A DNA stretch of 64,000 bases from NCBI GenBank assembly GCA_012960465.1, contig DUBF01000069.1, positions 1-64,000 on the forward strand. The letters run 5' to 3'. The notes under the pieces are model-generated. The model was not told the origin of the DNA. It did no database searches and saw only the letters and a program-made list of their open reading frames with translations. Both the position numbers and the translations under genes were made by a program. This stretch comes from Rhodospirillales bacterium (GTDB lineage: Bacteria; Pseudomonadota; Alphaproteobacteria; Rhodospirillales; UBA2165). This document shows positions 1 to 64,000 of this stretch, piece by piece (position 1 is the stretch's first letter; each line of letters starts with the position of its first letter).

Positions 1-192
1 TAAACCATCACCGATTAGTTTCAAAACCAATGCGTGTTCCATCATATTGATAACAACGAATAAGCAGCCAAAAAATTAAACTACAAAAAAATTACTTAGG
101 TGCTAATGACAGGTAATCAGTCTGAATGGATATACAGATCGCGCGATTACAATTAGCGTGTCACATCCAGTTTCGTCTGCTAATGAATTTGG

Positions 193-936
193 ATGGAAGA
201 TATTTTCAACACTGTACTAACAACAGATCTAGTTTGGGCGATGGCAGCAACCTTTACGGGCGGACTGATGCTCGGCTACACCGGATGGGGTGGGGCAATG
301 GTAAGTATTCCGTTTCTCACAATTCTCTATGGACCTGTTGATGCTCTTGTCATCATGATGATCGGCGCGGTGCTGATCACAGCCCATCTTTTCCCTGCTG
401 CCGCCCGCCAGGCAGACTGGAAGCACATGACGCCCGTGCTTATCGCTATGGCAATCTGTGTACCCATTGGCAGTCTCTTACTACTCTCCCTGGAGCCCCA
501 CCTGATCCGCCGAATTATTGGATGGCTCATTGTCGGGGCATCATTATTAATACTATCCGGCTGGCGCTACAAAGGTCCGCAAGGAACGGGCGCAAGTGCC
601 ACAACCGGCGGGATTTCCGGTTTGATCAGTGGCTTCACCGGACTGGGTGGGCCTCCTCTAGTGATTTATATCCTTGCCTTAAACCAATCTGCCGCAATTC
701 AGCGGGCGAATATTCTGGTCTTCATGGCGCTAGTGTCGATCATTATCCTGGCCTCAACTTTCGTTGGTGGCGGAGTTACTTTGGAGGCGGGTGTACTGGG
801 AATAATGACCGCACCTTTTCAATTGGTTGGAGGTTGGCTAGGGGCTTGGTTATTTTTCAAATTGCCGGCGGAGTTATTTAAAAAATTCTCGCTAATTGCT
901 TTAGTTTTGCTCGGCGGATTTGTTGTTTTTATATGA
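193..936 (+). CDS. TauE/SafE family membrane protein (putative sulfite/organosulfur anion exporter)
   Basis: 247 aa ORF, hydrophobic, with the two glycine-rich repeats typical of TauE/SafE (GGLMLGYTGWGGAMVSIPFL; GGISGLISGFTGLGGPPLVIYIL). Confidence 0.85.
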   Translation: MEDIFNTVLTTDLVWAMAATFTGGLMLGYTGWGGAMVSIPFLTILYGPVDALVIMMIGAVLITAHLFPAAARQADWKHMTPVLIAMAICVPIGSLLLLSLEPHLIRRIIGWLIVGASLLILSGWRYKGPQGTGASATTGGISGLISGFTGLGGPPLVIYILALNQSAAIQRANILVFMALVSIIILASTFVGGGVTLEAGVLGIMTAPFQLVGGWLGAWLFFKLPAELFKKFSLIALVLLGGFVVFI

Positions 937-1257
937 TTCAGCGAATTTGAAAAGCATAAATTTTGATGGCCTCTATGGCTCAAAAGCAGGTGCAAAAGCA
1001 TGAGCCAAAACTCCAAATTTTGATACTCTAAATATGAGTTCAAGGTTCTTTTCTAGAATTCAAAATACCCTGTTTACTCAAACCTTCAATTTAGAAAACT
1101 GGTGGGGTCTCCATAAAATGCCGTTAGGGCTAAACAATCTCTAACTTTGAAGGATTACGGCGATCAAAACGCCAAAATACCGTGCAACAAAGCTACTTCT
1201 ATCTAAAGTCAAAAAGTATGCTACTTAGTTAATTGAGAGATTGATCAATTTTTTGTA

Positions 1258-1770
1258 TTAGGAAATCCCGGTTTGCAGTGGGGCGTTTTCCTGCATTTCC
1301 ATCATGCGCCGAAGCAACTGTTCCGTGAGCTCTGCCCGCTTATCCTTGTAGGCGTTATCCGCCCAGAGATTAATAGTTTCGCCCGGATCATTAATCAGAT
1401 CATAAAGTTCGCCCCATTCAAAGCCCTGATGAACCGAGAAGCGCCAATCTTTCATCATCAATGTTCGCGTGCGGGGGTTTGGCGGCCCTCCCGGAAAAGG
1501 ATTGTCGGTTTCAATTAGTAAACTCTCTGGCGCAGCATTGATATCCAATAGGTCACGACCCTGCACACCATTATTGGGCTGGATGCCGGCTCGACGCAAA
1601 ATAGTTGGGGCAATATCAATCGTACTAGCGAGGTGTTCTTCAATTGACTTTTTACCGCGAGGCTCTCGCCAAATGAAAGGTACTCGGGTCAGGCCTCGAG
1701 TATGCATAGCACTTTTCAGCATAATTCCATGATCGCCCATGTAATCGCCATGATCTAACGATGAAGGCAA
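1258..1770 (-). pseudogene. C-terminal remnant of a sulfatase; catalytic N-terminal domain missing
   Basis: Begins at the mid-protein motif DHGDYMGDHG and runs to a sulfatase C-terminus (LYDLINDPGETINLW); no CxPSR segment; start shown is TTG. Confidence 0.75.
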
Positions 1771-1793
1771 TCCGGAAAGATAGCGGGTGGGCT

Positions 1794-3257
1794 TTAGCTC
1801 TCATGTGCTTGGCCTGGGGCAGGAGTGGCGCCTGGTGTGCCGATGTGGAGTGCTTTTTCTCGGCCGCCAAATTTTTCGATTAAGGCGTTTTGATCATCTT
1901 TGGCTGCCCGATCAGTTTTCTCGGGATCGCAAATGTTGAATAAGTGTTGGTGGTATTGTGCGAGGATTTCTTCGAATTTTGGATTGCTGGCGAGGTTTGT
2001 TGTTTCCTCGGGATCTGCTTTCAGATCGAACAGTTCGGGCTCATAGCCGACATAGTGGATGTATTTATACTTGCCTTTGCGGATCATAAAAGCGCCGGTC
2101 GGCGAGGCGGATGCATGGTACTCGCTGAACACGATGCGGTCGGGATCATCTGGTTGATTGGCAAGATCTAACCAGGAGGCTCCATCCATGTCTTGTTCGT
2201 CGTCGTTTAAGGAGAAGTCAGTGCCTTGCAGGATTGTTTGATAGCTGTCCAATAACGAGGTTGTCGTTGAACATACTTTTCCCTGGGGAATATCTTCGCC
2301 GGATATGATGAGTGGCATACCGGCACTTTCCTCATACATGTTGGACTTCCCCCACATGCCGCGGGCTCCCAAATTGTCGCCATGATCGCTGGTGTAAATG
2401 ATCCGGGTGTCAGCGGTTAATCCGGTTTCGTCGAGCGCTTCCAAAACACGACCGATTTGATGGTCAACAAAAGTACAAAGGCCATAATAGGCCGCCACGC
2501 ATTGAAGGCGCTGCTCGGGTGTTAAATTCCGGTCGACCTGTTGGAAGTCATCCATGCGCTGAAGCCAGGGATGGCGCTGATATCCTGTCAAAGGATCAAG
2601 CTTTCGGGGCGGCAGGTCATCGAGAGGGTAGAGATTGTAATACTCCTCGGGAACCATCAAGGGAAAATGTGGTGCTACGAAACCAACATAAAGCACCCAC
2701 GGTTTTTCCGAACTGGTTTTTTTTCTATTAGGCTTTGCTGCATCTTTCAACCAAGCGCAGGCTTGATCGGCTATTTGCATATCGTAACGGTTATAGTTTG
2801 ATGTGCCGGGACCGATTTTGTCGAGCATCTTGGAGGAACGTTTATCTGGAAGCGGGTCGCGAATGGATCCCCAAACCTGACCAATGCCATCCATAACATG
2901 CATCGGCAGATGTTGTTTTGAGAAACCGGTGGGAAGTTCTTCACTGCGGTAATGGAGCTTGCCGATAGACTCGACGCGAATGCCCTCTTCTTGTAACCGA
3001 TGCCCCCAGCCTTTGACCGCGCCATCATACGGTGTCGCATTGTCCCAATATTTCGTTTCATGAGTATAGCGCCCGGTTGCAAAGGCGGCTCGGGATGGAA
3101 TGCAAATTGGTGAGTTGGTGTAGTGGGCCGTAAAACGCGTTCCCCGGGTGGCGAGCTTATCAATGTTGGGCGTTTGCACCATCTCATGACCGTAGCAGCC
3201 CAGCATTTTTGGGTTATGCTCATCCGACATGATATAGAGAATGTTTTGCGGCTTCAT
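1794..3257 (-). CDS. Type I sulfatase, Cys-type (CIPSR), no signal peptide
   Basis: 487 aa; MKPQNILYIMSDEHNPK..., SPICIPSRAAFATGRY, TSDHGDNLGARGMWGKS, LKADPEETTNLA. Confidence 0.92.
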   Translation of the reverse strand: MKPQNILYIMSDEHNPKMLGCYGHEMVQTPNIDKLATRGTRFTAHYTNSPICIPSRAAFATGRYTHETKYWDNATPYDGAVKGWGHRLQEEGIRVESIGKLHYRSEELPTGFSKQHLPMHVMDGIGQVWGSIRDPLPDKRSSKMLDKIGPGTSNYNRYDMQIADQACAWLKDAAKPNRKKTSSEKPWVLYVGFVAPHFPLMVPEEYYNLYPLDDLPPRKLDPLTGYQRHPWLQRMDDFQQVDRNLTPEQRLQCVAAYYGLCTFVDHQIGRVLEALDETGLTADTRIIYTSDHGDNLGARGMWGKSNMYEESAGMPLIISGEDIPQGKVCSTTTSLLDSYQTILQGTDFSLNDDEQDMDGASWLDLANQPDDPDRIVFSEYHASASPTGAFMIRKGKYKYIHYVGYEPELFDLKADPEETTNLASNPKFEEILAQYHQHLFNICDPEKTDRAAKDDQNALIEKFGGREKALHIGTPGATPAPGQAHES

Positions 3258-3260
3258 TCT

Positions 3261-4352
3261 TTAGGTCCCTTTGAGGTCGGCTGGCATGAGATGCAACGCG
3301 TTGCCAGGACCATCCGTTATTTGAATGACGCCTTGGTCTATCGTAAATCCATGACCATCGATGTTAGCCAGGGACCATTGGTGGACCATGTGAAATTCGA
3401 CCGATTCGATTTGAGGAAAAGCCGATGCGAATTGAAGGTTCGTTTGGAAGAGGGCAACGCTGGAAGATCCATGGAGGGATACGGGGCGATCTTGCGCTAC
3501 TTTCATGATCTCTATGGCTTCGGTGATGCCGCCACACATGGAGAGATCGAACTGAACAAAATCAACCAAATCAGGCTCGACGAGATTGGCGAATTTTTGT
3601 CGGCCGACTTCTCGTTCATAGCCGCAGATTGGCATTGGACATTTTGGCCGAAGCTTCGCAAGGCCTTTGGCGCAGGGTTCTTCAAACCAGAATATTTTTT
3701 CATCCAAAAGACGTTTGGAAATCTCTAAGGCTTCTTCGCTTGAATAGGCGGCATTGGCGTCGATCATCAATCGAATGTTCGACCCAAGCGTCTCACGAGC
3801 AGTTTTCACACGGGCCACGTCTTCTTCTATCGGCACACCTGCGACTTTGATTTTAACCGCGTCAAAGCCAAGACTGACGTAGTGGCGCATGTCGTCAGCC
3901 AATTCCGATAAACCCTTATTATCATCGTAGAGACCGCCGCTGGCGTAGGTGTAGATGTCGCGTTTCTTGCCGCCGAGTAGCTCATAAAGAGGGATACCTA
4001 ATGCTTTTGCTTCGCCGTCCCAGAGGGCGCAGTCCAATCCACTGATAGCAGCGGCAAGTGCTTTGTCGTCCTTGGCGATTGCCTCCGCCAACACATCTTT
4101 CAGTCGCGCTTTAGCCTCTGCTGGAGTAGCGCCTTTTATCAAGGGAATGAGGTGATGGTTGAAAGCCTTAATCAAAGCCTCCAGACCGATGCCCGCCGTC
4201 CAACATTCGCCAATTCCGAAGTGTCCAAACGACATTTCCGCAAAGACGATTAGCATTTCTTTCTTGAGCGGCCGACGTGCCGCATTGCGTAAAGTGGGAG
4301 GTAGAGGTTGGACAAGAAGAGTGAGATGAATGTTTTGAATTGTAGATGCCAT
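3261..4352 (-). CDS. Enolase-superfamily (mandelate racemase/muconate lactonizing-type) enzyme
   Basis: 363 aa; barrel motifs DAVKIKVAG (KxK), MIDANAAYS, WFEEPCAKG, QFDLSMCGGITEA. Confidence 0.88.
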   Translation of the reverse strand: MASTIQNIHLTLLVQPLPPTLRNAARRPLKKEMLIVFAEMSFGHFGIGECWTAGIGLEALIKAFNHHLIPLIKGATPAEAKARLKDVLAEAIAKDDKALAAAISGLDCALWDGEAKALGIPLYELLGGKKRDIYTYASGGLYDDNKGLSELADDMRHYVSLGFDAVKIKVAGVPIEEDVARVKTARETLGSNIRLMIDANAAYSSEEALEISKRLLDEKIFWFEEPCAKGLAKLRPKCPMPICGYEREVGRQKFANLVEPDLVDFVQFDLSMCGGITEAIEIMKVAQDRPVSLHGSSSVALFQTNLQFASAFPQIESVEFHMVHQWSLANIDGHGFTIDQGVIQITDGPGNALHLMPADLKGT

Positions 4353-4355
4353 GAT

Positions 4356-5795
4356 TTATCCGTTGATCCAGCGGTGGTCTTCAGAGGGGTTAACCGTTTG
4401 GGTCCAACGCTTTAGAATGTTGACATCTTCTGCCTTACGGGCGATTTGTTCGATAATGTCGGCGGGATTCCAATCTTTGAGCGCAACCTCGTTCATTTGA
4501 GCGACGATGTGTTGATGGTCTAGGCTCGCGATCAAATCATTTGTTTCGTCGGGGTCTTCGATCATGTCGAAGAGCTGTGCATCATGGCCGTGGTAATATA
4601 CATATTTGAAGCGCTCGTTCCGCACCAGACGGTTGGCGATGGCCGAGGTCTCGATGCTGACGAGGCCACCATAGAATTCACTGAGCGTCAGGTTTTGCCA
4701 CTTTGATGAATGTCCGTTCAATAAATCCAAAAAGCTTTGCCCTTTGCCATGGGGAAGCGGGGTTGCGCCACCGGCAGCTATGAAGCTGGCGGAAAGATCG
4801 ACAAGGTTTACGATTTCGGAGCGCCTCTGGCCGGCGCCAATTTGACCGGGCCATGACGCTATTAATGGCACCTTGACCGAGTGATCATAGAAGGTATTTT
4901 TTTGCCAAAATCCGCGTTCGCCCAATTGCTCGCCATGGTCGGAGGCATAAACAATGAGCGTGTTATTGAGCAGGCCTTTGTGGGCCAAGCTGTCTAAAAC
5001 TTTGCCGATTTGGCGATCAATCATTCGGAGATTGGCATAATAAGCGGTTCGAGCGCGCATAATATGATCTTCGGGAATGTCGTGGAACTCACCTTGATCG
5101 CGCCAGGATTTGAGATAGCTATGCTCGTCACTTACGGGCGGCGAGAGGCTTGGCGGTGGGACGCGGCCTTCGAAAAATTTGTAGTCCTCTTCGAATGCAA
5201 TAAAAGGCGGGTGTGGTCCGTACCAGCCAACGGTTATAAAGAACGGCTGATCGTTACCGTCTTTGGCAAGCTCCTCAATATAGTCGAGCGCGCCTTGGGT
5301 CACCGACCGGTCATAGTGATGAACGGTGGTCTCGCCAAATCCGGCATATTGCAGGGTTGGGCCTTTGGTCCCACGCGCTTTGTTGAGTTCGCCATAATCG
5401 ATCAGGGGGGAGCCCGGCCAATTGACGCTGATATCACCGACGCGGCGTGTTTGATAACCATGGAGTTGATCGGGGCCAATGAAATGCATGCGGCCGATGA
5501 GGGACGTGTTGTATCCGGCAGCACCCAGTGCATGGGCTAATGTAGGCGTGTCGCTTTTGAGATAATCTCGATTGGTGTAGACACCAACGTCATGCGGATA
5601 GTTTCCCGCCATCATTGCCATACGAGAGGGAATGCAAAGCGGTGACGGACAGTGTGCGTTCTCAAAAAGTGCGCCGTTAGAAGCAAGCCTGTCTAAGTTG
5701 GGTGTGTCGGCCACTTCATCGCCATAGCATCCGGTAAAGGATGCCGCATGCTGATCGGTAAAGAGAAAGACGATGTTTGGTCTTGCGTCAGTCAT
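4356..5795 (-). CDS. Type I sulfatase, Cys-type (CIPSR), no signal peptide
   Basis: SPLCIPSRMAMMAGNYP, YASDHGEQLGERGFWQK; likely start MTDARPN at 5795 (ORF track extends to 5807). Confidence 0.92.
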   Translation of the reverse strand: MTDARPNIVFLFTDQHAASFTGCYGDEVADTPNLDRLASNGALFENAHCPSPLCIPSRMAMMAGNYPHDVGVYTNRDYLKSDTPTLAHALGAAGYNTSLIGRMHFIGPDQLHGYQTRRVGDISVNWPGSPLIDYGELNKARGTKGPTLQYAGFGETTVHHYDRSVTQGALDYIEELAKDGNDQPFFITVGWYGPHPPFIAFEEDYKFFEGRVPPPSLSPPVSDEHSYLKSWRDQGEFHDIPEDHIMRARTAYYANLRMIDRQIGKVLDSLAHKGLLNNTLIVYASDHGEQLGERGFWQKNTFYDHSVKVPLIASWPGQIGAGQRRSEIVNLVDLSASFIAAGGATPLPHGKGQSFLDLLNGHSSKWQNLTLSEFYGGLVSIETSAIANRLVRNERFKYVYYHGHDAQLFDMIEDPDETNDLIASLDHQHIVAQMNEVALKDWNPADIIEQIARKAEDVNILKRWTQTVNPSEDHRWING

Positions 5796-7233
5796 TTTTG
5801 AGCACATTCATTTCCGGCGTGAGGTTCCAGATATAGGCTTCGGTCGGGCTGGTCTTCCGCGCCCAAGCACCAAGAATTTCTTTATCTGATTGTTTGTCTA
5901 ACATGCGCTGCTCAATCGCATCCGGGTCCCAGTCTTTTAAAAGTAAACTCAATAGCTCTTCTTTGATTGCTTGATGTTCTGGAACTTCGGCTAGGTCTTT
6001 TAATTCCTGAGGGTCTTCGGCCAGATTAAAGAGTTGGGCCGGGAAGCCATGATAATAAATAAGCTTCCAGTCATCTTGCCGGATCATGCGTTGACGCATG
6101 CCATCCCATTTTGTGACGTCTGAACAATACTCAGAAAAGGTAAGATTCTGCCAAGGGGAAGAATTGTCCTTGGCGATATTTAAGAAGCTGTGGCCTTCAC
6201 TATTTGGCAGCGGATCGGCCCCAAGGGCGTCCAGGAATGTTGCATTGAGGTCGACGAGATTGATCACTTGATCTCGCGCCTCGCCTTTGGGCAGTTGTTC
6301 GGGCCAGGAGAGGATCATCGGAATTTTGACGGATTCTTCATAGAATGTGTGTTTCCACCAGAGGCCACGCTCACCGATTTGATCGCCGTGGTCTGATGAA
6401 TAAACGATCAGCGTGTTCTCCAACAAGCCGCGTTCTTCAAGCTTATCCAGAATTTGACCGATCATTTTATCCATACGGGTAACCAACGCGTAATAAGCCG
6501 TGCGCGCCCGAATGGCATGGTCTTCCGGCACATCAACAATATTGTGTTTTTCGCGCCACCAATTCAGCCACGGATGTTCTTTGTTGGGTGACATAAGAGT
6601 GGCTGGTCCGATCTTGCCGTCATAAAGCGCATAGTCTTCGGCGCTTGCGACATAGGGTGCATGGGGCAGCATCAGGCCAACAGTGACGCAGAAAGGATCG
6701 GTGATATTGTGGCCCTCAAAGAAATCTAATGCTGCTTGGGTGGTGTCGACATCTTTAATTTGATAGGCACTTTGGCCAATGCCGGATTTATCGATGGTTG
6801 CACGGCCAGGTCCAGGAGCCCCTTTGAGCACGCCCATATTGTGGCGGCCAATGCCAATCCAGTTCGGGCTGTGATCTCCAACTTCGCGGTGCGTATAGCC
6901 ATGAAGCTGATCCGGACCTATGGCATGCATGCGGCCAATGATGGTTGGCTCATATCCGGCAGCTCCCAGTGAATGCGCGAAAGTCGGGACATCAGAAGCC
7001 AGAAAATCATCATTCATCCAGACTTCTTGCTGGGACGGATAGCGGCCGCTTAATAGTGACATCCGACTCGGAACACAAAGCGGAGACGGGCAATAGGCGT
7101 TGTTGAAGATTACGCCGTTCTTTGCGATACGATCCAAATTAGGTGTCTGCACGATCTCATCGCCGTAACAGCTGGTGATCTTTTGGGCATGTTGATCTGA
7201 AAAGAGAAAGAGCAGGTTGGGTTTCTGCGACAT
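5788..7233 (-). CDS. Type I sulfatase, Cys-type (CVPSR), paralogue of the adjacent gene
   Basis: 481 aa; SPLCVPSRMSLLSGRYP, YSSDHGDQIGERGLWWKH. Confidence 0.92.
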   Translation of the reverse strand: MSQKPNLLFLFSDQHAQKITSCYGDEIVQTPNLDRIAKNGVIFNNAYCPSPLCVPSRMSLLSGRYPSQQEVWMNDDFLASDVPTFAHSLGAAGYEPTIIGRMHAIGPDQLHGYTHREVGDHSPNWIGIGRHNMGVLKGAPGPGRATIDKSGIGQSAYQIKDVDTTQAALDFFEGHNITDPFCVTVGLMLPHAPYVASAEDYALYDGKIGPATLMSPNKEHPWLNWWREKHNIVDVPEDHAIRARTAYYALVTRMDKMIGQILDKLEERGLLENTLIVYSSDHGDQIGERGLWWKHTFYEESVKIPMILSWPEQLPKGEARDQVINLVDLNATFLDALGADPLPNSEGHSFLNIAKDNSSPWQNLTFSEYCSDVTKWDGMRQRMIRQDDWKLIYYHGFPAQLFNLAEDPQELKDLAEVPEHQAIKEELLSLLLKDWDPDAIEQRMLDKQSDKEILGAWARKTSPTEAYIWNLTPEMNVLKND

Positions 7234-8378
7234 TACAATGTCCGGTGAGGGGCAAGGCCCTCTAGATCGGGCTCAATGCCAAGACCAGGGGTTTGCAGGA
7301 GCTCAAATCGGCCATCCATTAAACTCGGGAAAGGTTGAGCCAACTGTTCGCGCAGGCTATTGGAATTACAGTCAATTTCCAGCAAGCCTGGACCTCCCAC
7401 GGCTGCCAGTAAATGAGCTGAGGCAATAAGGCCGATACCACCGCCAAGATAATGCGGGCAATATATTTTACCTTCCGCTCGGGCTTTTTGAGCGACAGGG
7501 AAGCAGCCGGAAAAACCACCCCATTTAGCGATATCGGGCTGAATGAATTTGAGGTAACTATCTTCGCAAACATCTGTGAATTCTCCGCCGCGCAGGTTTT
7601 CGCCTGCTGCTAAATCCACCGGCGAAGCTTCAGCAAGATCTCGCCACTCAGTCGGTGGTCGATCGGCTGCAAGGGGTTCTTCTATCCAAAAAGGCGTAAA
7701 ATCGGCAAATGCTTGTGTCATTTTGATTGCTGTCGCGACGTCCCAACCCTGATTGGCATCGGTCATGATCATCGTGTCATCACCCAAAGTTTGCCGCATG
7801 GTTTCGAGGTTTTGCAGATCCAATTCATCCCCAAAGCCAACTTTTAACTTGAAGGCCGTAAAGCCTTCGTCGCGGGCACGCAGCGCTGTTTGATCCGGCT
7901 GATCCGGATTGATACCACTGGCATAGCAGGGAACATAGGCGGTATCGCCTATTTCCGTTTGGCCAAACTCAGAAGCTAAATAGTGGTAGAGCGGGGAGCC
8001 GACACGTTTTGCCGCCATATCCCAAAGTGCAATATCGATACCGGCTATGGCTTGTGCAATTGGGCCGGGTTCAGCTGTTTGAATAGAGAGGACATGGAGT
8101 TGTTGGGTCAGCCCGGCAAAGGCGGCTCGCGGAGATTGCCACTCCTGACCACATAGAATGTCGGCGCAATTTTCATTGATTAGGCGGGCTCGATGTTCCG
8201 CGCCAACTGTCGGAAAATTGCACCAAGTTTCACCCCAGCCAATATTACCTTCGGCATCTTCCGTGCGAATAACAACCGCCGGGCGGTCTCGCATGGTGCC
8301 AAAAGAAGTACGTACAGGATTGGCTATTGGAACCCGAAAGACCTGTGCTTCGACTGAGGCAATTTTAAACGTGTTCAC
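7233..8378 (-). CDS. Enolase-superfamily (mandelate racemase-type) dehydratase
   Basis: 381 aa; TAFKLKVGFG, MTDANQGWD, WIEEPLAADRP, AAGENLRGG, QPDIAKWGG, CPHYLGGGIG. Confidence 0.9.
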   Translation of the reverse strand: MNTFKIASVEAQVFRVPIANPVRTSFGTMRDRPAVVIRTEDAEGNIGWGETWCNFPTVGAEHRARLINENCADILCGQEWQSPRAAFAGLTQQLHVLSIQTAEPGPIAQAIAGIDIALWDMAAKRVGSPLYHYLASEFGQTEIGDTAYVPCYASGINPDQPDQTALRARDEGFTAFKLKVGFGDELDLQNLETMRQTLGDDTMIMTDANQGWDVATAIKMTQAFADFTPFWIEEPLAADRPPTEWRDLAEASPVDLAAGENLRGGEFTDVCEDSYLKFIQPDIAKWGGFSGCFPVAQKARAEGKIYCPHYLGGGIGLIASAHLLAAVGGPGLLEIDCNSNSLREQLAQPFPSLMDGRFELLQTPGLGIEPDLEGLAPHRTL

Positions 8379-8392
8379 GTTGCAAACATCCC

Positions 8393-10123
8393 TTAATAAA
8401 TTTCTGGCTCTGGAGTTGGTGGGCCCGCTTCTAAAAAATCAAAATCACAGCCCTTATCCGCTTGGGTCACGCGCTCGGCATAGAGCGCGATATAGCCACG
8501 CTTATAAGGCTGGTCTGGAGCAATCCAATTGCTTTTTCGCTTTTTGAGTTCCGCAACTGAGACATCCAGGTTCAATATCCCTTCCGGCTCGTTCAATGTG
8601 ATCATATCACCATCCTGAACGAGAGCCAGCGGCCCGCCGATAAAACTTTCAGGTGATACATGGAGAACGCATGTGCCGTAATGAGTGCCGCTCATCCTGG
8701 CATCGGAAACCCGGACCATATCGCGCACACCTTCTTTTAAAAGTTTCTCTGGTACCGGAAGATTACCCCATTCCGGCATGCCCGGGCCCCCTTGTGGCCC
8801 CCCATTTCTAAGAACCAGCACACTATCGGCGCTGACGTCTAAATCCGGGTCGTGAATGCGGGCGTACATGTCCGAAACATTGTCAAAGACGACAGCAGGC
8901 CCGGTATGGTTTAACAGTTCCGGACTGGCGGCACTTGCTTTAATGACGGCACCATTAGGGGCGAGGTTGCCAAAGAGTGCGGATAGGGTGCCCCTGTCAG
9001 TGACGGGATTATCGAGGGAGCGGATGACATCATCATCGTAAACTTGCGCGGGCGCGATCTCTTCGCCGAGTGTTTTACCGGTGACGGTCATGCAATCTAG
9101 ATGAAGCTCGCCGGTCAGACGGGTTAGGAGTGCTTTGAGGCCACCGGCTTTGGCAAAGTCCTCCATTAAATGTTCCCCAGATGGCAGAAGGTTTGCCAGC
9201 ACGGGAACTTTCTTGGATATCTCATCAAAGTCTTTAAGGCTGATTTCAATTTTGTTGCGCCCTGCCATTGCGATTAAATGAATGGCTGCATTGGTAGAGC
9301 CGCCGAGCGCCATATCAGCGACGATGCCGTTCCGTACAGAAGCAGAAGTGACGATCTTTGAAATTTTGAGATCTTCCCAAACCATATCAACAATGCGCGT
9401 ACCGGATTTATGGGCGAGGCGGGAGTGCGCAGATTGTACGGCAAGGATGGAGGAGCCACCTGGAATGGTAAGTCCCATAGCATCGGCAATTGAGGTCATG
9501 GTGGAGGCTGTCCCCATCGTATTACATGTGCCGATGGAACGGGTCATTTCCGTTTCGAGCTCAACCCAATCGTCTTCGGACAATAGGCCCGCTTTTTTGT
9601 CGTCCCAGAATTTTCTGGTATGGGTGCCTGCGCCAATTTTCTGGCCGCGAAAGTCACCGTTGGTCATGGCACCTGCCGGAAAAAAGATTGCCGGCACATC
9701 AGCAGAAAGTGCTCCCATAATAAGGCCCGGTGTGCTTTTGTCACAGCCGCCCATAAGGACAACGCCATCGACCGGGTGGCTGCGGATTAGTTCTTCAACT
9801 TCTAAGGCGAGGGCGTTGCGGTACAGCATGGTTGTTGGTTTGACCAAAGGCTCGCTAACCGAAAGGGCTGGAAGTTCTGCCGGAAAGCCACCTGATTGGA
9901 AGACGCCGCGTTTTACCGCTTCGGCGCGTTCTCGCAAATGAATATGGCAGGTCGAGAGCTCACTCCAGGTATTGATGATTCCTATGACGGGCTTGCCAAT
10001 AAATTCATCGCGCTCAAAGCCCATCTGCTGGACGCGCTGACGATGAAGGAACGAGCGCATGTCACTGACGCCAAACCAACGATGACTGCGAAGTTGATCA
10101 GGTTTTATTCTTGTATTACTCAC
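8393..10123 (-). CDS. IlvD/Edd family dehydratase (sugar-acid or dihydroxy-acid dehydratase)
   Basis: MGGCDKSTPG and TCNTMGTASTM Fe-S cysteine motifs, DARMSGTHYGTCVLHVSPE; probable GTG start at 10123 (VSNTRIKPDQLRSHRWFG) rather than 10159. Confidence 0.9.
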   Translation of the reverse strand: MSNTRIKPDQLRSHRWFGVSDMRSFLHRQRVQQMGFERDEFIGKPVIGIINTWSELSTCHIHLRERAEAVKRGVFQSGGFPAELPALSVSEPLVKPTTMLYRNALALEVEELIRSHPVDGVVLMGGCDKSTPGLIMGALSADVPAIFFPAGAMTNGDFRGQKIGAGTHTRKFWDDKKAGLLSEDDWVELETEMTRSIGTCNTMGTASTMTSIADAMGLTIPGGSSILAVQSAHSRLAHKSGTRIVDMVWEDLKISKIVTSASVRNGIVADMALGGSTNAAIHLIAMAGRNKIEISLKDFDEISKKVPVLANLLPSGEHLMEDFAKAGGLKALLTRLTGELHLDCMTVTGKTLGEEIAPAQVYDDDVIRSLDNPVTDRGTLSALFGNLAPNGAVIKASAASPELLNHTGPAVVFDNVSDMYARIHDPDLDVSADSVLVLRNGGPQGGPGMPEWGNLPVPEKLLKEGVRDMVRVSDARMSGTHYGTCVLHVSPESFIGGPLALVQDGDMITLNEPEGILNLDVSVAELKKRKSNWIAPDQPYKRGYIALYAERVTQADKGCDFDFLEAGPPTPEPEIY

Positions 10124-11610
10124 GCGCGTGAAATCCTTTCTATGCCCGGCGGGACGCATCCCATCATAACATCTAAATGTCGGGCGATGAGTTTGTGTTT
10201 TAACTTTTGATGATTGGCATCATTCCATAGATTTTTAAACTCACTCGGATCTTTTTCCAGATCGTATAATTCCCCCAAGCCTTTATGCGAATGATAGACA
10301 GCCAGCTTATAGCGCCCATCGAATGTCATGGAGGCCTGGGTGTAATGGTCGACATCGCTTGCGCCGAGGGAGTCATTAAAATCTGTTACCACGACGTCTT
10401 TATGGTGATCATTTGAATTCGAACCTGTCAGGAGGGTTTGCAGGGATTTGCCTTGCATATAATAGGGCAAGTCGATACCGGCGGCCTCTAAAAGCGTTGG
10501 CGCAATATCAATGCTTTCAACCAGAGCCTGCCTGCGTTCATTTTCTAGGTAGGTGCCGGGCATTGAAAATATCAGGGGCACGTGGACCAAACCTTCAAAA
10601 AATTTACAGCCTTTGTAAATAAGTCCGTGGTCGCCGAGCATCTCGCCATGATCGCTGGTGAATATAATGAGGGTATTCTCGATCTCACCGTTTTCTTTTA
10701 TATGATCTAGGATGCGACCGAATTGCGCATCGATATTCTCAATCATCGCGTAATAGGCGGCTTTAATGCCGAGACCGTCAAAGCGTTCGGGCGGCTTGGC
10801 ACCGCGCTCGTCGCCTGGGCCTGGGGCAAACTCTACGCGCTCCTCTTCGGTCAGAACGGGGTTAACGGAATTTAGTTTTTGGTTGCGGACGGTTGAGAAT
10901 TCCTGCTGGCGGGCAATATCGCTTTCTTCGAAGAGGGGCGGCGGTAGATTGTCCGGATCATATTTGTCCGAATATTCGGGCGGTGGATCAAACGGCGGGT
11001 GGGGGTCGAACGGATTGACGCTGAGCATCCAAGGCCCCCCTCTCGCTTCATCCATAAATTCGATCGCGGTTTCTGCACACCAGGCCAGTTGATGCAGTTC
11101 TGCGGATATGCCAGATCCAAGATAAGGCGGCGTGGCACCGAATAGTGTGGTTGGGTCGACATCTTTTTTATCTCGGAGCCAGGTCCAATAGGCGTTTGAA
11201 CCTCGGACTTTCTCCCAGCCGGGATTCTGGCACCATTCGAAGAGCCGGTAGCCATCATCGGGCCTCGTTTCAATCGTCGAAGCCGAAGAAAGATGCAGCT
11301 TGCCGATCAGCCCGCAATCATAGCCAGCATCGGCTAGGATTTTTGTCACCAGCATTTCATGATCTGGAAAATAATCATTGCCGTTGCGATAAACTTGATG
11401 GGCAGCTGGATATCGTCCGGTTAGAAAACTGGCGCGACTGGGTGTGCAAAGTTGATTTTGGACATAGCAATTTTCGAGGGCGACACCACTTTGAATAAGC
11501 CTGTCGATATTAGGCGTGCGGATATGAGAATTGCCGAGCGCAGCAATGGTGTCGAAACGCATTTGATCTGCGCAGAACCATAAGATATTTGGCTTTTGAG
11601 ATTTTGCCAA
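10120..11610 (-). CDS. Type I sulfatase, Cys-type (CTPSR), no signal peptide
   Basis: 496 aa; NQLCTPSRASFLTGRYP, FTSDHGEMLGDHGLIYKG. Confidence 0.92.
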   Translation of the reverse strand: MAKSQKPNILWFCADQMRFDTIAALGNSHIRTPNIDRLIQSGVALENCYVQNQLCTPSRASFLTGRYPAAHQVYRNGNDYFPDHEMLVTKILADAGYDCGLIGKLHLSSASTIETRPDDGYRLFEWCQNPGWEKVRGSNAYWTWLRDKKDVDPTTLFGATPPYLGSGISAELHQLAWCAETAIEFMDEARGGPWMLSVNPFDPHPPFDPPPEYSDKYDPDNLPPPLFEESDIARQQEFSTVRNQKLNSVNPVLTEEERVEFAPGPGDERGAKPPERFDGLGIKAAYYAMIENIDAQFGRILDHIKENGEIENTLIIFTSDHGEMLGDHGLIYKGCKFFEGLVHVPLIFSMPGTYLENERRQALVESIDIAPTLLEAAGIDLPYYMQGKSLQTLLTGSNSNDHHKDVVVTDFNDSLGASDVDHYTQASMTFDGRYKLAVYHSHKGLGELYDLEKDPSEFKNLWNDANHQKLKHKLIARHLDVMMGCVPPGIERISRA

Positions 11611-11640
11611 TCGGCCTCCCCTAAATATTAATTTGACTAA

Positions 11641-11661
11641 GTTCCGAATTATAGAACATAA
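11641..11661. promoter_or_regulatory. Candidate IclR-family operator in the divergent promoter region
   Basis: GTTCCGAATTATAGAAC, imperfect inverted repeat sharing TATAGAACATAA with 12493-12504. Confidence 0.5.
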
Positions 11662-11705
11662 TATTCATTATATAAAATATCACAGAAAATAGTTAACAGG
11701 TCAAT

Positions 11706-12482
11706 ATGGCTGATAAAGGTCCGCATAGTTCCATTCTATCGAAAAGCGTACTCGTTCTGGAAACGCTTGGGAAGGCCAATGGTGCTGTTCGCTATACCGA
11801 TCTAGTGGCTCAGACAAAACTTTCAAAAAGTACGGCGCACCGGATTCTTTCGATCCTGACCAGTGAAGGCATGGTTCATTATGATGAGCATACTAAAACC
11901 TATCGTCTCGGTATGCGGATTATGGAATGGGCGGCACATATTTGGCGGGATTTTAACCTTCGGGAAGTTTCGTTGGAAGAAATGCGTATGCTTAACGCCG
12001 AGACCGGCGAGAACATCAACCTTGCCATTCGCGACAATCTCGACATCATTTATATGAACCGCGTAGAGAGTTTCAAACCGGTACGAGCAGTTGCTACACT
12101 TGGTGCGCGCGCTTCCATCCATTGCACCGGATTAGGCAAAGCTCTCACAGCGCATTTGCCAGAAGAAGAACAATCAGAAATTGCTCATGCGCTCAAATAT
12201 GAAAAAATGACCGACCATACAATTGAAAATGCGGAGACCTTCTTGACGCGCCTGGAGGAAACACGGCGCCATGGTTATGGCATGGATGATTGTGAGTTTC
12301 GTGATGAGATCCGGTGTATTGCCGCCCCAATATTTGATTTTCGCGGATTGCCGGTTGGCGCATTGAGCATTTCTACACTGGTTTTTCGCGTTCCCAAAGA
12401 CACGCTTTTAAGCTGGGCACCCAATTTAATTGCTGCCGCAAAATCCATTTCCCAAAAAATCGGCTATATTGACGAAAATTAA
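11706..12482 (+). CDS. IclR family transcriptional regulator
   Basis: 258 aa; N-terminal HTH (LSKSTAHRILSILTSEGMV) and IclR effector domain (GARASIHCTGLGKALTAHLPEEE). Confidence 0.9.
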   Translation: MADKGPHSSILSKSVLVLETLGKANGAVRYTDLVAQTKLSKSTAHRILSILTSEGMVHYDEHTKTYRLGMRIMEWAAHIWRDFNLREVSLEEMRMLNAETGENINLAIRDNLDIIYMNRVESFKPVRAVATLGARASIHCTGLGKALTAHLPEEEQSEIAHALKYEKMTDHTIENAETFLTRLEETRRHGYGMDDCEFRDEIRCIAAPIFDFRGLPVGALSISTLVFRVPKDTLLSWAPNLIAAAKSISQKIGYIDEN

Positions 12483-12483
12483 A

Positions 12484-12510
12484 GTTTCATAATATAGAAC
12501 ATAAGTTCTA
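12484..12510. promoter_or_regulatory. Second candidate IclR-family operator, upstream of the TTT transporter operon
   Basis: GTTTCATAATATAGAACATAAGTTCTA; contains inverted repeat TAGAAC-ATAA-GTTCTA. Confidence 0.5.
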
Positions 12511-12633
12511 ATTAATTTGATATCATTTTTTAATCATGTTACGCAAATGACAACGCCTTAATACAAACATAAAATAAGTCTCAAAAAGAGACATCCCTCT
12601 AATACTATTTTTTTATAACAGTCGGAGACAAAA

Positions 12634-13638
12634 ATGGCTTTAATACACAAATCAACTTTGATGGTTGCAGGTTTCGCTGCTGCTATCGCCTTTACACCAG
12701 GCGTCGGCGTTTTTTCCGCCGATGAGGTAAAAGCAGAATTCCCTACCAAACCAATTAAAATTTATGTTGGCTTTAAGCCAGGTGGCCGTACTGATTTGGT
12801 GGCTCGCCTTGTTGCAAAACATATCAAAGAAAAGAACCTCCTCTCCCAACCGATGATTATTGTTAATCAGCCGGGCGCTGCTGCCGCTAAGGCTGCTCGT
12901 TCTGTGCTTAAAGCCAAGCCAGACGGACATACTATTTTGCATTGGCATCATTCGATGTTAATTTCCAATGCGATGAGCGTTAACAAGCTTCATCCCAATA
13001 AATTCACCTCCATCGGTTATCTTGGCGGCGGAAGTCCCGTATGGACTGTTCGCACGGCGGCTCCGTTCAACACGTTGAAAGACTTAATTGATCATCTTAA
13101 AGCAAACCCAAAAAGCCTCACAGAAGCTGTTCCGATTGGCACCATTCCTCATTTGATGGGTGTTCAATTAGCCGCGGCTGCTGGATTTAAAACGCGCTAC
13201 GTTGGTGCTGCAGGTGGTTCTGACCGTCTTGCCAAACTTTTAGGCAAACATGCTGATATCGCATTGTTCTCGGCAGCGGGTTATTTGAAGATGAAACCAA
13301 ATGGAATTAAAGCATTGGTCTTCTTTGGTCCAAATCGCGTTAAATCCATTCCGGACATCCCAACCGCGCGTGAGCTTGGTTATGACGTGACCTGGGCAAA
13401 CCCAAACTGGTGGCTTGGTCCTAAAAATATGGACAAAGCTGCAACAGCAAAACTTGCAAGCGTTTTGAAACAAGCCATAATGAGTAAAGAATTATCAGGC
13501 TGGTTTAATTCACACGCCCTTGATCCTTATTGGACAGATGGTCCAGCAGCAATGAAGGATTCATTGAAAGTCCTCGCTAAATTGCAGAAAGTTGTCAAAG
13601 ACAACAACATTACGAAAAAGAAAAAGAAGAAAAAATAG
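12634..13638 (+). CDS. Tripartite tricarboxylate transporter (TctC-like) substrate-binding protein
   Basis: 334 aa; signal peptide-like N-terminus, FPTKPIKIYVGFKPGGRTDLVARL typical of TTT SBPs; lysine-rich C-terminus. Confidence 0.88.
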   Translation: MALIHKSTLMVAGFAAAIAFTPGVGVFSADEVKAEFPTKPIKIYVGFKPGGRTDLVARLVAKHIKEKNLLSQPMIIVNQPGAAAAKAARSVLKAKPDGHTILHWHHSMLISNAMSVNKLHPNKFTSIGYLGGGSPVWTVRTAAPFNTLKDLIDHLKANPKSLTEAVPIGTIPHLMGVQLAAAAGFKTRYVGAAGGSDRLAKLLGKHADIALFSAAGYLKMKPNGIKALVFFGPNRVKSIPDIPTARELGYDVTWANPNWWLGPKNMDKAATAKLASVLKQAIMSKELSGWFNSHALDPYWTDGPAAMKDSLKVLAKLQKVVKDNNITKKKKKKK

Positions 13639-13653
13639 TTTTCGCCCAAATGC

Positions 13654-13693
13654 ATCCCGTCACGTTGTCAGGCAGCGTGGCGGGATATTTTTT
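13654..13693 (+). terminator. Hairpin with T-tract between SBP and TctB genes
   Basis: ATCCCGTCACG-ttgtcaggcag-CGTGGCGGGAT followed by ATTTTTT. Confidence 0.75.
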
Positions 13694-13717
13694 AACTAAA
13701 CTTTCGGAGGTCTGGTC

Positions 13718-14194
13718 GTGCAAAATCAGGTTAATCCTAAATATGAAATAGCGCTGTCTATTGGACTGATTGTTTTCAGTATCATCGTTTACTATTTTTC
13801 ACTAGATCTTCCTGAGCCGGAATATGAGCCCCTAGGGTCAGCAGCCTTGCCGCAGGGTTTAGCCGTTATCATGAGCTTGTTGTCATTTGTCATTATTTAT
13901 AAAGCCATTCCGCGATTGAAAACCTATGAGGCGGTTGTAGACCCAAATCCCGAGGTTATGCCGCGGCCAATGTTGTCGATTGTCATATTTATTCTGACAT
14001 TGATTTTTATTGGTGTTTTGGATTTTGGGATTTTGTCGTTTATGCCTGCCGGTATACTTTATCTGTCGGTTATTGGCTATCTCATGACCAATCGCGATTT
14101 GAAAAAGCTCCCGTACGTGATCGGTTTCTCGGTCATTTTGACGGTTACGAGCTTCTATATTTTCACCAAGCTTTTTTACATAGATTTGCCTTAA
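13718..14194 (+). CDS. TctB-family small TTT membrane subunit
   Basis: 158 aa with four hydrophobic segments, between TctC-like and TctA-like genes. Confidence 0.85.
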   Translation: MQNQVNPKYEIALSIGLIVFSIIVYYFSLDLPEPEYEPLGSAALPQGLAVIMSLLSFVIIYKAIPRLKTYEAVVDPNPEVMPRPMLSIVIFILTLIFIGVLDFGILSFMPAGILYLSVIGYLMTNRDLKKLPYVIGFSVILTVTSFYIFTKLFYIDLP

Positions 14195-14213
14195 GGCCGA
14201 GAGTTACTCTGCT

Positions 14214-15716
14214 ATGGAACCTCTTTTCAATTCCCTCGAATACCTCTTCAACTATTGGCCAATGACGCTTTTGTTTGTTGGCGTTGCCTTTGGCATTGTT
14301 GTCGGTTCAATCCCAGGTCTGACGACCACGATGTTGATCACGCTTACTCTGCCGCTGACCTTCTTTATGGAAAGTGTTGATGCAATCACATTGCTGATTG
14401 GCATGTATGTTGGGGGTATTTCCGGCAGTCAGGTTGCTGCAACTCTGCTCCGTATGCCAGGTACGCCAGCTTCGATTATGACAACCTTTGACGGCTATCC
14501 AATGTCGCAGCAGGGAAAGTCGGAGCGCGCACTTGGCCTTGGCATCACGGCGTCTTTCGTTGGCGGCATTGTATCCTGGGCGTTCTTAGCCATCTTGTCA
14601 CCGCCATTGGCGAAACTCGCTTTGACATTTGGTCCGTGGGAATATTTCACCATGGTTTTGATGGCCTTGGTGATGCTGGCGAGCCTCAGCCAAGGATCAC
14701 TGATCAAAGGTCTCATCGCAGCTTGTCTTGGCATGATGGTACATCTACCCGGCGTTGATCCATCGATTGGGCAAATGCGCCTGACCTTTGGATTTGAGAA
14801 TCTTGAAAGCGGGTTGAGCCTCATGCCGGTGCTCATCGGTGCTTTTGCCGTCAGTCAAATATTCAAGGACATTATTAATATTGATGCTAAACCCCCTGCC
14901 GTCTCAGTCGGACGCAAAGGCATGTTCCTTAATGTTGCTGATATAAAGAAGCATGGCGTGAACTTTATTCGCTCCAGTATTGTTGGCACATGGATCGGTA
15001 TTCTACCGGGTATCGGTGCCAACATTGCCGCAATGCTATCCTATTCGGCAGCCAAAAGTTCATCGAAAACGCCTGAGAAATTTGGCACCGGACATGAAGC
15101 CGGCGTCGTCGCTGCCGAGACAGCCAACAATGCTTCAATTGGCGGCGCACTTATTCCGCTGATTACAATGGGCATTCCGGGTTCCGTTGTCGATGCAATC
15201 CTAATCGGTGCATTGATCATCCACAATTTGGAACCAGGCCCTCTACTTTTCACGACCAACCCTGAAATTGCTTATGGCATTATTTCCGCCTATTTGATTG
15301 GTAACATCATCATGTTCGGCATCATGATGTTCGCTGTCGTGCATATTGCCAAGGTGCTCTATGTCCCTCGAGCCTATTTGATGGCTGCCATCATTATGTT
15401 TTGCGTCATTGGTGTTTTTGCAGTTGGAAACAGCTTCTTTGATGTTTGGGTGATGATGATCTTTGGAGTTGTCGGTTTCATTATGGGCCAAGTTAAAATG
15501 CCCCTCGGGCCATTTGTTATTGGCTTCGTGTTGTCGCCGATTGCTGAAACCCAGTTGAGATCGGGTTTGATGGCAACAGAAGGCAGTATCATGCCACTAT
15601 TTACCCGGCCTTTTGCTGCAACGTTCTTTGCTATTTCGGTTGTCTCACTCCTCTGGCCGCTTTATTCCGATTGGAAAAAGGCCAAAGCTAAAAAAGCGAG
15701 TACCGCAGTAGAATGA
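14214..15716 (+). CDS. TctA-family TTT large membrane subunit
   Basis: 500 aa; GIVVGSIPGLTTTM, GILPGIGANIAAMLSY, IPLITMGIPGSVVDAILIGALIIHNLEPGP. Confidence 0.93.
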   Translation: MEPLFNSLEYLFNYWPMTLLFVGVAFGIVVGSIPGLTTTMLITLTLPLTFFMESVDAITLLIGMYVGGISGSQVAATLLRMPGTPASIMTTFDGYPMSQQGKSERALGLGITASFVGGIVSWAFLAILSPPLAKLALTFGPWEYFTMVLMALVMLASLSQGSLIKGLIAACLGMMVHLPGVDPSIGQMRLTFGFENLESGLSLMPVLIGAFAVSQIFKDIINIDAKPPAVSVGRKGMFLNVADIKKHGVNFIRSSIVGTWIGILPGIGANIAAMLSYSAAKSSSKTPEKFGTGHEAGVVAAETANNASIGGALIPLITMGIPGSVVDAILIGALIIHNLEPGPLLFTTNPEIAYGIISAYLIGNIIMFGIMMFAVVHIAKVLYVPRAYLMAAIIMFCVIGVFAVGNSFFDVWVMMIFGVVGFIMGQVKMPLGPFVIGFVLSPIAETQLRSGLMATEGSIMPLFTRPFAATFFAISVVSLLWPLYSDWKKAKAKKASTAVE

Positions 15717-16882
15717 GCAAAGTAAAAGACAGCTTTGATGGGTTTATGCGCGCTGACGGAACCGTCGGTGTCCGCAATCATCTTTTGGTGCTGTCTATTA
15801 CGGGATTAACCGGCCCGACGGCTAGGCGTATTTCAGGTCAATTGGCGGGCTCAATTGTTGTTGACTATGTTTATGATTCTGGACCAGTCGGCGAAGATCG
15901 TGCGGCGCAGGAACGCGGTCTTTTAGGTCTGGCGCTCAATCCGAATGTTGGAGCTGTGCTGTTAATCAGCGCCAATCCACCAAGGGCTGAGGCACTAGCG
16001 GAAAAAATTGCCAAAGCAAATAAACCGTTTGAAGTCCTTATTTTGGATGACTGTGGTCATGATGCTTTGGTTTTGACAGAACGTGGTCTGGAAATTGGCC
16101 AAAGACTTCAGAGTGAAATCGATGGTTTGGCGCGGGAGCCCACACCGATCTCTGAATTGTATGTCGCTATGGAATGTGGTCGCTCTGATCCGAGCTCGGG
16201 CCTGGTGTCTAATCCTTTGATGGGACTGATATCGGACCGCCTGGTTGATGCCGGAGCTCGGGCGATTATTGGTGAGAGTGTTGAGTGGCTTGGTGCGGAG
16301 CATCTGTTAGCCAAACGCGCCGTTTCGCCCAATGTGAAACAACAAATTTTAGATGCGGTGAGTGCACGTGAACAAGCCGCTATCGATGCCAGGATTGATC
16401 TGACGGGAAATAATCCAGGTCCGACAAATATTGCAGCCGGTCTTTCAACGATCGAAGAAAAGTCTCTTGGCAATATTGCGAAAAGTGGTGGTCGTCCCAT
16501 ACAAAGTCTCGTGAGATGGGCAGAGGCCCCGGACGGTTCAGGCATGCACCTTATGGACGCACCGGCCTATGCGCCTGAATCCCTTACAGGATTTGCCGCC
16601 TCAGGCACGCAAATGATACTTTTTTCGACGGGCGTCGGTAATAGTTTCGTTAATTCCATTGCCCCGACCATTAAAATAAGTGGCAACCCGGAAACTTGCG
16701 GGCGCCTTGATAAACAATTGGACTTCAAATGCTCTGAAGTATTTATCGGTGAAAAGTCTTTAGAAGAAGCATCAGAAGAAATGTTTGATGTCATGCTCGA
16801 CACTGCTTCGGGTAAAGAAACCTGGGGTGAAATCATTGGTGAAGGCGGCGAGGCTTTTGCCCGCTTAGGGGCATCGATATGA
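15713..16882 (+). CDS. UxaA family hydro-lyase large (C-terminal type) subunit; altronate/galactarate dehydratase-like
   Basis: 389 aa; FMRADGTVGVRNHLLVLS, VAMECGRSDPSSGLVSNPLMG, MHLMDAPAYAPESLTGFAASG. Confidence 0.88.
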   Translation: MSKVKDSFDGFMRADGTVGVRNHLLVLSITGLTGPTARRISGQLAGSIVVDYVYDSGPVGEDRAAQERGLLGLALNPNVGAVLLISANPPRAEALAEKIAKANKPFEVLILDDCGHDALVLTERGLEIGQRLQSEIDGLAREPTPISELYVAMECGRSDPSSGLVSNPLMGLISDRLVDAGARAIIGESVEWLGAEHLLAKRAVSPNVKQQILDAVSAREQAAIDARIDLTGNNPGPTNIAAGLSTIEEKSLGNIAKSGGRPIQSLVRWAEAPDGSGMHLMDAPAYAPESLTGFAASGTQMILFSTGVGNSFVNSIAPTIKISGNPETCGRLDKQLDFKCSEVFIGEKSLEEASEEMFDVMLDTASGKETWGEIIGEGGEAFARLGASI

Positions 16883-17166
16883 GCAATTGGGACGCCATCC
16901 AACTGGATAACAAAGACCAAATAGCGACCGCACTCAAGAATATTTCTTCTGGTGAAGCTATTCGGGTCAAATCCGGTGAAGTCGTATCCGTGATAGATGC
17001 CATGGAAGATATCCCGCTTTGTCATAAATTTGCCATCGCCAAAATAACGGCAGGTGAGGCGATCAATAAATATGGTGAACCGATTGGGGCTGCTTCCAAC
17101 GATATTGGAATCGGCCGCCACGTTCACATTCACAATTTAAAAAGCTTACGGGCCTCAAATAAATAA
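16879..17166 (+). CDS. UxaA family SAF-domain small subunit
   Basis: 95 aa; CHKFAIAKITAGEAINKYGEPIGAASNDIGIGRHVHIHNLKS. Confidence 0.88.
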   Translation: MSNWDAIQLDNKDQIATALKNISSGEAIRVKSGEVVSVIDAMEDIPLCHKFAIAKITAGEAINKYGEPIGAASNDIGIGRHVHIHNLKSLRASNK

Positions 17167-17186
17167 CGACCGAAGGGGTTGGAAAG

Positions 17187-17981
17187 ATGTATAGAGAAAA
17201 TCAGTTAAAGAAACTTTTGAATAATGGCAGTAAAGCGCTTGGTTGTTGGACTAGTATGGACAACCCAATCACGACCGAGATCCTCGCCTTGGCTGGATTT
17301 GATTTTCTGCTCATTGATCAGGAACATGGCTACGGCGATGCCAAGGGTCTTTCAATGCAACTACAAGCCATGTCTGCGACAAATTGCACGTCGCTCCTTC
17401 GTGTGCCGAGCGCAGATGAGGCTTATGTTAAAAAAGTTTTGGATGCGGGCACTGAATGCCTAATGTTTCCCACCGTAAATACAGCTGCGGAAGCACGCGA
17501 CATTGTCGAGATGTGCCGCTATGCGCCGCGCGGTCGCCGTGGTATGGCTCCAGGCATGATCCGGGCAACGAATTACGGCATGGACGCGCCCAATTATGTC
17601 CAGACCGCACATGAGAATATGTTCATAATTTGTCAAATTGAGACGCCTGAAGGTGTCGCCAACATTCCTGAAATGGGCAAGGTTGAGGGTGTTGATATGC
17701 TCTTTATCGGCCCCAATGATCTTTCCTGCAGTCTTGATAAATTTGCCCAATATGAGGATCCGGAATTCGTTGCGCTGATTGAGAAGGCAGAGAGCGCCAT
17801 CAAAGAAACGGGTAAGTTGTTGGGCACAATTCCTTATGGAAAATTTGGCTGGCAAGCGATCTTTGATCGTGGTTTTAACCTGACAACAGCTGGTACTGAG
17901 GTTGCTTTATTGCGCGAGGCATCCCTAAACATTGTCCAGGATCACACAGCAAATAATCGCTCCGAGCAGGCCGCTGAATAG
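17187..17981 (+). CDS. HpcH/HpaI family aldolase (2-keto-3-deoxy acid aldolase-like)
   Basis: 264 aa; LIDQEHGYGDAKG, RVPSADEAYVKKVLDAGTECLMFPTVNTAAEA, CQIETPEGVANI, LFIGPNDLS. Confidence 0.92.
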   Translation: MYRENQLKKLLNNGSKALGCWTSMDNPITTEILALAGFDFLLIDQEHGYGDAKGLSMQLQAMSATNCTSLLRVPSADEAYVKKVLDAGTECLMFPTVNTAAEARDIVEMCRYAPRGRRGMAPGMIRATNYGMDAPNYVQTAHENMFIICQIETPEGVANIPEMGKVEGVDMLFIGPNDLSCSLDKFAQYEDPEFVALIEKAESAIKETGKLLGTIPYGKFGWQAIFDRGFNLTTAGTEVALLREASLNIVQDHTANNRSEQAAE

Positions 17982-19085
17982 ATGAAAATTAGTGACATTA
18001 AGATACGGGCTATCCGTCACGAAATAGAAGAAAGTGCTTATAATCTTAAGGATGGCACTGGGCTAAAATTTGAATTCCTGGCGATAACCTTCAAAACCGA
18101 TGAGGATGTTTCGGTGGATGTGATCGGTTTTGCCGGGCGGGATGCTGAAGGTATTGGCCATACGGCGGAAAATGTTCTCAAACCTTTTTTTCTGGGGCGT
18201 GATCCGTATTACCGTGAACTGCATTGGCATGATTTTCGGAAATATGACCGGACTTGGCATTTTACACCGATCTATTCTTATGCGCCGTTTGATATAGCCT
18301 GTCATTTGATTGCCGCCGAAAAAGCGGGATTGCCACTTTACAAATATCTCGGCGCCTACCGGGATGAAGTGCCGGTCTATGGCAGTTCGCTTACTTTGGA
18401 CACACCGGAAAAATATGCCGCCGAAGCGAAAGAGCAGCAAGACAAAGGGTGGGCAGCTTACAAATTGCACCCGCCGGTCGATTATGACTTTGGTCTCAAA
18501 GCCCATCGCTTAGCCCGTGAAGCGGTTGGTCCGGATTTTACGCTTATGAGCGACCCTGTTGGTTCTTATACAGCGGAACAATGCCTTAAATTTGGCCGCG
18601 AATTGGAAAAGCTCGATTACAAATGGTTGGAAGAGCCACTATATGATGAGAGCCCGTCGGCTTTACGCGAACTTGCGCGGACGCTTGATATTCCAATTAT
18701 TGGCGGCGAGACTTTGAATAAGCGTCCCTACAGCTTAGCTGAATATATTTCGACCCGGGCAATTGATATGGTGCGGGCAGATGTCTCCTGGTCGGGTGGT
18801 ATAACCGGTACGATGAAGACAGCGCATCTTTGCGAAAGCTTCGGAATGCAGTGTGAAATTCACACTGCAATTTTTCATCCCCTTGAACTTGTAAATTTAC
18901 ATGTTTGTGCGGCAATAAAAAATTGTGAGTATTTTGAACTTTTAGTGCCGACCCATTTGTTCAATGTTGGATTGGCAGAAGACATTCAGATCGAGAATGG
19001 TATGGCAAAGCTTCCTGACAAGCCGGGTCTAGGCATCGATCTCGACTGGGATTTCATCGACAATAATACGTTCAAAGAGTTCTAA
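17982..19085 (+). CDS. Enolase-superfamily enzyme (sugar-acid dehydratase-like)
   Basis: 367 aa; AAYKLHPP (KxH), LMSDPVGSYT, WLEEPLYDES, IIGGETLNK, CEIHTAIFHP. Confidence 0.88.
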   Translation: MKISDIKIRAIRHEIEESAYNLKDGTGLKFEFLAITFKTDEDVSVDVIGFAGRDAEGIGHTAENVLKPFFLGRDPYYRELHWHDFRKYDRTWHFTPIYSYAPFDIACHLIAAEKAGLPLYKYLGAYRDEVPVYGSSLTLDTPEKYAAEAKEQQDKGWAAYKLHPPVDYDFGLKAHRLAREAVGPDFTLMSDPVGSYTAEQCLKFGRELEKLDYKWLEEPLYDESPSALRELARTLDIPIIGGETLNKRPYSLAEYISTRAIDMVRADVSWSGGITGTMKTAHLCESFGMQCEIHTAIFHPLELVNLHVCAAIKNCEYFELLVPTHLFNVGLAEDIQIENGMAKLPDKPGLGIDLDWDFIDNNTFKEF

Positions 19086-19088
19086 GAG

Positions 19089-20585
19089 ATGAGCGACCAG
19101 CCCAATATACTTTTTCTGTGCGTCGACCAATGGCCAGGAAAATTGCTGGGCTGTGCTGGACTTTCCGAAATTGAAACGCCGACGATAGATCGGCTGGCTG
19201 CCAGTGGTACGCGCTTTACCCGCGCTTATTCTGAAACGCCTGTCTGTATTCCAGCACGGCGTTCGATTATGACAGGAACAAGCCCTCGGGTTCATGGTGA
19301 TCGCGTATTTCAAACGGCGGCTCCCATGCCGCCAGAGTTACCAACGCTGGCGCAGACTTTTCGGGATAGTGGTTATCAGGCCTATGCAGTTGGAAAACTG
19401 CATGTTTATCCCCAACGCGATCGCATCGGCTTTGACGATGTCCTTTCATATGAAGAAGGGCGCTCAAACCTCGGCGCAACTGATGACTATGAGATATATC
19501 TCGCTGAGCAGGGCTTGGCTGGAAAACAGAATCTCCACGGCATGAGCCAAAATGAGTTTTCGTGGGCGCCTTGGCATTTGGAAGATCGGCATCATCCGAC
19601 CAATTGGATTACCTTGGAGGCGTGCCGGACGATCAAACGACGAGATCCAACACGTCCAGCTATATGGCATGTCTCCTACAATCACCCACATCCGCCATTG
19701 GTACCCCTGCAGCATTATTTTGACCGGTATGCCCGCAATGATATTGCACCAGCAAACTATGGCAGCTGGGCAAAGGGCGATGCGCCCTATGCGGTAAAAC
19801 TCATTCAAGCAACGTGGGATACGCTGTCCAAAGAAAAACTTGATGATGCCCGCCGTGCTTTTTATGCGCTTTGCACCCATATCGACCATCAAATCAGAGT
19901 GATCATTGGCACGCTTCGCGAAGAGGGTCTGCTTGATAACACAATCATCGTATTTACCAGCGATCATGGCGAAATGCTGGGTGAGCACGACATGTATGCC
20001 AAGCGCGTCATGTATGAAATGTCGACAAATGTTCCGATGATTATCTCTGGCCTACCGATGGATGACCGGGTTGACCAAAATGCAGTTGATAACCGTTTGG
20101 TTGGTTTGCAAGATATTATGCCGACCTTATTGGATTTAGCCGATCTCGATACCCCAGAAACCTGTACAGGTATTTCGATGATAGGTGAAAGCAAGCGCGA
20201 AACGCTTTATTGTGAAGCGATGGAAGGGCCAACAGCAACCCGCATGATTACAGACGATCAATTTAAGTTCATCTGGTATCCCGCAGGAAATCGGGTGCAG
20301 CTGTTTGACTTAAAGAATGATCCGGGCGAAACAAGTGATCTCTCTAAACAAGCAGAGTTTGCCGATCATGCCGCCAGGCTTACAACGAAATTAATAGCAG
20401 AACTCTATGGAATTGATGAAACTTGGATACAAGACGGTGCCCTCAAAGGTTTCGATGCTCCGGTAAAAATTCCGCCTCAGAGCCGAAATTTATCTGGGCA
20501 GCGCGGCCTGCATTTCCCGCCCATTCCAGTATCCGATCCAAAATTAGCAACGGGTGTTACCGACCGTTGGGAGACAAAAAAATGA
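19089..20585 (+). CDS. Type I sulfatase, Cys-type (CIPAR), no signal peptide
   Basis: 498 aa; TPVCIPARRSIMTGTSP, FTSDHGEMLGEHDMYAKR. Confidence 0.92.
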   Translation: MSDQPNILFLCVDQWPGKLLGCAGLSEIETPTIDRLAASGTRFTRAYSETPVCIPARRSIMTGTSPRVHGDRVFQTAAPMPPELPTLAQTFRDSGYQAYAVGKLHVYPQRDRIGFDDVLSYEEGRSNLGATDDYEIYLAEQGLAGKQNLHGMSQNEFSWAPWHLEDRHHPTNWITLEACRTIKRRDPTRPAIWHVSYNHPHPPLVPLQHYFDRYARNDIAPANYGSWAKGDAPYAVKLIQATWDTLSKEKLDDARRAFYALCTHIDHQIRVIIGTLREEGLLDNTIIVFTSDHGEMLGEHDMYAKRVMYEMSTNVPMIISGLPMDDRVDQNAVDNRLVGLQDIMPTLLDLADLDTPETCTGISMIGESKRETLYCEAMEGPTATRMITDDQFKFIWYPAGNRVQLFDLKNDPGETSDLSKQAEFADHAARLTTKLIAELYGIDETWIQDGALKGFDAPVKIPPQSRNLSGQRGLHFPPIPVSDPKLATGVTDRWETKK

Positions 20586-21775
20586 GAGAAGGATGGCGCT
20601 GGTTTGGGCCGAATGATCCCGTTAACCTCGACGATATTCGTCAAGCAGGTGCCACTGAAATTGTAACTTCGCTCCATCATATCAAGCCGGGCGAGCTATG
20701 GTCGACCGAAGAAATTCAAAGCCGTAAATCTCAAATTGAGGATACGCCTGACGGACGGTCTGATTTGCATTGGACAGTTGTTGAAAGTGTTCATCCGCAT
20801 GATGCAATTAAGCAAGGCTTGCCGGAGCGTGAGCATTATACCGAAGTTTGGATTGAGACAATGCGCAATCTTGCTTCAGCTGGCATTGATACGATTTGCT
20901 ATAATTTCATGCCGGCGATCTATTGGACTCGGACCGACTTGAATTATCTGTTGCCGTCTGGCGCGCGGTCATTGCGTTATGACAATGCGACCTTTGCGGC
21001 TTTCGACATCTTTATTCTTGAGCGCAAAAATGCCCGCAACAGCTATGATGAGCCGACCCTTCAGCGGGCAGAAAATATATTTGAGAACTTGTCAGAAGTA
21101 GAAAGAGAGCAGGTCGCGACAATTCTGACAGCTGGGCTGCCGGGCTCTCCCGGAGGATCTGCGAACCTTGAATTATTTAGGAAAAAACTAGCGGAATTCA
21201 ATGTTTTCGATAAGGCCGCTTACCGCGAGAATTTAAAGTGGTTTCTTGAACGTGTGTTACCCATCGCAGAAGAACTTGGGGTTAAGCTCGGTATTCATCC
21301 GGATGATCCTCCGCGCCCTTTACTTGGTCTGCCACGCATCGTTTCAACGCCAGAGGACCTAGATTGGATATTTAACGCGGTACCTTCTCCCTCAAATGGC
21401 CTTACCCTTTGTGTTGGAACATTTGGGGTTCGAGCGGATAATAATTTACCTGATATGGCGCGCCAGTTTGGTGAAAAGGTTTTCTTTGCCCATCTTCGTA
21501 GCACATCGAGGGATGAGGATGATCCTGAATCATTCATAGAGGCGGGCCACATTGATGGTGATATAGATATGGTCGCGGTTATTCGGGCGCTACTCGACGC
21601 CGAGAAAGACGGTCGTAATATTGTCTTCAGACCTGATCACGGCCATCGCATGCTGGATGATTTAGATGCAGATGTGACCCCTGGCTACTCTGCTATTGGC
21701 CGACTTCGAGGGCTTGCTGAAATTCGCGGTGTTTTGAAATGTTTCGACTGGGTTAGCAGTCAGGCACCTCAATAA
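20582..21775 (+). CDS. Mannonate dehydratase (UxuA)-like protein
   Basis: MREGWRWFGPNDPVNLDDIRQAGATEIVTSLHH..., KLGIHPDDPPRPLLGLPRIVST, FRPDHGHRMLDD; ATG at 20582 overlaps the sulfatase stop; ORF-track start at 20423 rejected. Confidence 0.92.
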   Translation: MREGWRWFGPNDPVNLDDIRQAGATEIVTSLHHIKPGELWSTEEIQSRKSQIEDTPDGRSDLHWTVVESVHPHDAIKQGLPEREHYTEVWIETMRNLASAGIDTICYNFMPAIYWTRTDLNYLLPSGARSLRYDNATFAAFDIFILERKNARNSYDEPTLQRAENIFENLSEVEREQVATILTAGLPGSPGGSANLELFRKKLAEFNVFDKAAYRENLKWFLERVLPIAEELGVKLGIHPDDPPRPLLGLPRIVSTPEDLDWIFNAVPSPSNGLTLCVGTFGVRADNNLPDMARQFGEKVFFAHLRSTSRDEDDPESFIEAGHIDGDIDMVAVIRALLDAEKDGRNIVFRPDHGHRMLDDLDADVTPGYSAIGRLRGLAEIRGVLKCFDWVSSQAPQ

Positions 21776-21776
21776 T

Positions 21777-22856
21777 ATGAGCCAAGAAGAAAGCCCGACA
21801 GTCTTTGTGCCGCTGGATGATGTTCTGGAAACCGTTACGCGTGTTTTTTCCAAACGCGGTTGTTCTATCGGTGAAGCTCAGCGCGTTGCTTCTAGATTGG
21901 CCGGCGCTAATCTCCGCGGACACGATAGCCACGGCATTATTCGCGTGCCGCGCTACGTTTTATCGTTAGAAAGCGGTTTTTTTCAACCCGATCAAACGGT
22001 GAAGATTGAAACAGAAAATGACGTAATGGCCGTTGTTGATGGCCGCTTTGGGTTTGGTCAAACCGTAGGTGAACAGGCCGTCGATATTGGCGTCGCGAAA
22101 GCACATAAATATGGTGTATCAATCACCGCCCTTCGCAATGCGGGTCACTTGGGGCGGATTGGTGATTGGGCGGAGCGTGCAGCATATGAAGGCCTGATTT
22201 CAATTCATGTTGCAAATATTCGCGGCAGCCAATTGGTAGCGCCATTTGGCGGCCGAGAACGACGTTATAGCACTTCACCTTTTTGCGTCGGGATTCCGAT
22301 GCCCGATGAGGAACCAGTCATCTTAGATTTTGCCACATCATCAGTTGCAGAAGGTAAAGCGTTGGTGGCCTTCCAGGCAGATAAATCTTTGCCAGAAGGA
22401 ACCTTTGTTGACGAATGGGGTGAAATGTCAGGCGATCCGCTTTCACTCTATGGCGTCCAAAGTGAAGGCATCATGCCGAACGCAAATAGTGGTCCGGGTG
22501 CTCTTCGAACATTTGGCGAGCATAAAGGATCAGGTTTAAATTTCATCATTGAACTATTGGCGGGAGCTTTGACGGGTTCCGGCGTGCCAACTGAACCGGT
22601 AGATCCCACCAATCGAAAAGTTTGGAACGGGATGTTGTCGATTTTTCTTTCACCAAATTTTTTCAGGTCGAATAACGAGTTTGCAGGCGATGTTCGCTCC
22701 TTCATCGAATTTGTAAAATCATCCACACCTGATGCAAATAATAATGAAGTTTTAGTGCCAGGTGAAAAAGAGCGCCACATTATGGCCGAGCGCTCGGAGA
22801 CAGGATTACCCCTACCTGAAAAATTATGGTTGGGAATTTGTGAATTGAGTTATTAA
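21777..22856 (+). CDS. Ldh_2-type malate/L-lactate dehydrogenase family oxidoreductase
   Basis: 359 aa; ANLRGHDSHGIIRVPRYV, NAGHLGRIGDWAERAA, GEHKGSGLNFIIELLAGALTG. Confidence 0.92.
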   Translation: MSQEESPTVFVPLDDVLETVTRVFSKRGCSIGEAQRVASRLAGANLRGHDSHGIIRVPRYVLSLESGFFQPDQTVKIETENDVMAVVDGRFGFGQTVGEQAVDIGVAKAHKYGVSITALRNAGHLGRIGDWAERAAYEGLISIHVANIRGSQLVAPFGGRERRYSTSPFCVGIPMPDEEPVILDFATSSVAEGKALVAFQADKSLPEGTFVDEWGEMSGDPLSLYGVQSEGIMPNANSGPGALRTFGEHKGSGLNFIIELLAGALTGSGVPTEPVDPTNRKVWNGMLSIFLSPNFFRSNNEFAGDVRSFIEFVKSSTPDANNNEVLVPGEKERHIMAERSETGLPLPEKLWLGICELSY

Positions 22857-23420
22857 TACCGTTTTCGTTAGATCAAACGACACGACAAATGGGAGTTTGT
22901 TGGTTAATCCTCTCCTTGATTAGAACCCATTCGGATCCCTGTTAACAATTAAACCTCCCCAGTAATATAAATTAGAATCCTTGATATTCATTTAGAGAAT
23001 TTGGTAAAAAAAATGGAGTGTTCGAAATTTCAAATTCAATCAGGCTGTTGGAGATTGGTAGAGTTTCCTCGGAAGTTTTTTCCAGTTAAAACCGGTCGTG
23101 TCTACTTTAGGGTGCTTCTTGCCACAAATGCTTTCACAATGACATTTCTTGCTCAACCGCCTCTGATCTCTAAGAGCATCAACTATCAGAAAAACTTGGA
23201 AATGGTTAAAATCCTGCAACAATAAAAAAGCCTTCGACTGACGCTCTAAAAATTGAAGGAATTAACCGTTGGGAAAATAAGGATGGCGTAGAGAGAATCC
23301 GCAGAAATCCAGGGAATATTTCATGTGGGCCTGCTTTAATCATTAAACTGTTCACTTCAGTTCTGGACGATTATGTGCCATTATTACTAAATACCCACAT
23401 TTTGTATAAAAGGATTGGAA

Positions 23421-25250
23421 ATGAACTTTCCACCGCTTCCAGACTACCACGCAATTGCGGTATTAATACTGATCATATTTGCGTTGTATCTATTTACGCG
23501 GGAAAATCTCTCACTTGAAACGTCAAGTCTAGCCATTCTGTCAATACTTATCGTCGGGTTTGAGATCTTTCCTTATTCTTCCGATGGTGAATTTCTACAT
23601 GCCATAGATTTTTTCAGCGGGTTTGGACATGAAGCGTTGATCGCTGTTTGTGCTTTGATGATCGCGGGCCAGGGATTAATACGCACGGGAGCGTTAGAGC
23701 CTGTTGGTCGAACCTTAGCATCTCTGTGGTCCACAAATCCGCAAATTTCGTTGCTTTTAATTTTAGTCGTAGGCGGTGTGTTAAGCGCCTTTGTCAACAA
23801 TGTTCCAATCGTGGTTCTGCTACTACCTATATTAACAAGCATCTCCCTGAAAACAAATAAGCCGGCATCAGACATTCTGATGCCAGTTGGATTTTCTACA
23901 TTAGTAGGAGGCATGACAACAACCATTGGAACGTCAACAAACCTGTTGATCATATCGATCGCGGCGGACCTCGGATTACCTCGGCTAAACATGTTTGATT
24001 TCTTTTTTCCGGCGGCGATCGCAGGAGGGATCGCGATTATTTATCTATGGTTAATTGCGCCACGCCTGTTACCCCGGCGAGACACTCCGCTAAGTGACAT
24101 GTCTCCGCGGATATTTACCGGTCATCTGCATATTCCGGACGAAAGTCCTTCGATCGGAAAGACAATCTCCGAAGTCTATGAGCTGGTAGGAAGAGAAATT
24201 AATATAATTGAAATTCAGAGAGGTCCCGGCGTATTTGTGAAGACGTTACCAGACGTTGTTCTAAAATCAGGGGACCGAATTAGCATTCGTGGCACCCCAC
24301 AGCATCTAAAGGATCTCGAAGGCCCGCTTGGCGCTTCTCTTTACGACAAGGATATCCCCGTTGATGACGAACATCCGTTAAGCGCAGAAGACCAGCAAAT
24401 TGCAGAAATTGTCGTCACGCAGGGATCACCTTTAGTTGGTTCCGCCTTTTCAATAGCGCACCTTTCAGAAGAATATCAACTTTTCACGTTAGCTTTTCAT
24501 CGGGCGGGAGCAGATATACTTTCAAACATCAACGACGTAGACAATGTAAGATTACGGATTGGAGATGTTTTGTTAGTGCAAGGAAGTCTTGAGAAAATAT
24601 CAGCAATAAAACGTGAGGGAAAACTACTTGTACTTGATGCAACCGTAGAATTACCCCATGTAAAGCGAGCACCTTTAGCCCTGATGATCATGGTCGGTAT
24701 AGTTTTAATGGCAGCCCTCAACATCCTGCCCATTGCGATCAGTGCTGTATGCGGGGTCTTCCTCATGATTGTCACAGGCTGCATCCGATGGCGCGATGGC
24801 GCTGAAGCACTCAGCACCCAGGTAATTTTAATAGTGGTCGCAAGCCTTGCCCTCGGAATGGCATTATCAAAAACCGGTGGCGCAGAATATTTGGCTCAAG
24901 TATTATTAGCTTTTGCTGGTGATGCCTCTCCGGCGGTTCTTTTAAGCGGCCTGATGTTGGTTATGGCAACATTAACAAATATCGTATCAAATAATGCGGC
25001 AGCCGTAATTGGCACCCCTATTGCCATTAGCATAGCCCAGAAACTCTCATTACCGGCAGAGCCATTTGTCTTAGCAGTTTTGTTCGGAGCGAATATGAGT
25101 TTCGCAACACCCATGGCTTACAAAACAAACCTGCTGGTAATGAATGCGGGGGGTTATCGTTTCTCAGATTTTCTTCGCGTGGGCATCCCGTTAACCCTAA
25201 TTGTTTGGCTTTCTCTATCCGCGATCCTGCCTCGACTATATAATCTTTAA
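23421..25250 (+). CDS. SLC13-type permease with RCK_C (TrkA_C) domains
   Basis: About 609 aa; two hydrophobic halves around a soluble region with two RCK_C-like repeats; SAFVNNVPIVVLLLPIL, FATPMAYKTNLLVMNAGGYRFSDFLRVGIPL. Confidence 0.9.
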   Translation: MNFPPLPDYHAIAVLILIIFALYLFTRENLSLETSSLAILSILIVGFEIFPYSSDGEFLHAIDFFSGFGHEALIAVCALMIAGQGLIRTGALEPVGRTLASLWSTNPQISLLLILVVGGVLSAFVNNVPIVVLLLPILTSISLKTNKPASDILMPVGFSTLVGGMTTTIGTSTNLLIISIAADLGLPRLNMFDFFFPAAIAGGIAIIYLWLIAPRLLPRRDTPLSDMSPRIFTGHLHIPDESPSIGKTISEVYELVGREINIIEIQRGPGVFVKTLPDVVLKSGDRISIRGTPQHLKDLEGPLGASLYDKDIPVDDEHPLSAEDQQIAEIVVTQGSPLVGSAFSIAHLSEEYQLFTLAFHRAGADILSNINDVDNVRLRIGDVLLVQGSLEKISAIKREGKLLVLDATVELPHVKRAPLALMIMVGIVLMAALNILPIAISAVCGVFLMIVTGCIRWRDGAEALSTQVILIVVASLALGMALSKTGGAEYLAQVLLAFAGDASPAVLLSGLMLVMATLTNIVSNNAAAVIGTPIAISIAQKLSLPAEPFVLAVLFGANMSFATPMAYKTNLLVMNAGGYRFSDFLRVGIPLTLIVWLSLSAILPRLYNL

Positions 25251-25304
25251 GAATTGCAAGAAATTGCAGTTATCATGACCAAGAAAGTTAATGTGATAAC
25301 ACCG

Positions 25305-26225
25305 TTATTGTGGCACTTCGCCTAAAACAGTCGTACGATACATTTCCCGGCGATATCCATCATGGTCATTGAAAGCATGATGAAGGCAAATTCGATTGTC
25401 CCAAAGAACCAATGTATCTTTCTGCCAACGCAAACGGCAAGTAAACGCAGGCTGGGTGATGTGCTCTCGTAAAAAATTCAATAAGGGTGCCGCCTCATAT
25501 TCAGACATGCCTTCGATGCCCATGGAATAGCTTTCTTCGACATAAAGAGCTTTCTCGCCTGTCACCGGATGGGTGCGCACAATCGGGTGGAAGTTGCCCT
25601 CGACCATGGAGTTTACGTTGACCTTAATATCCATCGAACCCAACTTTCCAGGGTCTCTTTCTTGAGCATGTTTCTGAACTTCTGAAAGAACATTTTCAGC
25701 GGACATATGTACCTTCAACCCAGAGAGAACATCTTTCATTTTTTTGCTTAGAAAGTTATAAGCGAGGGCTGAATTTGCCCACATTGTATCGCCACCAAAA
25801 GGCGGTGTTTCAACCGCGCGCAATATCGTGATCGCCGGAGGGCGCTCCAAGAAAGGCGAGTCTGTGTGCCAGGAGCCGCCAAAAATCATATGGGTGCGGG
25901 CATCAGCTTCTTTAAGCACCGATTGAATATCGGGATGACCCTTGACGCCTTCGGTATAGGCATCCAGACCGAATTCGCCAAAGCGGCGGGTTAAATTTTC
26001 TTGATCTGTATGAGAAATATGCTGATCACGAAAATAGACCATTTTATGCCGGTACAGGGCATCTGATATCTCGGCGAAGGATTCATCGGTCAGGGCGCTA
26101 ACTTGAACATCCTTGATTTCCGCTCCCATCGCTGCCGATAAAGGAATGACAATGATATGCTGGTATTCCTTGACGTGATTGTCAAAATGTCCGGTTGGAT
26201 GAATATTCAGAATTATGGGTCCCAT
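25305..26225 (-). CDS. TauD/TfdA family 2-oxoglutarate-dependent dioxygenase
   Basis: 306 aa; Fe-binding GSWHTDSPF, LVLWDNRICLHHAFND, YRREMYRTTV. Confidence 0.9.
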   Translation of the reverse strand: MGPIILNIHPTGHFDNHVKEYQHIIVIPLSAAMGAEIKDVQVSALTDESFAEISDALYRHKMVYFRDQHISHTDQENLTRRFGEFGLDAYTEGVKGHPDIQSVLKEADARTHMIFGGSWHTDSPFLERPPAITILRAVETPPFGGDTMWANSALAYNFLSKKMKDVLSGLKVHMSAENVLSEVQKHAQERDPGKLGSMDIKVNVNSMVEGNFHPIVRTHPVTGEKALYVEESYSMGIEGMSEYEAAPLLNFLREHITQPAFTCRLRWQKDTLVLWDNRICLHHAFNDHDGYRREMYRTTVLGEVPQ

Positions 26226-26276
26226 CGTATTATTTTATACATGGAGATCTTATCATGGCAAGACGATCTAATTGTA

Positions 26277-26429
26277 TCAAGCGGCTCCTGGTGATAATTG
26301 TAATTCCATTATTTCTAACCGATGATTACGCCAACGCATATGTCGCGGAGTTCCCACTTCATAGCGCCAAATAATACGACCATCGGGTGAGGATTTTTCT
26401 GATAGTACTCTGCGGACATAGCTCATCAT
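26277..26429 (-). CDS. Small uncharacterised ORF (50 aa) upstream of the TauD-like gene
   Basis: Translated by hand: MMSYVRRVLSEKSSPDGRIIWRYEVGTPRHMRWRNHRLEIMELQLSPGAA; preceded by AAGGAG; below the ORF-track cutoff. Confidence 0.5.
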   Translation of the reverse strand: MMSYVRRVLSEKSSPDGRIIWRYEVGTPRHMRWRNHRLEIMELQLSPGAA

Positions 26430-26607
26430 TTGCTCCTTAGAACATTAAAATTTAAAAAAATGATGTGGTTGGTTGAGGTTAGTATGTCATTCCGGATGTA
26501 TACTTATAAATAACCAAATAATCGCGAAAAGGTTCCTAATCAAACCGAAAAAACAAACCATCGAGCATGATATTATCAAGCTAATTAATAATAAGAATCT
26601 ATTATTG

Positions 26608-26634
26608 TATATAGAATAACAATTTGTCTATATA
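26608..26634. promoter_or_regulatory. Inverted repeat, candidate operator upstream of the xanthine dehydrogenase genes
   Basis: TATATAGA-ataacaatttg-TCTATATA, perfect 8-bp arms. Confidence 0.35.
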
Positions 26635-26829
26635 AATATTCAGTGCGATGCTACTCTATCCATGCTGGGCCTGTAGCGCGACTAAAGGTTGATTATTTTG
26701 TCTCGATAGATTACCCAAAATTCGCTGCGTGTGGATTAGCACGCTTGCGAACTAAAGCATAGGTGCGATTCCTAGCCATTTAGTGGGACATAGTTGCAGA
26801 CAAGCATTTACAAGGATTCAAACGATACG

Positions 26830-28239
26830 ATGATTCAGTTTTATTTAAACGGGAAATTGCACTCGGAGGACAATCTGCCTCCGACAACTTCAGTTCTCGA
26901 TTACCTAAGAGAACGGGTCGGCCTAACCGGCACAAAGGAAGGCTGCGCCGAGGGAGACTGCGGCACTTGTTCCATTGTTTTAGTGAGAGAAGAAGATAGC
27001 AATCCGGTTTATGAAGTTGTCAATTCATGCCTTATGATGATGCCGCAATTAGATGGAAAATGTGTCGTCACCGTTGAGGGGTTGGAAAGCGAGGCCGGAT
27101 TCCTCAATCCAATCCAAGACGCAATGGTTCAATCTGATGGCACCCAATGCGGCTTTTGCACACCGGGATTTGTTATGGCCCTCTACGCGCTTCGCCAAGG
27201 CGGCGAAGAAATTAGCGACGGAGTTATCCACACAGCTTTGGCCGGCAATCTTTGCCGTTGTACCGGCTACCGTCCCATCATTGAGGCGGCTCACGAAGCT
27301 TGCAGAACCCATACACAGGATGCCTATGGTGGATTAACTGATCTCGATGCTGAAAATCATTACCAAGTCGACGATCAGCAGTTCTTTGCACCCGAGAGCC
27401 TAACAGAGATAGCTGACATCTACGCGACCATCCCCGATGCCTATTTGTTAGCAGGCGGAACAGACCTTGGAATATTGACGAGCAAGGAGCGCCAGCCTTT
27501 AACTATGATCCTTCACACCTCGAATGTGAAAGAACTCAACGAAATCAACGAGACTGAAGAAGCCATCGAGTTTGGCGCCGCCGTCACCTATACGCGTGCG
27601 CTGCCGTATATTGAACGCCTTTATCCTTCATTTGCCACTTTGATCAGCAGAATTGGCTCCAGGCAAATTCGTAATATTGGGACCCTCGGTGGCAATGTAG
27701 GTAATGCGTCTCCCATCGGCGACACACCGCCCTGCCTGATCGCGCTGGATGCGACGTTGAAACTATACTCAAAGGAAGGCGAAAGAGAACTGCCCATTGA
27801 AGACTTTTTTCTGGACTACCGGAAGACAGATTTAAAGCCCGGAGAGATTATCAAATCAATCGGCATTCCCAAACTGATAGAAAACCAAGAGTTTCGTACA
27901 TATAAAATTTCCAAACGTTATGACCAGGATATTTCCTCTGTGATCGGCGCATACCGGGTGGAGATAGAAAGTGACAAGATCTCTAATATTCGAACGGGCT
28001 TTGGCGGTATGGCGGCGACTCCCAAACGCGCCTTGGTTTGTGAAAAGGCGCTCATTGGCGAACCTTGGAAAGAAGAAACGATGGTATCAGCGGCGTCAGC
28101 AGTGATCGAAGATTTTCAGCCGATCGATGACCACCGGGCAAGCAAACATTATCGCCTGCGAGTTGCCGGCAATCTTTTTACCCGGCTCTACCGTGATATA
28201 GCAAATGTCGAAGACGTTATTGAGGTGATGGCATCATGA
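26830..28239 (+). CDS. Xanthine dehydrogenase-type small subunit (2Fe-2S plus FAD domains)
   Basis: CAEGDCGTCSIVL, CGFCTPGFVMALYAL, LCRCTGYRPI; FAD domain LLAGGTDLGI; likely ATG at 26830 (ORF track starts at 26794). Confidence 0.92.
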   Translation: MIQFYLNGKLHSEDNLPPTTSVLDYLRERVGLTGTKEGCAEGDCGTCSIVLVREEDSNPVYEVVNSCLMMMPQLDGKCVVTVEGLESEAGFLNPIQDAMVQSDGTQCGFCTPGFVMALYALRQGGEEISDGVIHTALAGNLCRCTGYRPIIEAAHEACRTHTQDAYGGLTDLDAENHYQVDDQQFFAPESLTEIADIYATIPDAYLLAGGTDLGILTSKERQPLTMILHTSNVKELNEINETEEAIEFGAAVTYTRALPYIERLYPSFATLISRIGSRQIRNIGTLGGNVGNASPIGDTPPCLIALDATLKLYSKEGERELPIEDFFLDYRKTDLKPGEIIKSIGIPKLIENQEFRTYKISKRYDQDISSVIGAYRVEIESDKISNIRTGFGGMAATPKRALVCEKALIGEPWKEETMVSAASAVIEDFQPIDDHRASKHYRLRVAGNLFTRLYRDIANVEDVIEVMAS

Positions 28240-30563
28240 TGGATGGTATAGATACAAACGCCATCATTGGCGCGGCCCATGATAAGGTCAAACACGACTC
28301 GGCAATTAAACACGTTACCGGCAAAGCCGTCTATATTGATGATCTCCCGACCCTTCCCGGTACGCTGGAGGCGGTCTTTATCACCAGTTCCCACGCGCAC
28401 GCAATAATCAAATCTATCGACATCTCAAAATCGGCTTCGATGGCAGGCGTCGCTGCGGTCTTATCGGTGAAAGACATTCCTGGCCAAAATGATATCGCGC
28501 CAATTCACGATGATGAACCGCTCTTGGCCGATGGGGTAGCTGAATATGTCGGCCAGCCCATCGCTATTTTGGCAGCGGATACTTACGATCAGGCATTTAC
28601 GGCGGCCAAAGAGGTGGCGATTGAATATGAGGTGCTCGAGCCAGTGCTTAGCATCGAAGAGGCGCTTGAAAAAGAGCAATATACCGGTCCTACCCAGTTG
28701 ATGCAGCGCGGCGACAGTGCTGGTGCCATAGATAGCGCAACGCAAAAAATCTCGGGTGAGATATCTTGCGGCGGCCAAGATCACTTTTACCTGGAAAGTA
28801 ACATTGCTTTGGCGGTGCCGGGGGAGGATACAGATATGCTGGTCTATTCGTCGACCCAGCATCCAAGCGAAGTTCAACATGTCGTTTCCCACCTACTCGG
28901 TGTGGCGTTCAACGATATTACAGTCGAGGTGCGGCGCATGGGCGGCGGATTCGGCGGCAAGGAAAGCCAGCCGACAATCATCGCCGGCGCAGCTGCGATG
29001 TTGGCGGCGAAAACTGGACGGCCCGTAAATTGCCGCCTCAGGCGGGACGCCGACATGGTCATAACCGGCAAGCGCCATGATTACTTATTTAAGTATCATG
29101 TCGGGTTTGACGACAGTGGCCAGATTGAGGGCGTCGATATCGACATGGCCATGCGCTCTGGCAATGTCGCCGATCTTAGTATTGGTGTGCTGGCAAGAAC
29201 ACTTTGCCATGGTGATAATTGTTATTACCTACCGAATGTCACTTTCCGGGGTTACCCGTGCAAGACCAACACGGTTTCCAACACGGCATTTCGGGGTTTT
29301 GGCGCCCCCCAAGGCATGCTGGTCATCGAAACAATCATTGAGCATATTGCTCGCATCCTGGGGAAAAGCGTTGAGGAAATCCGGGCGGTAAATTATTACG
29401 GCACCGATGATCGAAACATCACGCCTTACGGTCAGACGGTGAAGGATAATATTATTGTTGAACTGACCGAGCGGTTGGCGAAAGAAGTTGGGCTAGAAGA
29501 TCGAATAGTGGCCGTCGACAAGTTCAATGCCGAAAATAAAACACTTAAAAAAGGTATCGCCATGATGCCAGTGAAATTCGGCGTGTCATTTAACACACCT
29601 CTTCTTAATCAGGCTGGCGCACTCGTACATGTCTATACCGATGGCAGCGTACATCTGAACCATGGCGGCACCGAGATGGGGCAGGGGCTTTTCACCAAAG
29701 TTGCTCAGGTAGTTGCCACGGTTTTCCAAATTGATATCAATAATATAAAGATATCCTCAACCCGAACCGATAAAGTTCCCAATACTTTGGCGACCGCGGC
29801 ATCGGTTGGCTCCGACCTCAACGGCATGGCGGCCTTCAATGCGGCTAATACAATCAAGGCTCGAATGACCGAAGTAGCGGCAAGTCATTTTGCAGTGGAT
29901 CAGGCAGATATCAAGTTTCGCCAGAATAGAGTCTATGCGGGCAATGACAGCCTGTCATTTGCCGATTTGGCTCAACTCTCTTGGGTAGAACGGGTCTCTT
30001 TGTCGGCCACGGGGTATTACAAGACGCCTGACCTTACCTGGGACCTCAAAACCATGACCGGCAGTCCGTTCTATTATTTCACCTACGGTGCCTGCATCTC
30101 CGAGGTAGTCATCGATACGCTAACGGGCGAATCCAGGGTGTTAACCGCCGACATATTGCAAGATTGCGGCAACTCCTTGAACCCCGCTGTCGACTATGGC
30201 CAGATTGAAGGTGGCTTTGTTCAAGGTATGGGGTGGCTGACTTCGGAAGAATTAGTCTGGGATGACAAGGGAAGGCTTTTGACGCACGGGCCGTCCACCT
30301 ACAAAATCCCTGGCAGCCGGGATGTTCCTCCAGAGTTAAACATTCATATCTTGGAGGACGCGCCCAATCGGGTTCCAACGATCTTCAGATCTAAAGCGGT
30401 CGGTGAACCCCCGATTATGTTGGCGATATCTGTTTGGCTGGCCTTGCGCGATGCCGTCGCAAGATTGGCGGACGGAACACGTATGCCCAAGCTTAATGCG
30501 CCAGCCACACCGGAAGCCATTCTGAGGGCCGTCGATGATATTTGCAGCAAAGTAAGTGAATAA
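28236..30563 (+). CDS. Xanthine dehydrogenase-type molybdopterin-binding large subunit
   Basis: 775 aa; GGGFGGKESQ, AFRGFGAPQGM, GGTEMGQGLFTKVAQV, DCGNSLNPAVDYGQIEGGFVQG. Confidence 0.93.
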   Translation: MMDGIDTNAIIGAAHDKVKHDSAIKHVTGKAVYIDDLPTLPGTLEAVFITSSHAHAIIKSIDISKSASMAGVAAVLSVKDIPGQNDIAPIHDDEPLLADGVAEYVGQPIAILAADTYDQAFTAAKEVAIEYEVLEPVLSIEEALEKEQYTGPTQLMQRGDSAGAIDSATQKISGEISCGGQDHFYLESNIALAVPGEDTDMLVYSSTQHPSEVQHVVSHLLGVAFNDITVEVRRMGGGFGGKESQPTIIAGAAAMLAAKTGRPVNCRLRRDADMVITGKRHDYLFKYHVGFDDSGQIEGVDIDMAMRSGNVADLSIGVLARTLCHGDNCYYLPNVTFRGYPCKTNTVSNTAFRGFGAPQGMLVIETIIEHIARILGKSVEEIRAVNYYGTDDRNITPYGQTVKDNIIVELTERLAKEVGLEDRIVAVDKFNAENKTLKKGIAMMPVKFGVSFNTPLLNQAGALVHVYTDGSVHLNHGGTEMGQGLFTKVAQVVATVFQIDINNIKISSTRTDKVPNTLATAASVGSDLNGMAAFNAANTIKARMTEVAASHFAVDQADIKFRQNRVYAGNDSLSFADLAQLSWVERVSLSATGYYKTPDLTWDLKTMTGSPFYYFTYGACISEVVIDTLTGESRVLTADILQDCGNSLNPAVDYGQIEGGFVQGMGWLTSEELVWDDKGRLLTHGPSTYKIPGSRDVPPELNIHILEDAPNRVPTIFRSKAVGEPPIMLAISVWLALRDAVARLADGTRMPKLNAPATPEAILRAVDDICSKVSE

Positions 30564-30745
30564 CTTAATTTATCGGTACGGTTTTAGACATAAATCGCGG
30601 GGACCATGCCCGTATCAACTCGTGAAATCGTCAATTTATCCGCATTTTAATGGTTTGAGATCCTACATTAAAAAACCTTAAATCTAATTCTTTAACGGGT
30701 ATTCAGACTGTAGAGTTAGATTAAATACTCCCAAAATTACCGTAA

Positions 30746-31219
30746 TCAAAGCGGACCGCGGCGAAATTCGCCACCTGGCAATTGAAAATGGATATCGTGG
30801 GCATCCGCAATACGAACGACCTCATGCGGGTTCGGAACATTATGGATGGCCTTGAATAGATCAAACGTTTTGTTCGTTGGTTCAGCCCAAAAAACTCCTT
30901 TTGCCGTTTCCCCGGAGTTGTTGAATAGGGAGTGGGTTACATAACGTGGAAAAGTTATAATTTCTCCAGGAACCGCATGACGCTCCTCGCCGTCCAGCAC
31001 CATATCCAATTCGCCTTCAGTCAGATAGAGGAACTCATCCTGGGTCGAGTGTGAATGCGGTGGAATGAACGTTTCTTCAGGTATAATCGCTTCCCACCAA
31101 AATCTATTCTCATCAAGTTGTTTCGGAATATAAATCTGTCCCATGACATTCCAAACCATGCCGCCAATGGGCTTGGTTTCGCTCAAAATGCGGTCGATCT
31201 CTTTTACAGTCACAGTCAT
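30746..31219 (-). CDS. Cupin-domain protein
   Basis: 157 aa; PPHSHSTQDEFLYLTEGELDMVLDGE, GEIITFPRYVTHSLFN. Confidence 0.88.
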   Translation of the reverse strand: MTVTVKEIDRILSETKPIGGMVWNVMGQIYIPKQLDENRFWWEAIIPEETFIPPHSHSTQDEFLYLTEGELDMVLDGEERHAVPGEIITFPRYVTHSLFNNSGETAKGVFWAEPTNKTFDLFKAIHNVPNPHEVVRIADAHDIHFQLPGGEFRRGPL

Positions 31220-31221
31220 GG

Positions 31222-32910
31222 TTAACCTCCTTTTTTTAATTTATTTTGCGCCTTACTCCAAACGGGGTTGAAAGCGGCAAAAATTGGTTTCGGCTTCCAA
31301 CGCTTTCGTACATCAGCTAACTCCTCCTTATTGTAGTAGCCGATCAAGATACCAGCTTCAGCAATGTTTCGCTGTATATCAGTATTTTCAAGCATGCCGT
31401 CTGTTACAGTCACGCGTTGACGAGGCTTTAAGGCCCATTCAAATAATAATTGATCAAGCCTACTTCGTTCCTGTTCGAACGTTGGATCATCTCCAAGATC
31501 ATTGAACTCGTTGGGATCAACCTCAAGATCGAATAGCATCGGTCTAAAACCGTCGGACCGAACATATTTATAGCGGCCGTCGAAAACCATACGTAGCCAG
31601 CACTCACGCGGCGGCATATCGAGGTCGATACGGGCATTCATAAAAGCATAGTCATATTCGCTGATCACATATGAGCGCCAGTCATCTGGCTTCTCATCAT
31701 GGATGAGAGGTTGAAGCGCGCGACCGTCTAAGATGTGGGGCTGAGGATACCCTCCGACGGCCTGCAATATCGTCGGCACAAGATCGATAGCCTCAACTAA
31801 CTCGTTGGAGGTGGTCCCTCGGGTTTTATTTGCTTCCGGGCTGGGGTCATAGACGATAAACGGAATATGTACGCTAGGTTCATGAAATAAATCTTTCTCT
31901 CCCATCCAGTGATCACCAAGATAGTCGCCGTGATCCGAGGTAAAGACGATCATTGTATTGTCCATCTGACCTCGTTCTTCCAAAAAGTTAATTAACCGGC
32001 CGATCTCATCATCAATTTGTTTGATCATGCCCATATAGGCCGGCAATACCGAATTACGCACCTCTTCACGAGACATCGCCTGAGAAATATTGAGCTTCTG
32101 AAATTCACCGTAGACAGGATGAGGGTTTTCTTTTTCACTTTCATCCCGCACTAACGGCAATGCATCATCTGGACCGTACATATCCGAATAAGGAGCCGGC
32201 GTCATATAAGGCCAGTGTGGTTTGATATAGGAGAGATGAAGGCACCAGGCCTCCTTGTCCGCTTCTGAGATAAAATCCATGGCTCGGCCCGTTATATACG
32301 CTGTCTCGGAGTGCTCTGCAGGAACCCGCGCCGGCAAGTGAGCATGCTTGAGGTACCAGCCCGAGAGGAGTTCGCCATTCGGTCCCTCAGCGGAGTTGGC
32401 CCAGTCCTCCCAAGGATTTTCTCCGCCAAAACCCTTTTCTCGAAGGTATTGGTTATACCGAGGGTTGGGATCATGGCCGGAGCTGGGATGCACGCCGTCA
32501 TCCCTTTCAAAGGGCTCGAACCCACATTCTGCAGCGAAAACCCCTTCAGGAGATTTTTCATCGATCCCCAGGCGTGCCATACCCATATAGTCGGCACGCA
32601 CATGTGTCTTTCCAACCAGCGCCGTCCGGATACCAAGAGGGCGTAGGTGATCGCCTAGCGTTTGCTCTCCGACGCGCAGAGGCACGAAGTTCCAGCTTGC
32701 TCCGTGAGAGTTGACGTATCGTCCCGTGTAGAAACTCATTCGCGAAGCGCCACAGACCGGTGACTGACAATAAGCGCGGTTGAACTGTACGCCCCGTTTG
32801 GCTATCCCATCGATATGCGGTGTTTCCAGGTTCGGATGGCCATAGCAGGACAGATAATCCCAGCGCAACTGATCACACATGATGAACAGAATATTACGTG
32901 CTTTTGACAT
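31222..32910 (-). CDS. Type I sulfatase with variant Cys motif CGASR, no signal peptide
   Basis: 562 aa; SPVCGASRMSFYTGRYVN, FTSDHGDYLGDHWMGEKD, LEVDPNEFNDLGDD. Confidence 0.9.
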   Translation of the reverse strand: MSKARNILFIMCDQLRWDYLSCYGHPNLETPHIDGIAKRGVQFNRAYCQSPVCGASRMSFYTGRYVNSHGASWNFVPLRVGEQTLGDHLRPLGIRTALVGKTHVRADYMGMARLGIDEKSPEGVFAAECGFEPFERDDGVHPSSGHDPNPRYNQYLREKGFGGENPWEDWANSAEGPNGELLSGWYLKHAHLPARVPAEHSETAYITGRAMDFISEADKEAWCLHLSYIKPHWPYMTPAPYSDMYGPDDALPLVRDESEKENPHPVYGEFQKLNISQAMSREEVRNSVLPAYMGMIKQIDDEIGRLINFLEERGQMDNTMIVFTSDHGDYLGDHWMGEKDLFHEPSVHIPFIVYDPSPEANKTRGTTSNELVEAIDLVPTILQAVGGYPQPHILDGRALQPLIHDEKPDDWRSYVISEYDYAFMNARIDLDMPPRECWLRMVFDGRYKYVRSDGFRPMLFDLEVDPNEFNDLGDDPTFEQERSRLDQLLFEWALKPRQRVTVTDGMLENTDIQRNIAEAGILIGYYNKEELADVRKRWKPKPIFAAFNPVWSKAQNKLKKGG

Positions 32911-32980
32911 GTTTTATTACCTCAACCATTTCTTAAGGAGCATGTATCAAGTCATTTATGTTTTGACGCAAACATAACGT

Positions 32981-34099
32981 TTAACCTAAAGCCTCTTTCA
33001 AAGCGGCTAAACAGGCGCTGTTATCTTCTTCGGTTCCGACGGTTATACGGATGTTATGCTCATATCCGATATCGGCCCATGCATTAATTTGGATGCCCTT
33101 CTCCAGCATCAATTTTACCATCTCGCGACCATTACCCGGTATCGGTGTAGATACAAAATTGGTGACAGACGGCAATGGATTGAGATCCAACTTCTTCAAA
33201 CCGTCATAGATTTGATCTCGACCAGCGGCTATTGTAGTTAAAATAAAGTCCAGATAATCAGTATCGAGAAGGGCTGCCTCGCCTGCATATTGAGCCAACA
33301 GAGGAACGTTGAATACACATGTTGTTTTTTGAAGCGCCTGAGCGAGATTTGTGTCGCTACAGAGTGCATAACCAATCCGCATCCCTGCCATAGCGTAAGC
33401 TTTTGAGAACGTAAATACGGTAATCCAGGGACCCTTTCGTGTTTTTAAAATTTCTAAAACATTGGGGCCGCCTGCGTGAATACCAAAGTCATAGTAGGCT
33501 TCATCTACGCAGAGAAGTACGTCTTCTGGTACACCATGGATTATTTTTTCTAATCCTGCCTGGTCAACCAGACGGCCGCTCGGATTATTGGGTGTAATTA
33601 AAAAGACGATTTGAGTGTTTTTATTAATCGCATTTAAAATTCCATCAGTATCGGCATTACCGTCGGTTAAGTTCTCGACCTCTATTACGTCCGCTTCAAA
33701 TGCCGCCACCATGGACTTATAACCCCAGAAGGTTGGAACGGGGAGGATAAGTCCCTGTCCGGGCGAAAGAGACAGGTCGATGGCACCTTTCAGAAGCTCT
33801 TCACTGCCATTACCCCAAACGATACAATTGTTATCGATAGCCGTTCGTTCAGAGATGATATCACTCAGATGCGGGCATTGAGCATCAGGATACAGATTGA
33901 CCGAACCCAAATTATCCTGCATCGCTTTAATAACTTTAGGTGATGGCGGATAACAGCACTCATTTAAGCCCATAGCCCTGATTTTTGACGTATCTAAACC
34001 ATTGTACCGCAGCGCTCCATCAGTGGGGGGCTCAACTTTATTAGGTGCGTCCTGAAGCGCTTTTCGAATATAGGGGGTTGGATTATAAACGTCATCCAT
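32981..34099 (-). CDS. HisC-like class I/II PLP aminotransferase
   Basis: 372 aa; ITPNNPSGR, CVDEAYYDF, FSKAYAMAGMRIGY. Confidence 0.9.
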   Translation of the reverse strand: MDDVYNPTPYIRKALQDAPNKVEPPTDGALRYNGLDTSKIRAMGLNECCYPPSPKVIKAMQDNLGSVNLYPDAQCPHLSDIISERTAIDNNCIVWGNGSEELLKGAIDLSLSPGQGLILPVPTFWGYKSMVAAFEADVIEVENLTDGNADTDGILNAINKNTQIVFLITPNNPSGRLVDQAGLEKIIHGVPEDVLLCVDEAYYDFGIHAGGPNVLEILKTRKGPWITVFTFSKAYAMAGMRIGYALCSDTNLAQALQKTTCVFNVPLLAQYAGEAALLDTDYLDFILTTIAAGRDQIYDGLKKLDLNPLPSVTNFVSTPIPGNGREMVKLMLEKGIQINAWADIGYEHNIRITVGTEEDNSACLAALKEALG

Positions 34100-34122
34100 T
34101 TGTGTTTCCTTTGAAAATATTT

Positions 34123-34872
34123 TTATAAATGATGTAATACCTGGCCAATAAAATTCTGGGCACGCTCGGATGCCGGGTTATCAAAAAAGGCGTCGGGCGT
34201 ATTTTCTTCTATAATTTGGCCTTCATCCATAAAAATTACCCGATCCGCGACAGTCCTGGCAAAACCCATTTCATGTGTCACGACCAACATCGTCATACCT
34301 TCCTGCGCAAGATCCACCATCACATCAAGAACTTCCTTTACCATTTCAGGATCCAGGGCAGACGTAACCTCATCAAACAACATAATTTTAGGCTTCATAC
34401 AAAGGGAGCGAGCAATGGCCACGCGTTGTTGCTGTCCACCGGATAATTGTGCGGGATATTTGTCGGCCTGGTCAGCAATTTTAACCCGCTCCAGATAGGT
34501 CATAGCAATTTCTTCCGCCTCAGATTTAGGGACGCGTCGTACCAAATATTGTCCAATAACCAGGTTATCTTTCACGGTCATGTGCGGGAACAAATTGAAC
34601 GATTGAAAAACCATTCCAACCTCTGAACGTATTGAGTCAATATTTTTGAGATCGTCAATCAATTCAATACCGTCAACTATTATTGTACCTTTCTGGTGTG
34701 CCTCAAGTCGATTGATACAACGAATTAAAGTTGATTTTCCTGAGCCTGAAGGGCCGCAAATTACAATGCGTTCTCCCTTAGCCACAAGGACATCAATGTC
34801 ACGTAGAACGTGAAAATCACCAAACCATTTATTAACTTTATCGAATGAGATGATAGTATCGTCTGACATCAA
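34123..34872 (-). CDS. aapP: Polar amino-acid ABC transporter ATPase (AapP-like)
   Basis: 249 aa; Walker [10 protein letters not shown], signature [15 protein letters not shown]. Confidence 0.88.
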
Positions 34873-34880
34873 TGCATCCT

Positions 34881-35993
34881 TTATTGTTGTTCAATGTTGC
34901 TACGATTTTCCAAACGTCTTGAATATTTAGACATGCCAAAAGTAAAAATGAAATAAATTAATGCCGCAAACGTATATGCCGAACTAAAAATATGTGGTGG
35001 CCCAATCCAATCGGAGGATTCTAGTGAAATTTGAATAATTCCAAGTAGGTCGCTAAAGCCAATTAACATAACAATCGTTGTTTCTTTAAATATCATAATA
35101 CAGGTGTTCATCAACGCAGGTATCGAGTTGCGAATGGCTTGGGGCAAAATGATGTAACCCATCATTTTCCAGTAGGACATCCCGATTGCACGGGATGCTT
35201 CAAATTGTCCGATGGGTATAGATTGTAGACCCCCTCTAAACACTTCGGCCATATACGCAGAGTTAAATGCTGCAAAAGCTATAAATGCCCGAACAACAAC
35301 ATCTATCCCTGCGCCGTCCGGAATAAAAATCGGAAGTAGTGCGACAAACATCACAATAATAACGATATGCGGTACGCCGCGCCAGAACTCAATAAAATAA
35401 GTACAGACTTTACTGATGACTTTAAGATCTGATGTCCGACCAAGTGCCAGGATGAGCCCCAAAGGAATGGAGCCCAGGATTGCAATACTGGCAATTACCA
35501 GGGTTAATAAAAGACCACCAAATTCCTCGGGAGCAACATATTTTAGATCAAACGCGTCACCGACTAAGAAAATATACGCCGTAATTGGAAAAATGATAAT
35601 CATCGTTATCCGAAAATATTTAGTCCAACGACCATACGAGTACAAAAATGATATAATTGTCAGAGCGGCCAATGCATAGACAATATTTACTCGCCAATAA
35701 AGTTCACTGGGGTATAGACCATAAACAAAGAGACGCCATCGGTCGGTAACAAAAGCCCAGCATGCAGCGTTAATATCGGGACACGATTTTGCTGAATCGC
35801 CAAACCAAACGGCATTTATAAATGCCCAATGAATTAGGAAATTAGCCAGATTAAAAATAATATAGATCAGTACCAATGTAATCAGTGAGTTAAACCAGCT
35901 GGAAAAGAAATTAATGCGGAGCCAGCCTAACAGGCCTTTAGATTGGTAAGGCGCAGGTTGCGGCATTTTGAAAGGCGCAAGAATAGGTTCCAT
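34881..35993 (-). CDS. aapM: Polar amino-acid ABC transporter permease (AapM-like)
   Basis: 370 aa; [62 protein letters not shown]. Confidence 0.85.
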
Positions 35994-36002
35994 CTTTCTA
36001 AA

Positions 36003-37169
36003 CTACCTTTCCGGTATTCGGGTCATGTGGTTGTAAATAGCCATAAGCATGGCAATGAAAAGGCTGATACCCAGATACCCGGCAAGTGTAATCGCCTGGA
36101 GTTCCATCACCTGTCCGGTTTGAGGAGCTATTGCTCCATCCATGGCCCAGAAAAAATCAGCGTAGCCTATTGCGCCGGCAAGAGCTGTTGATTTGGCAAG
36201 GCTCAAATATTGATTTGTAATCGGAGGAATAATAAACCGCATGGCTTGCGGAACAATAACTTGGGAATAAGTCTGCATGTTCGTAAAGCCAATGGAGCCG
36301 GCGGCTTCTTTTTGACCTTTATCAACAGATTGAATGCCTGCACGTATAATCTCTCCCACGAATGCCGCGTTATACAATGTCAGACCGAATACCATTGCTG
36401 TAAATTCCGGTTCAAGAGCGGTTCCACCTTCAAAATTAAAACGACCAAATTTCGGGACTTCCCAGGTAACTGGAAAATCCAAAACCCAGGCGACAAGCAG
36501 TGGCAATAGGATGATCAAGCCTGCTCCCAAAATGAGTGACGGAAAAGGTTGCCCTGTATTTTTTTGTCGGTGTTTTGCCCATGCCCAAATAATGGCGGAG
36601 ATTAATGTCGCTATCAAAACGGCCCACGCAACAAATTCCGCGCCGCCCTCTAAAATAGGTAACGGAATAAAGAAACCTTCTATATTAAGAAATGCCACGT
36701 CAAAAAAACTAATGGAAGATCTTTTCATGGGCAGCATTTTAAGCGCTGCAAAATACCAGAAGAAAAGTTGGAGCAGCAGAGGGACATTTCGGAAAACCTC
36801 CACGTAGCCATTACCAAACTTACGCAGAAGGAGGTTCGACGAAAGTTTAAACATTGCAATAAAAAAGCCCAATATAGTGGCGAGAATTATGGCAATAAGC
36901 GATAGAAAGATCGTATTGAGCAGGGTTACGATCATCGCCTCGATGTAGGTCGATCGCGGGCTGTAGTCGATAAGTGCCGGGCTGATGGGAAAGCCGGCTT
37001 CATCGGTTAAAAAATCGAAGCCCGTTTTCAGGCCAAGCCGGGCCATATTGGTTGTCGCTATATCATATACCCAGAACATCCCGCAAATTATGACTACAAC
37101 CAGTCCCCATTGGTACGTAAGCGAACGTACACTGCCTTTGCGCCAGAAGCTGAGTAAATTTTCCATCAA
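36003..37169 (-). CDS. aapQ: Polar amino-acid ABC transporter permease (AapQ-like)
   Basis: 388 aa; EVFRNVPLLLQLFFWYF, EIIRAGIQSVDKGQKEAAGSIGF. Confidence 0.85.
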   Translation of the reverse strand: MMENLLSFWRKGSVRSLTYQWGLVVVIICGMFWVYDIATTNMARLGLKTGFDFLTDEAGFPISPALIDYSPRSTYIEAMIVTLLNTIFLSLIAIILATILGFFIAMFKLSSNLLLRKFGNGYVEVFRNVPLLLQLFFWYFAALKMLPMKRSSISFFDVAFLNIEGFFIPLPILEGGAEFVAWAVLIATLISAIIWAWAKHRQKNTGQPFPSLILGAGLIILLPLLVAWVLDFPVTWEVPKFGRFNFEGGTALEPEFTAMVFGLTLYNAAFVGEIIRAGIQSVDKGQKEAAGSIGFTNMQTYSQVIVPQAMRFIIPPITNQYLSLAKSTALAGAIGYADFFWAMDGAIAPQTGQVMELQAITLAGYLGISLFIAMLMAIYNHMTRIPER

Positions 37170-37194
37170 ATAGACTTAAGTGTTTCAATACTAA

Positions 37195-37230
37195 TGGGTG
37201 CCTCATTGAAATTAATTAATGAGGCACCCA
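37195..37230 (-). terminator. Perfect hairpin between aapJ- and aapQ-like genes (attenuator or mRNA stabiliser)
   Basis: TGGGTGCCTCATT-gaaattaatt-AATGAGGCACCCA, perfect 13-bp stem. Confidence 0.7.
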
Positions 37231-37262
37231 GGGATCAGTTTATTGGGTAATGGTGTTAAGGC

Positions 37263-38303
37263 TTAACGGAAAGGAGGAGAAATAAGCAGTCCACCTTTAG
37301 TATGCAGTACGTTCTTGCCTCGAGGCATGTTTAAACGACTATCTTTGCCTAAATGTTTTTCCCACATTTCACCGTAATTACCGACGGCTTTAATGGCATT
37401 GTAGGCCCAGTCTTTACCCAGTCCAATTTTTGCTCCGAACTTTCCTGTTGTCCCCAAAATACGTTGGACAAATGGGTTCTTTGCACTTGACCTCATCTTA
37501 TCGACATTCTTGCTGGTAATCCCAAATTCCTCAGCGGCGATAAGAGCGTTAAAAGTCCAGACAACAATATCTTTCCAGACCTGATCGCCGTGACCCACCA
37601 TGGGTGAAATAGGCTCATTTGAAATAGTTTCCGGTAAGATCATATGTTCATCCGGGTTTGTCATGGCTAAACGACGAGCACCAAGACCAAACTTATCTGT
37701 GCAGAAAGCATCGCAACGCTTTGCATCATACGCCTTTTGAGCTTCGCCCATACTTCCAAATGTCACCTGCTTGAACTTCATCCCGTTTTTGCGGAAGTAA
37801 TCCGACACATTACCTTGAGTTGTCGCACCAGCTGACATGCAAAATGTTGCGCCATCCAACTCTTTAGCTGATTTTACGCCGAGGCTTTTGCGAACCATGA
37901 AACCCTGGCCGTCAAATACCATAACGCGGGTAAAATCCAGTCCTTGGCCCACGTCTCGCGCGAATGTCCAGGTAAATCGGTGAGTGACCACATCGACCGT
38001 ACCAGCTTTCATAGCATTAAAAGCGACAGGCAGTTTCATTTTTGTTGTTTTGATTTTATCAGCGTCACCAAGTACCGCTGCTGCAATAGCGCGGCACAAG
38101 TCAACATCAAAGCCAACCATTTTTCCCGCTTTATTCGGGAAAGCGTAACCCGGCACGCCTGGCACAACGCCACAATGAAGAATGCCAGCTTTTTTTACGT
38201 CCGCTAAACGATCGGCCTTTGCCGCAGTCGCCATAATACCTAAAGAGGCGATTGCAGCTGACATTACGGTCAAGCGTCCAATTTTAGAATTAAGAAATCT
38301 CAT
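37263..38303 (-). CDS. aapJ: Amino-acid ABC transporter substrate-binding protein (AapJ-like)
   Basis: 346 aa; signal peptide-like N-terminus, ILHCGVVPGVPGYAFPNKAGKMVGFDVDLCRAIAAAVLGD. Confidence 0.88.
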   Translation of the reverse strand: MRFLNSKIGRLTVMSAAIASLGIMATAAKADRLADVKKAGILHCGVVPGVPGYAFPNKAGKMVGFDVDLCRAIAAAVLGDADKIKTTKMKLPVAFNAMKAGTVDVVTHRFTWTFARDVGQGLDFTRVMVFDGQGFMVRKSLGVKSAKELDGATFCMSAGATTQGNVSDYFRKNGMKFKQVTFGSMGEAQKAYDAKRCDAFCTDKFGLGARRLAMTNPDEHMILPETISNEPISPMVGHGDQVWKDIVVWTFNALIAAEEFGITSKNVDKMRSSAKNPFVQRILGTTGKFGAKIGLGKDWAYNAIKAVGNYGEMWEKHLGKDSRLNMPRGKNVLHTKGGLLISPPFR

Positions 38304-38383
38304 TTACTATCTCCCAGTGAAGGTTTTTATTTTATCAATAATAGAATTTAAGTTGGTTTTAACACTAATTTGACAACGAGCTT

Positions 38384-38406
38384 AATACAAGTATTGTTAT
38401 ATTGTA
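38384..38406. promoter_or_regulatory. Candidate MarR operator in the divergent aapJ/marR region
   Basis: AATACAAGTATTGTTATATTGTA: IR AATAC-AA-GTATT overlapping TACAA-N11-TTGTA. Confidence 0.35.
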
Positions 38407-38457
38407 AATACGCGTAACTGCAACCTATTATTAAGATGTATTTGTGAAAAAAGATTT

Positions 38458-38949
38458 ATGCCTGCTAAAGACACAGAGCCCTATATCTCAGAGGAAAAAG
38501 TAACAACACAAATTCGAGCAATTTGGGTGCGCAATTTTGCTTGTATAAAGGAGACACTACGTCAATTTGATCTCACGCCAGTGCAGTGGCGCGTCCTGGC
38601 AAATTTGCAAGAATTCAATGGGCAGAATGTCTACTCGCTTGCGGAACGCAGTTACACAAACCGCGCAAACCTCAGTCGTGACGTCGCAATCCTGGAAAAG
38701 TTAGGCCTGGTTGAGCGCAACAGAGAAAGTCGGGATCAACGGAATGTCCTGGTGACACTCACCTACGCCGGTAAAATTAAATTTGATCAGGTTAGACCGG
38801 CAGTGGAACAGGAAACAAATTTTATCCTCGAAGGCCTCTCATCCCCCGAAATCGAAACTTTGATGCGATTACTGGTTAAAATAAAACATAACTCCTATCG
38901 TCAACACCCTATGGTTCATAACACTAGCAAGGAAAAGTCTAATGGCTGA
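38458..38949 (+). CDS. MarR family transcriptional regulator
   Basis: 163 aa; winged helix LTPVQWRVLANLQ...NRANLSRDVAILEKLGLVERNRESRDQRNVLVTLT. Confidence 0.9.
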   Translation: MPAKDTEPYISEEKVTTQIRAIWVRNFACIKETLRQFDLTPVQWRVLANLQEFNGQNVYSLAERSYTNRANLSRDVAILEKLGLVERNRESRDQRNVLVTLTYAGKIKFDQVRPAVEQETNFILEGLSSPEIETLMRLLVKIKHNSYRQHPMVHNTSKEKSNG

Positions 38950-40627
38950 TATAGCGCAAAAAACCGGCGGACAGATTATCGTCGATCACTTGGTAAACAA
39001 TGGTATTGACCGGGTGTTTTCAGTGCCGGGTGAGAGTTTTTTAGGCGTCATGGATGCCTTATATGATCGAGCAAATGAAATTCAATTTATAAACTGTCGA
39101 CAGGAAGGTGGCGCCGCTTTTATGGCGGCGGCCTTCGGTAAATTAACCGGAAAACCAGGCGTTTGTTTTGTCACTCGTGGGCCGGGTGCGACGAATGCAA
39201 GTATTGGCGTACATGTTGCCAAACAAGATTCTGTACCGATGATTTTATTTGTGGGACAAGTTTCCGTATCATCTACCCATCGGGAAGCCTTCCAAGAGGT
39301 TGACATCCCTGCGATGTTTAAGCCCCTAGCCAAATGGGCCGTACAAATTGATGACGCCGAACGATTACCTGAGTTACTCAACCGAGCCATAAAGGTTGCC
39401 ACCTCCGGCAGACCCGGTCCAGTGGTTATAGGTATTCCTGAAGACATGCAGATGCAATTAGCGAATGCACCCGAAGTTGCGCCGAACGTTCCGATAATTT
39501 CTGGCCCTTCTTCAACTCAAATTGAGCAGTTAGGTAATTTGATTAGTGGAGCACAGCAACCCGTAATGATGTTGGGGGCTTCAACTTGGAATTCGGAGGC
39601 GTGTGATCAAATCTCAGAATTTGCCAAACGGCACGATATTCCAGTCGTGGCGGGCTTTAGGTGCCAAGATAAAATCAATAACGATCATCCCAATTATATT
39701 GGCAGCATAGGTCCAGGGACGCCACCTCATATAACCAACCTAATTAATGGCTCTGATTTATTCATGGTTCTTGGCGTCGAGTTGAGTGAGATTGTTACCC
39801 AAGGGTTCTCGCAATTCACCTTGCCAAGGATGAAGCAAACGTTGGTTCACGTGCACCCAGAGGAAGAAGAACTGGGCCGCATTTATCAACCTGAACTCGC
39901 AATTCAATCCAGTATGACAGAGTTTGCAACGTCGGTGGCCGACAAGACCTTTAAAGTAAATACAAAGAAGACGGCAAATACCCAAGAGCTTAGAGAGCAA
40001 TTTGAAAAATTCGTTGTGCCCTCGACGTGTCCCGGGGATGTTCACATCGGCGAAATACTGGCATGGCTCGATACGAGATTGCCGAATGACGCAATCGTAT
40101 CATGTGGCGCCGGGAATTATACCCACTGGATATTGAGGTTTATCCAACATCGCCGTTTTGGGACGCAACTAGCGCCTCTTGGAGCTGTCATGGGATATAG
40201 TGTGCCGGCAGCAATCGCCGCCTCAATACAATTTCCTGATCGCATCTCCGTTGCTTTCGCGGGCGACGGATGCTTTCTGATGAACGCCCAAGAAATTGCA
40301 ACAGCGAAAATGTATGGTGCCAGCCCAATAATTATAATTATTAACAACGGAATTTATGGCGCTATTCGAATGCATCAAGAACGCGTATTTCCAACGCGCT
40401 CCATCGGTACCGATCTGGTAAATCCAGATTTTGTCGCCTATGCCAACGCCTTTGGCGCGAATGCCTATCGAATTACAAAAACAGAAGACTTTGAAAAGGC
40501 CTTCGAGGCGGCCGTTACAAATCAGGGGCCAAGTATAATTGAACTTGTCGTTTCTGAAGAGGCTATTTCGCCGGCTTTTACGTTGACCGAGTTGACCGAG
40601 AAGTCGCTCAAAAATCAGAAGGTGTGA
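38942..40627 (+). CDS. Thiamine pyrophosphate-dependent enzyme (acetolactate synthase/2-oxoacid decarboxylase-like)
   Basis: 561 aa; RVFSVPGESFLGVMDAL, CRQEGGAAFMAAAFGKLTGKPGVCFVTRGPGATNA, AFAGDGCFLMNAQEIATAKMYGASPIIIIINN. Confidence 0.92.
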   Translation: MADIAQKTGGQIIVDHLVNNGIDRVFSVPGESFLGVMDALYDRANEIQFINCRQEGGAAFMAAAFGKLTGKPGVCFVTRGPGATNASIGVHVAKQDSVPMILFVGQVSVSSTHREAFQEVDIPAMFKPLAKWAVQIDDAERLPELLNRAIKVATSGRPGPVVIGIPEDMQMQLANAPEVAPNVPIISGPSSTQIEQLGNLISGAQQPVMMLGASTWNSEACDQISEFAKRHDIPVVAGFRCQDKINNDHPNYIGSIGPGTPPHITNLINGSDLFMVLGVELSEIVTQGFSQFTLPRMKQTLVHVHPEEEELGRIYQPELAIQSSMTEFATSVADKTFKVNTKKTANTQELREQFEKFVVPSTCPGDVHIGEILAWLDTRLPNDAIVSCGAGNYTHWILRFIQHRRFGTQLAPLGAVMGYSVPAAIAASIQFPDRISVAFAGDGCFLMNAQEIATAKMYGASPIIIIINNGIYGAIRMHQERVFPTRSIGTDLVNPDFVAYANAFGANAYRITKTEDFEKAFEAAVTNQGPSIIELVVSEEAISPAFTLTELTEKSLKNQKV

Positions 40628-40630
40628 TTT

Positions 40631-41770
40631 ATGGCGAAAAATTTTACAGACCCAAATATACTTGTGCGCGCAGAGATCGCAACACTGCCCACTCCCGGCT
40701 TTGGTGTTAAATATGATGAGTTCCAGAGAGATAACCCGGATTTAGAAATTATAAGATTGGGCAGTAATGAAAATTTATACGGTCCAAGTCCCCTCGTTTT
40801 AAAAGCGATTGAGGATAGTATCGGGGAAATTAATTTTTATCCCGATAACACCTGCACCGAAATTTCTGAGAAGATGGGTCACGTATTAGGTGTGGATCCG
40901 TCGCGGCTTGTTTTCGATTGCGGTGCTGAGTCAATTATGTTGACGTTGATGAATTTATGTCTGAGGCCTGGCGACAAAGTGGTCAGTTTAATTCCAAGTT
41001 TTCCACCTATCTATACCTGGACGGCGGCTGTCGGTGCCGAGGTTATTGGCGTAGAGCATGAAGATGACTTATTGTTTTCCGCTGACAAATTTTGTGATGC
41101 GGCGGCCGGCGGCGTTAGAATGGTTTATCTGTGCATGCCAAACAATCCAACGGGAAGTTATTTCACAGGGCCTGAACTATCTGCCATTGTGGAGGCCTCT
41201 TCATCTGATACCTTGTTTGTGCTTGATGAAGCCTATGTGGAATTTTCGCGCGATAAATCGAATTATCCTAATGCTATCCAAATCCTTGAGGCGGCGGGCC
41301 AGCCTTATATATCGCTTCGAACCATGTCAAAGGCGTATGCCCTTGCCGGCATGAGGATCGGCTACGGCATTTGTTATCATGAGGAATTTGCCGGGTTGCT
41401 CAAGCGCGCCAACACCGTTTTTAATGTGGGCGTATTAACCTTGAGGGCGGCTGTCGCCGCTTTATCCGACCCCCAACATGTCAAAAAAACTCTCAGCGCT
41501 GTTTCCGATGAGAAAAGCCGTGTCGAAAAAGAAATGCTTTCCATGGGTATACGTTTATTTAATTCAGCCGGTAATTTTAATTGCGTCTGGGTATCCGAAT
41601 TCAGCCAGGCTCTCGACATTCAAAATAAAATGCAGCAGGTTGGAATTTTTATCAAAGGACAAAAAGGACGTCCAACAAAACAGGGTGATTTTGAGGGCGT
41701 TTTGCGGATTACCGTTGGCACACCCGCATATAACGATAAAATGCTAAAGGAGTTGGAAACTCTGATCTAA
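40631..41770 (+). CDS. HisC-like class I/II PLP aminotransferase
   Basis: 379 aa; IRLGSNENLYGPSP, CMPNNPTGSYF, VLDEAYVEFSRD, MSKAYALAGMRIGYG. Confidence 0.92.
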   Translation: MAKNFTDPNILVRAEIATLPTPGFGVKYDEFQRDNPDLEIIRLGSNENLYGPSPLVLKAIEDSIGEINFYPDNTCTEISEKMGHVLGVDPSRLVFDCGAESIMLTLMNLCLRPGDKVVSLIPSFPPIYTWTAAVGAEVIGVEHEDDLLFSADKFCDAAAGGVRMVYLCMPNNPTGSYFTGPELSAIVEASSSDTLFVLDEAYVEFSRDKSNYPNAIQILEAAGQPYISLRTMSKAYALAGMRIGYGICYHEEFAGLLKRANTVFNVGVLTLRAAVAALSDPQHVKKTLSAVSDEKSRVEKEMLSMGIRLFNSAGNFNCVWVSEFSQALDIQNKMQQVGIFIKGQKGRPTKQGDFEGVLRITVGTPAYNDKMLKELETLI

Positions 41771-41946
41771 GGTTACGAAAAACCATTATTCAGTATGAAT
41801 AATTCCCCATTACCACCGATGTCAGGCGTTATTTGAGCTAATATCTACTGGTGCTTATTATTACGATGGGACCATCATCGATCGGCAGAGAGAAAAGACT
41901 TTTGAACTCCGTATTCCGCAGGAAAAACAGCAAGAGTGTTTCGAAT

Positions 41947-42066
41947 TTAAAGATCATATAATTGAGGCAGGATCGCGGATAGAGAGCGCCAAACGATTAA
42001 GGTGAGCGGGATGCCAACGCGAATAAAATCGGAAAAACGATAATCACCTGGCGAAAGGCGTTTGTA
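41947..42066 (-). pseudogene. C-terminal remnant of an SLC13 permease homologous to the gene at 23421-25250
   Basis: Minus-strand translation ...GDYRFSDFIRVGIPLTLIVWRSLSAILPQLYDL*, nearly the same as GGYRFSDFLRVGIPLTLIVWLSLSAILPRLYNL* at the end of the intact gene. Confidence 0.88.
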
Positions 42067-42086
42067 TTAGTTAAATCACGGTCCGC

Positions 42087-43160
42087 CTATGGTAACAAAA
42101 TTGTTGAACCGACGTTCTTGCCACGCTCCAAGTCTCGGTGAGCCAGATGTGTATCACTCAAAGGATAAATCTGATTCACACGGATTTTGATGTTCTCCTT
42201 CTCGACCATGTCAAACAATTCAGCGGCAGTGGCTTCCAATGCTTTGCGTGGTGTTATGAAGTGACGCAGGGACGTGCGCCGGAAACTTAGGGATCCTTTC
42301 GTCATCAATACACTAGGTTCTATGGGATCTAATTTGCCCGAGATGTCGCCATAAGAGATCAAATGGCCCAGTGGGCGTAAGCTCGCAATCGAAATATCAA
42401 AGGTATCTCTCCCAACGGGATCATAGACGGCTTGGACACCTTCGCCATTGGTAATTTCGCGAACCCGTTCGGCGACATTTTCGTTTTTGTAGTTTATAGG
42501 GAAATCACATCCATTCAATTTTGCTATTTCAGCTTTTTTGTCGCTACTGATTGTGCCAATAACTCTCGCGCCTAAATGTTTTGCCCATTGACACATAATG
42601 GTGCCAACACCTCCGGCAGCAGCATGGATAAGTATACTATCACCCTTCTGGACGTTATACGCACGACACAAAAGATATTGGGCGGTCATGCCTTTGACCA
42701 TCATTGCTGCAGTTGTTTTATCGTCTATGGAGTCAGGAACTACTATAACTTTCTCCGCATCGACAAGCCGGCTCTCCGTATAACCACCAAAGCCACCGAA
42801 CCCGTAGGCGACCCTTTGACCAACATTAAGCCCGTTCACGCCACAACCAACCTCTTCGATAATACCAACAGCTTCACGACCAAGAGTGAGTGGGAACTGG
42901 TCGGAGGCAAAACTACCTTCCCCAGCGCGAAGAAGAACCTCATTATAATTAACACCAATCGCGGTTTGCCGCAGTCGGATTTCTCCTGGGCCTGGCTTGC
43001 CAATTTTAACATCCTCGTACTTAAGGACTTCTGGTCCACCAAACTCATGAATTCGAACAGCTTTTACCAACAATTGAACTCCTTGAAATCGCAGATCGAT
43101 TGGAACGAGGTGCGTTAGCACCTTTAAATAAAACTTGAATGAAGGCGCATTTTTTAACAT
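42087..43160 (-). CDS. Zinc-type alcohol dehydrogenase/quinone oxidoreductase (MDR family)
   Basis: 357 aa; IHEFGGPEVLKYEDV, GVNYNEVLLRAGE, HAAAGGVGTIMCQWAKHLGARVIGT; true start may be internal near VKAVRIHEFGG. Confidence 0.9.
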   Translation of the reverse strand: MLKNAPSFKFYLKVLTHLVPIDLRFQGVQLLVKAVRIHEFGGPEVLKYEDVKIGKPGPGEIRLRQTAIGVNYNEVLLRAGEGSFASDQFPLTLGREAVGIIEEVGCGVNGLNVGQRVAYGFGGFGGYTESRLVDAEKVIVVPDSIDDKTTAAMMVKGMTAQYLLCRAYNVQKGDSILIHAAAGGVGTIMCQWAKHLGARVIGTISSDKKAEIAKLNGCDFPINYKNENVAERVREITNGEGVQAVYDPVGRDTFDISIASLRPLGHLISYGDISGKLDPIEPSVLMTKGSLSFRRTSLRHFITPRKALEATAAELFDMVEKENIKIRVNQIYPLSDTHLAHRDLERGKNVGSTILLP

Positions 43161-43191
43161 TGCATCAAATGAACTTTTATTTCAATCTACG

Positions 43192-43213
43192 AGTTGTAGG
43201 TTTTCTTACAACT
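43192..43213. promoter_or_regulatory. Inverted repeat in divergent promoter region
   Basis: AGTTGTA-ggttttct-TACAACT, perfect 7-bp arms. Confidence 0.3.
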
Positions 43214-43363
43214 TTGCACTAAAAAAAATTTGGCGCTACGCTGAAGAATCCTGGCCGAAGGAGATCATTAACCCGCAGGCGATGAAATAGAACCAAAATG
43301 AGCGCAGTAATCTTTATTCACGTAAAGAATAGAATTTGATGCTATTTGACCATGGAGGTATTT

Positions 43364-45403
43364 ATGATTGAAGCTTTATTGACTGCATTCGGTCTCGTTT
43401 TTGCATGGCCAGCTATCGGATACCTGATGCTTGGAATTGGTCTGGGTATCTGGATTGGCGCAATCCCTGGATTGGGTGGCATTATAGGATTGGTTCTGTT
43501 ACTGCCCTTTACGTTCGGTATGGAAACAATTCCGGCCTTCGCTTTGTTGCTGGGTCTTTGGACAGTCACCGCTACCAGCGATACGATCTCTTCAGTGATG
43601 CTCGGTATTCCCGGAACCGCGGCTTCCCAAGCAACCATCCTTGATGGCTATCCAATGGCTCAGAAGGGTTTGGCAGCAAAGGCTTTCGGGGCCGCTTTTA
43701 CGGTATCAGCTATCGGTGGTGTGGTAGGTGCTATAATCTTGGCCGTTTCACTGCCTATTATATCCCCGGTTATTATGGCTTTTGGATCACCGGAATTATT
43801 CGCTCTCGGTATGCTCGGCCTGGCTATGGTCGGCACCTTGAGTGGTGCTTCTATCATGAAAGGCTTAGCAGCGGGGATGTTAGGATTGATGTTGGGGACG
43901 ATAGGTTTGGCTGAAACTGTGGCTATCCCGCGCTATACGTTTGGGTCACTCTATCTTATGGATGAGCTTCCTATAATTCCCGTTGTTTTGGGATTATTTG
44001 CAATTCCGGAACTTATGGAACTGGCGGTTAAGAATGTATCTATTTCCCGTGTCCCAAAAGATCAGGCCGTTGGTGGTGGGATTATCGATGGTATCCGGGA
44101 AGTTCGTAAACACTGGTGGTTGGCTCTTCGTTGTAGCATTCTCGGGTCTTACATAGGCATGCTTCCCGGGCTTGGAGCCTCAATCGTTGACTGGATCGCC
44201 TACGGTCATGCGGTGCAGAGTGCTAAAGACAAATCCCAGTTTGGAAAGGGAGATATTCGTGGTGTCATTGCCCCTGAAGCTGCAAATAATGCGATCAAGG
44301 GGGGGGCGCTTATTCCAACAGTTGCTTTTGGCATCCCCGGTAGTTTAGGGACTTCAATTTTGCTCGGTGCGCTTATTATGCAAGGCCTTCGCCCAGGACC
44401 GATGATGTTGTCGGAGAACCTTCATATTACTTTCTCTTTGGTGTGGATGATTGTTGTTGCCAATATTGTGGTTGCCGGGTTGCTTATGCTTTGGTCCAAG
44501 CAAGTTGCAAAAATAGCCTTTCTTCCCGGCCATCTGGTGGTTCCTGGTGTTATTGTGTTCGTATTCATGGGAGCATGGCTGGGAGGAGCTTCCTACGGTG
44601 ACTGGATTACCTGTCTGACAATAGGTATCGTTGGCTTTATCATGAAACGGGGTGGATGGCCACGACCGCCCTTGGTCCTCGCACTCATTCTCGGCAACAT
44701 CCTTGAAAATACGTTTCAGATCAGCAATCGAGCTTACGATGGGCTGTCATGGCTAACGCGTCCGATCGTCATGATCGTCGTAGCATTGGTTGTCTTGACC
44801 TTGATTTTTGCGGTTCGTGGGATCATTAAACATAAGAAAGGGCAGTCGAACGATCCAGATTCTGCAGTCGTAGGAGAGGGTGGTGAAAGAAATCCCCTCG
44901 TTTCCCTACCTTTTTCGGTGGCTCTTGGCATCATGTTTGTTTGGGCAGCATTTGAGTCCATTTCCTGGCCGGCAGAAGTCAGGCAATTTCCCATTATCAT
45001 CGCTATACCGGGTGCCATCCTTGTGTTCGTGACGTCGTTTCATGATTCTCGCGACCTGGTTCGGGCACGGGCAGCGGCGGGAAGCCTAGCTAACGCGGTA
45101 TATACTTTCTCTGAACAGGCGGTGCTGCCAAAAGCACTAATGTTTTTTGGTTATCTCATTGTTATGTTGTTGTTGACACTGGTGGTTGGTCAGAAAATCG
45201 CTATGCCAATTTTTATTGGTCTCTATTTGTGGCGTTGGGGCGGTTACGGCTTGCGGGTTTCTCTTGGTTACGCCTTGGGAGGTTGGGCTTTCATTGTTCT
45301 TTTCTATGATCAAGTCATGCACCTTATTTTTCATCCGTCGTTTTTCTATTCCATGGTACAGCCTCTTGTTCCTGAGTGGTTCCCTGGCTGGCTAATTTAT
45401 TAA
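43364..45403 (+). CDS. TctA-family TTT permease with C-terminal TctB-like domain (fusion)
   Basis: GAIPGLGGIIGLVLLLPFTF, GMLPGLGASIVDWIAYGHA, TVAFGIPGSLGTSILLGALIMQGLRPGP; about 180 extra residues with several TM segments; SD GGAGG before ATG at 43364. Confidence 0.88.
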   Translation: MIEALLTAFGLVFAWPAIGYLMLGIGLGIWIGAIPGLGGIIGLVLLLPFTFGMETIPAFALLLGLWTVTATSDTISSVMLGIPGTAASQATILDGYPMAQKGLAAKAFGAAFTVSAIGGVVGAIILAVSLPIISPVIMAFGSPELFALGMLGLAMVGTLSGASIMKGLAAGMLGLMLGTIGLAETVAIPRYTFGSLYLMDELPIIPVVLGLFAIPELMELAVKNVSISRVPKDQAVGGGIIDGIREVRKHWWLALRCSILGSYIGMLPGLGASIVDWIAYGHAVQSAKDKSQFGKGDIRGVIAPEAANNAIKGGALIPTVAFGIPGSLGTSILLGALIMQGLRPGPMMLSENLHITFSLVWMIVVANIVVAGLLMLWSKQVAKIAFLPGHLVVPGVIVFVFMGAWLGGASYGDWITCLTIGIVGFIMKRGGWPRPPLVLALILGNILENTFQISNRAYDGLSWLTRPIVMIVVALVVLTLIFAVRGIIKHKKGQSNDPDSAVVGEGGERNPLVSLPFSVALGIMFVWAAFESISWPAEVRQFPIIIAIPGAILVFVTSFHDSRDLVRARAAAGSLANAVYTFSEQAVLPKALMFFGYLIVMLLLTLVVGQKIAMPIFIGLYLWRWGGYGLRVSLGYALGGWAFIVLFYDQVMHLIFHPSFFYSMVQPLVPEWFPGWLIY

Positions 45404-45453
45404 CCCCCGACATTCGGTCATCTAAACAGAGGTCTTAAAAGGAGATATTAGAA

Positions 45454-45840
45454 ATGCCCAGATACTTCAACCCGGAAACCATAAGCCCACCGTTCAATCC
45501 CTATAGTCACGGCGCAGAGGCAAGGGCTGGTAGCCGTCTTCTCTTTCTCGCCGGTCAGGTTGGAGCCGACAAGAACGGTAATATTGCGGCGGATTTCGAG
45601 GGTCAAGCCAACTTGGCTTACGCAAATATTGAAGCCATTCTGAACGATGCGGGAATGGAATTCGCCAACTTGGTAAAGATGACGACATTTTTAATTAATA
45701 CTGAGGACGGGCCTAAAATGCGCGAAATCCGGAAATCATTCCTAAAGGATGTCCGGCCTCCTCACACTCTGCTTTACGTCAGCCGACTCGCCAATCCTGA
45801 ATTTTTGATTGAAGTCGAAGGCGTTGCGGCCGCGGACTGA
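45454..45840 (+). CDS. RidA (YjgF/YER057c/UK114) family protein
   Basis: 128 aa; LFLAGQVGADKNGNIAADFEGQANLAYANIEAILNDAGM, HTLLYVSRLANPEFLIEVEGVAA. Confidence 0.92.
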   Translation: MPRYFNPETISPPFNPYSHGAEARAGSRLLFLAGQVGADKNGNIAADFEGQANLAYANIEAILNDAGMEFANLVKMTTFLINTEDGPKMREIRKSFLKDVRPPHTLLYVSRLANPEFLIEVEGVAAAD

Positions 45841-46150
45841 GCGCATGCGCTACTAACTCGTAAAAATATTCTTGACGTTGTTTGATGCTGATCTTCTTTA
45901 TTGGGACAGGTCTCGTTCCGAAATTTTTTCAACTGTTGGGATGGACCCACAAAGGTTTAATTATACCATCCTGATTAGCGGTTAACATTGTCAAAGATTC
46001 TTGAGTAGATTGTAATGCTATCGGTTGCCTGATATAATCAATAGAAGTGTGAGAAGCCCGATTTAATAGAATTCTGTGGGCTAATCCCTCAATAATCTGT
46101 CATTTTTTTTTGATGGCAATAAAGAAATTTTTGCAAGGGGAGGTAGAATC

Positions 46151-47248
46151 ATGAGACGTTTAGGTGTACTTTTTTCCGCTACTGTGGCAGCAGTCGCGGC
46201 TTTATCGACATACGGATTACTCGGTGAAGTAATTGCCAAACCTTATTATCAAGGCAAAACCATCACAGTGATTATAGGTCTTGGACCGTCATCCGGCGGT
46301 ACTACTATGGGCCGGGTAATAAGCAAGCATATGTCCAAGGCAATTGCAGGTAATCCTAAGATGGTTATTAAGAACATGCCTGGCGCGGCTTTTATGAAAG
46401 CACACAAATACGTGCTTAAGTCGGCTCCGAAGGACGGAACGGTCGTTTATTACGGTCCTAGGAAGCCGATCGGTGAGTTGCTAGGAGCGCCCGGGCATGA
46501 CTTCAAGTATACGGATTTCAATATCTTGGGCGGCATTCAGGTTGCCGGACTAGTGGTCGCAGCCCGTTCTGATGTTGTGGCGGGAGGCGCTAAGTCGGTG
46601 AGCGATCTTCTGAAATCAACTTCATTAAAATACGGTGGTTTGTCGCCGGAACACTCCCGGATGCTCTTATGCATGCAGGCCATGGACCTTCTTGGTATGA
46701 AGTACAGGTTTGTTCCGGGTTACCGTGGTAGTGGAAAGATTAGAGCGGCGCTTTTCAGGGGCGAAGTCAACCTGGCTACCGATGCAGCGCACGCTTACCG
46801 TAACAAAGTTGTTCCCCAGCTAGTGAAGAAAAACAAAGGATTTGGTGCTTTTCATATTCCCGTGTTAGCTAAAGATGGGTCTCTGATGAAAAACAAACTG
46901 GTGCCAGATGTCCCGTACTTCCTGGATGTTTACAAACAGGTCAAAGGGGGAGCCCCTTCTGGCGAGAAGTGGGAAGTCATGAAAACCCTGATCAAGGTTG
47001 ATCAGACCATGCAGCATGTGTACATGGGACCTCCAGGGATGAACCAAAAAGCTGCGGCGGCATTCCGTAAGGCCATTCTTCCGGCCTTAGCGACCGAAGC
47101 TTTCAAGAAAGACGCGATGAAGATTTTAACATATGTACCCGGTGCTGTTGAATACAAAAAGGCGCAGAAGATCATTGCTTCGACAAAAAACGTTCCGGCC
47201 AGTGTCGTCAAATATTTAAAGGGTTACATCGCCAAACATTCAAAATAA
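46151..47248 (+). CDS. TTT (TctC-like) substrate-binding protein
   Basis: 365 aa; signal peptide-like N-terminus, YYQGKTITVIIGLGPSSGGTTMGRVISKHMSK. Confidence 0.8.
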   Translation: MRRLGVLFSATVAAVAALSTYGLLGEVIAKPYYQGKTITVIIGLGPSSGGTTMGRVISKHMSKAIAGNPKMVIKNMPGAAFMKAHKYVLKSAPKDGTVVYYGPRKPIGELLGAPGHDFKYTDFNILGGIQVAGLVVAARSDVVAGGAKSVSDLLKSTSLKYGGLSPEHSRMLLCMQAMDLLGMKYRFVPGYRGSGKIRAALFRGEVNLATDAAHAYRNKVVPQLVKKNKGFGAFHIPVLAKDGSLMKNKLVPDVPYFLDVYKQVKGGAPSGEKWEVMKTLIKVDQTMQHVYMGPPGMNQKAAAAFRKAILPALATEAFKKDAMKILTYVPGAVEYKKAQKIIASTKNVPASVVKYLKGYIAKHSK

Positions 47249-47267
47249 GAGTAAAAACCCATTCGGC

Positions 47268-47317
47268 TTCACATAAAACACCGGTAACTCTTTAAAGTTA
47301 CCGGTGTTTTATGTGAA
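47268..47317 (+). terminator. Long perfect hairpin, likely terminator after TctC-like gene
   Basis: TTCACATAAAACACCGGTAACT-CTTTAA-AGTTACCGGTGTTTTATGTGAA, perfect 22-bp arms. Confidence 0.85.
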
Positions 47318-47575
47318 AGTTCTCGCGAACTGCCCGTCCTCTTATTGCCCAAATAAAGATCCAAGCTTTATTGCAAAGCAGCATGTCGTTTGTTCTAACC
47401 TAACTTTGGGACTTATAAAAAGAAAAGCTTTAGTCCCACTAGTATTAACCCGGAATCTTCCCGATGTTATTATCTCTGTAAGCGAGCAATATTTAAACAA
47501 ACAAAAAAATTGGTTATCATATATATTTTGACCATACAATACGGCCATAATTATTAAGAACCAAAAGGAACTACG

Positions 47576-48208
47576 ATGTCTGATCTTGTATATGAAGGGA
47601 AACCCTATTCTCACAAATTTGGGGAATTTGAAATCCGTCGCTGGTATGCGCAAACTCAAGATATACTAACTAATGAGACATGGCAGACATCTGGCCTTGA
47701 ATACCCACAACGCAAAATTATCGTAGGCGCGGTTATTAAAAACCCTTTTGCCGGTAAATTTGAAAACGATTTATCTTCTGTTTTTGACAACACCGCTGAC
47801 CTTGGCCATGAATTTGGTCGTCGCATCGTTGAAAATCTAAGCGGCCACGATGCGGAAAGTTATGGTAAGGCCTGTATCGTTGGACTTAATGGTGAATATG
47901 AGCATGGTAATGCATTTCTGACGACTACTTTCGCCAACCCGGTTCGAGCCGCAATTGGTAATGCCAAGGCATGGATACCATCAACCGGAAAACGCGGTGT
48001 CCCCGGCTCCTCAATTGATATCCCGTTGGCCCATAAGGAAGCGCTATATGTGCGTTCCCACTACGACACGATCACGGCTACGTTTGACGATGCACCTGCG
48101 CCAGATGAAATTATCATTCTGTTTGCAGTGGCTACACAAGGGCGTATTCACGCAAGATTAGGTGGCCTTACCGCCGATAAAATAACAGGTAAAGACGGGC
48201 TAGTTTGA
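47576..48208 (+). CDS. Amino acid synthesis family protein (PF06684/DUF1185-like)
   Basis: 210 aa; FEIRRWYAQTQDILTNETW, VGAVIKNPFAGKFENDL, GKACIVGLNGEYEHGNAFLTTTFANPVRAAIG. Confidence 0.75.
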   Translation: MSDLVYEGKPYSHKFGEFEIRRWYAQTQDILTNETWQTSGLEYPQRKIIVGAVIKNPFAGKFENDLSSVFDNTADLGHEFGRRIVENLSGHDAESYGKACIVGLNGEYEHGNAFLTTTFANPVRAAIGNAKAWIPSTGKRGVPGSSIDIPLAHKEALYVRSHYDTITATFDDAPAPDEIIILFAVATQGRIHARLGGLTADKITGKDGLV

Positions 48209-49114
48209 ATGTCAGATGGTCGACAAACCTCTTACATTCCAAGTCACGAAAGAGTTATCCCCTCCGGAAAATTAAAAATAAATGTGGTTGAATGGGGCCA
48301 GGTTGATGCACCGCCCATTGTTATGCTCCATGGCTTGAGGGCTTACGCACAGACGTGGGATCGCGTTGCCCAGGTTTTGGCTAAGAAATACCACGTTGTA
48401 GCTCTCGATCAACGCGGTCGCGGCAAGAGCGACTGGGCTCCATCTACAGATTATTTTACACCAAATTATGTTGAAGATTTAAAGAACGTGGTTGATGGGC
48501 TTGATTTGAATAAATTTACTTTACTGGGTCACTCAATGGGAGGGGCAACAGCACTTGTATTTTCCCAGATGTATCCAGAATATCTTGATGGTCTGGTAGT
48601 TGAAGATATAGGCCCTGGTTCATCCGCCGCCTCAAGCGGTGCAGATCGAATTAAAAAAGAATTGAATAATACACCGCGGCTACTTTCATCTCGCGCCCAA
48701 GCAAAAATATTTTGGCAAAAAGCCCGCCCGGGGGCTCCCGATGAGGCTATTGAGCAGAGGCTTGAATATATGATGATCGAAGACGAAGATGGTGGGATGA
48801 GGTGGCGCTATGACCTTGAAGGTATTTCTAAGGCTCGCCTCGATGGCGATATTTCGAAAATCCCCGATCTATGGCCGCCGGTCGTAAATTTAAATGTACC
48901 TACGTTGGTACTGCGTGGCGAGAATTCTGACTTTCTATCTAAGGAGGTTATGTCGGAAATGGCCCAACGAAATTTAAACATAAGCGCGTTCGAGATTTCC
49001 GGGGCTTCACATTACATTCACGACGATAATTTTGATGAGTTCATGACCAGGCTTGAGCCATTTTTGGAAGAGCTATCTCAAACGCGTTTGTCGAAAAAGC
49101 GGAGCTCAAAATGA
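48209..49114 (+). CDS. Alpha/beta hydrolase
   Basis: 301 aa; VMLHGLRAYAQTWD, LDQRGRGKSDWA, LLGHSMGGATALVFS. Confidence 0.9.
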   Translation: MSDGRQTSYIPSHERVIPSGKLKINVVEWGQVDAPPIVMLHGLRAYAQTWDRVAQVLAKKYHVVALDQRGRGKSDWAPSTDYFTPNYVEDLKNVVDGLDLNKFTLLGHSMGGATALVFSQMYPEYLDGLVVEDIGPGSSAASSGADRIKKELNNTPRLLSSRAQAKIFWQKARPGAPDEAIEQRLEYMMIEDEDGGMRWRYDLEGISKARLDGDISKIPDLWPPVVNLNVPTLVLRGENSDFLSKEVMSEMAQRNLNISAFEISGASHYIHDDNFDEFMTRLEPFLEELSQTRLSKKRSSK

Positions 49115-50664
49115 ATGGGGCCCAGGTATTAATGTCAAGCGCCAGCGCTGCTGGCATTGATGTGTGTTTTTCAAATCCCGGCACCACAGAACTGGCGATG
49201 ATAGAAGCGCTTGATAAAAACAAAACTATTCGTCCGGTTTTATCACTTTTTGAAGGCGTGTGCAGCGGCGCCGCCGATGGGTTTGGTCGTATGCTTGGGC
49301 GGCCGGCTATGACACTTCTTCATCTTGGGCCAGGTTTTGCCAATGCTATAGCAAATTTGCATAACGCCCGGCGTGCTCATTCACCCATCTTGAATATTAT
49401 TGGTGATCATGCAACATGGCACGTTGACTACGATCCACCCTTAGCAAGTGACATCGCCTCTTTGGCGCAGCCGGTATCTGATTGGTTTGCCTATGCTTCC
49501 AGCGCGGACGACTGTACAACAAAAATAAATGAAGGTTTGGAAGTTTGTGCGACGGCACCTGGCAAAATTTCAACACTTGTTGTCCCCACTGATGTTCAGG
49601 AAGCCAAATCTGAGATTTCCGATGGAATACAGCCAAACGATTTCCAGCCAAATTGGAAGTTTAGTGGAAAGAAAGTGGAGCAGCTGGCAAAACGCCTCTC
49701 TGATACCAACGGTGAAGTTATAATTTTGCTGGGAACAAAGGCCCTTACGGAACGAGGACAGAATGCTGCCGATAGGGTCGCAGTCAAATTGAATGCGAAG
49801 ATTTACGCGGAGACCTTTCCTGCACGTTGGGATCGAGGCGCTCATATTTCTGTGCCCGAGCGGTTCCCTTATTTTCCGGAGATTGGTTTAGAAGTATTAA
49901 AAAATGCCAAAACAATTATTCTTGTTGGAGTAAAGGCGCCAGTTGCATATTTTGGGGTTACTGGGGTGCCAAGCAAACTGTTTCCCGAGGACGCTCTTTA
50001 TGAACTTGCTTCGGTCGCTGAAGATGCAGAAGGCGCGATACTAGCATTAGCGGAAGCAATTGGCGCTACGAATATTAAAACGTCCTCTGATTGGGAGCCT
50101 CCCAGACAACCCGACTTGAAACGGCCGCTTGATGTACAGTCTTGCGGGGAAATGGTCGCTTATTTGTTACCAGAAAACTCAATTGCGATGGTTGAAGGGG
50201 CTACATCTACGCCGCCCTTTTATACGGCGTCTCCCGCAGGAGCACCTCATACACTTATCACCAACACCGGAGGAGCTATTGGTCAGGGAATGCCAGTTGC
50301 AACCGGTGCAGCTATTGCCTGTCCGGAGCGTAAGGTTATCAATCTGCAGGCGGATGGATCTGGCGCCTATACCGTTCAAGCCCTTTGGACGCAGGCAAGG
50401 GAACAATTAAACGTTGTCACCATACTATGTTCCAATCGTAAATATGGAATATTGCGCGTTGAATTTGAGCGCGCTGGAATTGATCCGACCGCTCGGATAA
50501 CGGATCAAATGACCAGTCTTGATAATCCGCCCTTGAATTGGGTAGCCCTTGCTAATGGATTTGGCGTGCCGGCATGTAAGGTAAATACTCTTGAGGAATT
50601 ACACACCAATCTTATTCGTGCGATCGCCGAACCAGGCCCCTATCTGATCGAAGTGCCTATGTGA
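49111..50664 (+). CDS. Acetolactate synthase large subunit-like TPP enzyme
   Basis: 517 aa; CFSNPGTTELAMIEALD, SLFEGVCSGAADGFGRMLGRPAMTLLHLGPG, LQADGSGAYTVQALWTQAREQLNVVTILCSN. Confidence 0.9.
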   Translation: MNGAQVLMSSASAAGIDVCFSNPGTTELAMIEALDKNKTIRPVLSLFEGVCSGAADGFGRMLGRPAMTLLHLGPGFANAIANLHNARRAHSPILNIIGDHATWHVDYDPPLASDIASLAQPVSDWFAYASSADDCTTKINEGLEVCATAPGKISTLVVPTDVQEAKSEISDGIQPNDFQPNWKFSGKKVEQLAKRLSDTNGEVIILLGTKALTERGQNAADRVAVKLNAKIYAETFPARWDRGAHISVPERFPYFPEIGLEVLKNAKTIILVGVKAPVAYFGVTGVPSKLFPEDALYELASVAEDAEGAILALAEAIGATNIKTSSDWEPPRQPDLKRPLDVQSCGEMVAYLLPENSIAMVEGATSTPPFYTASPAGAPHTLITNTGGAIGQGMPVATGAAIACPERKVINLQADGSGAYTVQALWTQAREQLNVVTILCSNRKYGILRVEFERAGIDPTARITDQMTSLDNPPLNWVALANGFGVPACKVNTLEELHTNLIRAIAEPGPYLIEVPM

Positions 50665-50819
50665 AATCCCCGACTTAGAACGAGTTGTCTATTTTCTTAG
50701 AGACTTTTATTACCTTTAAAAATCAACCTATTTAGGCCTAATATTAAGCCATAGACTTCATTTATACTAGTATGTTAGTATAATCCTAAAATCGCATTCT
50801 ATAATATGGCGGGAAAACA

Positions 50820-52280
50820 ATGGCTATACGCACGGGCAAGGAATATCAGCAGGGTTTAGGCGAGAAACCTCGTGACGTTTGGATAAATGGCGAACATATA
50901 ACAAATGTTTTAGAGCACCCAGTTTTTGCTGCTTCTATTAAGGAAATTGCAAAATTATACGACCTGCAACACGATCCAGAATTTCATGACACTATGACTT
51001 TCAAAAGTCCTTCCACAGGTGACCCTGTTGCAACAGGTTTTTTACCACCTAGGTCTGCCGAAGACATCAAAAAACGTTCAGCTACATTTAAAATTATTGC
51101 CAATGCGACATTTGGGATGATGGGGCGCACGCAGGATTATTTGTCTACGATGCTTATGAGTTTTGCAGAATCCCCGCATCTTTTTGACAAATGCGGTCCC
51201 GAATATACAGAAAGATTAACTAATTATTTCGAATATGTCCGCGAAAATGATCTGTTTCTGACCCATGCATTAATTCCACCACAATCAGATAGGTCAAAAG
51301 CTTCCTCAAAACAGGAGGAAGAGTTCCTGCATATGGGGGTGGCAGAAGAAACGAATGAAGGAGTTATAATCCGGGGCGCGCGCATGTTAGCTACCCTTGC
51401 TCCTGTTGCGGATGAACTGTTGGTCTATAGTTTGCCAGGGTTAAAACCTGAAGACGTAAGGCATTCGATTATGTTTTCAATTCCTATTGATAGCCAAGGC
51501 CTCAAGATTATATGCCGTCGTCCCTACTCTACCGGACAACATAATGTTTTTGACCACCCTTTAGCTGCCCGTTACGAAGAGTCCGATGCCGTCATCGTTT
51601 TTAACGATGTATTAGTTCCCTGGGATCGCGTATTTATTTATAATGATGTCGACGCATCTAATGATCTTTATACAAAAAGTTTCGTACGCCAGCATGCAGC
51701 TCACCAAACCGCAGTGCGCGGGGTCGCAAAAATATCATTAGCTGTCGGCACGGCTATTCATCTCGCACGTTCAATTAAAATAGATCAATTTTTAGGCGTG
51801 CAAGAGAAACTCGGTAAATGCATTAGCGCTCTCGAGATGATAAAAGGGTGTTTACTGGCAGCCGAAACAAATATCGTCACTAATGACAAAGGCCAGGTCT
51901 ATTGTGCGCTTGAGCCTCTATTGGCTATTCGTAATTTCATGCCGAGGGCCTACCCTGAAGTTATTGACATCCTAAGAGAGCTTGGAGCTGGCGGGCTCAC
52001 GATGAACCCGTCCAAAGATGATATTGATTCTGCAGAAATTGGACCAGATATTTTAAAATATTACGTTGGTGCAGGAGATATGACGGCCCCAGACAGAATA
52101 TCACTGTTTAATTTAGCGTGGGATCTTACGGGAGATGCATTCGGAATGCGCCAACTACAATATGAACGATATTACTCAGGAGATCCTATACGGAATCTTG
52201 CGAATACATATTTGGGGTACAACGGTGAAGACTGTCTAACCTTGGTCGAAGAAGCACTTGAGAGTGCCAGAGATGACTAG
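50820..52280 (+). CDS. HpaB-family (4-hydroxyphenylacetate 3-monooxygenase-like) flavin-dependent oxygenase
   Basis: 486 aa; RTGKEYQQGLGEKPRDVWINGEHITNVLEHPVF, ALIPPQSDRSKAS, GARMLATLAPVADELLVYS, FNLAWDLTGDAFGMRQLQYERYYSGDP. Confidence 0.9.
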   Translation: MAIRTGKEYQQGLGEKPRDVWINGEHITNVLEHPVFAASIKEIAKLYDLQHDPEFHDTMTFKSPSTGDPVATGFLPPRSAEDIKKRSATFKIIANATFGMMGRTQDYLSTMLMSFAESPHLFDKCGPEYTERLTNYFEYVRENDLFLTHALIPPQSDRSKASSKQEEEFLHMGVAEETNEGVIIRGARMLATLAPVADELLVYSLPGLKPEDVRHSIMFSIPIDSQGLKIICRRPYSTGQHNVFDHPLAARYEESDAVIVFNDVLVPWDRVFIYNDVDASNDLYTKSFVRQHAAHQTAVRGVAKISLAVGTAIHLARSIKIDQFLGVQEKLGKCISALEMIKGCLLAAETNIVTNDKGQVYCALEPLLAIRNFMPRAYPEVIDILRELGAGGLTMNPSKDDIDSAEIGPDILKYYVGAGDMTAPDRISLFNLAWDLTGDAFGMRQLQYERYYSGDPIRNLANTYLGYNGEDCLTLVEEALESARDD

Positions 52281-52344
52281 AGCCTCTCACTTAGAAGTAG
52301 AAACTTTTTATGATTGATCAGGGCCAATGAGAAAGTGAAGATTA

Positions 52345-52986
52345 ATGAACCGTAGTGGCATAGCTTTAGAGACAATTCGTTCTCGAATATTTTCTGGTAA
52401 TTTGCGGCCGGGAGATAACATATCGATTCCCAACCTCGCTAAAGAATTAGGTATTAGTCGTCAACCTCTCAATGAAGCGTTAAAACAATTAGAAACAATG
52501 AAAATTGTCGAGATAATCCCGCAAGTTGGATCCACTGTTATTACACCGAAGAAGGATGACGTCATAAATTTTCTGTATATATTTTCAGCGATTGAGGCAG
52601 CCATATTTGCACGGGTAGCGGAAATAGCACAGCCGGCAGAACTTGAGAACTTAGGCGAGCTCATTACTGATGACTATAAAAAATGGACTGAAGCTCAAAC
52701 GAACGAAGATAAATCTGAAATTTATCGGCGTCATAATCGGAATTTCCATACGGGAGTGCATACTGCAGCAGGATCTTCAGTCATGACAGATATTTCCTAT
52801 CCACTTTGGGATAGAATGGATTTTTACATCACAGTTGCTATTGGAGCACATTCATTTGCACCAAGATTACCCGATGCATTCGACGAACACAGGGAGATCC
52901 TAGCGGCGATGCATTCTATGGATATTGATAAAGTACGGCAGCTAACTGAACGACACGTACAATCTTTTATTAAAGAAATTTCTTAA
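52345..52986 (+). CDS. GntR family regulator (FadR-type)
   Basis: 213 aa; IRSRIFSGNLRPGDNISIPNLAKELGISRQPLNEALKQLE and FCD-type C-terminal domain. Confidence 0.9.
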   Translation: MNRSGIALETIRSRIFSGNLRPGDNISIPNLAKELGISRQPLNEALKQLETMKIVEIIPQVGSTVITPKKDDVINFLYIFSAIEAAIFARVAEIAQPAELENLGELITDDYKKWTEAQTNEDKSEIYRRHNRNFHTGVHTAAGSSVMTDISYPLWDRMDFYITVAIGAHSFAPRLPDAFDEHREILAAMHSMDIDKVRQLTERHVQSFIKEIS

Positions 52987-53116
52987 CTTACGGGTTTGGA
53001 ACAGCCCAACGTTTTAAAAGTAGCAGCTATATTTTCTAATTCCAGTTTGAATTTTTACCAGATATAATTTGCGAAGGTGTTTTTTAAAAGTAGCTTTAAG
53101 ACAAAAGGGGGATATC

Positions 53117-53914
53117 ATGCACGTGGACCTGACAGGTTGCACAGCCTTAATAACTGGCGGGAGTATGGGTATTGGTCGGTCGGTGGCCGAGACAATGGCC
53201 CAGGAAGGGATAAACGTAGCAATCTGCGCTCGCAGTCAAACCAAACTTGATGAGACTGCGGCAGATATCAATTCAAAAGGCTACGGTGGGCGTGTCATTG
53301 CCATACCTTTAGATACCACCGACTGGTCATCGGTGAAGTCGGGTGTTGATAAAGTTATCTCTGAGTTTGATCATCTTGATATACTGATCAATGGAGCTGC
53401 GGCACCAGGAGGCCTTGTACGAAATGAAATCGATCTTGCTGAAGATACCGCACTCCTGACGGATTTAGACACAAAAGTTATTGGTTACTTTCGAATGGTG
53501 AAAGCCTGCATTCCACATATGCGCAAACGCAAATTTGGCCGAATTATAAATATTGGAGGAATGACAGGTCGCGGCACCATGGCCTTAAGTGGGATGCGTA
53601 ATGCCGCACTTAGCCACTTTACCAAGACATTGTCCGACATTACCGGTCCAAATGGGATTACTGTTAATATTATTCACCCTGGCTTGGTCGAGACCCCACA
53701 CATCCATGAACTCTATGAGATGCGAGCTAAGAAAGAGAATAGAAAACCAGAAGAGGTGGAACAAGAATATATTGATAGAACGCCAATTAGGCGTCTGTTA
53801 CTGCCAGAAGAAATTGGCCACCTAATTATATTTCTATGTTCACCTTTAGCTGGAGGCATAACAGGTGAATCTATAGGTTTAGATGGTGGTATTTCTCGTT
53901 ATATTTCGCTCTAA
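53117..53914 (+). CDS. SDR family oxidoreductase
   Basis: ALITGGSMGIGRSVAETMA, NGAAAPGG, GRIINIGGMTGRG; likely ATG at 53117 (ORF track starts at 53069). Confidence 0.92.
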   Translation: MHVDLTGCTALITGGSMGIGRSVAETMAQEGINVAICARSQTKLDETAADINSKGYGGRVIAIPLDTTDWSSVKSGVDKVISEFDHLDILINGAAAPGGLVRNEIDLAEDTALLTDLDTKVIGYFRMVKACIPHMRKRKFGRIINIGGMTGRGTMALSGMRNAALSHFTKTLSDITGPNGITVNIIHPGLVETPHIHELYEMRAKKENRKPEEVEQEYIDRTPIRRLLLPEEIGHLIIFLCSPLAGGITGESIGLDGGISRYISL

Positions 53915-53954
53915 AAATATATTTTGTACTGAGACTAAATAAGGTGATCTCAAT

Positions 53955-54956
53955 ATGACTGCTAATCAAACGTTGCTAGTAGCGACATGCGGACAAGGTA
54001 TTCTTAAAACTACCGATAAAGGAAAGACTTGGACCCGGCTGCCTATCTTTCAAGACATTGAATACGACGATATCGTTCGGACACTAGATATTCACCCAAC
54101 AGAGCCGGCTACAATATTTGCGGGCTTCCAGCATGGCGTCGCGAAGTCCGTCGACGCCGGGCAGACATGGCATCGACTTTCATCATTTATAGACAACTAC
54201 GCCATTTGGAAACTTGTTGTTGATCCGCAAAATCCCGATAATATTTATGTGGGCACGGGCGCACCAACGCGGGCAATTGCAGCAAGGTCAAGAGATGGCG
54301 GAAAAACTTTTGAGCGTTTATCTCTTTCATTTCCAGAACATTGTGCTGGTGTCTCCAAACCCCGCCTTTTAGCGATGGCTATAGATCCCGAGGAACCTAA
54401 TAATATATGGGCTGGCGTGGAAGAAGGGGGGCTCTATCATAGCCAGGATAGCGGCGATAGCTGGCGACGCATTGATACCGAAATAAAGGGGAAAGATGCA
54501 ATGAATAGTGATATTCACGATATAGTGGTCGTCCCAGGCTCACCCAAACGTATTATCGTATCAACCGTTATAGCGGTGCATATCTCAGAGGATAATGGGG
54601 AAACGTGGAATTGCACTATCGCTAAAGAGCAGTTTGGCTATCGTTATTCGAGGAACGTAGCCACAATAAAAGATGGAACGGGCACTTTACTTCATGCTGT
54701 TTCAGATAGTACGCCTGGTACCATTGGCTTGGTTCATCGTTCTACGGATGGCGGTAAAAACTGGAAAGCTGTAGATCTAGAAACCAAACCCAAATCCTGC
54801 CCTTGGGCGTTCGGCCTTAACCCAAAAGACCCTAAACATGTTTTAATGGGCACAAAGTTCGGCGAATTATACGAAAGTAAGGACGCAGGTCAGACATTTA
54901 AGAAACACTGGCGTGAGTTTAGTGAAATCTGTGCTCTCGCTTGGGTTCCTGTATAG
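53955..54956 (+). CDS. Asp-box (BNR)-type beta-propeller protein without signal peptide
   Basis: 333 aa; repeated TDKGKTWTRL, SVDAGQTWHRL, SRDGGKTFERL, SQDSGDSWRRI, SEDNGETWNCT, STDGGKNWKAV, SKDAGQTFKKH. Confidence 0.88.
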   Translation: MTANQTLLVATCGQGILKTTDKGKTWTRLPIFQDIEYDDIVRTLDIHPTEPATIFAGFQHGVAKSVDAGQTWHRLSSFIDNYAIWKLVVDPQNPDNIYVGTGAPTRAIAARSRDGGKTFERLSLSFPEHCAGVSKPRLLAMAIDPEEPNNIWAGVEEGGLYHSQDSGDSWRRIDTEIKGKDAMNSDIHDIVVVPGSPKRIIVSTVIAVHISEDNGETWNCTIAKEQFGYRYSRNVATIKDGTGTLLHAVSDSTPGTIGLVHRSTDGGKNWKAVDLETKPKSCPWAFGLNPKDPKHVLMGTKFGELYESKDAGQTFKKHWREFSEICALAWVPV

Positions 54957-55042
54957 AAATCTTATCGAAAGTTCGAATAAAATAGTCATCAAATAATAAT
55001 ATATGGGTGTTAAAAAAATAACGGTCTGGAAAGGATGATATT

Positions 55043-55522
55043 ATGGCTAACATGGAATTAAATGCACCGCCAAATTATCGTGGTCTTGCTCATATCGCGC
55101 TTGTGGTGACTGACCCGGAAAAATCAGCGGATTGGTACGAAGATGTTTTAGGCCTAAAATGCGTCGTCCGTGCGGCAACTGGCTGTTTCATGTCTTTCGC
55201 AGGAAGGCATCATGATATTGCATTAATTAAAGCGCGGGCTGAACATGTACCCTGGTCTGTTGGCCTTCATCATGTTTCTATGCAAATCGAAGGAGGCACC
55301 GAGGAAATTAAACGCCTTCATTCACGGTTAATAAGTAAAGGAGTGCAAATTGACAGGGTTGTTGATCATTCCGTTGGTTGGGGTCTTTACTTCTATGATC
55401 CGGATGGCAATCGGCTCGAATTCTTTTATGAGCGCCCTAACTTAAGTCTGGAAGAGGGCCAAAAAATATTTCGCGAGGCAGAAGCCCCCTCAAGGTCAAT
55501 TGATATCTCCGAATTAGGATAA
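55043..55522 (+). CDS. VOC family (glyoxalase/extradiol dioxygenase-like) protein
   Basis: 159 aa; GLAHIALVVTDPEKSADWYEDVLGLK, GLYFYDPDGNRLEFFYE. Confidence 0.92.
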   Translation: MANMELNAPPNYRGLAHIALVVTDPEKSADWYEDVLGLKCVVRAATGCFMSFAGRHHDIALIKARAEHVPWSVGLHHVSMQIEGGTEEIKRLHSRLISKGVQIDRVVDHSVGWGLYFYDPDGNRLEFFYERPNLSLEEGQKIFREAEAPSRSIDISELG

Positions 55523-55537
55523 ATATTAGAGTATATC

Positions 55538-56317
55538 ATGGTTCTTGAACTACTATTTCTCTTCATAGCCGGGTTCCTTGGGGGCACACTTAATTCTATT
55601 GCAGGCGGTGGAACATTCATTACATTCCCAGCTCTCTTATTTGTAGGCGTGCCGCCAATTATTGCAAATGCCACGAATACATTTGCATCATGCTCTGGCT
55701 ATGTCAGCGGCACTTACGCATTTCGCGATGATCTTCAATCGTATAAAAGCGAATTACCTAAGTTTATAATTTTGAGTTTTTTAGGTGGGATTTTAGGGGC
55801 CTGGTTACTGCTCCAAACCCCCGAACGCATTTTTAACGGAATAATTCCCTGGTTAATGTTAATCGCTACATTTATTTTTGCTTATGGAACAAAAATAAAT
55901 GAACTACTTGGACAATTAGCTGATAAAAACAAACATATTTCTATCATCGGTAAGATTGTTAAGCCTCTTTTGCTGTTGCTCGTATGTTTTTATGGCGGTT
56001 TTTTCAATGCCGGGCTTGGAATTATTTGTTTAAGTTATCTCGCACTTTGTGGTTATACAGATATCAATGCCATGAACGGCTTAAAACTTCTAATTTCATC
56101 TTGTGTCTCTGTCGTAGCAATCGGTTTGTTTGCCTATAATGGGTCAATTGCCTGGAGCCAAGGCACCGCCGTTCTCATTGGAACTCTGACAGGAGGTTAT
56201 CTAGCAGCTAGAATTTCGCGCTATCTCCCACAAAGTTATATAAAAACTTTTGTTATTTTGATCGGTATTTTCGTTACATTATACTTTTTTTATAACTTCT
56301 ACTGGCCGAAAACCTAA
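55538..56317 (+). CDS. TauE/SafE family membrane protein
   Basis: 259 aa; FIAGFLGGTLNSIAGGGTFITFPALLFVGVPPIIANATNTFA. Confidence 0.9.
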   Translation: MVLELLFLFIAGFLGGTLNSIAGGGTFITFPALLFVGVPPIIANATNTFASCSGYVSGTYAFRDDLQSYKSELPKFIILSFLGGILGAWLLLQTPERIFNGIIPWLMLIATFIFAYGTKINELLGQLADKNKHISIIGKIVKPLLLLLVCFYGGFFNAGLGIICLSYLALCGYTDINAMNGLKLLISSCVSVVAIGLFAYNGSIAWSQGTAVLIGTLTGGYLAARISRYLPQSYIKTFVILIGIFVTLYFFYNFYWPKT

Positions 56318-56484
56318 AAAATCTCGATTTCCTTGAGTTTTCTTCTAAGTTGTTCAAGTCTTTTATCCCAGCGCACTTGCTTTTCAAATCTGGCGACAGC
56401 TTGCGCAACATCATCTTTTTAAATTACTTTCACCAAACGCCCATATTTGTTAGAAAAATATACTAGAAAAGGAATGATATTTTT

Positions 56485-57492
56485 ATGGCCGCTATCTCTT
56501 TTCCACTTGAGGAAATTTATCAACTTATTAAATCGGTTATGCTATCCAATGGATGTGATGAGCCTAACGCTGTAGCGCTTGCTGATATCATGACGCGAGC
56601 TGAGCGGGATGGATCACATTCACATGGGCTATTTCGTGTGCCAGGTTATGTCAAAGCGTTACGGAGTGGAAAAGTTGATGGCAAAGCTAAACCGAAAGTT
56701 GAAAAAATAACTCCTGCAATTATCAAAGTAAATGGACATGGTTGTTTTGCTCCAATCGCTCAATCAGTTGGCCTGCCAGCGCTTGTTGAAGCAACAAAAG
56801 AGATTGGAATAGGAGCACTGACATTAACTGGTATACACCATTTTGCAGCGTTATGGCCCGAGACAGAATATCTCGCTGATAATGGGCTTGTTGGTATTGC
56901 CTGCACCGCCTACATGCCTTCCGTGGCACCGGCAGGATCAAAAACCGCACTATTTGGAACAAACCCTATCTCCTTTGCTTGGCCTCGCCCAGGAGGAACT
57001 CCCATTGTATACGATATGGCAACAGCATCGATGGCTTTGGGTGATGTTCAAATAGCTCTTCGAGATGGTCGGAAGGTGCCAGAGGGAACAGGACTAAACG
57101 CCAAAGGTGAACCCTCAACAGATCCAGCTGAAATTATAAAGGGCGTCTTATTGCCATTTGGTGGCTATAAGGGCTCAGCGATTTCATTAATGGTTGAATT
57201 GCTGGCAGCAGGTTTAACCGGGGAGCAATTTAGCTATGAAGCAAAAGAGAATGATAATGGTGACGGTGGGCCACCCCGTGGAGGGGAGATTGTTCTTAGC
57301 ATGTCGCCAGATATTATTGCTGGATCTGAATGGCAACAACACGTAGAAAAATTTGCTAATAAAATGTCAGCTATGGAGGGAGTGCGTTTGCCGGGTGCTC
57401 GACGTCATAAAAATCGTCTTGATATAGGAACTAGGAAAATAGATTCCGCTCTTCTCAAAACAATCCGTGAGCTTGGTACTAGTAACACTTAG
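56485..57492 (+). CDS. Ldh_2-type malate/L-lactate dehydrogenase family oxidoreductase
   Basis: 335 aa; ERDGSHSHGLFRVPGYVKAL, GIHHFAALWPETEYLADNG, FGGYKGSAISLMVELLAAGLTG. Confidence 0.92.
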   Translation: MAAISFPLEEIYQLIKSVMLSNGCDEPNAVALADIMTRAERDGSHSHGLFRVPGYVKALRSGKVDGKAKPKVEKITPAIIKVNGHGCFAPIAQSVGLPALVEATKEIGIGALTLTGIHHFAALWPETEYLADNGLVGIACTAYMPSVAPAGSKTALFGTNPISFAWPRPGGTPIVYDMATASMALGDVQIALRDGRKVPEGTGLNAKGEPSTDPAEIIKGVLLPFGGYKGSAISLMVELLAAGLTGEQFSYEAKENDNGDGGPPRGGEIVLSMSPDIIAGSEWQQHVEKFANKMSAMEGVRLPGARRHKNRLDIGTRKIDSALLKTIRELGTSNT

Positions 57493-57533
57493 AAAACTGA
57501 AGGCAAAATAGTGGCTTGAAATAGTATTGTGCG

Positions 57534-58190
57534 TCAATCATCATCAATTGAATTTGCCCCAGCCCCTGTGGAACGGGATTGCTCTGTCGATGGTGCATAA
57601 GTTTTACCAGCAAACGTGTTGAACACATTAATGCAACCGCCATAACAATCAGGTAATCTTAAAGGTGGTCCTTTAAGCTCAAAATTAGGCGGCGCCTTAC
57701 TAACAGGCCTAATGAAACACTCGGCTTCATCCAATAATAAGGCGTTGGAAAAATCTAAATATGATAGTAATTTTTCCTTCCCTAAAGCAACTGAAATAAA
57801 AAAATTCCCTACATAAAGTCCATACCCTTCTGGCGCACTTGTTGAAACAAATGGAAGCAAAAGTAAAGGTTGCCGTATAAGTCCCAGAGACCCCTCAGTA
57901 TTTACACTTGTTGGAATTTTGATCGCCCCGTCAGAAATGGCCGTTCCAATGATAAAGGGACAATATGGAATAGTGTTGTCTTCGTATAGTATTCCTGTCC
58001 ATTTTGGGAATAATGAATTTTGTAACTGATACCAGCTAAGGTAGCGACATAAAGCTGATACGCCGGGTAGACCGCGAGCCTGAAGCCAAACTACGGCCTC
58101 ACTTGCTTCTTCTGCTAACCCCCATGTCATGCCAGCACCACGCGCAGCTTTTAAAGCTAAGGCTCCAGTTTCGCCTAATGACCAGCTCAC
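57534..58190 (-). CDS. Uncharacterised protein, possibly DUF3726 family
   Basis: 218 aa; MSWSLGETGALALKAARGAGMTWGLAEEASEAVVWLQARGLPG; family name from memory. Confidence 0.55.
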   Translation of the reverse strand: MSWSLGETGALALKAARGAGMTWGLAEEASEAVVWLQARGLPGVSALCRYLSWYQLQNSLFPKWTGILYEDNTIPYCPFIIGTAISDGAIKIPTSVNTEGSLGLIRQPLLLLPFVSTSAPEGYGLYVGNFFISVALGKEKLLSYLDFSNALLLDEAECFIRPVSKAPPNFELKGPPLRLPDCYGGCINVFNTFAGKTYAPSTEQSRSTGAGANSIDDD

Positions 58191-58203
58191 TCTAACGGTA
58201 CTC

Positions 58204-59916
58204 CTAATCGATTAATTGTGGGAAAACCATATCATCGGGATCAAACTTTGACAGCTCATTTGGGAAAGGCATGTGCTGAAACAGATTAATGCGAAGCCAA
58301 CGGTCTGAACGTGGATCAAACTTGGTAGCTCCAAAAAATGATAGTTTACAACGCAGAAGATCAGTTGGCATCATTTCTGCTGCGATGGTATTATCTTGGA
58401 TTTCTGCATATTCCTTAGTGGCAATTGTTTGAACTCGTCGAACAATGTGTCGATGCTCTGGAAAGGATAATAAAAACTCGGCAACATTGACACATTTATG
58501 AGATTGAGAAAGATCGTGAATAAGTTTCATCGCATCATATCCTGGGGATAAGGGCTGCTCAAAATGCTCAAGTTCTTCTTCAAAACGTTCCCCCAGGCGC
58601 GGCTCTAGTTTTTCTTCGGAAATGTACCAAATACGTGCACGTGCAGCAGCAGTATCAAAATCAATACTATTGGCCCAATCGTACGTTTTACGAACTAACT
58701 CCTTTAATGCAGAAGTCGTTTGATGCCCATCTATACGATTAAGTGTCGTTTCATCAGCCGACATAGTTGATGACAAATCATCGATGAGAGCCCCATATGG
58801 CTCCATCATCAATGAGATTAATGCTTCCTGACCCTCAATTGACATTTGTGCCATACCCCACTTATAGAGGATATTCCAAGGGTACAATGTAGATCCTGAT
58901 AGTTCTAAAGATTTTTCAAGCAAAACATCAAGGTCGCCACGAAGGCACTCTACCTTTTTAATTTGATGTGGGTCGGTAACCGTCCAGTTTTTTGCGCTCA
59001 ATTTTGCACGGCGCACAAGATTTTTAAAGTTAAGCAATGTGGTCGCATTAGCTAAATCCACAGACCGCACCCTCGCAAGTGCTGTTTCTCGAGCATGAAC
59101 CCAAGAATGAATTAGGGTTGGGTGGTTAATGAGGAACGGCGCCATACCAAGTCCAGTTGCATTCCCAACTCCAAGCTTGCGACGGATCTCAGGATCTAGT
59201 TTTACGCATGTCTTTGGTGAATCAATGCGAGCCATGTGCTCAACTAAATCAACTGAAAAAGTACGAATCAACCATACGGTAAGCATTTCAGGTTGGAAAG
59301 ATCCCAAAAATTCAGAACGTCCGCCCCAGCAGTCTAAGTCTGCCGCCCCAAATTTTCCAGCACCATAGACCGCTGTCGTCCTCATCAGATAACCAACTTG
59401 ATCTATCATACTTCGGTTAGGTTGCGCTCCACTGGCGAGACATTTGCGGACATGAGAAAATAAGCGTAAAGACTTGTTTGCACGTGAGAGTACCAACTCT
59501 GTTTCAGAAATACGGCCAGCCTCTTGTAGTGGCACACTGGAACGTAATCTTATGATTTGTTCTTCATCTACCTCACCGTCAAACAATGTAAAAGTTGCGT
59601 CCCAAGCCTTAGCTATCACTCTGTCTGAACGAAGGTCATCTTTTAGATCATGTGAAAATACAATAAGGGTGTAAGTACAATCAGGTCCACGAGCACAATA
59701 GGTTGCAACTCCCACACCCTTGTTGTTTATACGCCATATGGGTTGATCAAAAGACCAGTTTTCTGTTTTTAATTTACGTAACAGAACGCGTAAAAAACTC
59801 AATCGGCTTTGATGAAAAGCGCCCATCCTATTTAGCCGCATAACCAGTTTAGATGGGCGAAGATTTACCTTAGGGGGAGGTGTATCTTGGTTATAGTTTT
59901 GAAGTGTACCCATCAT
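58204..59916 (-). CDS. Uncharacterised 570-aa protein
   Basis: Long uninterrupted ORF with protein-like composition, tandem with 57534-58190; no recognised domain. Confidence 0.75.
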   Translation of the reverse strand: MMGTLQNYNQDTPPPKVNLRPSKLVMRLNRMGAFHQSRLSFLRVLLRKLKTENWSFDQPIWRINNKGVGVATYCARGPDCTYTLIVFSHDLKDDLRSDRVIAKAWDATFTLFDGEVDEEQIIRLRSSVPLQEAGRISETELVLSRANKSLRLFSHVRKCLASGAQPNRSMIDQVGYLMRTTAVYGAGKFGAADLDCWGGRSEFLGSFQPEMLTVWLIRTFSVDLVEHMARIDSPKTCVKLDPEIRRKLGVGNATGLGMAPFLINHPTLIHSWVHARETALARVRSVDLANATTLLNFKNLVRRAKLSAKNWTVTDPHQIKKVECLRGDLDVLLEKSLELSGSTLYPWNILYKWGMAQMSIEGQEALISLMMEPYGALIDDLSSTMSADETTLNRIDGHQTTSALKELVRKTYDWANSIDFDTAAARARIWYISEEKLEPRLGERFEEELEHFEQPLSPGYDAMKLIHDLSQSHKCVNVAEFLLSFPEHRHIVRRVQTIATKEYAEIQDNTIAAEMMPTDLLRCKLSFFGATKFDPRSDRWLRINLFQHMPFPNELSKFDPDDMVFPQLID

Positions 59917-59985
59917 AACTCTCTATAATAAGACTTAGCTATTATAACTAATCTGCAACTTGAATTATATTATAAATAGGATCAT

Positions 59986-60963
59986 TCAAATTCGAGAGGT
60001 AAAACCTTTATCAAAAAAATTCAGCCAATTCTCGCCCATTATAGCAGCCACGTCTTTTTCTGAAAAGCCATGTGTTAGTAAACCTTTTTTGATATTTGGG
60101 AAGTCCCGGTTATCCTTAAACCAATCTGGCATTTCAGGAAAACCTGAATCACTAGCATTTCCTTCCCCATAATCAATCTTTTTAGTCCAACGCCCAACCC
60201 GCATCCACTCCACAACACTATCTGGATGATCCTGACAGAGATCTGAGCCTATACCAAGACTATCTACTCCAATTAAATCTGCAGTGCGCGCGATCATTTC
60301 GCAGAAGCTTGTTAAGCTACAACCTGATTTTCCTTTTAAATGATGTGGATAAAGAGAAAACCCAAGCATACCTCCAGATTGGCCGAGTGCCTGCAGAACA
60401 TTGTTTGATTTATTACGCCGTGCAGGATGCCAAAAAAATGGGTTTGCATGTGTTATTGCAATAGGTCTATTCGATATTTCTATGGCTTCAAGTGTTGAGC
60501 GCTCACCAGAGTGGCTCATATCTACGATCATTCCAACTCGGTTCATTTCAGCAATCACCTCGCGCCCCATACGTGTAACTCCAGCATCTTCTTCTTCATA
60601 ACACCCAGTGGCTAACAAGGACTGATTGTTATAAGTCAATTGCATAAACCTAGCACCAAGCATATAACAAATTTCTACCAGACCTATATCATCTTCAATA
60701 GGAGATGGGTTTTGAAATCCGAAGAAAATAGCTGTACGTCCTTCACGGCGCGCACGACGAACATCATCACCTGAGCGGCCGTGAAAAATCAGTTCAGGAA
60801 AAGATTCAAAATGACGGTTCCAGTCTTCAATATTCGCCACCATTTCCCTGAACACTTCATGATAAGAAATGGTGACATGAACAGCATCCAAACCACCTTC
60901 ACGCATTTGCAAGAAAATTTTTTCCGACCAATTTGCAAACTGTAAATTGTCAATACAGTGCAT
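59986..60963 (-). CDS. Membrane dipeptidase (peptidase M19) family protein
   Basis: 325 aa; GLDAVHVTISYHE, ARFMQLTYNNQSLLATGCYEEEDAGVTRMGREVIAEMNRVGMIVDMSHSGERSTLEAIEIS, ITHANPFFWHPARRNKSN, GIGSDLCQDH. Confidence 0.9.
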   Translation of the reverse strand: MHCIDNLQFANWSEKIFLQMREGGLDAVHVTISYHEVFREMVANIEDWNRHFESFPELIFHGRSGDDVRRARREGRTAIFFGFQNPSPIEDDIGLVEICYMLGARFMQLTYNNQSLLATGCYEEEDAGVTRMGREVIAEMNRVGMIVDMSHSGERSTLEAIEISNRPIAITHANPFFWHPARRNKSNNVLQALGQSGGMLGFSLYPHHLKGKSGCSLTSFCEMIARTADLIGVDSLGIGSDLCQDHPDSVVEWMRVGRWTKKIDYGEGNASDSGFPEMPDWFKDNRDFPNIKKGLLTHGFSEKDVAAIMGENWLNFFDKGFTSRI

Positions 60964-60995
60964 AACTGCAACCTCTTAAGGTATCAGTCAGCGTT

Positions 60996-62042
60996 TCACT
61001 TGTGCTGAATATCATAACGGACAAGAGCTTGAAAAACTTCCTGCATGCTGATTGTTCCAATCGTATTACCCCCATCTTCGACTTCATAACTACGGCTAGT
61101 ATCACCTTCAGCTATTGCAATTAATGTTTCTAGTGAAATGTTTGCATTAATACTTCCATGGCTAACTTTTCTTCTGCTACCCTCTTCCATTACTGAGCGA
61201 ATTTTTAGTACCCTCGCTCGGTTGATATCACTAACAAATTCTTCAATATATGGATCACTAGGTTTTAATAGAATATGTTGTGGCTCACCCTGTTGTACTA
61301 CAAATCCATCTTTAAGAATAACAAGATGATCCGCCAACTTAAGTGCTTCATCAAGGTCATGGGTAATATGAATAATGGTCTTATGCAAATCTTGCTGAAG
61401 TTGAAGGAGCAAGTCCTGCATAGAAGTTCTTATAAGTGGATCAAGTGCTGAGAATGCCTCATCCATCAGCATAATCTCAGCATTTGAAGTCAGTGCACGG
61501 GCCAGCCCAACCCTCTGTTGCATTCCACCGGACAACTGATGTGGGTAGGCTTGTTCACTACCTTCTAAATCAACTCGCTTTAACCATCGTAAACCATTTT
61601 CGGTTGCCTTCTCTAGATTTTCGCCACGAACAATGGGTGCCATTAACGTATTTTCTAAGACTGTTTGGTGGGGCATTAAAGCAAATTTTTGAAAGACCAT
61701 GGACATACGATTTTGACGTAACTGCCGAAGCTCGTAATCCCCATAATCCATTATATCATTACCATCCATGAGTATTTTACCAGAGGTTGGCTCAATTAAT
61801 CTATTCATATGCCGAACCAAAGTAGATTTCCCAGATCCTGAAAGGCCCATGATTACAGTGATTAAACCATCAAAAATATCTATATTAATATTGTTTAATG
61901 CCAATACATGGCCCGAACTTTTTTGCAACTCAGCTTTGTCGATACCATCATAAAGAAGTGGTAAAATATTAACTGGATCTTCTCCAAATACCTTGAAGAG
62001 CTTACGAATTGAAATTTTTACGTTGGGGCTTGTGGTTTTCAC
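60996..62042 (-). CDS. proV: Glycine betaine/proline-type ABC transporter ATPase (ProV-like)
   Basis: 348 aa; Walker [26 protein letters not shown]-terminal extension. Confidence 0.88.
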   Translation of the reverse strand: MKTTSPNVKISIRKLFKVFGEDPVNILPLLYDGIDKAELQKSSGHVLALNNINIDIFDGLITVIMGLSGSGKSTLVRHMNRLIEPTSGKILMDGNDIMDYGDYELRQLRQNRMSMVFQKFALMPHQTVLENTLMAPIVRGENLEKATENGLRWLKRVDLEGSEQAYPHQLSGGMQQRVGLARALTSNAEIMLMDEAFSALDPLIRTSMQDLLLQLQQDLHKTIIHITHDLDEALKLADHLVILKDGFVVQQGEPQHILLKPSDPYIEEFVSDINRARVLKIRSVMEEGSRRKVSHGSINANISLETLIAIAEGDTSRSYEVEDGGNTIGTISMQEVFQALVRYDIQHK

Positions 62043-62057
62043 AAAAAAATCCAGTTA

Positions 62058-63071
62058 TTATATTTTTCGAGATTCATCAATTCTGGCTAATGCTGTTTTT
62101 GAAATACGGTCAAGGATAACTGCCAAGACTACGATACCAAAGCCAGCAACAAATCCAACTCCTAGGCGTAAATTATTGATGCCATCAAGGACTAAAGTGC
62201 CAAGACCTGGCGCGGACACTAATGATGCAATTACTACCATAGCTAAACTCATCATTATAGTTTGGTTCACCCCAGCCATAATATTTGGTAATGCCAATGG
62301 AATCTCAACATTTACGAGCCGTTGGCGTGCCGTCATACCATATGCATCTGCTGCTTCTATGAGGTTCTTGTCGACCAAGCGAATTCCTAGATTGGTGAGT
62401 CGAATAACAGGAACAATTGAATAAAACATTATAGCAAGCCCATATAGTTTTGGCTCAGTGATTTTGAAAAGAAAGATCAATGGGATAAGGTAAACAAATG
62501 TTGGCAGTGTTTGAAGCATATCAAGCACCGGAGTAATCATACGCTGAGCAGAGTCGTTTTTTGACATAAGTATACCAATTGGTATACCGATTAAAGTACA
62601 CAAAACTGTACAGACAAAAATAATTGAGAGGGTCTGAATTGCATATGTGTAATGGTCAATAAACAAGAAAAAAACAAAACAAATTGCCACTAGAAAAGTA
62701 ATCCGTGAAGACTTTGTAACAAATTGAGTAATAAGAAGAATAAGTGGTACGAGAGCCCACCATGGCATCGTAGTAAAAAACAGTAGCGTATAATCTAGCG
62801 CCCATGATAAAGGCTGAGTTAACGGGTCTAGAACCAACCTTAAGGATGGTCTCACTGCAAGAAATCCCGTTTCAAGGGAAGCAGTCAGGTCACGCGTTTG
62901 TGGTATTGCTGAGCATGCTTTGTGAAGGTTATCTAAAGATGGAAAAGGTAGCTCCCACCATTCTATTTTATCACCCCTCAACTGGCTCAATGACATAAGC
63001 GAATTGGCTTGACTTTCATCACACCATTCGCGGAGCCCCAAGCTGTCAAAAATATTTTCATAGGACAGCAT
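62058..63071 (-). CDS. proW: Glycine betaine/proline-type ABC transporter permease (ProW-like)
   Basis: 337 aa; GIPIGILMSKNDSAQRMITPVLDMLQTLPTFVYLIPLIFLF, EAADAYGMTARQRLVNVEIPLALPNIMAGVNQTIMMSL. Confidence 0.9.
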   Translation of the reverse strand: MLSYENIFDSLGLREWCDESQANSLMSLSQLRGDKIEWWELPFPSLDNLHKACSAIPQTRDLTASLETGFLAVRPSLRLVLDPLTQPLSWALDYTLLFFTTMPWWALVPLILLITQFVTKSSRITFLVAICFVFFLFIDHYTYAIQTLSIIFVCTVLCTLIGIPIGILMSKNDSAQRMITPVLDMLQTLPTFVYLIPLIFLFKITEPKLYGLAIMFYSIVPVIRLTNLGIRLVDKNLIEAADAYGMTARQRLVNVEIPLALPNIMAGVNQTIMMSLAMVVIASLVSAPGLGTLVLDGINNLRLGVGFVAGFGIVVLAVILDRISKTALARIDESRKI

Positions 63072-63116
63072 AATTGATTACCTGATTGATTTTATCCTTT
63101 AAATAGCTTTAAAAGA

Positions 63117-63148
63117 GCTGGGTCATAACCAATCGTTTATGACCCAGC
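63117..63148 (-). terminator. Perfect hairpin between ProX- and ProW-like genes
   Basis: GCTGGGTCATAA-ccaatcgt-TTATGACCCAGC, perfect 12-bp stem. Confidence 0.7.
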
Positions 63149-63202
63149 ATTTATTATGAATAGTCTGGCAGAACCAAACTACAAATAGTGAGACTAAAGC
63201 TT

Positions 63203-64000
63203 CTATTTTAATTTAGCTTTTAATTTAGCTCTTGCGTCAGCATTAACCCAGGACAAGACCATATCTTTATGATTTGTTAGTACCCAAACCGCAGCTTCAT
63301 CAGCTGAAGCCTTTTTTGCTTCTTTCCAGGCTAGTAGGCTACTCAAAATATCATTTGGGTAGGTCATTTTACCAATAAATGCTGCAACCTCAGGCTGACG
63401 CTTAGCAAAGTCAGCCGTGATAGCGTTTAACACTGGTGCTGATGGAAATCCAGAAACACCAATTTTAGATGGATCAGCACCTTTCTTTTGATTAATGGCA
63501 TGCTGCTTAGCATTTATAGGACCGATATCTACCTTTGTCATCTTATACTTACCAAGAACAGCCGTTGGGCCCCAATAATAACCAAACCAAGGCTCATTAT
63601 CCGCAAAAGCTGCGGCAATAGATGCGCTCAAGTTAGCGCCGGATCCATGATTGAACACTTTAATTCCATTTTTTTCAAGATTATGAACGAGCTTTAAGTT
63701 GTCATTAACCATCCGACATCCCCAACCAACTGGACAGTTGTGAAATCTCGAACCAACTTTTTTAGGATTTGCAAGTATACCCTTTATAGTTTTCAGCTCT
63801 GGATGCTTTTTAGCTAAAGAAGTTGGTATCCACCAGCCCTCTTCACCACCATTAGAAAATACACTGGAAGCCGTAATAACTTTTCCTTCTGCTTCCAATT
63901 TGCTGTAGACGGGAGCGGAATTTTTCCAAACCTCCGGGACGATATCAGGTTTACCATTTTCTGCCAGTGAAGCTACTGCTGGGACCGTGTCAGTGGGGAC
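63203..64000 (-). CDS. proX: Glycine betaine-type ABC transporter substrate-binding protein (ProX-like), partial at window edge
   Basis: Frame stays open from 63203 to the window end (VPTDTVPAVASLAENGKPDIVPEVWKNSAPVYSKLEAEGKV...), so the ORF-track start at 63898 is not the real start; PWFGYYWGPTAVLGKYKM. Confidence 0.88.
   Translation of the reverse strand, partial: VPTDTVPAVASLAENGKPDIVPEVWKNSAPVYSKLEAEGKVITASSVFSNGGEEGWWIPTSLAKKHPELKTIKGILANPKKVGSRFHNCPVGWGCRMVNDNLKLVHNLEKNGIKVFNHGSGANLSASIAAAFADNEPWFGYYWGPTAVLGKYKMTKVDIGPINAKQHAINQKKGADPSKIGVSGFPSAPVLNAITADFAKRQPEVAAFIGKMTYPNDILSSLLAWKEAKKASADEAAVWVLTNHKDMVLSWVNADARAKLKAKLK

Follow-up and report, generated by a model that had tools for sequence, protein, structure and literature searches.

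The 3′ ends of genes are known insertion sites of integrative elements, the duplicated gene ends being direct there, and icd/e14 is an example of such a 3′-end attachment-site duplication. Intergenic gene remnants have been counted in single genomes with Pseudofinder, which recorded 238 in Shewanella and 305 in Sodalis (PMC9336565). The locus described here lies in a stretch of 64,000 nucleotides from a Rhodospirillales draft genome, termed the window, and contains a real but ordinary gene remnant, the tail of a permease gene of the SLC13/DASS type. The features concerned are as follows.

23415..25250, plus strand: intact SLC13/DASS-type permease gene, open frame (PF03600, E 4e-71; PF02080, E 1e-16)
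40631..41770, plus strand: class I/II aminotransferase (PF00155), left border of the gap and end of the block colinear with the congener G002
41771..47575, no strand: block differing from G002, which has a sulfatase paralogue (G002:C10) between the same flanking genes on both sides
41849..41945, plus strand: decayed 5′ portion of a small-protein gene of 69 aa (DNA matches G000:C181, G021:C49 and G014:C1)
41947..42043, minus strand: SLC13/DASS-type permease remnant (86.6% identity to 25154-25250, E 3e-26)
42087..43160, minus strand: zinc-type quinone oxidoreductase/alcohol dehydrogenase (PF00107, PF08240), right border of the gap

Comparison of the window with itself by blastn aligns positions 25154-25250 (plus strand) with 42043-41947 (minus strand) over 97 bp, which is the strongest repeat within the window. 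The aligned segment is the 3′-terminal 97 bases of the gene, comprising the last 31 codons, the stop codon and one base more, so that 31 of about 610 parent codons are covered in addition to the stop. The best ungapped 97-base match has 84 identical positions out of 97, while the maximum over 100 shuffles was 47/97. Similarity begins at about 42043 and ends at the stop codon, with both edges sharp, and the flanks of the match gave no alignment on either side. An earlier note on this DNA had matched a minus-strand translation in the gap to the C-terminal end of the SLC13 protein; that translation is correct, and the range then given (41947-42066) exceeds the DNA homology by about 20 bases. In the 3.74-Mb draft genome (245 contigs) the only matches of this subfamily are the intact gene and the remnant, a third SLC13 match being a paralogue at 25% identity.

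The intact permease displays a CitMHS domain with a TrkA_C insert. It scores 240.2 bits with the Pfam CitMHS model, for which the cut-off is 31.9 bits, and remains under the curated cut-off of the NCBIfam DASS model TIGR00785 (76.8 vs 198.6 bits), which places it in the wider CitMHS/ArsB-NhaD-like group and not in the narrow DASS subfamily. At E <= 1e-150, the intact gene has homologues (44-76% identity) in only 19 other genomes among 317 of the order, with one match each, and the nearest records are mostly Rhodospirillales MAGs. Orthologues of the subfamily were not found in G002 (57% complete) or in the other genus members examined, and this sparse distribution fits a horizontal gain. In the SLC13 neighbourhoods that were compared, the flanking genes of the window were absent, except for generic ABC ATPase and SLC13 paralogue matches. 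The xanthine-dehydrogenase-type genes adjoining the intact copy are present in the genus in other surroundings, and thus the ancestral order on this side cannot be fixed; no colinearity with G002 or the other relatives examined was observed left of 30.7 kb. The SLC13 orthologue of a further genome in the order (G043:C53:5237-6915, L005) is split, with an in-frame TAG, so that loss of an SLC13 gene is not unique to the window.

When the remnant is compared with other SLC13 genes over the bases that it covers, identity is 73-75% for the closest ones (L038-L040, from Rhodospirillales MAGs, with proteins 76% identical) and 55-66% for more distant homologues. The similarity to the intact copy (86.6%) is therefore better than that to any other SLC13 member compared (55-75%). 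Five of the 97 bases are derived states common to the remnant and the intact copy only, among the homologues compared, and the residues SAILP likewise occur in both window copies and nowhere else in this comparison. When a tree is built from the 97 bases, a split with a support of 100 sets the pair apart from the rest, the branch lengths being 0.03 for the remnant and 0.12 for the intact copy. With L038 and L040 as outgroups, nine differences were assignable, and the relative ages of the copies rest on these nine sites: six changes fall to the intact gene, of which five are synonymous and one turns Asp into Asn, and the other three fall to the remnant, with two synonymous changes and one from Leu to Arg. 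The remnant is a piece of a close sister gene of the intact copy. Since the intact gene carries six of the nine assignable changes, the remnant would be no worn copy of today's intact gene, an indication, from nine sites only, that it was not copied from it; on the same basis, the remnant has probably not been decaying for long.

Upstream of its stop codon, as far back as the previous in-frame stop, the remnant contains no ATG, GTG or TTG in frame, and the Leu to Arg change affects a position that is hydrophobic in homologues. Because of these two features the remnant is, as judged from its sequence, almost surely dead. It displays the properties of a truncated duplicate pseudogene, namely similarity to an intact gene, coverage of a small part of the parent and a frame that is not translatable alone.

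The gap (41771-42086) lies between the aminotransferase and quinone-oxidoreductase genes, which are unrelated, and contains a second fragment, missed by the earlier note, that adjoins the SLC13 remnant. This fragment is similar to the 5′ half of a 69-aa gene (G000:C181:133-339; also in related genomes), with 75% identity (E 1e-6) to the G000:C181 copy of the window's own genome. It has lost the start codon, carries one frameshift and lacks the 3′ part, and it ends where the SLC13 tail begins, the two fragments abutting tail to tail. The motif AAAGA at the junction is present in both parent genes, at the SLC13 end and in the small-protein gene; it would suit end joining with little homology and is too short as proof. 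The small-protein family (sequence MKFMLVVIITMGSPVIGEEKKTFELRIPQE...) begins with a signal-like segment and matches neither Pfam nor NCBIfam, and its members include G000:C181:133-339, G000:C18:7729-7887, G001:C11, G002:C93 and G007:C11 (L158-L166). In G001, G002 and G007 the family is located downstream of an apparent glmS 3′ end, with a 130-aa ORF alongside in two of the three, and in the window's genome a tyrosine-recombinase-like ORF precedes it at a distance of 24 bp. A small mobile element near glmS may carry the family as cargo. Rfam revealed no RNA element at 41700-42200, and ARAGORN detected no tRNA in the window.

In G002, the equivalents of window positions 30746-41770 and 47576-56317 follow one another with gene order and orientation unchanged, most genes being 82-95% identical, and between these segments a sulfatase paralogue replaces the 41.8-47.6 kb of the window. 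As only this part is replaced, the remnant marks the left edge of a variable block, and the genes at 30.7-41.8 kb are not a recent insert. The block comprises the gap with both remnants, the quinone oxidoreductase, TctA, a RidA-like ORF and a 365-aa ORF (46151-47248) that has no Pfam match. In the search for its source, the quinone oxidoreductase had no match at E <= 1e-118 in other genomes (317 genomes of the order), its best relatives being 50-55% identical, and the relatives of TctA were at most 72% identical. The gene downstream of the aminotransferase varies, being AT2 in G001, a sulfatase in G002, a TPP enzyme in G011 and other ORFs in G005 and G007. The aminotransferase itself (40631-41770) shares only 57% identity with the gene at the corresponding place in G002 and 61-65% with those of other relatives, whereas most neighbours display 82-92%, and this low identity suggests a gene replacement at the edge of the block. 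Near the right edge, downstream of the 365-aa ORF, a 50-bp near-perfect palindrome (47268-47317) is probably a transcription terminator.

The explanation preferred here, with a probability of roughly three in four, is that the gap at 41771-42086 is a graveyard junction, where a second SLC13 gene deleted to its tail abuts a cut small-protein gene. The lineage would once have had two SLC13/DASS-type permease genes on opposite strands, one at 23.4-25.3 kb and one at ~42 kb, the latter downstream of the quinone-oxidoreductase gene. The two copies would have diverged to ~13% in DNA, both probably coding then, before a fairly recent deletion, presumably by end joining, took the second gene except the last 31 codons and the stop. 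A decaying small-protein gene would have been cut at nearly the same point, leading the fragments to meet tail to tail, and what is left at the junction would do nothing. The earlier view that a second SLC13 copy existed, the rest of which is gone, is backed by the match, the genome search, the comparison with homologues and the tree; the 317-genome search of the order did not reveal a full second copy at this site in any genome.

Other readings of the gap and the remnant are less probable. The gap may be a recombination hot spot of the genus, which foreign blocks repeatedly enter, leaving fragments of earlier cargo such as the SLC13 tail and the small-protein head, and this proposal is a doubtful one. 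It is unlikely that only a short SLC13 3′ piece was taken in by illegitimate recombination, with no full second gene ever at this position; nothing upstream of the last 31 codons remains and the homology edges are sharp, which speaks for such a capture, but the remnant keeps six older states lost by the intact gene and has few changes of its own, which points to a separate gene copy under selection as its source, and a divergent donor gene would be needed anyway. The two inverted copies flank the intervening DNA, and the earlier note had proposed that 25-42 kb was inserted or shuffled by recombination at SLC13 copies. Recombination between inverted copies would invert the segment, and this is unseen relative to G002, where 30.7-41.8 kb keeps its order and orientation with respect to 47.6-56.3 kb; in addition, the congeners examined yielded no counterpart of either SLC13 copy. 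The comparison with G002 contradicts that proposal, which we regard as very improbable. An erroneous join of unrelated contigs at the SLC13 end, conceivable in a draft of 245 contigs, is equally hard to credit, as the copies differ by 13%, the match being too short and too diverged for an assembler's repeat collapse, and synteny with G002 holds on either outer side of the variable block. Finally, an integrative element entering the SLC13 3′ end and leaving the displaced 3′ end at its far border would yield a copy that is exactly the gene end with its stop codon, and the small-protein family adjoins a tyrosine-recombinase-like gene in one contig, but the copies lie on opposite strands and are not direct, no PF00589 integrase was found on contig C69, and 30.7-41.8 kb is ordinary chromosome colinear with the congener, so that att sites were rejected as next to impossible.

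The remnant matters for annotation and for local history only, as a trace of genes gained and lost at a variable site, and it teaches nothing new on the permease or on recombination mechanism. Similar to the attachment-site duplications of integrative elements, the duplicate is limited to the 3′ end of a gene; in contrast with them, the copies are inverted and the contig has no integrase found. Its parent family is that of the SLC13/DASS permeases (CitMHS, PF03600) with TrkA_C inserts, and while the intact copy has both domains, the remnant keeps only the last 31 of ~610 codons. The intergenic remnants described with Pseudofinder (PMC9336565) are alike in being truncated pieces, located in gaps without a called ORF and recognised by translated similarity, but here a surviving paralogue lies 17 kb away on the same contig.
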